A stretch of DNA of 39,435 nt. Origin: Prevotella sp. (GTDB taxonomy: Bacteria; Bacteroidota; Bacteroidia; Bacteroidales; Bacteroidaceae). The stretch spans positions 1 through 39,435 of the forward strand of contig JAFPZD010000086.1 of assembly GCA_017417465.1 (NCBI GenBank), read 5' to 3'. The position numbers and the translations under genes are program-made. Each line of letters opens with the position of its first letter. The first letter of the stretch is position 1. The notes beneath the pieces are model-generated. The model had not been told where the DNA came from and searched no databases. It saw only the letters and a program-made list of their open reading frames with translations. Below are positions 1 to 39,435 of this stretch, in pieces.

Positions 1-78
1 GACCTTAACGTGGCAATAAAGACCTCCGGGCCGGAATACAAGAAGGCTATGCAGGCGGTGAGAAACAGAATCCCATAA
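1..78 (+). CDS. 3' end of an unidentified ORF (partial)
   Basis: Reading frame 1 is open from the window edge to a TAA at 76-78 and gives 25 residues, ending in EYKKAMQAVRNRIP. The tail is rich in Lys and Arg. Too little is present to name a family. The gene would start upstream of this window. The reading is plausible because the next two ORFs run in the same direction, but an open frame of 26 codons can also occur by chance. Confidence 0.35.
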   Translation, partial: DLNVAIKTSGPEYKKAMQAVRNRIP

Positions 79-161
79 AAACGCGGAATAGCGGATAAGC
101 ACAAACGATGCCTAAGACATCTTTCTACCGCTCATGATTATCAATCCGGATAGGTATATTT

Positions 162-326
162 ATGGGAGGACGAGGCTCGCATGAATATGAGGTATATGTG
201 AAAGGACAACTGGACATGGGGCCGTTTGCGAACCTGATGGAGCGGGTGGAGTATATTGGAAAGGCTACGGGTAGGCGAGCTCCGCTCGGGAATGAGGAGG
301 TCGTGTATAGGTATTATGTGCTATGA
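162..326 (+). CDS. Small hypothetical protein, 54 aa, coupled to the next gene
   Basis: An ORF starting MGGRGSHEYEVYVKGQLDMG ends with TGA at 324-326. Its last bases overlap the ATG of the leucine-rich-repeat gene (ATGA at 323-326), a layout typical of translational coupling. No signal peptide or membrane segment is visible and I do not recognise the family. The MGGRGS start also occurs in short proteins of Bacteroidales accessory regions, but I cannot assign a role. It could be a remnant of a longer gene. Confidence 0.4.
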   Translation: MGGRGSHEYEVYVKGQLDMGPFANLMERVEYIGKATGRRAPLGNEEVVYRYYVL

Positions 327-898
327 TTGAGGATGATAGACTGTGGCTGGATAGTTACGGGTTCGTGTATTCCGGCGACGGGAAGCGGTTGCTGAAGGGG
401 GCAAATGTAAAGGGGGCTTATTGGATACCCGAAGGGGTGGAGGAGATAGAGCCAGAGGCACTACTGGGGTGCAGGATTGGTATGCTACACATTCCCAGGA
501 CGGCTCATGTGCATGATTGCGACCAGTTGGTGTTCAGCGAGGATCCTGAGGAAAACGAGGAAATGATGCCTGCTGTCTATTTCTGGACGAAAGACTACGC
601 TAACCGTGATGAGGAGACTTGTGCGTTTGAGGATGAGGGAGAGTTTCGCATTGATGAGCATGGTATAGCCTATAGTCTGGACGGTCATCGGCCGTTGTTC
701 ACAAGGCTGGAGTTCACGGAAAGTGAGTATCATGTGCCCGATGGTGTGGTGACCATCTGCTCGATGGCTTTTGCCACTTGTTGGCAGTTTGTTACGCTCA
801 TCATCCCACGTTCAGTACGGCTGATCGGTGACTTTGTCTTTGGCCCTGGTGGCGGCAAGATTGTTATAAGAGACCGTAAGCTGACGAAAAAGGGCTGA
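323..898 (+). CDS. Small BspA-like leucine-rich-repeat protein
   Basis: This 191-residue protein has two copies of the BspA/LRR_5 pattern. The first is near residues 34-65 (WIPEGVEEIEPEALLGC, then LHIPRTAHV). The second is near 137-178 (HVPDGVVTICSMAFATC, then LIIPRSVRLIGDFVF). Each ends in a short IxIRD-like strand. No signal peptide, lipobox or membrane segment is seen, so it is either cytoplasmic or a fragment of a longer surface protein. LRR_5 proteins in Bacteroidales usually mediate binding, but no partner is visible here. The gene starts by ATGA overlap with the 54-aa ORF. Its last ~13 codons (IVIRDRKLTKKG) are duplicated at 2511-2552, which shows it once sat directly convergent to the cation-efflux gene now at 2560. 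Confidence 0.7.
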   Translation: MIEDDRLWLDSYGFVYSGDGKRLLKGANVKGAYWIPEGVEEIEPEALLGCRIGMLHIPRTAHVHDCDQLVFSEDPEENEEMMPAVYFWTKDYANRDEETCAFEDEGEFRIDEHGIAYSLDGHRPLFTRLEFTESEYHVPDGVVTICSMAFATCWQFVTLIIPRSVRLIGDFVFGPGGGKIVIRDRKLTKKG

Positions 899-1015
899 GG
901 GCCTTCTATTCGCTATAGTTGTGATCCACGACGATGACCACTTGCATGTCGGACAATTCACTATAGTTGTGATGCACGACGATGACCACTTGCATGTCGG
1001 GTTCTAAAGACTGAA
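858..1015. repeat. Copy A of a duplicated LRR/cation-efflux gene junction
   Basis: This stretch holds the end of the leucine-rich-repeat gene, a 7-bp gap, and then the 3' end of a cation-efflux gene in reverse. It is about 85-90 percent identical by eye to 2511-2625. Within this copy the efflux-gene end is itself present twice in tandem (906-952 and 957-1001). The two copies bracket the toxin-antitoxin block. Confidence 0.8.
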
Positions 1016-1018
1016 CAT
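906..1018 (-). pseudogene. 3' fragment of a cation diffusion facilitator gene, internally duplicated
   Basis: Read on the minus strand this gives DVQSLEPDMQ, then VVIVVHHNYSE, then LSDMQVVIVVDHNYSE and a TAG stop. It matches the C-terminus of the intact efflux gene at 2560-3696 (EIQTLVPDMQVVIIVDHNYSE). The last ~15 codons are present twice in frame. Upstream the homology ends and a stop follows at 1038-1040, so no start or membrane domain exists. This is a stranded gene end, not a functional gene. It is positioned exactly as in the intact copy, 7 bp beyond the leucine-rich-repeat stop codon. Confidence 0.7.
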
Positions 1019-1167
1019 CACAAGTGAAGTGGATATCTCACAGTACAAACGTCGTGAGGGTACCCCTTTATTGTCTTATTGGCTTGTGAAGAATATATAT
1101 AGTGCGACGATTGAAGATGATGTCTGACGATGTGCCAACGGCATGTGGTGACGTAGCATCTGCCAAT

Positions 1168-1440
1168 TTATTTGTCCTCGTAGTGCCCATAGGAGGAGAG
1201 GATGTAAACGTGGATTTCCTCTTCAAGGATTCGATATACCAACCTGTGCTTCTTGGTGATCTGGCGGGACCATCTGTTTTCGGGTTTCCCTTTGAGAGGC
1301 TCCGGGTGTCCCGTGCCTGTCTTGGGGTGGATGGCAATCTCGTTGAGCAACTTGACTGCTTTTCGGAAACTGGCAGGCTCATCTCGCTTCAACTTTGCAA
1401 GACCCTCCTCGGCTTTTGGCGCAAAGGTAATTTTGTACAT
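1168..1440 (-). CDS. YoeB-family mRNA interferase toxin
   Basis: The 90-residue protein has the ParE/RelE-fold signature of the Txe/YoeB family: N-terminal YKITFAPKAEEGLAKLKRD, then PLKGKPENRWSRQITKKHRL in the core, and a C-terminal YGHY that supplies the His-Tyr pair used for ribosome-dependent mRNA cleavage in E. coli YoeB. The Arg of SRQIT and the nearby Glu fit the other catalytic positions. Length is normal for the family (about 84-90). The start lies 2 nt after the antitoxin stop, so the two are cotranscribed with the antitoxin first. The pair acts in the cytoplasm as a type II toxin-antitoxin module. It stands in an AT-rich accessory block bracketed by duplicated flanks, which points to gain by transfer. 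Confidence 0.88.
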   Translation of the reverse strand: MYKITFAPKAEEGLAKLKRDEPASFRKAVKLLNEIAIHPKTGTGHPEPLKGKPENRWSRQITKKHRLVYRILEEEIHVYILSSYGHYEDK

Positions 1441-1442
1441 AG

Positions 1443-1691
1443 TCAGAGAGAGTTAAGCCATGAATTCATGGTGTTGAGGTCAGAAAAGGTCCTGCCCTCA
1501 CCACGTTCTATTTGCTGCTCTGCCTCCTCGACGTTGGCCATGAAATCTTCGCGTGTCATCAGCGTGGAATCTGCCGCAGGCTTAGCTAGCCGACTTACAT
1601 ATTTGACCAATCGTTTGGCCAAATCTTCACTCTGTGCTATCACACCCAAGTTGTGCATGAATTGCGCATCGAAAATTGCAACGGTTTTCAT
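1443..1691 (-). CDS. Antitoxin partner of the YoeB-like toxin
   Basis: The 82-residue protein begins MKTVAIFDAQFMHNLG and ends in a helical, charged tail (EEAEQQIERGEGRTFSDLN, then TMNSWLNSL) of the kind that wraps around RelE/YoeB toxins. It lies just upstream of the toxin, with 2 nt between the genes, and has its own good promoter at 1716-1746. I do not recognise a classical YefM/Phd fold, so the antitoxin assignment rests mainly on position, size and tail character. Such antitoxins neutralise the toxin by direct binding and usually repress their own promoter together with it. Confidence 0.75.
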   Translation of the reverse strand: MKTVAIFDAQFMHNLGVIAQSEDLAKRLVKYVSRLAKPAADSTLMTREDFMANVEEAEQQIERGEGRTFSDLNTMNSWLNSL

Positions 1692-1715
1692 ACTCTATAT
1701 GCGATTGTTTGGGTG

Positions 1716-1746
1716 CAAAGATACAATATTTATTTGAAATAACAAA
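1716..1746 (-). promoter_or_regulatory. Promoter of the toxin-antitoxin operon
   Basis: On the minus strand, TTTG (1743-1746) and TATCTTTG (1716-1723) are separated by 19 nt. This matches the Bacteroidota -33/-7 consensus. Transcription would start about 18 nt before the antitoxin ATG. Confidence 0.65.
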
Positions 1747-1750
1747 GAAT

Positions 1751-1990
1751 ATGATTAAGAAAAAAATGTTTTTCTACGCTTTTGTTTAGCTTGATGTCAC
1801 TTTCAATCATTGCCCAAGACATTGAGGTGAAGAAGTTCGAGCCATTGGAGAAAGATCAGACGGCAGCATTGAGTCCTAGAAAGGATATCAATGGGGTGAC
1901 ATGTGGATTGGTGAAGGTCCTGTTGAAGGAGTCTGGGGCCGAGTTTGAGGGAAGTGTGATGGGCGAGGTTCAGTTTATAGGGAATTTAAC
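1751..1990 (+). pseudogene. Frameshifted N-terminal remnant of a secreted Prevotella protein
   Basis: From the ATG at 1751 the frame reads MIKKKMFFYAFV and stops at once. The frame one step over, open from 1782, continues the same signal peptide (LMSLSIIAQ) into VKKFEPLEKDQTAALSPRKD and INGVTCGLVKVLLKESGAEF. This second part resembles the N-terminal module of Bacteroidales secreted proteins with PEGA or SUMF1-type domains, as I recall that family. The frameshift sits inside the signal peptide. Homology ends near residue 65 of the open frame (FIGNLTYI), after which the sequence reads as random coding into the repeat array at 2103. The gene is therefore broken at both ends. Confidence 0.6.
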
Positions 1991-2102
1991 ATATATTAGG
2001 TATAAAATCGCCGAAATCTTAAACCGGACAGCTACATGCATAGACTGTTATGGGCACTGTGACGTGATGTTGTCTTTCCAAACCGCCAGAACAAGAATAA
2101 AA

Positions 2103-2218
2103 GAAACCATCGGTTTCATGATGGGAACCTTGAAGAAAACCATCGGTTTCCTATGGAGGAAAACATCGGTTTCCTATGGAGGAAAACATCGGTTTCTTAC
2201 GTAGAAACCATCGTTTTC
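2103..2218. repeat. Five short palindromic repeats (GAAACC-ATC-GGTTTC type)
   Basis: Copies start at about 2103, 2135, 2158, 2181 and 2204, spaced 32, 23, 23 and 22 bp apart. The best copy, GAAACCATCGGTTTC, is an inverted repeat with a 3-nt centre; the others carry one or two changes. Two of the intervals share CTATGGAGGA. There are no unique spacers of CRISPR size. Confidence 0.75.
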
Positions 2219-2361
2219 GCACGTCGAGAATCGATTGAGAAAAAGCCAGCGGTCACTTCGTAGTAAATGCGCAGGCAGTCGTCAACTGTCCCTGCATCGT
2301 GCCCACCATCGCAGCCGCCACAATCTGGGTACCCATATAATGAAAAAGCAGCAAAAAAAGA

Positions 2362-2381
2362 AGGGGTATTCCCCTGTTTTT
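2362..2381 (+). terminator. Possible intrinsic terminator
   Basis: AGGGG-TATT-CCCCT forms a 5-bp stem with a 4-nt loop, followed by GTTTTT. The stem is short, so termination may be weak. The A-rich 5' side could let it act on the other strand as well. Confidence 0.45.
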
Positions 2382-2417
2382 GAGATTTTAATATCACAAT
2401 ATCACCACTAATATCAC

Positions 2418-2477
2418 CACTAATATCACACTTACAACACTGGAGTTCAGCTGGTTACGAAAAGTGTGATATTAGTG
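2418..2477. repeat. 16-bp perfect inverted repeat
   Basis: CACTAATATCACACTT at 2418-2433 is the exact reverse complement of 2462-2477, with a 28-nt loop. Two further direct copies of ATATCACCACTA lie just to its left. It is probably the end of a decayed element; no protein is encoded here. Confidence 0.65.
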
Positions 2478-2510
2478 ACATGAGATTTGAAAGTATATGA
2501 TGGAGGATGC

Positions 2511-2625
2511 AGGATTGTCATAAGAGACCGTAAGCGGACGAAAAAGGACTGAGGACTGCCTATTCACTATAGTTGTGGTCCACAATGATGACCACTTGCA
2601 TGTCGGGCACTAAGGTCTGGATCTC
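2511..2625. repeat. Copy B of the duplicated LRR/cation-efflux gene junction
   Basis: 2511-2552 repeats the last codons of the leucine-rich-repeat gene (IVIRDRKRTKKD and stop), without the rest of that gene. The same 7-bp gap follows, and then the genuine 3' end of the cation-efflux gene. Copy A is at 858-1015. Confidence 0.8.
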
Positions 2626-3696
2626 GCTGGTGAGCTGGGTGACGAGGGTGGCATCGTCATGGACAGAGATGTCGGGGACAACGTCGACGGAGAGCATGCG
2701 GTCGCGCTCAGAATAGTAGAAACCGTGCACCTGGATGATGTCGGTATGGGCAGCGAGCGTCTGCATGACCGTTGCCTGCAGGGCGGCGCGGCGATTCTCG
2801 CCCGTGGCAATAGCATAGATGCCAACGGTCATGATGATGCCATGACGCTCGAACATCTGCGTGGTAATCTTGCGCGTCAGGCCGTGAATCTCATGAGCCG
2901 ACATCGTGTCGTAGACGTTGATGTGGAGCGAGCCTATCTTTACGTCAGGACCGTAATTGTGCAGAATAAGGTCGAACACGCCGTGAACACCCTCGAAGTC
3001 AGAAACCTCTTTCACAATTTGCCGGGTTAGCTCTGCCGAAATGCTGGTACCCAACAGCTCGTTGATGGGCGAGGCGAGCATTTCGATACCAGCCTTGACG
3101 ATGACAAGGGAGATCAGTGCACCAAGGATGCCATCGAGCGACACATTCCAAAGCAGCATGATACCAGCAGAGACAAGCGTAGCCAGCGTGATGACAGCAT
3201 CGAACAGGGCGTCAGAACCCGAGGCTATCAGGGCGTCGCTCTTCAGCTGCTCGCCCTTGCGCTTGACGTATTGTCCCAGTACAAGTTTCACCACGATAGC
3301 CACGATGATGACCACGAGCGTCACCGTCGTGTAGCTCGGCTCTGTGGGATCGAAAATCTTCTTCACCGACTCGATGAGGGAGGTAATGCCCGCCGAAAGC
3401 ACGATGACGGCGATGATGATGGCGCTGAAATACTCGATGCGCCCGAAGCCGAAGGGGTGCTTACGGTCGGCAGGCCGCTGTGAGAGCTTGGTGCCGACGA
3501 TGGTGATGACGCTCGACAGCGCATCGCTTAGGTTGTTGACGGCATCCATCACGATGGCCACACTGTTAGCCAGAACGCCTACAGCAGCTTTGAAGCCTGC
3601 CAACAGCACGTTTGCAGCGATACCAATCCAACTGGTGCGAATGATTTCGAGTGCCCGGCCCTTTGCCGTCTTGTTCTGCGATGAATCCTGTTCCAT
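2560..3696 (-). CDS. Cation diffusion facilitator family transporter
   Basis: This is a 378-residue inner-membrane protein of the CDF/ZnT family, which exports divalent metals such as Zn, Fe or Mn in exchange for protons. Membrane helix 2 contains the metal-site pattern DAVNNLSDALSS, the cytoplasmic side has HPFGFGRIEYFSA, and helix 5 contains SDALFDAVITLATL. All are family hallmarks. Six hydrophobic segments are followed by a soluble C-terminal dimerisation domain (about residues 215-300) and a further C-terminal extension ending PDMQVVIIVDHNYSE. I chose ATG at 3694-3696 (MEQDSSQNKTAKGR). The open frame runs 93 codons further upstream, but that part overlaps msrA and has no family character. 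It lies 28 bp after msrA and is probably cotranscribed. The metal is not predictable by eye. Confidence 0.92.
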   Translation of the reverse strand: MEQDSSQNKTAKGRALEIIRTSWIGIAANVLLAGFKAAVGVLANSVAIVMDAVNNLSDALSSVITIVGTKLSQRPADRKHPFGFGRIEYFSAIIIAVIVLSAGITSLIESVKKIFDPTEPSYTTVTLVVIIVAIVVKLVLGQYVKRKGEQLKSDALIASGSDALFDAVITLATLVSAGIMLLWNVSLDGILGALISLVIVKAGIEMLASPINELLGTSISAELTRQIVKEVSDFEGVHGVFDLILHNYGPDVKIGSLHINVYDTMSAHEIHGLTRKITTQMFERHGIIMTVGIYAIATGENRRAALQATVMQTLAAHTDIIQVHGFYYSERDRMLSVDVVPDISVHDDATLVTQLTSEIQTLVPDMQVVIIVDHNYSE

Positions 3697-3724
3697 ATTC
3701 GTTGCGTGTCGTGTTTTGGGGTGA

Positions 3725-4243
3725 TTACTTCTTTTCCTTGGCCTGTCTGGCAAACTCAAACAGCGACAAAGGCAGATGGCAGTAGCCGTCGGGATTCTTG
3801 TCGAGATAGTCCTGATGGTAATCCTCTGCCGTGTAGAAGTTTTCCAAAGGCAGCTTCTCCACGGCCAGCGGCTGCTGATAAGCCTTCTGCTCTTCAGCAT
3901 ACACCTTTTCGATAACGGGCAAATCGGCGGGCTCCCGGTAATAGATACCCGTACGATAGCGTGTTCCCTCATCATGTCCCTGCTTGTTCAGGCTTGTAGG
4001 GTCAATGGCCTTGAAGAACATCTGCAACAGGAACTGAAGGCTCACCACATCGGGATTGTACTTCACATGCACCGTCTCAGCAAAGCCCGTCTTGTCAGTA
4101 TACACCTCTTTATAAGTAGGGTTCACCGTATGTCCGTTGGCGAATCCCACTTCAGTCTCAACCACGCCCTCAATCTGCTTGAAGTAATGCTCAGTCCCCC
4201 AGAAGCATCCTCCTGCGAGGTAAATGTCCTTTGTCTTCATCAT
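3725..4243 (-). CDS. msrA: Peptide-methionine (S)-S-oxide reductase MsrA
   Basis: This 172-residue enzyme reduces methionine-S-sulfoxide in proteins, with reducing power from thioredoxin. The active site GGCFWGTEHYF lies near the N-terminus with the catalytic Cys, followed by the family block TEVGFANGHTVNPTYKEV and the substrate-binding YRTGIYY and FYTAEDYHQDY blocks. The protein is a stand-alone A-type enzyme; no MsrB domain follows. The start is ATG at 4241-4243 (MMKTKDIYLAGGCFWG), with a second ATG one codon later. The longer open frame upstream has no conserved sequence and crosses a repeat. It is transcribed ahead of the cation-efflux gene with a 28-bp gap. The N-terminus lacks a signal peptide, so the enzyme should be cytoplasmic. 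Confidence 0.95.
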   Translation of the reverse strand: MMKTKDIYLAGGCFWGTEHYFKQIEGVVETEVGFANGHTVNPTYKEVYTDKTGFAETVHVKYNPDVVSLQFLLQMFFKAIDPTSLNKQGHDEGTRYRTGIYYREPADLPVIEKVYAEEQKAYQQPLAVEKLPLENFYTAEDYHQDYLDKNPDGYCHLPLSLFEFARQAKEKK

Positions 4244-4254
4244 ACTTCTCAAGT

Positions 4255-4325
4255 TTCGCTTACACTCAACTTTCAGGAGTAAAGGAGTAGAGGAGATGTG
4301 GAGGTAAAGTAGAATAGACCTATCC
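4255..4325. repeat. Dispersed intergenic repeat, one copy
   Basis: The segment from TTTCGCTTACACTCAACTTT through GGAGATGTGGAGGTAAAGTA to CCTATCCC is closely matched, in reverse orientation, at about 36809-36885. It lies in the probable 5' leader of msrA. Confidence 0.7.
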
Positions 4326-4367
4326 CACATAGCCGCTTAGTTTGCGAAGCACTCCTCACTCAATCTG

Positions 4368-4427
4368 CAAAGTTAAGTTCCATTCTTACTGCATGCAAAG
4401 GTATAACAGTTTCCCGATACCTGCAAC
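4368..4427 (-). promoter_or_regulatory. Two overlapping candidate promoters for msrA
   Basis: On the minus strand TACCTTTG (4396-4403) has a GTTG-type -33 box about 20 nt upstream (near 4424-4427). TAACTTTG (4368-4375) has TTTG 20 nt upstream (4396-4399). Both fit Bacteroidota spacing, and they overlap, so only one may be used at a time. Both would give a leader that passes through the dispersed repeat. Confidence 0.5.
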
Positions 4428-4526
4428 TTATTTAACGCACACTTAACATTCGTACACGTTTTTTAGAGAGGCAAGGCCTGATTTGCCCCCTTTATTCACA
4501 AAGAATGTTAATTCGGACTATTGTTG

Positions 4527-4558
4527 TTTCGCAATATCAAACAAATTGCTTACCTTTG
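4527..4558 (+). promoter_or_regulatory. Promoter of the TPR/LuxR-type regulator gene
   Basis: TACCTTTG at 4551-4558 matches the -7 consensus. A TTTC at 4527-4530, preceded by TTG repeats, sits at the -33 position, 20 nt upstream. The predicted start of transcription is about 25 nt before the ATG at 4589. It lacks the CGTTATAC element found before the two big operons. Confidence 0.55.
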
Positions 4559-4588
4559 TCCGAAATTACCTGATACAAGAAAAAAGAG

Positions 4589-6253
4589 ATGCTTACGAAG
4601 CTAAAGATATTTGGTATGCTATGCGTAACGCTGGCCATGCTTTCTATACCAGCCCATGCCGACAAAGGCATGGTCTACTGGCTTAATCGTCTGGACGAAA
4701 GCCTTGCCCACCGTGCTGAGTACGAGCAGATGCACCTTGACCGCATAGAGCGCCTGAAGACCGAGCTGAAACAAGCCCGCGAAGACGATAAGTTCGAGAT
4801 TTGCTATTCCCTCTACGATGCTTACAAGGTCTACTGCTATGACTCTGCCCGCACTTACGCCTACGATTGCCTGCAGAGAGCACAGACCCAGCACGACGAC
4901 GCACGCATTGTACGTTCGAAGCACGCTGTGGCTTTCTGCCTCATTTCGGCAGGCATTCTGAGCGAGGCTCTCGACGTGTTGGGCAGCATCGACCGTTCAA
5001 AGCTTAGTGGCGAAGCCTTAAGCGAGTATTACGACCATTACAGCCGCCTGTGGCGCTCGATGGCCGACTATGTCAACGAAGAGCCTTTCTACACGCAGTA
5101 TATCACCAAGAGCAAGCTCTACATGGACTCGCTGCTGACGGTGCTGCCTGAAGGCTCGCTGAGGTGGTGGGCATGCAAGAGTACGCACCTGATGCGTGAC
5201 CAGTCGTATGAAGCAGCCCTCAAGTCGATAGAAAAGACCTTGTCGCTCAGTGAAAACGACGGCCACATGCGAGCAATGGCAGCAGCCGAGATGGCATGGG
5301 CCTATATTTGGCTAGGCGACGAGGATAAAGCTATCGAGTACTTCGCACAGTCGGCCATCAGCGACAATGAGACGGCAACACGCGAGATTACCGCCCTCTA
5401 CCATCTGGCACGCTTCATCTACAAAAAGGGCGACTACGACCGAGCCAGCCGCTACGTCCATCAAGCCCTGGAGGACGTGAACTTCTACAACACCCGTCTG
5501 CGCAAGGTGGAGATCAACGACATCCTACCCATCATCGAGCAGGACCGCTACGATGCCGTGCGTAGCCAACGCAACTGGCTCTTCGCCACCACCGGTCTCG
5601 TCGTTGCGCTCCTGTTGGGCATTCTCTGGAGCTACTGGTTCATCCGCCGCAAAAACCACAAACTGACCGAGGCTCGTGAGACCATCGCCGGCCAACTAGA
5701 GCAGCTGCGCGAGGCCAACACCCAGCTACAGCAAATGAACAGCCAGTTGCAACAGGTGAACACACAGGTGCAACAAGCCAACCGCCAGCTGCAGGAGGCT
5801 GATAAGATCAAGACCGCCTACATCGGGCGCTCGTTCTACTCGAATGCAGAGTTCATCGAAAAGCTCGAAAAGGTCTACATGGCTATCGACCGCAAGATCA
5901 CCACCCGCCAGTACGACGACCTGCGCTACACGCTGAAGCAGTCGACACTGAATGCTGAGCGCGAGAACATGTACCAGGCCTTCGACCAGACATTCATCAA
6001 GCTGTTCCCACATTTCGTCGAGCGCTACAACGAGCTCTTCGACGACAAAGACCGCAAGCTGCCACCCGACGAACACTCGCTGACCAGTGAGATGCGCATC
6101 TTCGCTCTGATACGTCTGGGCATCACCGACAGCGAGCGCATTGCCAAGTTCCTGGACTATTCAGTCCATACCGTCAACACCTATAAGACGCGCATCAAGA
6201 ACCGTTCGACGGTCGATAACGACCAGTTTGAGACACTTATCATGGAAATTTAG
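4589..6253 (+). CDS. Membrane-anchored TPR regulator with LuxR-like HTH (DUF6377 type)
   Basis: The 554-residue protein has a signal peptide (residues 1-24, ending PAHA), a periplasmic helical-repeat region of TPR character (about 60-320, e.g. AAEMAWAYIWLGDEDKAIEY and FIYKKGDYDRASRYVHQAL), one membrane helix (about 330-352, LFATTGLVVALLLGILWSYW), and a coiled coil rich in Gln (about 360-405, QLQQMNSQLQQVNTQVQQ). A cytoplasmic C-terminal region ends in a LuxR-like helix-turn-helix near 503-545 (LGITDSERIAKFLDYSVHT, then VNTYKTRIKNRS). This is the architecture of Bacteroidales one-component membrane regulators annotated as DUF6377. It probably senses a periplasmic ligand and binds DNA from the membrane. 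It lies just upstream of operon 1 and in the same direction, but behind its own terminator. Control of the two operons is inferred from position. Confidence 0.85.
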   Translation: MLTKLKIFGMLCVTLAMLSIPAHADKGMVYWLNRLDESLAHRAEYEQMHLDRIERLKTELKQAREDDKFEICYSLYDAYKVYCYDSARTYAYDCLQRAQTQHDDARIVRSKHAVAFCLISAGILSEALDVLGSIDRSKLSGEALSEYYDHYSRLWRSMADYVNEEPFYTQYITKSKLYMDSLLTVLPEGSLRWWACKSTHLMRDQSYEAALKSIEKTLSLSENDGHMRAMAAAEMAWAYIWLGDEDKAIEYFAQSAISDNETATREITALYHLARFIYKKGDYDRASRYVHQALEDVNFYNTRLRKVEINDILPIIEQDRYDAVRSQRNWLFATTGLVVALLLGILWSYWFIRRKNHKLTEARETIAGQLEQLREANTQLQQMNSQLQQVNTQVQQANRQLQEADKIKTAYIGRSFYSNAEFIEKLEKVYMAIDRKITTRQYDDLRYTLKQSTLNAERENMYQAFDQTFIKLFPHFVERYNELFDDKDRKLPPDEHSLTSEMRIFALIRLGITDSERIAKFLDYSVHTVNTYKTRIKNRSTVDNDQFETLIMEI

Positions 6254-6271
6254 ACCCGATATTTCAGTAAT

Positions 6272-6322
6272 ACAAGCCCCCTGGCCCATAGTCGCTAACA
6301 GACTGTCGGTCAGGGGCTTTTG
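6272..6322 (+). terminator. Intrinsic terminator after the regulator gene
   Basis: CAAGCCCCCTGG at 6273-6284 pairs with CAGGGGCTTTTG at 6311-6322, giving a GC-rich stem with one bulged C and a loop of about 26 nt, followed by TTTTGTTTT. It lies 19 bp after the regulator stop and separates it from operon 1. Confidence 0.7.
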
Positions 6323-6327
6323 TTTTA

Positions 6328-6395
6328 TATAACCCAAATATTCGTTATACATTCCTTAGTTTATGCGCCTACGTGGGGGAAATGCACTAACTTTG
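6328..6395 (+). promoter_or_regulatory. Promoter of operon 1 with shared upstream element
   Basis: The -7 box TAACTTTG is at 6388-6395. The expected -33 region (near 6362-6367) has no TTTG, which suggests dependence on an activator. The element CGTTATACATTCCTTA starts at 6343, exactly 45 bp before the -7 box. A nearly identical element lies 45 bp before the -7 box of operon 2 (19485). TATAAC (6328-6333) and GTTATA (6344-6349) also form an inverted repeat with a 10-bp spacer, a possible dimer site. Confidence 0.7.
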
Positions 6396-6421
6396 CCAAA
6401 AATTTTAAACCCCTAAAACGC

Positions 6422-8671
6422 ATGAAGTCACTACTCGCACTGATAGTTTTTGCAGCACTGCACCTGACAGCAGTGGCCCAAGAGACGAATCCCGTGGCGG
6501 ACCCTGCAGCCGTCGTCGACTGCGGCAATGCCCGCTTCACCGTGCTAACCCCCCAGATGGTACGCATCCAGTACAGCGACAAGAAGCTGTTCGAGGACCG
6601 CGCCACCTTCGCCATCGTCAACCGCCGTCTGCCCGTCCCTCAGTTTACCACCCGACAGGACAACGGCTACCTTTACATCAACACCGATGCCCTCTCACTT
6701 ATATATAAAATAGGTGGCCGCATTCAGAAAGACCAGCCCACCGACGGCGTACTGAGTATCAGCTTCAAGATGAACGGCAGGAACGTGCGTTGGTATCCTG
6801 GCAAGGACGACGCCCTCAACCTGAAAGGCACCACGCGCACCCTCGACGGCCAGATTGGCGACAACAAGCGCAGCGAGCTGGAGAACGGACTGCTGTCGCG
6901 CAGTGGCTGGAGCATCATCGACGAGTCGCCCAAGACAAAGCGTGGCGACGGCTCTACGACGTTCGCCTTCGACAAGACGGTCGACGGCATCGAGTGGGTC
7001 GCCAAGCCTGTCGACAAGGATGCCATCGACTGGTACTTCCTGGGCTACGGCCACGAATACAAGAAGGCTCTTGGCGACTTCATCAAGGTGGCCGGACGCA
7101 TGCCCATGCCGCCCTTCTACGTACTGGGCTACTGGTACAGCAAGTACCAGCGCTACACAAGCGATGAGTTTATGGAGATTGTCAACGACGTGAAGCGCAA
7201 CCAGATACCTATGGACGTGATGATTTTCGACATGGACTGGCACACGCAGGGCTGGACAGGCTGGACATGGGATCGGACGGCCATTCCCGATCCGGAAGGA
7301 CTGATCGATTGGATGCACAACAACGGACTGAAGGTCAGCCTCAACCTGCACCCCGCCGACGGCGTTGACGACGACGAGGACTTTTTCGAGGAGCTACGCG
7401 ACGACATGGGCATGGACAAGAGTGCCAAGGTGGTGCCCTGGAACCTCAGCGACCCGAAGTTCTACCATAACATGTTTGGCCGTATTATCCGTGCCCGCGA
7501 AAAGCAGGGCGTCGACTTCTGGTGGCTCGACTGGCAGCAGAACCTCACTAGCAAGTATGTCGACGGCCTCGGAGAGACCTTCTGGTGCAACCACGTGTTC
7601 TACAACGACATGCGTCTGAACCGTCCTGACCACCGCCCACTCATCTTCCACCGCTGGGGCGGACTGGGCAGCCACCGCTACCCCATCGGTTTCTCAGGCG
7701 ACTCGTTCACCACCTACGGTACGCTGGCCTGGCAGCCATACTTCACGGCAACAGCCTCGAACGTGTGCTTCGGCTACTGGGGCCACGACCTCGGCGGTCA
7801 CCAGCAGACAGGCGGCAACGATCCCGAAATCTACCTGCGCTGGATGCAGTATGGCGTCTTCACACCCATCTTCCGCACCCATGCCACCAACTGGCCCGGC
7901 ATCGAGCGCCGCATCTGGAAGTACCCCAACTTCCCCCTGCTGCTTGAGACCGTGCGCCTGCGCTACGCCCTCATGCCCTACATCTACACCGCCTGCCGTC
8001 AGGCCTACGACACGGGTGTCTCGCTCTGCCGTCCCCTCTATTACGAGTGGCCTGAGGAGAGCAACGCCTACCTCTTTGAGGACGAGTACATGTTCGGCGA
8101 CGACATCCTCGTGGCCCCCGTCGTGAAGGAGTCGGGCGCCGACGGCAAGAGCGTGCGCCGCGTCTGGCTGCCTCAGGGCCAGTGGTTCGACGTTTGCCGC
8201 AACCAGAGTATCGACGGTAACCGCGTCATCACCGATGCCTACTCGCTCAACGAGATTCCTTATTTCTATCGTGCCGGTGCCGTCATTGTAAACAATCCAC
8301 CCATGCTCAACCTGAACACCCGTCCCGACCGCCTCATCCTGAAGGTGGTGCCAGGAGCCGACGGCACGACCACCCTCTATGAGGACGAGGGCGACACGGA
8401 AGCCTACAAGAACGGCGTCTTCACAACGACCACCTTCACCCACCGCACCAACACACTCACCATAGAGCCACGCAAAGGCTCCTTCCCCGGCATGCCCACC
8501 GAGCGTGCCTACACCGCCGAGTTCCTTGCCACCGACCAGCCCTCAAAGATTATCGTCAACGGCGATGCGCTGTCGAACGGCTGCTGGGACTACGACGCCA
8601 CCAAACGCCTGCTCACGGTCTACGTGCCCAGCACACGCTGCGACCAGAAGACCACCATCGAGATTAGATGA
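6422..8671 (+). CDS. Secreted GH31 glycoside hydrolase (paralogue A)
   Basis: This is a 749-residue retaining alpha-glycosidase of family GH31, exported by a signal peptide (residues 1-19, ending AVAQ). An N-terminal beta-sandwich (about 25-210) precedes a TIM barrel (about 215-540) with PPFYVLGYWYSKYQRY, VMIFDMDWH and LNLHPADGV strands. The nucleophile is the Asp in FWWLDWQQ (about residue 370) and the acid/base is the Asp in IGFSGDS (about 427). A C-terminal beta domain follows, with LYEDEGDTEAYKNG typical of DUF5110. The nucleophile setting DWQQ differs from the WNDMNEP of ordinary alpha-glucosidases, so substrate specificity is open. The start is ATG at 6422; the longer open frame contains the promoter. 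First gene of operon 1. Its closest relative in the window is the GH31 at 23377. No C-terminal sorting tail is present. Confidence 0.93.
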   Translation: MKSLLALIVFAALHLTAVAQETNPVADPAAVVDCGNARFTVLTPQMVRIQYSDKKLFEDRATFAIVNRRLPVPQFTTRQDNGYLYINTDALSLIYKIGGRIQKDQPTDGVLSISFKMNGRNVRWYPGKDDALNLKGTTRTLDGQIGDNKRSELENGLLSRSGWSIIDESPKTKRGDGSTTFAFDKTVDGIEWVAKPVDKDAIDWYFLGYGHEYKKALGDFIKVAGRMPMPPFYVLGYWYSKYQRYTSDEFMEIVNDVKRNQIPMDVMIFDMDWHTQGWTGWTWDRTAIPDPEGLIDWMHNNGLKVSLNLHPADGVDDDEDFFEELRDDMGMDKSAKVVPWNLSDPKFYHNMFGRIIRAREKQGVDFWWLDWQQNLTSKYVDGLGETFWCNHVFYNDMRLNRPDHRPLIFHRWGGLGSHRYPIGFSGDSFTTYGTLAWQPYFTATASNVCFGYWGHDLGGHQQTGGNDPEIYLRWMQYGVFTPIFRTHATNWPGIERRIWKYPNFPLLLETVRLRYALMPYIYTACRQAYDTGVSLCRPLYYEWPEESNAYLFEDEYMFGDDILVAPVVKESGADGKSVRRVWLPQGQWFDVCRNQSIDGNRVITDAYSLNEIPYFYRAGAVIVNNPPMLNLNTRPDRLILKVVPGADGTTTLYEDEGDTEAYKNGVFTTTTFTHRTNTLTIEPRKGSFPGMPTERAYTAEFLATDQPSKIIVNGDALSNGCWDYDATKRLLTVYVPSTRCDQKTTIEIR

Positions 8672-8698
8672 AAGATGAAAGATGAAAGATGAAAGATT
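8667..8698. repeat. Heptamer repeat (GATGAAA)n between GH31 and SusE/F-like genes
   Basis: Three exact GATGAAA units and one GATTAAA unit begin at the GH31 stop codon. The reverse complement, TTTCATC, forms the long repeat inside the paralogous SusE/F-like gene at 25794-25870. Confidence 0.85.
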
Positions 8699-8741
8699 AA
8701 AATGAGAGAATGAGAAAATGAGAATTTTAAGCCACACGATT

Positions 8742-9476
8742 ATGAAACGCCTATTTATTTGTTTATCACTTGTCGCTCTTCACTTTTCACTGTTCATGAG
8801 CAGTGCCGCTGCACAGGACGCTCTGTGGCTGACTGGCAGCGCCGTACCTGGCGGTCAGCAGCAGCTGAAAGCCGTAGGCAACGGACAATACAAATATGCC
8901 GGCACGCTGAATGCAGGCGAGCTGTACGTTCAGACCACCCGTAAAGCAGGCGGCAGCACCCGTTACCTGAAAGCCTTGCTGCCCGACGCCACCGTTGCCA
9001 ACCACGGTCAGCAGTATGCCGAGAGCACCGATGGCAACAAGAGCGCCTGGCAAGTAGACGTTACCGACGACCACTATAAAGTCTGCATCGACACCAAGGC
9101 AAAGACCCTCCACGGTGAGATCTTCGTGCCCTGGGGCGAGCTCTTCATTGCCGGCGGTGCCACAGAGGTGGGCTGGAAGTCGGAAGGCAAGATGTTGCTC
9201 ATGGAGCAGGACATCGACAATCCCTACCTCTGGACATGGGAAGGCGAGCTGCGCGAACATCCCAACGTGGAAGAGCCCCGCAGCTTCAAGTTCCAGGGCC
9301 AAGACCGTTGGCATCCCAAAAGCCTGCACCCCTACGTTCAGGACGCCGACATTCTCACTGACCAGCAGCTGCACACCGGCGGTCCTGACACCAAGTGGAC
9401 CATCAGCACTGAGGGTCGCTACCACATCGCCATTGACCTGTTCAACGAGACGGTCAGTGCCAAGATTGTGAAATAG
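8742..9476 (+). CDS. SusE/SusF-like glycan-binding protein (paralogue A)
   Basis: The 244-residue secreted protein has a signal peptide (about residues 1-25, MKRLFICLSLVALHFSLF ... AAAQ). Two beta-sandwich repeats of SusE/SusF type follow. Repeat 1 (about 26-135) starts ALWLTGSAVPGGQQQL with AGELYVQTT. Repeat 2 (about 140-244) starts ELFIAGGATEVGWKSEGKM with LWTWEGEL, RSFKFQGQDRWHPKSLHPY and YHIAIDLFNETVSAKIV. Trp-rich faces such as these bind glucans in SusE and SusF. It lacks the lipobox Cys of those lipoproteins, so anchoring is unclear. I chose ATG at 8742, not the frame's earlier start at 8718, because it begins a proper signal peptide. It follows the GH31 in operon 1, repeated as a pair at 23377-26564. 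Confidence 0.8.
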   Translation: MKRLFICLSLVALHFSLFMSSAAAQDALWLTGSAVPGGQQQLKAVGNGQYKYAGTLNAGELYVQTTRKAGGSTRYLKALLPDATVANHGQQYAESTDGNKSAWQVDVTDDHYKVCIDTKAKTLHGEIFVPWGELFIAGGATEVGWKSEGKMLLMEQDIDNPYLWTWEGELREHPNVEEPRSFKFQGQDRWHPKSLHPYVQDADILTDQQLHTGGPDTKWTISTEGRYHIAIDLFNETVSAKIVK

Positions 9477-9539
9477 GACTCCATCCCCCACCCTACACTA
9501 TCAGCAAACCCATAATAACAATTTAAATACTTATACAAC

Positions 9540-12500
9540 ATGAAGAAATTTTTATTCTATTCGCTCGCATTAGCCTTTGGGCTGGTGAGCTCACAGCAGG
9601 CAATGGCCCTGGAGCAGAAAGACGGTGTCTACCTGATCAACAACGGCCAAGACCTTGAGGAATTCTCAAACATGGTGGCTAGCGGCAATGGCGGCATTAG
9701 CGCCGTGCTCACTGCCGACATCGACATGGACAAGATCGACCACCAGCCTATCGGCACCGTGTCGAGCCCCTTCCGTGGCACCTTTGACGGCCAGCAGCAC
9801 TACATCATGAAAATGATTATCGACCTGCCCGAGCAGGAGTATGTCGGACTGTTTGGCGTGCTCAACGATGGCGCCTACATCAAGAACGTTATCGTCGATT
9901 GGTCGTGCTTCGTCAGTGGTTCTGCCTTCGTAGGCGCCATCGCCGGTGGTACCAACGGCGGCGGCACGGTGACCTTCGAGAACTGCGGTAATGAGGGCAG
10001 CGTCGGTGCACAAAACCAGAACGCCGCCGGCATCTGCGGCGTCAGTATGGACAGTGCATGCGGCATCCGCCTCATCAACTGCTTCAACACCGGTGGTGTC
10101 AGCGGTGGCCGCGAGAGTGCAGCCCTCTGCGGATGGGTCGGCAACAGCGGCAGCGTCATCCAGAACTGCTACAACGCCGGCTTCGTCATCGGCATGGACG
10201 GTTCAAATTCGCTCTGGCGCAACGGCAACGGCAAGGGTACCAACAACTACGACAGCTACGGCAACCAGGGTACGCTCATCAGCGAGGATGAGTATGACCT
10301 GTCGAGTGGCACCGTCGCCTACCAGATCAACGGCAACCAGTCGAACAACGTGGTGTGGTTCCAGACCCTCGGCGAGGACCTGCATCCCGTGCCCTTCTCA
10401 TCCCACGGTGTTGTCTATGCCGTCGGCGACCTCTACTGCGACGGTTCGTCGAAGGGTGGCGAACTGACATTCTCGAATACCAACGAGTCGAACCGCGACC
10501 CGCACAAGTTCGTCAACGGTGTGTGCTCGAACTGCGGCGAAGTCGACAAGAGTTACATGTCGCCCGTTGGCGACACCTATATGATCGGCACAGCCGACGA
10601 ACTTAACTGGTTTGCAGCTATGGTGAACCACGGTGAGACAAAGATCAACGCCCAGCTCACTGGCGACATCGACTTCTCGCAGTACACGCTGGAAAACGTG
10701 ATGATTGGCGGCGATGCCTACACCCTCTCCGAGGAAGCTGGCGCCAACTCGTTCGAAGGCACCTTCGACGGTAACAACCACAAGATCACCATCAACTATG
10801 TCGGTTCTTACGATGGCATGGCCCTCTTCAAGGTCATCAACAACGCTACCATCCGCAACCTCGTCGTCGAGGGTACGATGGAGAGCACCGAGCGCTTCAT
10901 GGGCGGTGTAGCCTTTGTATGCCGCGGCACCTCTACCTTCGAGAACATCATCGTGAATGTCAACATGACGGGCAGCTACAGCGGCGACGCCACCGATGGC
11001 GGCATCTGCGCCGTAGCCCACGAGCACGCCACCTTCCGCAACTGCGCCTTCATCGGCTCCATGAATGCTCCTTCGTCAGAGGGCAGCGCTGCCATCATCG
11101 GCTACGCCCACGGCGAGAACGAGACCATCATTGAGAACTGCTACATCGCTGCATCGCTGCTCGACCTGACTGGCAACTCCACCGTCATCGCCCGTCACGT
11201 GCGCAACATTCTTAACTGTTACTACACTGACAACATCCTGCTCATGGACGAGAGCAACTCCACCGCCATCAGCGAGGGTGCCGTTGCTACTGGTGAGCTC
11301 TGCTACCTGATTGACCTCAATGGCGAAACCGATGCCTGGCGTCAGAACCTGGGCAGCGATAAATATCCTGTGCCCTTCCTCGACCACGCCATGGTGTATG
11401 CCTCAGGTTCACTGACCTGCGACGGCAAGATGAGCGGCAACATCAGCTACAGCAACAGCGCAGGTGCCACCACCCAAGACCCGCACCAGTACGACGCCAA
11501 CGGTGTCTGCACCGTTTGTGGCGGCCGTCTCATCACGAGTGTTGCCCAGTTCGTTGCCCTGGCTAACGACATCAATACGGGCGTCATCGACGGTGACGTC
11601 ATCATCGACCTCGACACCGACATCGACCTCAGCGGTCAGCAGTTCGAGGGCTTCGGCATCCGCCACAACGAGCCCAACGGCGAGACCGACGAGGAGGGCA
11701 ATCCCATCATGGTCGACGTCAAGCGTCCCTACAAGGGAACCTTCAACGGCCACGGCCACGTCATCTCTAACATGATTATCGACTCGCAGGAAGGCAACAA
11801 GGGTCTCTTCAGTCTCGTCAGCGGCGCCACTATCAAGAACGTCACCGTCGACGCCACTTGTGAGATCTACTCCGCTGGCTACTCAGCTGGTATCGTCGGC
11901 TGCACCACAGGTCGCGGCACCGTCACCATCGAGAACTGCGGCAACGAGGCCATGGTCAATGTCGGCGCTGAAGGCGTTAACGGAGCCGGCATCCTCGGCG
12001 TGAACGACCTCAGCGAGGCCTTCATCCGCATCATCAACTGCTACAATGCTGGCGACATCATCGGACAGCGTGAGTGTGGCACCATCAGCGGTTGGCTCGG
12101 CGACAACTTCGAAGTGAAGAACACCTACAACTGCGGCACCGTCAATCTTGAAGCTGTCGACGGTATCCGTACTTTCGCCCGCTACAACGGCGGCGATGGC
12201 GATCAACGCTTCGTCAACTGCTACGAGGTTGATGGCAGCCAGGTACAACCCGTGTCGACAAGCGACGTCGCTTCCGGCAAGCTGTGCTACGACCTGAACC
12301 AGGCCATTGGCAGCAACGTCTTCTATCAGACGCTCGGCAGCGACACGCATCCCGTGCTCATCCCCACTCACGGTGTTGTCACCTATGAGGGAGGCCAGTA
12401 CAGCAACGGTATCAACGAAATCGTAAATAGTAAATCGTCAAATGGTCAATGGTACGACCTGCAGGGCCGGAAGGTTGCCTCTCAGCCTTCTACGGCGGTA

Positions 12501-12584
12501 GCAAACTCTCAGTTCTCAGTTCTCAACTCTCAACTGAAGAAGGGTCTCTACATCACCGACGGAAAGAAAGTTTTAGTTAAGTAA
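9540..12584 (+). CDS. Secreted GLUG-repeat protein, three units, C-terminal sorting-like tail
   Basis: The 1014-residue protein has a signal peptide (about 1-23, ending AMAL) and three large units of about 310-330 residues. Each starts with an approximately 'VYLINNGQDLEEFSNMV'-like segment, then a GTFDGQxHxI strand and several GLUG-type beta-helix repeats (CGNEGSVGAQNQNAAGICGV, NCYNAG). Units 1 and 2 end with a H(x3-5)NGVCxxCG motif (residues about 322-333 and 650-660). Unit 3 runs to about 960. The tail (about 971-1014) reads GQWYDLQGRKVAS, a heptamer-repeat linker, and KKGLYITDGKKVLVK, like the short Prevotella C-terminal sorting tails. The protein is presumably a surface or secreted adhesin/binding protein; function is unknown. 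It is the third gene of operon 1. The two other GLUG proteins in the window are clear paralogues. Confidence 0.85.
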   Translation: MKKFLFYSLALAFGLVSSQQAMALEQKDGVYLINNGQDLEEFSNMVASGNGGISAVLTADIDMDKIDHQPIGTVSSPFRGTFDGQQHYIMKMIIDLPEQEYVGLFGVLNDGAYIKNVIVDWSCFVSGSAFVGAIAGGTNGGGTVTFENCGNEGSVGAQNQNAAGICGVSMDSACGIRLINCFNTGGVSGGRESAALCGWVGNSGSVIQNCYNAGFVIGMDGSNSLWRNGNGKGTNNYDSYGNQGTLISEDEYDLSSGTVAYQINGNQSNNVVWFQTLGEDLHPVPFSSHGVVYAVGDLYCDGSSKGGELTFSNTNESNRDPHKFVNGVCSNCGEVDKSYMSPVGDTYMIGTADELNWFAAMVNHGETKINAQLTGDIDFSQYTLENVMIGGDAYTLSEEAGANSFEGTFDGNNHKITINYVGSYDGMALFKVINNATIRNLVVEGTMESTERFMGGVAFVCRGTSTFENIIVNVNMTGSYSGDATDGGICAVAHEHATFRNCAFIGSMNAPSSEGSAAIIGYAHGENETIIENCYIAASLLDLTGNSTVIARHVRNILNCYYTDNILLMDESNSTAISEGAVATGELCYLIDLNGETDAWRQNLGSDKYPVPFLDHAMVYASGSLTCDGKMSGNISYSNSAGATTQDPHQYDANGVCTVCGGRLITSVAQFVALANDINTGVIDGDVIIDLDTDIDLSGQQFEGFGIRHNEPNGETDEEGNPIMVDVKRPYKGTFNGHGHVISNMIIDSQEGNKGLFSLVSGATIKNVTVDATCEIYSAGYSAGIVGCTTGRGTVTIENCGNEAMVNVGAEGVNGAGILGVNDLSEAFIRIINCYNAGDIIGQRECGTISGWLGDNFEVKNTYNCGTVNLEAVDGIRTFARYNGGDGDQRFVNCYEVDGSQVQPVSTSDVASGKLCYDLNQAIGSNVFYQTLGSDTHPVLIPTHGVVTYEGGQYSNGINEIVNSKSSNGQWYDLQGRKVASQPSTAVANSQFSVLNSQLKKGLYITDGKKVLVK
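12421..12535. repeat. Intergenic-type repeats inside the tail of the GLUG protein gene
   Basis: 12421-12450 carries TAAATCG/TCAAATGG units like those in three other gene tails here. 12504-12535 carries about four AACTCTC/AGTTCTC heptamers that encode VANSQFSVLNSQL in frame. The block separates the DLQGR part of the tail from GLYITDGKKV. Confidence 0.75.
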
Positions 12585-12597
12585 TAGTAGTTTTTTT

Positions 12598-14907
12598 ATG
12601 ACCAACAGAGTCAGTATGTTGTTTTATGGCCTGGTCGTCGCCGTGATGGCGACGGCTCAGGCCAGTTTTGTAAGTAAAGACTGTGTGGCGGTGTTCTATC
12701 CAAAGGACTACGATGCTACTGCACACCAGCCGTCGCCCATCTTTGTCAACGAGCCTACGGCCATCTACCCGTTAGGCAGCGACTGGGAGCTGCGCCCCGT
12801 CTTTTCGGAGCGCGACGGCAAGAGCATCGCCACCATCAGTATACCCAAAGGCGTCGACCTCTACGGCACCGGCGAGGTGACGGGACCACTGCGCCGCAAC
12901 GGGCGCACCATCAGCCTCTGGAACATCGACACACCGGCCTACGGCGTCGATGGGGGCACACACCTCTACCAAAGCCATCCCTGGGTCATGGGACTACGAC
13001 CCGACGGTACAGCTTTCGGTATCATTGCCGACAACACATGGCGACAGACCATCACCACAGGCGAGGACGTGCGCTTCGAGAGCGACGGCCCCGCCTTCCG
13101 CGTCGTCATCATCGAGCGCGACAGCCCGCGCCAACTCATGCAGGCGCTCGTCGACCTCACTGGCCACATGGAGATGCCACCGCTGTGGGCCTTAGGCTAC
13201 CAGCAGTGCCGCTTCAGCTACCAGCCCGACACGCGCGTAAAGGAGATTGCCGACACGCTGCGCATGCTGCGCATCCCCTCCGACGTCATCTGGATGGACA
13301 TCGACTACATGCACCACTACCGCATCTTCACCTTCCGTCCCGACGAGTTCCCCGACCCGAAAGGGCTGAACGACTATCTGCACGACCGCAACTTCAAGGC
13401 TGTCTACATGATCGACCCCGGCGTGTCGGCAACCGAGGGCTACTTCGTCAACGACCAAGGCACGGCGGGCGACTACTGGGTGAAGGATGCCAGTGGCAAG
13501 CCCTACGTCGGCAACGTCTGGCCCGGCCCTTGCCACTTCCCTGACTTCACCCGTGAGGATGTGCGCCTCTGGTGGGCCACTCTCTACAAGGACTTCATGG
13601 CAACAGGCATCGACGGCGTGTGGAACGACATGAACGAGCCCTCCGTCTTCGGAGGCCCCGGTGGCACCATGCCCGTTGACAATATTCATGGAACTGGGAA
13701 CGGAGAACGGAGAACTGAGAGGTATGATTATCAAACTGAGAACGGAGAACTGAGAACTGAGAATGATTACACGCAAGCCGACAACTCCGCCGGCAAATCT
13801 AATCATAATTCTCAATCCCCAATTCTCAATTCTCAATTCTCAACTCTCAATTCTCAATTCTCAACTCTTAATTCTCAATTCTCCCACCTCCGCTACCACA
13901 ACGTCTATGGATTAAATATGGTACGCGCGAGCCGCGAAGGCCTCCTGTTGGCCAATCCCCATAAGCGGCCGTTCATCCTCTCACGCTCCAACTTCCTCGG
14001 CGGTCATCGTTATGCCGCCACGTGGACGGGCGACAACCTGTCGTCGGTAGAGCAGATGAAGCTCAGCGTACCCATGACGTTGACGCTCGGCCTCTCAGGC
14101 CAGCCCTTCAACGGCCCCGACATCGGCGGCTTCTGCGAGAGTGCCAACGGCGACCTCGTGGCACAATGGACAGCCATGGGCGTCTTCTTCCCCTTCGTGC
14201 GCAACCACAGCATCAAGGGCAGCGCCAACCAGGAGCCATGGGCTTTCACACCCGAGGTACTCAACGCCTGCCGCACAGCCATCGAGCGTCGTTACCTCCT
14301 CATGCCTTACATCTACACCCTCTTCCGAGAGGCTAGCCTGACTGGCATGCCCGTCATGCGGCCACTCTTCATGGCCGATGCCAAGGATCTCTCGCTACGC
14401 AGCGAGGACCAGGCCTTCCTGCTCGGCGGCGACCTCATGGTCACCCCCCGCTGGGCCGAGAACGTCCCCCAGCCCGATGGCGGCTCCTGGCAGCCCCTCA
14501 ACCTGTCCAGTCTGTCGTCGTATCACGACGACGGCGACGACCACTACCAGGCCGAGCTGCGCCAGCGTCCCGGTAGCGTCATCCCCTTGGCCAACCTCGC
14601 CCAGAGCACTTCCGAGATGCGCACCGACTCGCTCACACTCCTCGTCTGTCTTGATGCCGACGGCAAAGCTTGCGGCCAGCTTTACGAGGACGATGGCGAC
14701 AACTTCTCCTATCGTCAGGGCAACTATCTCCTCAGCAACATCAAGGCCTCGCTGGCGAAGCGCCTGCTCACCGTGACCGTCACCCCTGCCGAGGGGCAGT
14801 CGTCCCCCGCCCCCCGTGTGCTCCGCATCGGCTACGTCAGTCGTGGCCGCGTGCAGTACTCACCTTGGCAGTCGGGCACTGTTGCCACTATGAAGGTTAA
14901 GCCGTAA
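12598..14907 (+). CDS. Secreted GH31 alpha-glucosidase-type enzyme with a repeat-derived insertion
   Basis: The 769-residue enzyme belongs to the ordinary alpha-glucosidase branch of GH31. After a signal peptide (about 1-22) and an N-terminal sandwich, the TIM barrel carries VIWMDIDYMHHYRIFTF, the nucleophile Asp in GVWNDMNEPSVFGG (about residue 343), and the acid/base Asp in ATWTGDNLSS (about 479). SANGDLVAQWTAMGVFFPFV and the DUF5110-like LYEDDGDNFSYRQG follow. Between MPVDNIHG and LRYHNVYGLNM it has about 66 residues (365-430) encoded by heptamer repeats, where relatives have a short loop. The frame stays open, so the enzyme may be intact. It lies 13 bp after the GLUG gene in operon 1. Expected activity is exo-cleavage of terminal alpha-glucose, outside the cell or in the periplasm. 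Confidence 0.92.
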   Translation: MTNRVSMLFYGLVVAVMATAQASFVSKDCVAVFYPKDYDATAHQPSPIFVNEPTAIYPLGSDWELRPVFSERDGKSIATISIPKGVDLYGTGEVTGPLRRNGRTISLWNIDTPAYGVDGGTHLYQSHPWVMGLRPDGTAFGIIADNTWRQTITTGEDVRFESDGPAFRVVIIERDSPRQLMQALVDLTGHMEMPPLWALGYQQCRFSYQPDTRVKEIADTLRMLRIPSDVIWMDIDYMHHYRIFTFRPDEFPDPKGLNDYLHDRNFKAVYMIDPGVSATEGYFVNDQGTAGDYWVKDASGKPYVGNVWPGPCHFPDFTREDVRLWWATLYKDFMATGIDGVWNDMNEPSVFGGPGGTMPVDNIHGTGNGERRTERYDYQTENGELRTENDYTQADNSAGKSNHNSQSPILNSQFSTLNSQFSTLNSQFSHLRYHNVYGLNMVRASREGLLLANPHKRPFILSRSNFLGGHRYAATWTGDNLSSVEQMKLSVPMTLTLGLSGQPFNGPDIGGFCESANGDLVAQWTAMGVFFPFVRNHSIKGSANQEPWAFTPEVLNACRTAIERRYLLMPYIYTLFREASLTGMPVMRPLFMADAKDLSLRSEDQAFLLGGDLMVTPRWAENVPQPDGGSWQPLNLSSLSSYHDDGDDHYQAELRQRPGSVIPLANLAQSTSEMRTDSLTLLVCLDADGKACGQLYEDDGDNFSYRQGNYLLSNIKASLAKRLLTVTVTPAEGQSSPAPRVLRIGYVSRGRVQYSPWQSGTVATMKVKP
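13691..13887. repeat. Heptamer-repeat block inside the GH31 catalytic domain
   Basis: The left part (13691-13767) has GAACGGA/GAACTGA heptamers. The right part (13807-13883) has eleven AATTCTC/AACTCTC heptamers, 77 bp exactly. The two parts are near reverse complements, with GAGAATGATTA facing TAATCATAATTCTC, so the transcript could fold into a stem. The block is translated without stops. Confidence 0.85.
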
Positions 14908-14997
14908 TCAAGCACATACTCACGTCCCGTTTAAAACCGTGTAAAACCGTGGCCGTAATCAAGCGCATGCTCACATCCCGTGTAAAACCGTGGCTTT
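14900..14997. repeat. Two tandem copies of a ~45-bp intergenic repeat
   Basis: CGTAATCAAGCACATACTCA with CGTCCCGT...AAAACCGTG is followed by CGTAATCAAGCGCATGCTCA with CATCCCGTGTAAAACCGTGG. The first copy includes the stop codon of the GH31 gene. The same CGTAATCA(n)CTCATGTCCCGT theme surrounds the start codon of the GH18-like gene at 26583. No promoter box is seen before the next gene, so read-through is likely. Confidence 0.7.
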
Positions 14998-15047
14998 AAT
15001 TAAAACATAACTAACAACATTCACTAACCAAAAAATCATTAGCGCTT

Positions 15048-18000
15048 ATGAAAAGAAAACTAAACAACCTGCTCGCGCTGGCCTTCTGTTGCCTGACGAG
15101 CACCAGTGCGCTGGCCATCGAACCCGTTGACGGGGTCTACATGATTGGCACAGCACAGGATTGGGCTGAGTTCTGTACCCTGCACAACGAGGGTACCGAC
15201 CAGAAGCTTAACGCCGAGCTCACCGCCGACATCACCGTCGAAGGCAACGTCATGGTGGGCATCAACGGCGGCGGCAAGCCCTACCGCGGCGTATTCGATG
15301 GCAAGGGCCACAAGCTCGTCATCGCCTACGACCTCAACGAGGAGCGCGTCGCGCCCTTCCGCCGCATCAACGGCGCCACCATCCGTAACCTCATCGTCGA
15401 GGGTACCATCAACACCAGCTCAAAGCTCGCTTCCGGTCTGGTCGGCGGACTGTGGCAGAGCGGAGCGCTCATCCAGAACTGCGTCAGCTACGTCGTCATC
15501 ACCGACACCAACGAGGGTGACGCCACCCACGGCGGCATCTGCGGCAGCTTCGAGGATGTCAACGGCGCCAACACCATCGAGAACTGCGCGTTCCTTGGCA
15601 CTATCAATGCGCCTAATCGCGAAGGCTGCGGTGGTATTGTCGGCTGGACCAACAACAACGCCAACAACAACGTCATCCGCAACTGCCTTGTCAAGGCTTA
15701 CGGCTTTGTCGTGAAGAGGCTTACAAACAACGACATCATCTGTCGCAACAACGGCAATGTGGAGAACTGCTACTTCATCGGTGCCACCGATGGCATCAAG
15801 AACGACCACGGTGCCACCCATGTCACCGACCAGCAGGCCCAGAGCGGCGAGCTCTGCTTCCTGCTCAACGGCAGCCAGAGCGAAAACGTCAATTGGTTCC
15901 AGAAGATTGGCACTGATGACATGCCCATGCCATTCGGCACCGACGTTGTCTATGCCAATGGCTCACTGGACTGCGGCGGTCACCCGAAGGACGACGTCAC
16001 CTTCAGCAACACCGCTGCTGAGCCCACACGCGACGACCACAACTTTAGCGAGTGGGGCTTCTGCAGCGTCTGCAACGAGATGCAGCCCGACTTCCTTGAG
16101 GCTGATGCCGAGGGCTACTTCAACATCGGCACCAAACAGCAGTACAACTGGCTGGCTGTCTACATCAACAATGGCCATGGCAACACCAACTTCCGCCTGA
16201 CACAGGATCTTGACCTCAGCGACTACACCTTCCTGCCTCTGGGCACCGATGGCAGCAAGTTCTGCGGCACCTTCGACGGTCAGCAGCACCGCATCCTCAA
16301 CATGACGATCGACGGCACCAAGAAGGAGCAGGGCTTCTTTAGCGTCTGCGCCGGTGGTACCGTTATCAAGAACGTCATCATCGACAGCAGTTGTAAGATG
16401 GAAGGCACGGGCGGTGCCAACGTAGCCGCTCTCATTGGCTGCATCAACGGCAACAACAACGGCGAGGTGATCACCATCCAGAACGTCGGCAACGAGATGT
16501 CGTTCGACGTAACGACTACCAACAACGCCGGCTTCGTAGCACGCGACTGGAGCGACTACCTGAAGGTCGACATCCAGAACTGCTACAACACTGGCGACAT
16601 CATGGGTGGTGTAGAGAACGGTGCCTTCACCGGGTGGACACCGCGCGTTACCCTGACCAATTGCTGGAACACCGGACGCATTGAGAAGACCGGCGGCTGG
16701 GACGGCAGCAAGTCCCTGGCTCGTGGCAACCAGCCTAAGTTCATCAACTCCTATGATCTGAACAGCGAGAACACCGACAATGCCGGTGCTCCTGAGGGCT
16801 ACGACGCCGCGTGGATTGCCAGCGGACAACTGTGCTACGTCATGAACGGCAAGCAGAGCGCTGACGTCACTTGGTTCCAGAAGCTGGGCGACGATGCCGA
16901 CGCTCAGCCCTATCCCTTCGGCGACGCCATCGTCTATGCCAATGGCGCACTTCAGTGCGACGGCATCACTCCGAAGGAAGGCTCTGAGCTGACCTTCTCG
17001 AACACCGAGGGCAACACCATCGACGACCACGACTTTGGCGAGTGGGGCTTCTGCACCGTCTGCAACGAGATGCAGCCCGACTTCATAACACCCGCCGAGG
17101 ACGGCTACTTCGAGATTGCTGACAACAAGCAGCTCAACTGGTTCGCCATGTATGTCAACACCACTGACAACAAGGCTGCCAACGCCCGCCTCACCGCCGA
17201 CATCAACTTCAGCGAGCAGCAGGTGATGATTGGTAATGGCGACAACGACGATGCTTATAAGGGCACCTTCGATGGTCAGGGTCATAAGGTCACCCTCGGC
17301 TATACCGTCAACCAGAAGAACGTGGCACTCTTCCGCTACCTGAACAAGGCTACCATCAAGAACCTCATCACCGACGGTACCATCCAGAACGAGAATAACT
17401 CCTGCTCGGGCGGTATCTTCGCCGGTTCACGCGGCGCCACCGTCATCGAGAACTGCGTCAGCTATGTCAACTTCGTTCGTGAGTCAGCCGGCGACGCCAC
17501 CATCGGCGGTATCGGTGCTTACATGCACGACAATGGCAAGCTGCGCAACGTGGCCTTCTATGGCACCATCGACACGCCTGCTGCCGACGGCAACGGCGGT
17601 CTGCTGGGTTACGCCAACGGCGGCGGAAACATACGTGTAGAGAACAGCGTCATCAATGCCGTGAAATTTGCACAGAAGGACGGCGGCAACTCGGTTGCCA
17701 TCGCCCGCAACACGGGTAACGTCGAGAACACCTACGTTGTCAACGCCGACGGCATCCGCCAAAACGAGCAGATCGACGCCACTGCCGAGCAGCTGGCCAG
17801 CGGCGAGCTCGCCTATCTGCTTAACGGCAGCGTCGATGGCGGCACCAACTGGTTCCAGGTCATCGGCACCGATCCCGCTCCCCTGCCCTTCGCCAAGGAA
17901 GGCGCAACCGTCTATGCTAACGGCACATTCCTCTGCGACGGCGTCACCCCGAAGGAAGGCACCGAGAAGACCTACTCCAACGAGGAGGGCTCGACCGTCG

Positions 18001-19109
18001 ACGAGCACTCATGGAACGAATGGGGCTTCTGCGAGGTCTGCGACGAGATGCAGCCTGACTACATGGCGGCCAACGACGAAGGCATCTTCGAGCTTGGCAC
18101 CGACAAGCAGCTCAACTGGTTTGCACACTACGCCACGAAGGTCGACGCCTCGGCTAACGCCGTCCTCACCGCCGACATCGACATGACTGAAGTGAACGGA
18201 TTCCCCGGCATCGGCAATCCTGAGCATCCCTACACCGGCACCTTCGATGGTCAGCGCCACATCATCAGCAGCCTCACCATCGACAATCAGGACAATGAGA
18301 ATCCCACCGGCTTCTTCAACGAGGCTACGGCTGGGGCTGTCATTAAGAACTTCACCATCGACAACACCTGCTACATCGTTGGTAACCACTACGTAGGCGC
18401 ATTCGTAGGCCACGTCGCCGGCGAAGGCGAGGTAATCCTCGAGCAACTCGGCAACGAGGCAGACGTCGTAGCTTGGAACCAGAATGCTGGCGGTATCGTC
18501 GGTTGCAACACCAGCGGCGAACTGAAGCTGAAGCTCACGAACTGCTACAACGCGGGCTTCATCAGCAGCACAAATGAGAGCGGCGGTCTTGGCGGATGGC
18601 TCGGTAATAATGCCGAGACAGTCAACTGCTACAACATGGGTGATGTGCAAGGCGACAACAGCGAGTCGTTCGCACGCGGTAACAACATCCAGGTTACCAA
18701 CTGCTTCGACCCAGCCACCGACTGGCCCACACTGCATGCAAGTCCCATTGAGGACTTCACCAACGGCACCGTCTACGCAGCTCTGAGCGCTGCCGCTCCT
18801 GGCGTTTGGTTCCTCAGCGCTGAGGTCGACGGTCACCCCGTGCTCTACGACAGCGGATTCCCCGTCATCGACATCGTTGGCGACGTGAACAACGACGGCC
18901 AGGTGGGTATCGGTGACATCGTGGCTATCACCAACATTATGGCCGGCATCTTCAACGAGGATATGGACGACGAGGCTATCGAGGCCTTCAAGGCTCGTGC
19001 TGACGTGAACAAAGACGGTCAGGTTGGTATCGGCGACATCGTAGCCATCACCAACATCATGGCTGGCATCGAAAAGTCGGACGACAACAACACGAACGAC
19101 CCCGAATAA
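15048..19109 (+). CDS. Secreted GLUG-repeat protein, four units, dockerin-like C-terminus
   Basis: The 1353-residue protein has a signal peptide (1-23, ending SALA) and four large GLUG beta-helix units. Units 1-3 end in a strongly conserved linker: DxHxFxEWGFCxVCxEMQPDF at about residues 330-349, 662-679 and 988-1005, a period of about 330. Each unit opens with a 'GYFEIADNKQLNWFAMYV'-like segment and a GTFDGQGHKV strand. The C-terminus (about 1278-1340) has two dockerin-like Ca-binding repeats, GDVNNDGQVGIGD and ADVNKDGQVGIGD, each followed by IVAITNIMAG. An acidic tail ends the protein; no sorting-type tail is present. The dockerin-like end suggests docking to a cohesin-like partner or a stabilising cap. 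No cohesin is visible here. Last gene of operon 1, followed by a strong hairpin. Confidence 0.87.
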   Translation: MKRKLNNLLALAFCCLTSTSALAIEPVDGVYMIGTAQDWAEFCTLHNEGTDQKLNAELTADITVEGNVMVGINGGGKPYRGVFDGKGHKLVIAYDLNEERVAPFRRINGATIRNLIVEGTINTSSKLASGLVGGLWQSGALIQNCVSYVVITDTNEGDATHGGICGSFEDVNGANTIENCAFLGTINAPNREGCGGIVGWTNNNANNNVIRNCLVKAYGFVVKRLTNNDIICRNNGNVENCYFIGATDGIKNDHGATHVTDQQAQSGELCFLLNGSQSENVNWFQKIGTDDMPMPFGTDVVYANGSLDCGGHPKDDVTFSNTAAEPTRDDHNFSEWGFCSVCNEMQPDFLEADAEGYFNIGTKQQYNWLAVYINNGHGNTNFRLTQDLDLSDYTFLPLGTDGSKFCGTFDGQQHRILNMTIDGTKKEQGFFSVCAGGTVIKNVIIDSSCKMEGTGGANVAALIGCINGNNNGEVITIQNVGNEMSFDVTTTNNAGFVARDWSDYLKVDIQNCYNTGDIMGGVENGAFTGWTPRVTLTNCWNTGRIEKTGGWDGSKSLARGNQPKFINSYDLNSENTDNAGAPEGYDAAWIASGQLCYVMNGKQSADVTWFQKLGDDADAQPYPFGDAIVYANGALQCDGITPKEGSELTFSNTEGNTIDDHDFGEWGFCTVCNEMQPDFITPAEDGYFEIADNKQLNWFAMYVNTTDNKAANARLTADINFSEQQVMIGNGDNDDAYKGTFDGQGHKVTLGYTVNQKNVALFRYLNKATIKNLITDGTIQNENNSCSGGIFAGSRGATVIENCVSYVNFVRESAGDATIGGIGAYMHDNGKLRNVAFYGTIDTPAADGNGGLLGYANGGGNIRVENSVINAVKFAQKDGGNSVAIARNTGNVENTYVVNADGIRQNEQIDATAEQLASGELAYLLNGSVDGGTNWFQVIGTDPAPLPFAKEGATVYANGTFLCDGVTPKEGTEKTYSNEEGSTVDEHSWNEWGFCEVCDEMQPDYMAANDEGIFELGTDKQLNWFAHYATKVDASANAVLTADIDMTEVNGFPGIGNPEHPYTGTFDGQRHIISSLTIDNQDNENPTGFFNEATAGAVIKNFTIDNTCYIVGNHYVGAFVGHVAGEGEVILEQLGNEADVVAWNQNAGGIVGCNTSGELKLKLTNCYNAGFISSTNESGGLGGWLGNNAETVNCYNMGDVQGDNSESFARGNNIQVTNCFDPATDWPTLHASPIEDFTNGTVYAALSAAAPGVWFLSAEVDGHPVLYDSGFPVIDIVGDVNNDGQVGIGDIVAITNIMAGIFNEDMDDEAIEAFKARADVNKDGQVGIGDIVAITNIMAGIEKSDDNNTNDPE

Positions 19110-19130
19110 AGTAGTTATTATCCTGAACAT

Positions 19131-19180
19131 CCTGCACATCCCGCACCTGGTTTTAGGTGCAGGATGTGCAGGTTGTTTTG
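19131..19180 (+). terminator. Terminator hairpin of operon 1
   Basis: CCTGCACATCCCGCACCT (19131-19148) pairs with AGGTGCAGGATGTGCAGG (19155-19172) with one mismatch, loop GGTTTT, and is followed by TTGTTTTG. It lies 21 bp after the dockerin-like gene. The core ATCCCGCACCT and loop resemble the hairpin at 39306-39369. Confidence 0.75.
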
Positions 19181-19297
19181 TAGAGGGAGTTTGACCCAAA
19201 TTGGTATATCTGTAAGAGAGCTCCCTTCAACGTAAGTATGCCATACTTACGAATGGTGTCTTTGCCATTTGTGACAGATGTGACAGACCCCTGGGTT

Positions 19298-19407
19298 GCT
19301 CCGAGAGGACTCCCACTCTGCTCCGAGAGGACTCCGAGTTTGCTCCGAGAAGTCTCCCGCTCTGCTTCGAGAGGACTCACACAGTGTTCCGAGAGGCCTT
19401 GTAGAGT
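19298..19407. repeat. Five 22-bp tandem repeats
   Basis: Units start at 19298, 19320, 19342, 19364 and 19386. The consensus is GCTCCGAGAGGACTCccactct; the first 14 bases are conserved and the last 8 vary. There is no spacer between units, so it is a minisatellite, not a CRISPR. Confidence 0.85.
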
Positions 19408-19484
19408 GGTTATACATCCCGCACCACCACTCCAACATAACCCACTGATTATCAGCGACGAGTCAAATTAAGACTCTCAATACA

Positions 19485-19537
19485 CGTTATACAATCCTTA
19501 TTATATAACGCGCGTGAGCAAAAAACCACTACCTTTG
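19485..19537 (+). promoter_or_regulatory. Promoter of operon 2 with shared upstream element
   Basis: The -7 box TACCTTTG is at 19530-19537. The -33 position lacks TTTG. CGTTATACAATCCTTA starts at 19485, 45 bp before the -7 box, and differs by one base from the element before operon 1 at 6343. CGTTATA (19485-19491) and TATAACG (19504-19510) form an inverted repeat with a 12-bp spacer. Confidence 0.7.
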
Positions 19538-19595
19538 CACCGAAATTCATTCTTATCGTTATCAATAACTTAACTTCTAACAAAACAAAAACAAA

Positions 19596-22500
19596 ATGAA
19601 AAGACAACTCAAAGTTTTCGTACTGACCGTCCTCGCAGCGGGGATGTCAGGAAGTGTGTGGGCGCTCGACCAAGTCAATGGCGTCTACCAAATTGGGACG
19701 GCACAAGACCTTGCTGATTTCGCAAACTATGTGAATGCGGAACGTAGGACAGGCATTAATGCCGAGCTGACAGCCAACATTGACTTCACGTCTAACTCAG
19801 AAATGATTGGTATCGAGGGGAAGCCGTACAATGGAACCTTTGATGGCAAAGGTTTCACTGTGACTGTTGCTTACAATACCTCTGCCAATGAGACGGCGCT
19901 CTTCCGCCGTGCGAATGGAGCCACAATCAAAAATCTGAAAGTGACTGGAACCATCACAACAACTGGCCAGTTTGCTGCTGGCATCGTGTCAGGCATCTGG
20001 CAGACTACTACTATTGAGAACTGCGTTACGTCAGTCGCAATTTCTGACAACGGCAGCGGCGATGGCACTCATGGCGGCATCGTGGCACGCATCAGCGACA
20101 AGGGTGGAGCCGATGCCATCATCATCCGCAACTGTGCGTTCCTCGGTTCACTTAACGCACCGAACCGTACCGGTAGCGGCGGTATTCTTGGCTGGCCAGA
20201 CAATGCAGGGGAAAAACAGGTTATCATAGAAAACTGTCTGATGGGAGGTACTCTAAACTTAGCTACTGGCAGCGACAACGACATCATCGTGCGCAACTCA
20301 GCCTCAGTCACAAACTGCTATTATCTCAACCAGCAAAGTATTAACAATTCTAAGAATGCTACCTTGGCAACGGCTGAGCAGCTGGCGAGTGGTGAGCTCT
20401 GCTTCCTGCTTAACGGCAGCCAGAGCGAGACGCCCGCGTGGTTCCAGACCATCGGCACCGACGAGATGCCTTCACCACTCGGCACGGATACTGTCTATGC
20501 CATTGGTGCTCTGAATTGCAACGGCACTCCTAAGGGGGAAGTAAGCTACAGCAACACCTACAGCGAGGCCGTTCGTGATGCTCACGACTTCAACGAGTGG
20601 GGCTTCTGCACCGTTTGTGATGCTATGCAGCCCGACTTCCTCACCGTGGAAGACGGCTATTATCTCATCGGCACCAAGCAGCAGTACAACTGGTTCATGG
20701 TTTACGCCAACAGCGAAAACAGTGCTGCAAATGCCAAGCTGACACAGGATCTCGACCTGAGCGACTACAATTTCACCTCCATCGGTAACGACAGCCATCG
20801 CTATCACGGCACTTTCGACGGTCAGGGACACCGTGTGAAGAACATGTCTATTGTTGGCACAACTAAGGAGCTGGGCTTCTTCAGTGTTTGCTCGAACGCC
20901 ACCATTAAGAACCTTATCCTCGATGCCAGCTGTAACATCAACAGTGGCAACTGCACTGCTGCCCTGGTTGGTTGTTGCAACGGCAGTGGCGATCTGGTCA
21001 TTGAAAATGTCGGTGTAGAGTGCAACGTTACTGGTACCGGTGCCAACGCTGCTGCCTTCGTTGGTTGCAACTATGGTGGTATTGCCATCAAGATCAAGAA
21101 CTGCTACAACACGGGTAACATTACAGCTGAAAAAGAGAGCGCCGTTTTCAGCGGCTGGTTCGGCAACAACGGCAATGCAAAAGTGGAGAACTGCTGGTCA
21201 ACAGGTAAGGTGACCGGTCAGGATGGACAAAACAGCTTTGGCCGTGGAATCGGTGCCCAACAGTTTGTTAACGCGTATGACCTGAACAGCGAAAACAATC
21301 CTATCGACGCCACCAAGCTGACTGATTACGACAGTAGCTGGTTGGCATCGGGCAAGCTTGCCTACATCATGAATGGCAACAAGAGCACCGACGTCGTTTG
21401 GTATCAAACCATCGGCACCGACGCTCACCCCATGCTATTCGGCACTACCGACATCGTCTATGCGAACGGTACTATATTGTGCGACCACATCACTCCCGCT
21501 GAAGGGTCCGAGATTGTCTTCTCCAATACGGATCAGAGTATCATTTCTGATCACCAATTTGAGGAAGGCTTCTGCAAAATCTGTAAAGTATATGATCCAC
21601 AGTATATGACAGCAGTTAGTGGATACTACCAAGTTAGCACACCTATTCAGCTCCTCTGGACAGCTGCCGTGTCACAGGACAATTCGGCTATCAAGGTAAA
21701 ACTGATGAATAACATCGATATGGACGGTGTCGCCTTTGACGGTTTTGGTTCGAATCTTTCTGATGACAGCCGCTTCACGGGCGAAATTGACGGACAGCGC
21801 CACATTATCTCTAACCTGAAGATGAATGCCGACCGCCAAGGCGTAGGTCTGGTGAACACCGCTACCGTTGGTGCCAAGATTAAGAACCTTACCATGGCCA
21901 GCACGTGCGAGTTCAAGGGCAGCAGTGCCGTGGCAGCCTTCATCGGTGCCGTGCGCGGCTCTGAGGGTGAGCTCTACATCGAGAACTGCGGTAACGAAGG
22001 TGCAGTGACAGCTTCGGGTGCCAACGGTGCCGGTTTCGTGGGTTGTAAGTATGACGACAATGTGATTCCTTGCCTTACCAATTGCTACAATGTTGGTGAA
22101 ATACGCAGTGGATACGACGGTGGTAGCTTCTCGGGCTGGATGCCTAAGGCAAAGATGGTGAACTGCTACAGCATCGCAGGTTATCCTTCAGCTGAGGATA
22201 CTTACGGTTTCCAAGAAGGAAACCAGTTCAGCCGTGGTTGGAGCATCGAATTAACCAACTGCTATGACTTTGGTACAGGTGACTGGGGCCAGAACAACGG
22301 AAGTTGGGGTGATAATTGTTTCGTTGGTGATCGTAAAATTACTGAAGTGAACGAGACAACTATGGGTGTGGTCTTTGCAGGTCTCTACGACGCTGAGGGC
22401 GGCAACGTCTGGCGTATGGAATATGAGGGCTGGGCACACCCCGTGCTCTACGATCCTGCCACCACCGTGCTGAGCGAGAACGTGCCCGCACGCTTCGAGG

Positions 22501-23096
22501 CTGCTTCTAATGTGAACCTGACCCTGAAGCGCACCACCGTTGCCGACACCTGGAACACCTTCTGCGCTCCGTTCGCACTGACCGCAGCCCAGATTACCGA
22601 TGTCTTCGGCACTGATGCCAAGGTTGCTGAACTGACTGGTGCCGAGGGCGAGACGATGAACTTCACCACCGTCGACGCTATTGAGGCTGGCAAAGCTTAC
22701 CTCGTGAAGCCCACCGCAGCCATCGCTGAGAAGGAGGTGACTGTTGACCTCGTGGCTGGCACTCCCGTTGCCACCACACAGGCAGGTTACGCCTTCACCG
22801 GCATCTACGAGCCGACACTGATTCCTGAAGGCGACCTCTTCGTAGCCGCAGACAACAAGCTGCAGCCCAGCGACGGCGAAGGCAAGCTGAAGGGCTTCCG
22901 CGCCTACTTCCAGAAGCAGGGCGAGGGTGCACGCTTCACCAAGTTCGCCATCGATGGCGGCATCAGCACTGGCATCATCGGCATCGACGGCACCGTCGTT
23001 GAGAGCGGCAACATCTACACCATCGGTGGCCAGCGCGTCAGCCAGCCCACTCGTGGCCTCTACATCGTCAACGGCAAGAAGGTCGTGATGCAATAA
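19596..23096 (+). CDS. Secreted GLUG-repeat protein, three units, C-terminal sorting-like tail
   Basis: The 1166-residue protein has a signal peptide (1-24, ending VWAL) and three GLUG beta-helix units. Unit 1 ends NEWGFCTVCDAMQPDF (about 333). Unit 2 ends in a diverged EEGFCKICKVYDPQYM (about 656). Unit 3 (about 672-950) has NCGNEGAVTASGANGAGFVG. A separate domain follows (about 960-1130: RTTVADTWNTFCAPFALTAA, EAGKAYLVKP). The tail is IYTIGGQRVSQ then GLYIVNGKKVVMQ (1137-1166), which resembles the short C-terminal sorting tails. The first gene of operon 2, it lies behind the shared promoter element. Unit 1 of this protein and of the four-unit protein are closely alike (both GVYxIGTAQD...), suggesting duplication across the operons. 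Biochemical function unknown; probably surface-exposed. Confidence 0.87.
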   Translation: MKRQLKVFVLTVLAAGMSGSVWALDQVNGVYQIGTAQDLADFANYVNAERRTGINAELTANIDFTSNSEMIGIEGKPYNGTFDGKGFTVTVAYNTSANETALFRRANGATIKNLKVTGTITTTGQFAAGIVSGIWQTTTIENCVTSVAISDNGSGDGTHGGIVARISDKGGADAIIIRNCAFLGSLNAPNRTGSGGILGWPDNAGEKQVIIENCLMGGTLNLATGSDNDIIVRNSASVTNCYYLNQQSINNSKNATLATAEQLASGELCFLLNGSQSETPAWFQTIGTDEMPSPLGTDTVYAIGALNCNGTPKGEVSYSNTYSEAVRDAHDFNEWGFCTVCDAMQPDFLTVEDGYYLIGTKQQYNWFMVYANSENSAANAKLTQDLDLSDYNFTSIGNDSHRYHGTFDGQGHRVKNMSIVGTTKELGFFSVCSNATIKNLILDASCNINSGNCTAALVGCCNGSGDLVIENVGVECNVTGTGANAAAFVGCNYGGIAIKIKNCYNTGNITAEKESAVFSGWFGNNGNAKVENCWSTGKVTGQDGQNSFGRGIGAQQFVNAYDLNSENNPIDATKLTDYDSSWLASGKLAYIMNGNKSTDVVWYQTIGTDAHPMLFGTTDIVYANGTILCDHITPAEGSEIVFSNTDQSIISDHQFEEGFCKICKVYDPQYMTAVSGYYQVSTPIQLLWTAAVSQDNSAIKVKLMNNIDMDGVAFDGFGSNLSDDSRFTGEIDGQRHIISNLKMNADRQGVGLVNTATVGAKIKNLTMASTCEFKGSSAVAAFIGAVRGSEGELYIENCGNEGAVTASGANGAGFVGCKYDDNVIPCLTNCYNVGEIRSGYDGGSFSGWMPKAKMVNCYSIAGYPSAEDTYGFQEGNQFSRGWSIELTNCYDFGTGDWGQNNGSWGDNCFVGDRKITEVNETTMGVVFAGLYDAEGGNVWRMEYEGWAHPVLYDPATTVLSENVPARFEAASNVNLTLKRTTVADTWNTFCAPFALTAAQITDVFGTDAKVAELTGAEGETMNFTTVDAIEAGKAYLVKPTAAIAEKEVTVDLVAGTPVATTQAGYAFTGIYEPTLIPEGDLFVAADNKLQPSDGEGKLKGFRAYFQKQGEGARFTKFAIDGGISTGIIGIDGTVVESGNIYTIGGQRVSQPTRGLYIVNGKKVVMQ

Positions 23097-23120
23097 CATA
23101 AACACAATATTTAATTAAGT

Positions 23121-23324
23121 ATGAACGTTATGACAAAGAAAGCATATTTCGCACCTATGACGCAGATTGTCGAAGTGCAAGCACTACAGTTGATGGCTGG
23201 TTCGCCCAAGATTATTGTTGATGAAGAAACCATCAACTATGACGAAACGCCTGGCAATGCCTCGGGTGGCCTTGGTCGTCAGCGCTACGACATCTGGGAA
23301 GAGGAGGAGGACGACGAGCAATAA
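23121..23324 (+). CDS. Small acidic Bacteroidales protein (K-x-Y-x-x-P start)
   Basis: The 67-residue protein begins MNVMTKKAYFAPMTQIVEVQ, with a second ATG at codon 4 that gives MTKKAYFAPMTQIVEVQALQ. It continues LMAGSPKIIVDEETINYDE and GGLGRQRYDIWEEEEDDEQ. The pattern KxYxxPxxxVVxVQxxQLxxGS is that of a widespread group of tiny Bacteroidales proteins of unknown function, often placed beside secreted or cell-surface genes. It has no signal peptide or membrane helix and a very acidic end. It lies 24 bp after the GLUG gene and 52 bp before the GH31 gene. Whether it is a peptide precursor, regulator or chaperone-like partner cannot be told from sequence. Confidence 0.7.
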   Translation: MNVMTKKAYFAPMTQIVEVQALQLMAGSPKIIVDEETINYDETPGNASGGLGRQRYDIWEEEEDDEQ

Positions 23325-23376
23325 CCTGCCGCCGCGATTTCCCGCAAACAGAGTATTTTTAACTAAACAAAAAAGA

Positions 23377-25785
23377 ATGAAGAAGATTCTTTCATTACTG
23401 GTTCTGCTGACAGCTGCATTCGTGCAGCTGTCGGCAGCCGACCAATACGACCCGCAGGCCAACGATGCTGCCATCGTGCAGTCGGGGCGTGTACGCTTCA
23501 CGGTGCTCACGCCGCAGATGATCCGCATACAGTTCAGCGCCAAGCAGCAGTTTGAAGACCGCGCCACCTTCGCCATCGTCAACCGCCGCCTGCCCGTTCC
23601 TCACTTCACCACCCGCGAGGAGGGTGGCTACCTCTACATCGAGACCAGCGCCCTGACGCTGCGCTACCGCATCAACTCGGTCATCAACCCCGCCATGAAG
23701 TCGCCCAACAACCTGAGCATCACGCTCAACGTCGATGGGCACGACGTCGTCTGGTACCCTGGCAAGGAGGACGCACTGAACCTGAAAGGCACACGGCGCA
23801 CCCTCGACGGCGGCAGTGGCGACAACTATCGCCCCGACCTCGAGCAGGGCATCATCTCACGCGCCGGATGGGCCGTCATCGACGAATCGCCCAAGACGAA
23901 GCGTGGCGATGGCTCGACAACATTTGCCTTCGACGGACAGGTCGACGGCATCGACTGGCTCGCTGAGCCCGTCGACAAGAACGCCTATGACTGGTATTTC
24001 ATGGGCTATGGACACGACTACAAAACCGCCATTGGCGACTATATAAAGATTGCAGGACGGCAGCCCATGCCGCCACAATACGTCCTCGGCTACTGGTACA
24101 GCAAGTATCAGCGCTACTCGCAACAGGACTTCATCGACCTGGTGAACGAGATGCAGAAGCGTGACATCCCTCTCAGCGTCATGATTTTCGACATGGACTG
24201 GCACCTCGACGGGTGGACGGGCTGGACGTGGAACAAGAGTCTCATCCCCAACCCTGTGGGGCTCATCAACTGGATGCACCAGCGTGACATCAGGGTGGCC
24301 CTGAACCTGCACCCCGCCGACGGCGTGGCCTCGCACGAGGACCACTACAGCGAGATTAGCGCCGCCACAGGCCTCAGCGAGGGCGGACGTGTGCCTTGGA
24401 AGCTCGAAGATCCCAAGTTCTACCAAGCACTGTTCCAGTACATCATCCGTGAGCGCGAAAAGCAGGGCGTCGACTTCTGGTGGCTCGACTGGCAGCAGAA
24501 CCTCACCAGCAACTACACCGAGGGACTGGGCGAGACGTTCTGGTGCAACCACGTCTTCTTCAACGACATGCGCCTGAACCGCACCGACCGCCGACCGCTC
24601 ATCTTTCATCGCTGGGGCGGCATGGGCAGCCACCGCTACCCCATCGGCTTCTCAGGCGACACCTACGGCACCTTCGGCTCACTGGCCTGGCAGCCTTACT
24701 TCACGGCGACAGCCTCGAACGTCTGCTTCGGCTACTGGGGCCACGACATCGGAGGCCATCTCCAAATAGGCGAAAAGAATCCCGAGCTGATGCTGCGCTG
24801 GCTGCAGTTCGGCGTCTTCAGCCCCGTCTTCCGCACACATGGCGCCAGCCAGTGGGGCAACGAGCGTCGCATCTGGATGTACGAGAACTTCCCGCTGATG
24901 CTGCAGGCCGTTAACCTGCGCTACCAGCTCATGCCCTATATCTACACCGCTGCACGCGAGGCTTACGACACCGGCATTTCCATCTGCCGGCCGCTCTACT
25001 ACGACTGGCCCGACCAGAACGAGGCTTACCGCTACGAGGGCGAATACATGTTCGGCGACGATATCCTCGTCTCGCCCGTCGTCACGGCGGCAGAGGACGG
25101 CGAGCGCACCTTCCACAAGACATGGCTCCCCTATGGCGAGTGGTACGACGTGTGCCGCGGTCGGCTGCTCAATGGCGGACAGGTCATCAGCGACTACTAC
25201 GCCATGGACGAGATACCCTACTTCGTCAAGGCGGGTGCCATTATCCCCTGTGCAACACTCAACAGTAAAACGCCGTCACTCACCATCCAGGTGATGCCCG
25301 GTAGTAGCGGCAGCACCCTGCTCTACGAGGACGATGGCGACAGCCAGGACTATCAGAACGACGTCTATGCCACCACCAGCATCAGCCAGCAGCGCTATGG
25401 CAGCATTACCGAGGTGACCATCGCCCCACGCCAAGGCTCCTACGAAGGCATGCCCAACGAGCGCGCCTACCAGGTAGTGCTCCTCAGCGACGAGCGTCCG
25501 GGAACGGTCAGCATCAAAGGTGCCAGCCTCATCGACTGGACTTACGACGAGGCCATCAAGCGCACGGTCATCAATGTCGCCGCTGCACCCTGCTCTCAGC
25601 AGATTGTCGTCTCCGTCAACCATGACGTCTCTACGATCATCGGCCCTGCCATCAAATCGTCAAATAGTAAATCGTCAAATAGTAAATCCTACGACCTCCT
25701 CGGCCGTCCCACGACCCTTCACTCTTCATCCACCATGCCCCATTTCCTCATTCGGGACAATAAAATAGAAAGGAGTAAGCCATGA
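23377..25785 (+). CDS. Secreted GH31 glycoside hydrolase (paralogue B), with sorting-like tail
   Basis: This 802-residue enzyme closely parallels the GH31 at 6422: signal peptide (1-20), N-terminal sandwich with VWYPGKEDALNLKGTRRTL, barrel with MIFDMDWHLDGWTGWTW and ALNLHPADGV, nucleophile Asp in FWWLDWQQ (about 371), acid/base Asp in IGFSGD (about 428), and DUF5110-like LYEDDGDSQDYQND. It differs by a C-terminal extension of about 45 residues: IKSSNSKSSNSKSYDLLGRP, encoded by an intergenic-type repeat, then a sorting-like tail lacking a clear GKK end (it finishes DNKIERSKP). The start is ATG at 23377, because the longer open frame overlaps the small acidic gene. Its stop overlaps the next ATG (ATGA at 25782-25785), so translation is likely coupled to the SusE/F-like protein. 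Confidence 0.93.
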   Translation: MKKILSLLVLLTAAFVQLSAADQYDPQANDAAIVQSGRVRFTVLTPQMIRIQFSAKQQFEDRATFAIVNRRLPVPHFTTREEGGYLYIETSALTLRYRINSVINPAMKSPNNLSITLNVDGHDVVWYPGKEDALNLKGTRRTLDGGSGDNYRPDLEQGIISRAGWAVIDESPKTKRGDGSTTFAFDGQVDGIDWLAEPVDKNAYDWYFMGYGHDYKTAIGDYIKIAGRQPMPPQYVLGYWYSKYQRYSQQDFIDLVNEMQKRDIPLSVMIFDMDWHLDGWTGWTWNKSLIPNPVGLINWMHQRDIRVALNLHPADGVASHEDHYSEISAATGLSEGGRVPWKLEDPKFYQALFQYIIREREKQGVDFWWLDWQQNLTSNYTEGLGETFWCNHVFFNDMRLNRTDRRPLIFHRWGGMGSHRYPIGFSGDTYGTFGSLAWQPYFTATASNVCFGYWGHDIGGHLQIGEKNPELMLRWLQFGVFSPVFRTHGASQWGNERRIWMYENFPLMLQAVNLRYQLMPYIYTAAREAYDTGISICRPLYYDWPDQNEAYRYEGEYMFGDDILVSPVVTAAEDGERTFHKTWLPYGEWYDVCRGRLLNGGQVISDYYAMDEIPYFVKAGAIIPCATLNSKTPSLTIQVMPGSSGSTLLYEDDGDSQDYQNDVYATTSISQQRYGSITEVTIAPRQGSYEGMPNERAYQVVLLSDERPGTVSIKGASLIDWTYDEAIKRTVINVAAAPCSQQIVVSVNHDVSTIIGPAIKSSNSKSSNSKSYDLLGRPTTLHSSSTMPHFLIRDNKIERSKP
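25651..25706. repeat. Linker-coding repeat shared with the GH18-like gene
   Basis: The 37 bp at 25651-25687 are identical to 27744-27780 and encode IKSSNSKSSNSK in frame, as a 15-bp unit repeated. The following DLLGR codons also match. Shorter relatives occur at 30921-30960 and 12421-12450. Confidence 0.85.
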
Positions 25786-26564
25786 ACCATAAACTTTCAT
25801 CTTTCATTTTTCATCTTTCATCTTTCATCTTTCATCTTTCATTTTTCATCTTTCATCTTTCATTTTTTATCTTCTCCGCTCCTGCCGCTGCGCAGGACGC
25901 CCTCTGGGCAACGGGCAGCGCCGTACCCGACGGCACACAGCAGCTCACCCGCCGTGCTGATGGACAGTTCCGTTTTGCCGGTCCCCTCCGCGCCGGCGAA
26001 CTGAAGATCATGACCACGGCCGACTACCAGCCCGGCACCACACAGTTCCTCAAGCCACAGCTGCAGGACTCCTACCTGATAAACTACGGGCTCAACTACG
26101 TCTTGACAACCGATGAGACCCAGCCGGGATGGGTTGTCTCTTTCGATGAGGAGACCTACCGCTTTTTGGTCGACACCAGCAGCCGTAAGGTCACTGGCGA
26201 GCTCGCCCTGCCTTGGAACGAACTGCTCATTGCCGGCAGTGCCTTCGAGGGCGGCTCCGATGGCACGGAGTGGAAGCGCGACAACATGTTGCCATTCACC
26301 CGCGACCACGAGAACCCCTACGTCTTCACATGGACAGGTGAGCTTGGCGACTTCGGCGGTGTGGAACCTGGACGCTTCAAGCTCGAGGGACAGATGACGT
26401 GGGGACCACGCGAGCTCCACCCTTTCAGCCAGGACGAGGACATCCTCAGCGCCTCACAGGCCCGCACAGGCGGCGACGACACGAAATGGCACGTGTCACA
26501 GCCCGGCACCTATACCATCACGGTCGACCTCTTCAACGAAACGGTCAAAGCCACTAAGCACTAA
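25782..26564 (+). CDS. SusE/SusF-like glycan-binding protein (paralogue B) with repeat-coded signal peptide
   Basis: This 260-residue relative of the protein at 8742 has two SusE/F-type beta-sandwich repeats: ALWATGSAVPDGTQQL with AGELKIMTT (about 38-145), and NELLIAGSAFEGGSDGTEWK with YVFTWTGEL, GRFKLEGQMTWGPRELHPF and YTITVDLFNETVKAT (about 146-260). Its signal peptide is abnormal. Residues 5-31 (LSSFIFHLSSFIFHLS and onwards) are coded by eleven TTTCATC-type heptamers, giving a very hydrophobic stretch before SAPAAAQ. A gain or loss of one heptamer would shift the frame. Translation is probably coupled to the upstream GH31 through ATGA, with AGGAG just before. No lipobox Cys. It likely binds the glycan product or substrate of its GH31 partner. 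Confidence 0.78.
   Translation: MNHKLSSFIFHLSSFIFHLSFFIFHLSFFIFSAPAAAQDALWATGSAVPDGTQQLTRRADGQFRFAGPLRAGELKIMTTADYQPGTTQFLKPQLQDSYLINYGLNYVLTTDETQPGWVVSFDEETYRFLVDTSSRKVTGELALPWNELLIAGSAFEGGSDGTEWKRDNMLPFTRDHENPYVFTWTGELGDFGGVEPGRFKLEGQMTWGPRELHPFSQDEDILSASQARTGGDDTKWHVSQPGTYTITVDLFNETVKATKH
25794..25870. repeat. Eleven-unit heptamer repeat in a signal-peptide coding region
   Basis: CTTTCAT/TTTTCAT/TTTTTAT units fill 77 bp exactly (11 x 7), starting 12 bp after the ATG. The unit length is not a multiple of 3, so unit-number change alters the frame. Confidence 0.9.
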
Positions 26565-26582
26565 CTCAAAGCGTAATCACTC

Positions 26583-27866
26583 ATGTCCCGTCTCCTTCTA
26601 CTCCTCGGCTGGCTGTGCTGCAGCGTTGCCGCAGCCGCTCCTCCCCACCCGACCACCGGCGTCTACGTCGGCGGCCACATCCGGCGTGAACGCCCTAACA
26701 CCATCACCAACCTGAAAAACTCTGGCTTCACCTACGCTATCCTTTTCAACGTTAATGTCGAGCCCGACGGCACACTGACCACCGACGGAGAGACCATCTG
26801 CAAAGATGGCACGTATGTGTTTGCTAACACGCAGCCCCACTACGTCGACGACGTCAAAGAGCTGAAGGCGTGGCCAACAGGTATCAGCCGCATAGAGATC
26901 TGCATTGGCGGATGGGGCAACGAGTCATACAGCCGCATCCGTGACCTCATCAACAAGGAGGGCATCGGCAGCAACTCCATTCTCTACCGTAATTTCAAGG
27001 CACTGAAGGAGGCCATCCCAGAGATCGACGCTGTGAACAACGACGACGAGCACTGCTACGACAGCAACACGGCCGTACGCTTCCATGTCATGATGAGTCA
27101 GCTGGGCTACAAGACCACCGTGGCGCCCTACACCAACAAGGCGTTCTGGGAAAGACTTGTCACACAGCTGAACCAGTCACGTCCCGGTGCCTGCGACCGC
27201 GTGCTCATCCAGTGCTACGATGGCGGAGCCTACAACAACCCTTCCGACTGGCACTTCGGTGACATCCCGCTCCACGCCGGACGCACCAACTATCAGTCCG
27301 ACATGCAGGCATCCATCAACCAGATGCAGACCTGGCGCGACCAGAATGGTGTGACGGGCGCCTTCGTATGGGTCTACAACGACGAGACATGGAACCTCAA
27401 CCAGTGGGCTTCGGCCATGAACCGCATCTTCCCCTCCATGAGCAGCGATGACGCCGTGGCCACCTTCTACAGCGACAACAACTTCGGTGGCTACGCCGTG
27501 TCACTGCCCGTAGGCGAATATGGCACGGGGCAGCTTGCTGCCTACGGCATTACCAACAGGGACATACAGTCGTTCCGACTCACTGAGGGCTACCAGCTGA
27601 CAGCTTACATCACTAACGACCTCACCGGTGTGTCGAAGTCATGGACCGACGCTGAGATGGAACGCATGGGGGCATGGGGTAACCGCATCTCATCACTGAA
27701 GATAGAGCTCATCGACGATGAGTCGGCCATCAGCGATCCTGTCATCAAATCGTCAAATAGTAAATCGTCAAATAGTAAATATTATGATCTACTTGGCCGT
27801 CAAGGTTCAACGTCCCCAGGTCTGCGCATCGTCAACGGGAAGAAGATCATCTATCACCAACATTAA
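26583..27866 (+). CDS. Secreted GH18-like protein with beta/gamma-crystallin domain
   Basis: The 427-residue protein has a signal peptide (1-18, ending AAAA). A TIM-barrel-like domain follows (about 22-285) with GVYVGGHIRRERPNTI, ISRIEICIGGWGNESY, and IDAVNNDDEHCYD, which aligns with the GH18 catalytic DGxDxDxE; the last Asp and the Glu are kept, one Asp is Asn. RVLIQCYDGGAYNNP is like the GH18 strand-6 block. Then a beta/gamma-crystallin domain (about 297-382: ATFYSDNNFGGYAVSLPVGE, TNRDIQSFRL, GNRISSLKIEL), a fold that often binds calcium. The C-terminus has the repeat-coded SSNSKSSNSK linker and tail YYDLLGRQGS, GLRIVNGKKI. GH18 includes chitinases and endo-beta-N-acetylglucosaminidases; which applies is not visible. 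It may also be a non-catalytic binder. In operon 2, 18 bp after the SusE/F-like gene. Confidence 0.78.
   Translation: MSRLLLLLGWLCCSVAAAAPPHPTTGVYVGGHIRRERPNTITNLKNSGFTYAILFNVNVEPDGTLTTDGETICKDGTYVFANTQPHYVDDVKELKAWPTGISRIEICIGGWGNESYSRIRDLINKEGIGSNSILYRNFKALKEAIPEIDAVNNDDEHCYDSNTAVRFHVMMSQLGYKTTVAPYTNKAFWERLVTQLNQSRPGACDRVLIQCYDGGAYNNPSDWHFGDIPLHAGRTNYQSDMQASINQMQTWRDQNGVTGAFVWVYNDETWNLNQWASAMNRIFPSMSSDDAVATFYSDNNFGGYAVSLPVGEYGTGQLAAYGITNRDIQSFRLTEGYQLTAYITNDLTGVSKSWTDAEMERMGAWGNRISSLKIELIDDESAISDPVIKSSNSKSSNSKYYDLLGRQGSTSPGLRIVNGKKIIYHQH
27744..27800. repeat. Linker-coding repeat shared with the GH31 gene at 23377
   Basis: 27744-27780 is identical to 25651-25687. It joins the crystallin domain to the DLLGR tail of the GH18-like protein, and is preceded by a TCGGCCATCAGCGATCC block that also occurs before the tail of the C10 protease. 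Confidence 0.85.
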
Positions 27867-27878
27867 ACGACAATACCG

Positions 27879-30800
27879 ATGAAGTGCATACACCGTACCC
27901 TTGCCCTTAGTTTATTGCTGTTCGCAGCCGCCACAACAAGTGCCGAGCCAGTCACCCCTGAACAGGCCCTGCAGCAAGCACGACAGTTCCTGCAGCAGAA
28001 GCAGCGCACCTGCGACGCCACGCCCGTCAAATCTCAATTCGCAATTCGCAAATCTCAAATCTCCGCTCGGCCGAAGGACGCTTGCTACCAACGGGACGCA
28101 AGAATTCACGAATCTCAACCAACACTCCCACCTTATTATATATTTAATACTGAAGGCGGACAAGGCTTTGTCATCATAGCAGGCGACGACCGTGCGGAGA
28201 CCATTCTCGGCTATACCGACCAAGGCACCTTCGACCCCACCAACGTTCCCGAAGGCCTCGACTGGCTGTTGACTTCCTACACCGACCAGATGGAAGCCCT
28301 CGTGCCCGACGCTTCTCCATCGGGAAAAAGGCCCTCTCCTTCCCATGTGGCTCCCCGCACCCCCGTCCCCCCTCTGCTGCCATTCCTCTGGAACCAGGGC
28401 GAACCTTATAACATTCTCTGTCCCCGCTACCTCAACCGCGACGGCTCAGAGGGCGACCGTAGTGCCACGGGCTGTGTTGCCACGGCCGTTGCACAGGTCA
28501 TGGGCTACTACCGTTACCCCGATGCCACCCAGCGCTACATTCCCGCCTACACCGTCGACTACGACACCGACGAAGGTAAGAAGACCGTCCGCATGCAGGG
28601 CGTACAGCGCGGCGCAACCATCGACTGGGACAACATCCTGCCCGTCTACGACGGCAACTCCACTGCTCGTCAGGACACGGCCATCGCCGAACTCATGCTT
28701 TACGTCGGTCTCGGTTCGAAGATGAGCTACGGTGCCTCCTCGGCCACTTTCCTCAGCACGGCCTGCGATGCCCTCGTCAACTACTTCGGCTACGACGATG
28801 GCACCCACATCGAAAGCCGTGGCAACTACACCATTGCCGGCTGGCACGACCTGCTCTACAACGAACTGGCCACGGGTCACCCCATTGCCTTCTCAGCCGT
28901 CAACTCTGGCGGCGGCCATGCCTTTGTGCTCGATGGCTGCGATGCCGAGGGTCTGTTCCACGTGAACTGGGGATGGGGCGGACTCGACAACGGCTACTTC
29001 CGCATCGACGTCCTCGCGCCTGACGTAGGCACCGGCATCGGCGCCAGCCCCACCCCCGACGGCTACAACATGGGACAGGAGGCTATCATCGGTATGCAGC
29101 TGCCCGACGACATCAAGGCCGACCCCGTGCAGCCCTGCCTCACTGCCAACGACTGGGAGCTACGCCCCGGCAACGTCTTCTTCGCCAACTTTGTCAACTG
29201 GACGGGTATCAACACCACGTGGGACATGGGTATTGGCTACGCTGACGCCGACGGCAACATCGTCCCCATTGGTAACAAGGCGACGGCACAGATCAACGCC
29301 AACTACTACTCTGGACAGTCGTTCACCATCACTGGTCTGCCCGCCGGCACTTATCACGTAGTGCCCATCAGTAAGCGTGCCAGCACCAACAACTGGCGTT
29401 CGCACGTGAACCCCGACATCCGTTACGTCCTTGTCACCGTCGACGACAGTGGACAGACGACAGTCGAGCTTCGTCCCATTGAGTCTATCGAGGTGACAGG
29501 CATCAACTTCCCTGGCAACCACCGCACCGGTGACCGCCAGACGGTACGTGCCACCTTCCGCAACCTTGGCGACGAATACTTCCGCGAAGTGCACCTGTTT
29601 GCATCGACCACCGACTACATGGGTGAGAGTCTCGGACGCACAGCTCTCACCATGGAGGAGGGCGGCGAGGGAACCACCTCTTTCTTCTTCACTCCCGACC
29701 ACGCAGGCACGTGGAACGTATGGCTCTGCCTCGACGACCGCGGCAACCACATCCTGGCACAGACCACCGTCGACATCAGCGACGAGGGCACGGCCGGCGG
29801 CTACAACCTGCGCTATGTCAGCCACACCGTCACCAACCGCTCCAACGGCAATGTCTACGGCAACCGCATGCATGGCAAGGTGAACATCTTGAACCAGGCA
29901 ACCGAGACCTTCGATGGTAACGTCCGCCTGTGGCTCTTCAAGCAGGCTGACAACGGCGGCTTCTATGGTGACGCCAGCGTCTATCGCCACATCACCGTCG
30001 AGCCACGCAAGACGGCCACTGTCACTTACGCCTTCGACGACCTGCAGCTTGGCGCCAACTACGTCATGAGCATCCTCTACGAGGAGGGCGGCGACATTCA
30101 GGACGGTGGTCTCAAGAACATGGGACGCACACAGGCTGGCGTTGTCTATTGGCAGCAGGACCTCACGCTCAGTGGCATGGCTCCCGCAGCTACCATCAGT
30201 ATTCCCAATGGTGCAGCTACCGTCGACTTCAGTTGTGCACAGAATGCTGTCAAGACCGTCCGTCCCAACAGCAATCCAAACGCGCTCTACCTGTTCCCCG
30301 AAGGCAGCACGGTGCCCGATGGCCTTGAAGAGGCCAACGTCGTCGTGGGCAGTCAGGCCGGAACCATACGTCTTTCCGACGGCTACACCTTCTACACCCC
30401 CGTCGCCTTTACAGCTGCAGAAGCCGTCTACGAGCGTCCCACTACCGACGACGGCAGCTGGCAGACCCTTACCCTGCCCTTCGCACCGCAACAGCTGCCC
30501 GAGGGTCTGAAGGTCTTGGCCCTCACTGGCGAGACCACCAACCAGCTGCCTTACTTCACAGCCACCACCGACGTGTTACCTTACGTGCCCTACCTCGTCA
30601 GCAGCAACGCAGCATCCACACCGTCCGAAGCCTACCGCTTCACGGCCGCCAATGCCAAGTTCCCAACGACGACTCTCAGTAACGTGGCGAATGGCATAGC
30701 CGCTGGAATACCTGTCGTTACCGACAACTACCGTTTCATTGGCACCACCATCAAGACCCGCCTCTCCGGCCTCTACAAACTCGACGCTGCACAGACGGCC

Positions 30801-31058
30801 TTTATGCCTGCTCCTGCCAACATGCTGACGGAGGCCTTCAATGCTTACTTCACGACAACGCTCAGCCTCGACACCATCACTTTCGAGACCGACCAGCTCT
30901 CGGCCATCAGCGACCCCATTAATCAATGGTCAAATCGTATATCGTCAAATAGTAAATCTTTCGACCTACTTGGCAGACAACGCTCGACGTACAACGATCA
31001 GCGTTCAACGTCACCCCGACTGCGTATCATCAACGGAAAGAAAATCATTACTCATTAA
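27879..31058 (+). CDS. Secreted C10-family cysteine protease (streptopain/PrtT type)
   Basis: The 1059-residue protein has a signal peptide (1-22) and an inhibitory propeptide of the Spi/I69 kind (about 23-125: YIFNTEGGQGFVIIAGDDRA, ILGYTDQGTFD). A papain-like C10 catalytic domain follows, with the active Cys in SATGCVATAVAQVMGYYRYP (about residue 199), His in GGGHAFVLDGCD (about 347) and VNWGWGGLDNGYF. Long beta-rich regions follow (about 400-800), then a domain with SWQTLTLPFAPQQLP (about 860-1020), comparable to the end domain of the GLUG protein at 19596. The sorting-like tail reads SFDLLGRQRS and RLRIINGKKIITH. Residues about 51-80 of the propeptide are coded by an intergenic repeat. It degrades proteins outside the cell. 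Operon 2, 12 bp after the GH18-like gene. Confidence 0.92.
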   Translation: MKCIHRTLALSLLLFAAATTSAEPVTPEQALQQARQFLQQKQRTCDATPVKSQFAIRKSQISARPKDACYQRDARIHESQPTLPPYYIFNTEGGQGFVIIAGDDRAETILGYTDQGTFDPTNVPEGLDWLLTSYTDQMEALVPDASPSGKRPSPSHVAPRTPVPPLLPFLWNQGEPYNILCPRYLNRDGSEGDRSATGCVATAVAQVMGYYRYPDATQRYIPAYTVDYDTDEGKKTVRMQGVQRGATIDWDNILPVYDGNSTARQDTAIAELMLYVGLGSKMSYGASSATFLSTACDALVNYFGYDDGTHIESRGNYTIAGWHDLLYNELATGHPIAFSAVNSGGGHAFVLDGCDAEGLFHVNWGWGGLDNGYFRIDVLAPDVGTGIGASPTPDGYNMGQEAIIGMQLPDDIKADPVQPCLTANDWELRPGNVFFANFVNWTGINTTWDMGIGYADADGNIVPIGNKATAQINANYYSGQSFTITGLPAGTYHVVPISKRASTNNWRSHVNPDIRYVLVTVDDSGQTTVELRPIESIEVTGINFPGNHRTGDRQTVRATFRNLGDEYFREVHLFASTTDYMGESLGRTALTMEEGGEGTTSFFFTPDHAGTWNVWLCLDDRGNHILAQTTVDISDEGTAGGYNLRYVSHTVTNRSNGNVYGNRMHGKVNILNQATETFDGNVRLWLFKQADNGGFYGDASVYRHITVEPRKTATVTYAFDDLQLGANYVMSILYEEGGDIQDGGLKNMGRTQAGVVYWQQDLTLSGMAPAATISIPNGAATVDFSCAQNAVKTVRPNSNPNALYLFPEGSTVPDGLEEANVVVGSQAGTIRLSDGYTFYTPVAFTAAEAVYERPTTDDGSWQTLTLPFAPQQLPEGLKVLALTGETTNQLPYFTATTDVLPYVPYLVSSNAASTPSEAYRFTAANAKFPTTTLSNVANGIAAGIPVVTDNYRFIGTTIKTRLSGLYKLDAAQTAFMPAPANMLTEAFNAYFTTTLSLDTITFETDQLSAISDPINQWSNRISSNSKSFDLLGRQRSTYNDQRSTSPRLRIINGKKIITH
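28028..28118. repeat. Intergenic-element sequence inside the C10 propeptide
   Basis: 28028-28061 has TCTCAATTCGCAATTCGCAA-type heptamers. 28079-28105 is a 27-bp identical match to 38924-38950 inside the palindromic element near the window end (GCTTGCTACCAACGGGACGC core), and the bases before it (TCCGCTCG) also match. The block is read in frame as about 30 residues. Confidence 0.85.
30921..30980. repeat. Linker-coding repeat in the C10 protease tail
   Basis: It carries TCAAATCG and TCGTCAAATAGTAAATC units followed by the DLLGR codons, a shorter relative of 25651-25706 and 27744-27800. Confidence 0.7.
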
Positions 31059-31063
31059 GTCTT

Positions 31064-34000
31064 ATGAAACATCTTATCATTCCCGCCTTCCTCGTATGCT
31101 GCAACATCGCTGCAGCCCAACCTTCAACACCCGCCCCTCAACCCGACATGCAAAAGAAAGCCTACATGGTGTCCGACGCCCACCTCGACACACAGTGGAA
31201 CTGGGACGTACAGACCACCATCCGCCATTACATCAAGAGCACCCTCGACCAGAACCTCTTACTCATGAGGCAGTATCCCAACTACATCTTCAACTTCGAG
31301 GGTGGCGTGAAATACGCCTGGATGAAGGAGTATTATCCTTTGCAATACGAAGAGCTGAAGAAATACGTCGCAAAAGGACAATGGCACCTCACCGGCAGCA
31401 GCTGGGATGCCTGCGAGACCATCATCTGCTCGCCAGAATCGTTCCTGCGCAATGTTCTCCTCGGCCAGACATTCTACCGTCAGGAGTTTAACACTGAGGG
31501 CACCGACATCTTCCTGCCCGACTGCTTTGGCTTTCCCTATACGCTTCCCACGCTGGCAGCCCACTGCGGACTCATCGGCTTCTCGTCGCAGAAGCTGGGG
31601 TGGCGCACAAAGCCTTTCTTCGACGACGGCCGCCGCTACCCCTTCACCGTCGGGCTTTGGCAGGGCATCGACGGCAGCCGTATCATGATGACCCATGGCT
31701 TCGGCTATGGCGACCGCTGGCCCGACAGTGACCTCTCGCACAACGAGAGACTGCTCCGCGAGGCTAGTGCCAGCCCCCTAGGTATTGTCTACCGCTACTA
31801 CGGTACCGGCGACATCGGCGGCTCACCCACCATTCCTTCCGTCAGGGCCGTGGAGAAAGGCATCAAGGGCGATGGCCCCGTAAAGATTATCAGTGCCACC
31901 AGCGACCAGCTCTATAAGGACTTCTTGCCTTATGACCGTCATCCGGAGCTGCCCGTCTACGACGGTGAACTCACCATGGACCTCCACGGCAACGGCTGTT
32001 ACACCTCACAGGCGGCCATGAAACTCTACAATCGCCAGAACGAGCATCTCGGCGACGCCGCTGAGCGCACCGCCGTCATGGCCGACTGGCTGGGAACCGC
32101 CTACCCCACGCAGCAGATGACCGACAACTGGCGCCGCTTCATCTGGCATCAGTTCCACGACGACGTCACCGGCACCAGCATCCCCCGCGCCTACGAGTTC
32201 TCATGGAACGATGAGCTGCTCACGCTGAAGCAGTTTGCCGGTGTAATGACACATAGCGTTGCAACAATCGCCAAGCAGATCGATACCCGCGTGGACGGCA
32301 CACCGGTCGTCGTCTACAACAACGAGACGTTCCCCATCAAAGCCATCGCCGAGGTGGAGGCCACAGCCATCCCACAGCTCACTGCAGGCCGCGCCTGCCA
32401 AGTGGTGGCCCCTGATGGCAGCAAAGTGCCCTCACAGGTTATCGAGCGCGATGGCAGCCGCTACGTGCTCTTCGAAGCCGATGTCCCCTCGACGGGCTTC
32501 GCCGTCTATAGCCTGAAAGCGGCATCTAAGGCTAACACCGCGCCCGCCTCATCAGGAACAACCATCGAGAACGCTGCCTACCGGCTCACCGTCGACAGCC
32601 ACGGCGACATCACCTCGCTCTTCGACAAGGAGGCCAACCGCGAGCTGGTGGCCTCGGGGCGCAGCCTGCGCCTCGTCGTTTTCGACGACTGCACCTCCAC
32701 CGCATGGCCTGCCTGGGAAATACAGAAGGCGACCATCGACCGTGCTCCGTTACCCATCCATAACGACGTAACCATCGCCACCGAGCAGGGACCACTGCGC
32801 CGCACACTAGTCATCCGCAAGCGCTACGGCGACTCCGAGATCGAACAGCGCATCCATCTCTATGAGGGAAGCCAGGCCCGCCGCATCGACTTCGAGAACA
32901 CCGTCGACTGGCGCTCGCTCAACGCCCTGCTGAAGGCAGAATTCCCACTCAGCGTCAGCAACCCGAAGGCCACCTACGACCTCGGACTGGGCACCATCCA
33001 GCGAGGCAACAACTGCGACACTGCCTTCGAGGTGTATGCTCATGAGTGGACTGACCTGACCGACCAGCGCGGCGACTACGGTGTGACGCTGCTTAACGAC
33101 TCCCGCTACGGCTGGGACAAACCCGACGACCAGACGCTGCGTCTCTCGCTGCTTTACTCACCGAAGCCCGCCAAAAGCTATGCCTACCAGGACCGACAGG
33201 ACTTCGGTCACCACGTCTTTACCTATAGTCTGATAGGCCACAACGGTCCCCTCGACATCAGCATGGCCACTCGTCAGGCCACTCAGCTCAACAGCCCCCT
33301 GCGCACCTTCGTCACCACGAAGCACAAGGGTGACCTTGGCCGCACATTCTCGTTCGTTGCCTCCGACAATGCCAACGTAATGGTTCGTGCTCTGAAGAAG
33401 GCCGAAGTGAGCGACGAATATGTGGTACGCGTCTACGAGACCAGCGGAAAGCAGCGCCAGCAGGCCCACCTCACCTTTGCTGCCGACATCGTCAGTGCAG
33501 CTGAGGCCGATGGTACTGAGCGCACCATAGGTGCCGCCACACACGAGGGCCGCACGCTCAACATCACCGTCGACCCGTACAGTCTGAAGACCTACAAGGT
33601 GAAATTAGCTGCCCCAACGACATCAGCACAGCCCACTTCGCAAGTGGCAATGGTCAATTGTCAATTGCCATTCGACCGTCAATGTGCCAGCTTCAACGAG
33701 TTCCGCTCTGCCGCCAACTTTGAGGGCGGCTACAGCTATGCCGCTGAGCTGTTCCCCTCCGACGGTATCACCATCGACGGCGTGTCGTTCCGCTTAGGCG
33801 AGAAGGAAGCCAGCAACGGTCTGACCTGCAAGGGCGACACCCTGCAGCTGCCCACGCTCAGCACCTCACGCACTGCCGAGGGACCACGTCATCTCTACCT
33901 TCTCGCCGCCTCTGACAAGGGCGATCGTGAAGCAACGTTCACCATCGGTCAGTCACGCCAGACGCTGGAAGTGCCCTTCTACAGCGGTTTCGTTGGCCAA

Positions 34001-34738
34001 TGGGGGCATGACGGCCATACCACAGGCTTCATGAAACAAGCACGGGTGGCCTACGTGGGCACCCACCGCCACTCGCCCGACGGCGATGAGCCTTACGAGT
34101 ACACTTACATGTTCCTACTGCGCCTCGACATTCCCAAAGGTGTCAGCCAGGTGTTACTGCCCGACGACCGCCACGTCGTCATCTTCGCAGCCACGCTGAC
34201 CAGTGCCGATGGCGCCATCACCAACACTTCGCTACCGCCGACAGGCCTCGTCCCTGCTGCTCCGCTATTCAAGACATCGCTACGCACCGACGACCAAGCA
34301 GCCACTGAGCAGGCTGACCGCCCTGCCAGGGTGTCTGTCCTGAAGAATGCCACCGTGGTGGCTGTATCAGGGGAGGTGAACGAGCACGAGCGTGCCATCT
34401 TCCTGACCGACGGGCGCTCTGACACCAAGTGGTGCGACAGCCAGGCCGCTCCTAACTATGTGGTATTCGACCTCGGTAAGCCGACCACCGTCGACACCTG
34501 GTGCCTGCTCAACGCCGGCCAGGAGAGTGCTGCCTACATCACACGTACCTGCCTGCTGCAGGGGCGCCTCAACGAGAGCGACGAATGGCAGACGCTCGAC
34601 ATGTTCGATGGTAACCGCCGCAACGAGGTGGAGCGTCATTTCTCGCCGACCACCGTCCGCTACGTCCGTCTGTTTGTCGTCAGTCCCACACAGTCTACCG
34701 ACCCCGCAACCCGCATCTACGAATTCGAACTCTTCTAA
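31064..34738 (+). CDS. Secreted GH38 alpha-mannosidase with discoidin-type C-terminus
   Basis: The 1224-residue enzyme has a signal peptide (1-19). The GH38 catalytic domain starts KKAYMVSDAHLDTQWNWDVQ, where Asp-His bind the active-site metal. The nucleophile Asp is in DIFLPDCFGFPYTLP (about residue 153). Further metal/active-site blocks are GSSWDACETI, GLWQGIDGSRIMMTHGFGYG and FIWHQFHDDVTGTSIPRAYE. Beta-sandwich regions of GH38 follow to about 860. After a linker with a TCAATTG heptamer pair (33652-33667) come a further domain (about 870-1080) and a discoidin/F5-8 type C-like domain (about 1105-1224: DGRSDTKWCDSQAAPNYVVF, DLGKPTTVDTWCLLN, VRYVRLFV). GH38 enzymes release alpha-mannose from high-mannose N-glycans or mannans. 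Secretion by signal peptide suggests action in the periplasm or outside. Operon 2, 5 bp after the C10 gene. Confidence 0.93.
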   Translation: MKHLIIPAFLVCCNIAAAQPSTPAPQPDMQKKAYMVSDAHLDTQWNWDVQTTIRHYIKSTLDQNLLLMRQYPNYIFNFEGGVKYAWMKEYYPLQYEELKKYVAKGQWHLTGSSWDACETIICSPESFLRNVLLGQTFYRQEFNTEGTDIFLPDCFGFPYTLPTLAAHCGLIGFSSQKLGWRTKPFFDDGRRYPFTVGLWQGIDGSRIMMTHGFGYGDRWPDSDLSHNERLLREASASPLGIVYRYYGTGDIGGSPTIPSVRAVEKGIKGDGPVKIISATSDQLYKDFLPYDRHPELPVYDGELTMDLHGNGCYTSQAAMKLYNRQNEHLGDAAERTAVMADWLGTAYPTQQMTDNWRRFIWHQFHDDVTGTSIPRAYEFSWNDELLTLKQFAGVMTHSVATIAKQIDTRVDGTPVVVYNNETFPIKAIAEVEATAIPQLTAGRACQVVAPDGSKVPSQVIERDGSRYVLFEADVPSTGFAVYSLKAASKANTAPASSGTTIENAAYRLTVDSHGDITSLFDKEANRELVASGRSLRLVVFDDCTSTAWPAWEIQKATIDRAPLPIHNDVTIATEQGPLRRTLVIRKRYGDSEIEQRIHLYEGSQARRIDFENTVDWRSLNALLKAEFPLSVSNPKATYDLGLGTIQRGNNCDTAFEVYAHEWTDLTDQRGDYGVTLLNDSRYGWDKPDDQTLRLSLLYSPKPAKSYAYQDRQDFGHHVFTYSLIGHNGPLDISMATRQATQLNSPLRTFVTTKHKGDLGRTFSFVASDNANVMVRALKKAEVSDEYVVRVYETSGKQRQQAHLTFAADIVSAAEADGTERTIGAATHEGRTLNITVDPYSLKTYKVKLAAPTTSAQPTSQVAMVNCQLPFDRQCASFNEFRSAANFEGGYSYAAELFPSDGITIDGVSFRLGEKEASNGLTCKGDTLQLPTLSTSRTAEGPRHLYLLAASDKGDREATFTIGQSRQTLEVPFYSGFVGQWGHDGHTTGFMKQARVAYVGTHRHSPDGDEPYEYTYMFLLRLDIPKGVSQVLLPDDRHVVIFAATLTSADGAITNTSLPPTGLVPAAPLFKTSLRTDDQAATEQADRPARVSVLKNATVVAVSGEVNEHERAIFLTDGRSDTKWCDSQAAPNYVVFDLGKPTTVDTWCLLNAGQESAAYITRTCLLQGRLNESDEWQTLDMFDGNRRNEVERHFSPTTVRYVRLFVVSPTQSTDPATRIYEFELF

Positions 34739-34761
34739 CCCCGTACCCAACCCATAACACA

Positions 34762-36438
34762 ATGAGACACCTCATCCTTGCCTTCCTCGTATGCTGCGCC
34801 ATCATCGCAGCCCCCACCCTCGTCTCCGCCCAAACCGACGTATACCTCAATGGTAACATCGTTCTCTCGGGACGCATCCTCCTCACCAACACGACTGGCC
34901 AGCAGTATACTGGGGAAGTAGACCTCGACGACAGCAAAGTGTTCCTCTTCAGCGACAAGTACGTCTTCTTCGAGTGCCCCTCGCAGAACTACCGCTCCAG
35001 CAACATACGCATCAACGGCGGTCACTACACGGTCCGCTTTAACATGGCCGACAAGAGCTGGCAGTTTACAGCACCCGTCGACCCGTTCCGCATCTCAGCC
35101 TTCGGCTCCTCCGTCTGCAACGGACAGGGCGCCACCGGCAACAAGGGATACGCTTACCTCTACGGCGAACAGCTGAAAGAGCGCTATGCCAACGAGACCT
35201 CGCCCAACGCCTTCTATGTCTCAGGCATCTCCATCGGCGGCAACAACACGCAGAACCTGCTCGACCGCTACGACGAAATGACGCGCGACCACGCAGCATA
35301 CGTCATCATCGGCCTCTCGATGGGCAACGAGGGCATCCACGAGTCTTCAAACAAGCAGCAGACGCTCAACCAGTTCTCCACCAACATGCAGACCCTCATC
35401 AGCCGCATGAAAACCGACGGCAAGATACCCGTGGTGATGAACAACTACACGCGTGGCGACTTCACGCTCGAGGACTATAGCTACATCAAGAAGATGAACC
35501 TGCTCATCCACCAGTGGGACGTAGCCTCCGTCAACACCCTCGGCGCTATCGACGACGGTGCAGGCCACTGGGCGTCAGGCTACCAGCAGGACAATGCCCA
35601 CCCCACCACCAACGGGCACCGTGAGTTCTTCTACGCCATGCCACCCTCGCTCTTCGATGCCTTGGCTTCCGGCAGGGGACTGCCCGTGCGCGACCTGACG
35701 CAGCAGCTGACGCTACGTGGTGGCGACGTCATCAACTTCCGTGGCGAGGCAACCGTCCACCCCTTCGCCATCACACTTCGTGTCAAGGGCGATGCCGCAG
35801 GACTTCTGCTCACCTATAAGCTGACAGCAGGCATACGTCAGGGAACAATTTCCGTCGATGCCGATGGCCATGTGGTCTACACCAACCCCACAAACCGTAC
35901 AGTGAAATCAACCGCTACGCTCGCTGACAATGAGTGGCACTATGTCACGCTAACCCATTACTATGCGCAGGGACGCACACTGCTCTATGTTGATAAGGAA
36001 GAGGTCGGCGAAATACGTGAGCGCATCAGCTCACTGGCCGACGTCACCATTGGCGACACCACCACAACCGTCACACGACAGCTCAGCGAGCTGTTCTTCT
36101 GGCGCAGTGCACTGTCGCCCGACGAGGTGGCTGCCGTCACCGACGGCCTCATGTTGAAGTCGAGCCTTGAGCTTTATGTGCCTGCCACGGCGACGCTCGA
36201 GAACCTGGCAACGAGCCTCAACAGTGTGACGTTCGTCGGCGGAGAGGCATCGACAGACCTCTTCGGCGACATCAACAAAGACGGGCAAGTGGGCATCGGC
36301 GATATCGTGGCCATCACTAACATCATGGCAGGCAGCGACAACTCTGAAATGACGCTCAAACTGGCCGACCTGAACAACGACGGACAGGTGGGCATCGGCG
36401 ACATTGTCGCCATCACGAATATCATGGCAGGCTTATAA
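34762..36438 (+). CDS. Secreted SGNH hydrolase with LamG and dockerin-like domains
   Basis: The 558-residue protein has a signal peptide (1-25, ending LVSA). A small beta domain (about 27-105) precedes an SGNH/GDSL esterase domain (about 108-320). Block I is SAFGSSVCNGQGATG (Ser near 117), followed by SGISIGGNNTQNLL, GLSMGNEGIHESS, and block V DNAHPTTNGHREF (Asp near 277, His near 280). A LamG/concanavalin-like domain follows (about 330-480: HPFAITLRVKGDAAG, DNEWHYVTLTHYYAQG). The end (about 502-558) has two dockerin-like repeats, GDINKDGQVGIGD and ADLNNDGQVGIGD, each with IVAITNIMAG. The domain order suggests carbohydrate esterase action on a bound glycan, with docking to a partner. It lacks a sorting-like tail. 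Last gene of operon 2; the signal-peptide DNA closely matches that of the GH38 gene. Confidence 0.88.
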   Translation: MRHLILAFLVCCAIIAAPTLVSAQTDVYLNGNIVLSGRILLTNTTGQQYTGEVDLDDSKVFLFSDKYVFFECPSQNYRSSNIRINGGHYTVRFNMADKSWQFTAPVDPFRISAFGSSVCNGQGATGNKGYAYLYGEQLKERYANETSPNAFYVSGISIGGNNTQNLLDRYDEMTRDHAAYVIIGLSMGNEGIHESSNKQQTLNQFSTNMQTLISRMKTDGKIPVVMNNYTRGDFTLEDYSYIKKMNLLIHQWDVASVNTLGAIDDGAGHWASGYQQDNAHPTTNGHREFFYAMPPSLFDALASGRGLPVRDLTQQLTLRGGDVINFRGEATVHPFAITLRVKGDAAGLLLTYKLTAGIRQGTISVDADGHVVYTNPTNRTVKSTATLADNEWHYVTLTHYYAQGRTLLYVDKEEVGEIRERISSLADVTIGDTTTTVTRQLSELFFWRSALSPDEVAAVTDGLMLKSSLELYVPATATLENLATSLNSVTFVGGEASTDLFGDINKDGQVGIGDIVAITNIMAGSDNSEMTLKLADLNNDGQVGIGDIVAITNIMAGL

Positions 36439-36459
36439 GGGCAAAAAAACGCTAAAAAG

Positions 36460-36491
36460 TTTGGTGGTTACACCTTTTTGTTGTACCTTTG
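36460..36491 (+). promoter_or_regulatory. Strong consensus promoter upstream of a candidate RNA and ribE
   Basis: TTTG (36460-36463) and TACCTTTG (36484-36491) are 20 nt apart, the best match to the Bacteroidota promoter consensus in the window. Transcription should start near 36497, more than 400 bp before ribE. Confidence 0.75.
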
Positions 36492-36496
36492 CACCG

Positions 36497-36672
36497 ACAT
36501 AATCGTAACTCGGGGGCGGCCGGGCTGATCGGGATACTCATCAAATAACTTAAAAACTCGGGCTGACGACTCCTGTCAATGGCGGGCCACTAACCAAGCC
36601 AATCCCTTCGGGATAGTGCCGGTGGATTACAACGACGGAGAGCACCCACAACTTGTTTACAAGGAGTTTTCA
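36497..36672 (+). ncRNA. Candidate structured noncoding RNA
   Basis: A GC-rich stretch without an ORF starts right behind a consensus promoter. It contains TGAC-GACTCCT-GTCA, a hairpin with a TTCG turn (ATCCCTTCGGGAT, 36602-36614), CCAC...GTGG around it, and a terminal CTTG-TTTA-CAAG stem followed by GAGTTTT. AACTC near the start can pair with GAGTT near the end. It lacks the motifs of tmRNA, RNase P RNA, SRP RNA and the FMN riboswitch. A 6S-like or Bacteroidales-specific RNA is possible, as is an unusual leader of ribE. The 3' end is uncertain. Confidence 0.45.
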
Positions 36673-36705
36673 TCACATCCACCCACCGCCCCCTTCTTTT
36701 GACTC

Positions 36706-36885
36706 AACTTTTCAAGCTGAGGAAGGAGTTGAGGAGTAAGGAGTTGAGGAGGTAAAGTAGAACACCTCCAATACTCTGAGATCCGACAAAAGTAGCGCCG
36801 GTGATGGGGGAAATAGATCTATTCTACTTTACCTCCACATCTCCACACCTCCTCAACTACTGAAAGTTGAGCGTATGCGAAACTC
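36706..36885. repeat. Two head-to-head copies of a dispersed intergenic repeat
   Basis: GGAGGTAAAGTAGAA (36748-36762) and its exact reverse complement TTCTACTTTACCTCC (36822-36836) lie at the centre of two diverging copies. The right copy, read in reverse, matches 4255-4325 over about 70 bp, including CTCAACTTTCAG and GGTAAAGTAGAATAGA. Confidence 0.75.
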
Positions 36886-36917
36886 AAACCTCAATTCTCA
36901 ATTCTCAACTCTCAACT
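36886..36917. repeat. AATTCTC heptamer tract before ribE
   Basis: Units CTCAAAC, CTCAATT, CTCAATT, CTCAACT, CTCAACT run up to 6 bp before the ribE ATG. The same heptamer family is found inside the GH31 gene at 13807-13883. Confidence 0.8.
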
Positions 36918-36922
36918 AAAAC

Positions 36923-37543
36923 ATGTTCTCAGGTATCATCGAAGAGTTTGCCACCGTCGTCGCCATTCATAAAGACCGTGAAAACATAGACTTCACACTC
37001 ACATGCTCATTCGTCAATGAACTAAAGATTGACCAAAGCGTCGCCCACAATGGCGTCTGCCTCACCGTTGTCGAAATCAACCCACCTACTGAGGACATAC
37101 CCAACGGCAGCTATGTGGTAACGGCAATGAAGGAGACACTCGACCGCTCAAACTTAGGGCAGCTCTGTGTGGGCGACAAGGTAAACATTGAGCGCTCAAT
37201 GCTGATGAACGGTCGTCTCGACGGCCACATCGTACAAGGGCATGTCGACCAGACGGCCATCTGCACGGCCATGAACGACGCCGACGGCTCTACTTACTTT
37301 ACTTTCAGCTATGCCCACAATGCCGATATGGCACGCCGAGGCTATTTCACCGTCGACAAAGGCTCAGTCTCCGTCAACGGCGTGTCGCTCACGGTCTGCA
37401 ACCCTACCGCCGACTCTTTCCAAGTAGCTATCATTCCTTATACGATGGAGCACACTAACTTCCAGGACATCCGCGTCGGTACCACCGTCAACATAGAGTT
37501 CGATATCCTCGGAAAGTACATCGCACGCCTGCAAGACTTCTAA
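36923..37543 (+). CDS. ribE: Riboflavin synthase, alpha subunit
   Basis: The 206-residue enzyme makes riboflavin by dismutation of two molecules of 6,7-dimethyl-8-ribityllumazine, in the cytoplasm, as a trimer. It has the two tandem lumazine-binding barrels of the family. The first starts MFSGIIEEFATVVAI with VAHNGVCLTVVEI. The second has GRLDGHIVQGHVDQTAICTA and KGSVSVNGVSLTVCNPTADS. The N-terminal MFSGIIEE is diagnostic. Length is normal. It lies behind a heptamer tract and a long leader, with no recognisable FMN riboswitch. The DUF5103 gene follows after 23 bp in the same direction. Confidence 0.96.
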   Translation: MFSGIIEEFATVVAIHKDRENIDFTLTCSFVNELKIDQSVAHNGVCLTVVEINPPTEDIPNGSYVVTAMKETLDRSNLGQLCVGDKVNIERSMLMNGRLDGHIVQGHVDQTAICTAMNDADGSTYFTFSYAHNADMARRGYFTVDKGSVSVNGVSLTVCNPTADSFQVAIIPYTMEHTNFQDIRVGTTVNIEFDILGKYIARLQDF

Positions 37544-37566
37544 CTACCTCTAACTACCTCAAGACC

Positions 37567-38826
37567 ATGATACGCCCATTTACACTTTTCACTTTGCTCC
37601 TCTCGCTGTTCGCTTTCCATGCCTCCCCTTCCTTCGCTTGGCACAGCATTCTGAAGGACAACGTGAAGTCGCTGGAAGTCATGGTCAACCACGACTTTAT
37701 GTCGTTGCCTGTCATGCAGCTCCGCTCACGTGATGTGCTAACCATCAGCTTCGATGAGCTGTCGCACAACTACCACCGTTTCGTCTACCACCTTGAACCC
37801 TGTAACCCCGACTGGACACCCGTCGAGGGTCTCTTCGAGAGCGACTGGTTAGAGGGGTTCAACGACCAGCCCATCGATAATTATGAGAACTCGCTGAACA
37901 CCAATGTACTCTACACCCACTACCAGCTACGGCTGCCCAACGCCCAGACCAGACTGCGGATGAGCGGCAACTACCGCCTGTACATCCTCGACGAAGATGA
38001 CGGCAACGAGGAGGTAGCCCGTGTGGAGTTCCGTGTCGTCGAGCCACTGATGAACGTCGGCATCGGCGTCACCACCAATACCGACATCGACTTCCAAGAT
38101 GCCCATCAGCAGGTGGCACTCACCGTCAACTACAACACGGTGAAGGTCACCAACCATGCTGAACAGCTGCAGGTGTTCGTCATGCAGAACGGTCGTGAAG
38201 ACAACATGAAAGTCCACCCACGCCCTAACTACATCACGCCACAGTCCCTGCGCTGGGAGCACAACCGCGAGCTCATCTTTGAGGCCGGTAACGAGTACGG
38301 CAAGTTCGAGGTGCTCGACCCCTCACACATCTCCATGGGACTCGCAAGCGTCAGCTGGGACGAGGAGCAGCGACGCTATCACGCCTACGCCTATCCTCGC
38401 GACATCCGGCGCTCTTACCTCTACGACGAGGATGCCGACGGTGCCTTCCTGCTGCGCAACAGCGACAACTACGAGGCGGCTACCACCTCGGAATATGTGC
38501 TCGTCCATTACAAGCAGAAGGCACGTTACTACGACGATGCCCGTGTCATCATCGACGGACGATGGACCACTGAGGATCCCGAGACGTATGTCATGGACTA
38601 CGACGAGACTGACGGCACCTACAACGCCACCATCCTCCAGAAACTGGGCTATTACAACTACCAGCTGCTGCTACAAGACTACGATGGCACCACCCACCTC
38701 CTGCCTGAGACGGGCTCTTTCTACCAGACCGAGAACCGCTATCAGGCCCTCGTCTATTACAAAGGAACAGGCGAACGTGCCTGGCGTCTCGTAGGCTATC
38801 AGGAGATACTGTTCCGCGACAACTGA
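37567..38826 (+). CDS. DUF5103 / type IX secretion Plug-like protein
   Basis: The 419-residue protein has a signal peptide (about 1-24, ending SFAW). It is beta-rich throughout, with the DUF5103 blocks NVKSLEVMVNHDFMSLPVMQ, LTISFDELSHNYHRFVYHLE, PCNPDWTPVEGLFESDWLEG and, later, FEAGNEYGKFE and YHAYAYPRDIRRSYLYDEDA. This family was identified as the periplasmic Plug of the SprA translocon in the Flavobacterium type IX secretion system, where it closes the periplasmic end. If the role holds here, it would support export of the window's proteins that carry sorting-like tails. It is found in many Bacteroidota next to unrelated genes. No other type IX gene is in the window. It follows ribE by 23 bp, probably in one transcript. 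Confidence 0.85.
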   Translation: MIRPFTLFTLLLSLFAFHASPSFAWHSILKDNVKSLEVMVNHDFMSLPVMQLRSRDVLTISFDELSHNYHRFVYHLEPCNPDWTPVEGLFESDWLEGFNDQPIDNYENSLNTNVLYTHYQLRLPNAQTRLRMSGNYRLYILDEDDGNEEVARVEFRVVEPLMNVGIGVTTNTDIDFQDAHQQVALTVNYNTVKVTNHAEQLQVFVMQNGREDNMKVHPRPNYITPQSLRWEHNRELIFEAGNEYGKFEVLDPSHISMGLASVSWDEEQRRYHAYAYPRDIRRSYLYDEDADGAFLLRNSDNYEAATTSEYVLVHYKQKARYYDDARVIIDGRWTTEDPETYVMDYDETDGTYNATILQKLGYYNYQLLLQDYDGTTHLLPETGSFYQTENRYQALVYYKGTGERAWRLVGYQEILFRDN

Positions 38827-38842
38827 AATTACTTTTCTCAAC

Positions 38843-39120
38843 TTTCGCAAGCTATGAAAACGATGCGCAGCCAGCCCCGTAGGGGCATGACAATGGTAGC
38901 CAGCCATTTCCGCTCGACCTTGTCGCTTGCTACCAACGGGACGCAAGAATGGCTGGTATAAAGGGACGGTAGAAAAGCGTGCCTTTAGGTACGCGACAAC
39001 ATCCGACCCTTGTCGCGTACCTACGGCACGCTCGTTACACAGCCCCCTGTTACCAGCCATTGAAATGGCTGGCTACCACTGTCTGATGCCTACGGCATCG
39101 GCTGCGCAGAACTTGCGAAA
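38843..39120. repeat. Long inverted-repeat element, MITE-like
   Basis: The left arm (about 38843-38910) and right arm (about 39063-39120) are reverse complements with small gaps. They share TTTCGCAAG, TGCGCAGCC, a GCC(C)CGTAGG(G)GC core and a perfect 17-bp inner match TGGTAGCCAGCCATTTC. Inside lies a second stem: 38977-38999 pairs with 39010-39031 (AGGTACGCGACAA / TTGTCGCGTACCT, flanked by CGTGCC/GGCACG). Similar direct sequences flank the element (GAAATTACTTTT at 38825, GAATTACTTTTT at 39124). It encodes no transposase. Confidence 0.8.
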
Positions 39121-39156
39121 CTTGAATTACTTTTTTAAACCAAAAATTATGGTTAC

Positions 39157-39295
39157 GATATAGCTGTTGGCATAAGACGCTGAAAGCGTCTTAAGTCCTC
39201 CGCCATGTCACTCAAAAGAAATGCGGTGATACAGCAGATGAAATAAGACGCTGAAAAAGTTTCCGCTCACCGCCTTGTGCCAACTATTATATCAT
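39157..39295. repeat. Second, shorter inverted-repeat element
   Basis: GATATAGCTGTTGGCATAAG at the left is matched in reverse by CTTGTGCCAACTATTATATC at the right, 16 of 20 positions. Within it, AAGACGCT-GAA-AGCGTCTT (39174-39192) forms a perfect hairpin, and AAGACGCTGAAAAAG recurs near 39248. It could be a short nonautonomous element. Confidence 0.6.
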
Positions 39296-39305
39296 TCCCA
39301 AAATT

Positions 39306-39375
39306 ATCCCGCTCATCCCGCTCATCCCGCACCTGAATTTAGGTGCGGGATGAGCGGGATGAGCGGGATGTTTTT
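39306..39375 (+). terminator. Perfect 29-bp hairpin followed by T-run
   Basis: 39306-39334 is the exact reverse complement of 39341-39369, with loop GAATTT. Each arm is built of two ATCCCGCTC units and ATCCCGCACCT. GTTTTT follows. It can act as a strong terminator and is related to the hairpin at 19131-19172. Confidence 0.75.
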
Positions 39376-39435
39376 CTGTTAAGTAGATGAACACAATTAT
39401 TTTATAAAAACAACGAATTTAACGAATTAAACGAA

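What the first reader, a model, noticed from the sequence alone, without database searches (positions are those of the whole stretch)
6328..19537. Two long operons share one upstream promoter element at identical spacing
CGTTATACATTCCTTA (6343) and CGTTATACAATCCTTA (19485) match at 15 of 16 positions, and both start exactly 45 bp before a TAnnTTTG box (6388 and 19530). Neither promoter has the usual TTTG at -33. Both have an inverted repeat of GTTATA type at the element, though arranged differently. Together the two promoters would drive genes from 6422 to 36438. This looks like an activator site defining one regulon of nine enzymes and binding proteins or more. The adjacent TPR/LuxR-type membrane regulator (4589-6253) is the natural candidate.
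Basis: partly seen in the sequence, partly recalled or inferred. Interest (0 to 1): 0.8.

Follow-up and report, generated by a model that had tools for sequence, protein, structure and literature searches.

The report
Tandem SusR-type switches before enzyme operons
Two long sugar-degradation operons of a Prevotella-like bacterium each carry the same paired landing sites, exactly 77 bases apart and at the same distance from the promoter, most likely for the SusR-type sugar sensor encoded next door; similar pairs recur in many relatives, with a third conserved mark between the two sites.

Summary
In detail: CGTTATACAwTCCTTA at 6343 and 19485, each 45 bp before TAnnTTTG. Three things were missed. 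(1) Each element is the proximal half of a direct repeat: GTWATACA occurs exactly four times in the window, at 6267/6344 and 19409/19486, two pairs each 77 bp apart. (2) A palindrome, YTGANNNTCAR, lies between the halves. (3) The adjacent regulator (4589-6253) passes NCBI's curated SusR model. Direct repeats 67 or 77 bp apart are what Ravcheev et al. 2013 predicted for SusR-like regulators. In relatives a distal half lies at the matching place (mostly 75-77 bp) in 29 of 29 regulator-adjacent promoters and 30 of 32 others. Among 398 same-genus genomes, sites of >=30 bits occur only with this regulator: 40 of 40 where it is >=53% identical, 0 of 13 below 50%, 0 of 339 without it. Others precede SusC/D, GH76 and GH125 genes, an alpha-mannan-type locus; the own genome has two more members on contig C67. 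A letter-blind scan of more distant SusR-family loci peaks at exactly 67 and 77 bp. Verdict: a new SusR-type regulon with sharper operator anatomy; binding, activation and substrate are inferred.

The parts
4589..6253 (+). SusR-family regulator: TPR sensor part, probable transmembrane helix, coiled coil, C-terminal LuxR/NarL-like HTH
   Evidence: NCBIfam NF058541 SusR_regulator 523.9 bits, cut-off 480; Pfam DUF6377 and TPR; GerE 18.2 bits, below its cut-off of 23.5; AlphaFold2 model
6267..6274 (+). distal SusR half-site GTAATACA, promoter 1, at -121 from TAnnTTTG
   Evidence: one of only four GTWATACA in the window, 77 bp before the proximal site
6303..6313 (.). central palindrome CTGTCGGTCAG (7 of 8 specified bases), inside a terminator-like hairpin after the regulator gene
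6326..6333 (-). left inverted arm TATATAAC of the proximal site (optional feature)
   Evidence: such an arm is present in 16 of 29 regulator-adjacent promoters
6343..6358 (+). proximal SusR half-site CGTTATACATTCCTTA, 45 bp before the box
   Evidence: 50.7 bits with a model built from other species
6388..6395 (+). TAACTTTG, -7 promoter element
6422..8671 (+). GH31 glycosidase, first gene of operon 1
   Evidence: Pfam
8718..9476 (+). conserved protein of unknown function, operon 1
   Evidence: no Pfam; conserved order in relatives
9540..12584 (+). large conserved protein of unknown function, operon 1
   Evidence: no Pfam; conserved order
12598..14907 (+). GH31 glycosidase, operon 1
15048..19109 (+). 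large protein with a C-terminal dockerin-like domain, operon 1
19409..19416 (+). distal SusR half-site GTTATACA, promoter 2, at -121
   Evidence: 77 bp before the proximal site
19445..19455 (.). central palindrome CTGATTATCAG, promoter 2
19485..19500 (+). proximal SusR half-site CGTTATACAATCCTTA, 45 bp before the box
   Evidence: 18.7 bits in the own-genome scan
19530..19537 (+). TACCTTTG, -7 promoter element
19596..23096 (+). large protein of unknown function, first gene of operon 2
   Evidence: no Pfam
23215..25785 (+). GH31 glycosidase (start codon uncertain), operon 2
25782..26564 (+). SusE/SusF-like outer-membrane protein
26583..27866 (+). protein of unknown function, operon 2
   Evidence: no Pfam
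27879..31058 (+). C10 peptidase with Spi-type inhibitor domain
31064..34738 (+). GH38 alpha-mannosidase with F5/8 type C domain
34762..36438 (+). GDSL-type esterase with dockerin-like domain, last gene of operon 2

Best explanation
Both promoters carry SusR-type operators read by the neighbouring SusR-family regulator. The regulator senses an oligosaccharide in the periplasm through its TPR part. Two DNA-binding ends then occupy direct-repeat half-sites (GTTATACAwTC) 77 bp apart; the proximal one abuts RNA polymerase at a promoter that has the TAnnTTTG box but no -33 element, and transcription of the enzyme operon is switched on. SHOWN by computation: the repeats, their spacing to each other and to the box, their conservation, their co-occurrence with this regulator, and the regulator's family. 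INFERRED: binding, activation, ligand sensing, operon-length transcripts, and an alpha-mannan-type substrate.
For: GTWATACA occurs four times in the window, all four forming the two 77-bp pairs at -121/-44; 0 such pairs in 300 shuffles. Regulator passes NF058541. Published in-silico SusR-like motifs are direct repeats 67 or 77 bp apart (PMC3878776). A distal half lies at the matching place in 29 of 29 and 30 of 32 non-redundant promoters, control windows at most 4; these promoters were collected without regard to the distal half (model R1 ends at -66). Sites >=30 bits: 40 of 40 genomes with regulator >=53% identical, 1 of 6 at 50-52%, 0 of 13 below 50%, 0 of 339 without it. More distant SusR-family loci, scanned without regard to letters: offsets 77 and 67 have 9 promoters each among 232 boxes; the mean over the 84 offsets other than 77, with 67 included, is 0.40.
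Against: No binding or expression data. Promoter 2 scores weakly with the cross-species model (18.7 bits) and ranks third in the own genome, behind a C43 site (21.2 bits) that matches only the box side. That scan missed the two C67 promoters. Exact 77 bp holds for 17 of 29 and 15 of 32 promoters; 12 and 12 have 75-76 bp, three of the second set 78 or more, two none; one C67 promoter has 78. Co-occurrence counts are not phylogenetically independent, and 28 of the 40 genomes hold a promoter, or a copy of one, that trained the model. The 16-mer alone is not specific: 10 other one-mismatch copies in 40 genomes have no box at 45 bp.
Confidence: 0.85

Rival explanations
1. Another transcription factor co-inherited with the locus (hybrid two-component or AraC type) binds the sites; the SusR-family protein is only a neighbour.
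For: Binding was not tested. In B. thetaiotaomicron alpha-mannan loci are assigned to hybrid two-component systems (PMC3878776 passage).
Against: Published HTCS repeats lie about 21 bp apart on average, not 77. The site tracks the regulator's identity. More distant SusR-family loci show the same 77/67 geometry with other letters.
Confidence: 0.08
2. The element is a general promoter-proximal A/T-rich or housekeeping feature of these bacteria, not an operon-specific operator.
For: The model's box-side half matches many promoters (109 matches at E<=10 in the own genome), and 126 of 398 genomes have some match at E<=5e-4, many of them box-side only.
Against: Matches >=30 bits fall only in regulator-positive genomes; 16-mer copies elsewhere lack the box; 336 control boxes give 77-bp repeats only twice, both at promoters of this same regulon.
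Confidence: 0.04
3. The conserved stretch acts as an RNA or cruciform hairpin (terminator or attenuator between operons).
For: Some promoters have near-perfect dyads, e.g. L146 and L147, followed by T-rich DNA; arm pairing in the second promoter set is slightly above shuffles (z 2.0).
Against: In the regulator-adjacent set pairing equals shuffles (z 0.3); the left arm is missing in about half; the core keeps a fixed distance to the box.
Confidence: 0.03

Closest known systems
SusR / SusR-like regulons of Bacteroides (Ravcheev et al. 2013, PMC3878776; its section on SusR-like regulons and search passages read)
   Same: Same regulator family by curated model; direct-repeat half-sites at 77 bp; 67 and 77 both recovered here in more distant loci.
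   Different: Half-site letters differ from the CCACTTTTT/CACTACTTTTTT-like ones I found at more distant loci (the paper's own logos were not seen); targets are GH31/GH38/GH76/GH125 rather than starch or dextran genes; fixed 45-bp distance to TAnnTTTG and a conserved central palindrome, where the paper speaks of a non-conserved spacer.
Dextran-responsive SusR-like system BT3091 (PMC6874557; passages read)
   Same: SusR-like regulator activating a polysaccharide-utilization promoter; that paper calls the mechanism of SusR undefined.
   Different: Other glycan and organism; no operator dissection in the passages seen.
Hybrid two-component (HTCS) regulons of alpha-mannan loci (PMC3878776 passages)
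   Same: Direct repeats before mannan-utilization genes.
   Different: Repeat distance about 21 bp on average; other regulator architecture.

Membership tests
SusR-family regulator | score above the curated NCBIfam cut-off (NF058541) | tested here: met
   523.9 bits against 480; 519.2 in the genome scan
SusR-family regulator | membrane-spanning, sensor outside, HTH at the C-terminus | tested here: inconclusive
   model: TPR helices, one long helix 313-438, helical C-terminal bundle; GerE 18.2 bits below cut-off; RcsB and NarL-type folds near the top of the search but E>=0.4 on a low-confidence model; topology not measured
SusR-type operator | direct-repeat half-sites 67 or 77 bp apart | tested here: met
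   77 bp at both window promoters; peak at 77 across relatives, with 75-76 in part of them
SusR-type regulon | regulator binds and activates the operons on its glycan | not testable with these tools
   needs binding and expression experiments
SusR-type regulon | SusC/SusD pair among the targets | tested here: met
   not in the window, but C67 has SusC-SusD-SusE-GH43 behind the same kind of operator; Pfam-checked likewise in relative L223
HTCS regulon | direct repeats about 21 bp apart, hybrid histidine kinase | tested here: not met
   77-bp repeats; no kinase domain in 4589-6253
ECF sigma-factor control | promoter without the primary-sigma -7 box (criterion recalled) | tested here: not met
   TAnnTTTG at both promoters

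The most novel reading that the evidence does not exclude
SusR-family operators are three-part: distal half-site, central palindrome YTGATNATCAR about 35 bp downstream of it, and proximal half-site about 45 bp before TAnnTTTG. Operators of the 67- and 77-bp classes differ by one DNA turn removed only between the palindrome and the proximal half (palindrome at about -75 or -85), so a membrane-bound SusR assembly, perhaps with a second factor on the palindrome, would loop or bend a rigid module onto RNA polymerase.
Probability: 0.35. Interest if true: 0.68.

Novelty: new member of a known kind. Interest (0 to 1): 0.52.

Why it matters
SusR is the founding regulator of glycan-utilization loci (recalled), yet a 2019 paper still calls its mechanism undefined (PMC6874557) and its sites were known to me only as a 2013 in-silico prediction. 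The clade here has 40 sampled genomes with a strong half-site and a nearly invariant ruler (distal about -121, palindrome about -85, proximal -44, box 0), so how a membrane-bound sensor reads two distant sites becomes testable with short DNA fragments and a reporter. It also puts a mannan-type locus under a SusR-family regulator, where B. thetaiotaomicron is assigned hybrid two-component systems.

Tried and rejected
Bare 16-mer as regulon marker: rejected; 10 other one-mismatch copies in 40 genomes, none with a box at 45 bp. Own-genome candidates C85:36877 (15.1 bits) and C103:6110 (13.2 bits), the two other matches that reach across the whole core: neither has TTATACA; the gene after the first looked tryptophanase-like to me, untested. 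Hairpin or cruciform reading of the dyad: no clear covariation (z 0.3 and 2.0). Palindrome as a mere terminator tip of the regulator gene: in regulator-adjacent promoters it often sits in a hairpin, but it is as frequent at sites without the regulator upstream (24 of 29 against 26 of 32). Central-palindrome-plus-box pattern as a genome-wide marker: mixed; by my own sum of the table 43 hits against 2 controls in 24 same-genus genomes and 57 against 11 in 16 more distant ones, but several hits belong to another recurring promoter. Fold search of the whole regulator: the 50 listed matches are TPR-type or other helical-repeat proteins. Search for DUF6377 in papers: none held.

Rows dropped or chosen: L157 (no site at the nearest box) stayed in the profile but was left out of A1; duplicates L137, L138, L141, L142, L149, L163 were left out; L136 and L150 showed no box within 700 bp of the regulator, and the model later found sites further downstream in their genomes. 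Where several boxes followed a regulator I took the one that carried the element. L116 duplicates L110. Near-identical promoters were merged before the counts (30 to 29; 33 to 32). One of the 32 'other' promoters, L112, is in fact regulator-adjacent and identical to L160. The table was cut by the tool at weak matches; its rows of 30 bits and more were read by hand and typed into. Some of the identities used there cover only part of the protein.
Full report
OBSERVATION. The 16-mer on its own is not a regulon marker: the 10 other one-mismatch copies in 40 genomes have no TAnnTTTG at 45 bp. Element plus box is another matter. In 398 same-genus genomes GTTATACAWTCNTTA followed after 28-31 bp by TANNTTTG gave 7 matches in 6 genomes, all with a gap of exactly 29, and 0 with the reversed pattern.

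GTWATACA occurs four times in the window on both strands together: 6267, 6344, 19409 and 19486. These are two direct repeats, each 77 bp apart, at -121 and -44 from the box. Shuffled windows hold 0.97 copies on average, and in 300 shuffles none formed a 77-bp pair or had the box at +44. Between the halves lies a palindrome at -85, CTGTCGGTCAG in promoter 1 and CTGATTATCAG in promoter 2.

THE REGULATOR. 4589-6253 matches DUF6377 and TPR models and passes NCBI's curated SusR model NF058541, 523.9 bits against 480. The AlphaFold2 model (mean pLDDT 85) shows TPR helices, a long helix 313-438 and a C-terminal helical bundle. GerE (LuxR type) is matched below its cut-off, and RcsB/NarL-type folds are near the top of the list for the C-terminal part, but with E of 0.4 or worse on a low-confidence model. 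So SusR family is tested and met; LuxR-like is likely, not proven.

CONSERVATION. Eight orthologous regulators came from named Prevotella or Prevotellaceae records (four titles point to the rumen, three of them by the RUG prefix as I recall it). The element lies 45 bp before the box in nearly all of them (exceptions are listed under Tried and rejected). In the 29 promoters, where one (L157) lacks it and where I chose the box that carried the element when there were several, TTATACA is about as conserved as the box itself. A sequence model from 29 promoters of other species ranks window promoter 1 first in the own genome with 50.7 bits. Promoter 2 gets 18.7 bits and rank three, a weak score; the two further matches that reach across the whole core lack TTATACA. 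The scan missed two further members that the palindrome pattern found.

CO-OCCURRENCE. Of 398 same-genus genomes 59 hold the regulator at E<=1e-100. Model matches of 30 bits or more occur in 41 genomes, all among the 59: 40 of 40 where the regulator is at least 53% identical, 1 of 6 at 50-52%, 0 of 13 below 50%, 0 of 339 without it. By my matching of loci to genomes, 12 of the 40, the own genome included, gave no promoter to the model; the others did, or hold a copy of one that did. Genomes are not independent, so the hypergeometric figure is only a guide.

REGULON. Among sites away from the regulator, those whose neighbours I checked by Pfam precede a SusC-SusD-SusE-GH43 run and a GH125 gene in L223 (a GH38 gene lies further on in that run), a GH76 gene in L234, and a two-gene run with GH76 in L225; genes of the same sizes as the SusC-SusD-SusE-GH43 run follow several other sites. 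Further sites precede a C10 peptidase gene in L117 and the second GH31 gene in L098. In the own genome contig C67 has the operator before a GH76 gene (sites -121/-44, box 2834) and before SusC-SusD-SusE-GH43 (sites -122/-44, box 6759). With GH38 in the window this points to alpha-mannan or high-mannose glycans (inference from families; GH31 and C10 do not settle it). The assembly is 90.8% complete with 5.5% contamination, and C162/C163 hold further susC ends, so C67 may come from a sister strain.

OPERATOR ANATOMY. In non-redundant promoters the distal half is found in 29 of 29 regulator-adjacent promoters (start -121 in 17, -120 in 7, -119 in 5) and 30 of 32 others (-121 in 15, -120 in 7, -119 in 5, -122 in 2, -124 in 1), control windows at most 4; the palindrome at -86 to -84 in 24 of 29 and 26 of 32, controls at most 4; the left inverted arm in 16 of 29 and 15 of 32; TTTG at the -33 place in 1 of 29 and 3 of 32. 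One of the 32, L112, is really regulator-adjacent and equals L160. These promoters were collected by element, box and a model that reaches only to -66, so distal half and palindrome are independent of their selection.

GENERAL RULE. In loci of more distant SusR-family genes (25-44% identical where measured; 24 of the 30 loci were not measured) I looked for any 12-mer near the proximal place that recurs upstream, regardless of letters. Of 232 boxes, offsets 77 and 67 had nine promoters each; the mean over the 84 offsets other than 77, with 67 included, was 0.40. In 336 control boxes the commonest offset was 111 with three; 77 had two, both promoters of this regulon. The own genome's other SusR paralog (C212) has GTATCCACTTTC/GTTTCCACTTTA, 77 bp apart: same ruler, other letters; of the six other distant promoters in that call three show a 77-bp repeat (L133, L134, L283) and three show none (L061, L135, L288). 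These are the two distances predicted in 2013 for Bacteroides. In the 67-bp promoters the palindrome peaks at -75 (z 3.6), in the 77-bp ones at -86 (z 4.1), so it keeps its distance to the distal half; with nine promoters per class, and no clear palindrome in four of the 77-bp ones, this is suggestive, not settled.

KNOWN OR NEW. The kind is known: SusR-type regulon with tandem sites. New as far as I searched are the clade, its half-site, the mannan-type targets, the fixed distance to the -7 box and the central palindrome. Of the 2013 paper I read the section on SusR-like regulons and search passages; its supplementary logos could not be opened. Searches listed papers of which I opened three in passages (PMC3878776, PMC11633381, PMC6874557); none of these passages reports an experimentally mapped SusR site. 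The other listed papers were not opened and most subscription papers are not held, so this is not proof of absence.

Noticed in passing
window 4400-4588: The regulator's own upstream region has no GTWATACA site, so the regulator is probably not under its own control.
   Followed up: partly
L267, L265, L258, L254, L268 (hits): A different recurring promoter, TGATNNTCAR followed by TTACAAAA-like DNA, appears in several same-genus genomes at the same distance to TAnnTTTG; its gene was not identified.
   Followed up: no
window 9540-12584, 15048-19109, 19596-23096: Three very large proteins almost without Pfam matches; related genes recur in the loci of relatives (L233).
   Followed up: no
window 15048-19109 and 34762-36438; L249:622-2499: Dockerin-type domains in a Prevotella-like genome.
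   Followed up: no
window 27879-31058: C10 (streptopain-type) peptidase with its own inhibitor domain inside a glycan-degradation operon; in L117 the homologous gene has the operator directly in front of it.
   Followed up: partly
L146 and L147: Near-perfect 30-40 bp palindromes around the proximal site, with GACCTTTG/GAACTTTG in place of TAnnTTTG at the same distance.
   Followed up: partly
L250, L251 (own contigs C162, C163): Two short contigs begin with the same susC end, 78-79% identical to the query SusC, which suggests mixed strains in the assembly.
   Followed up: no
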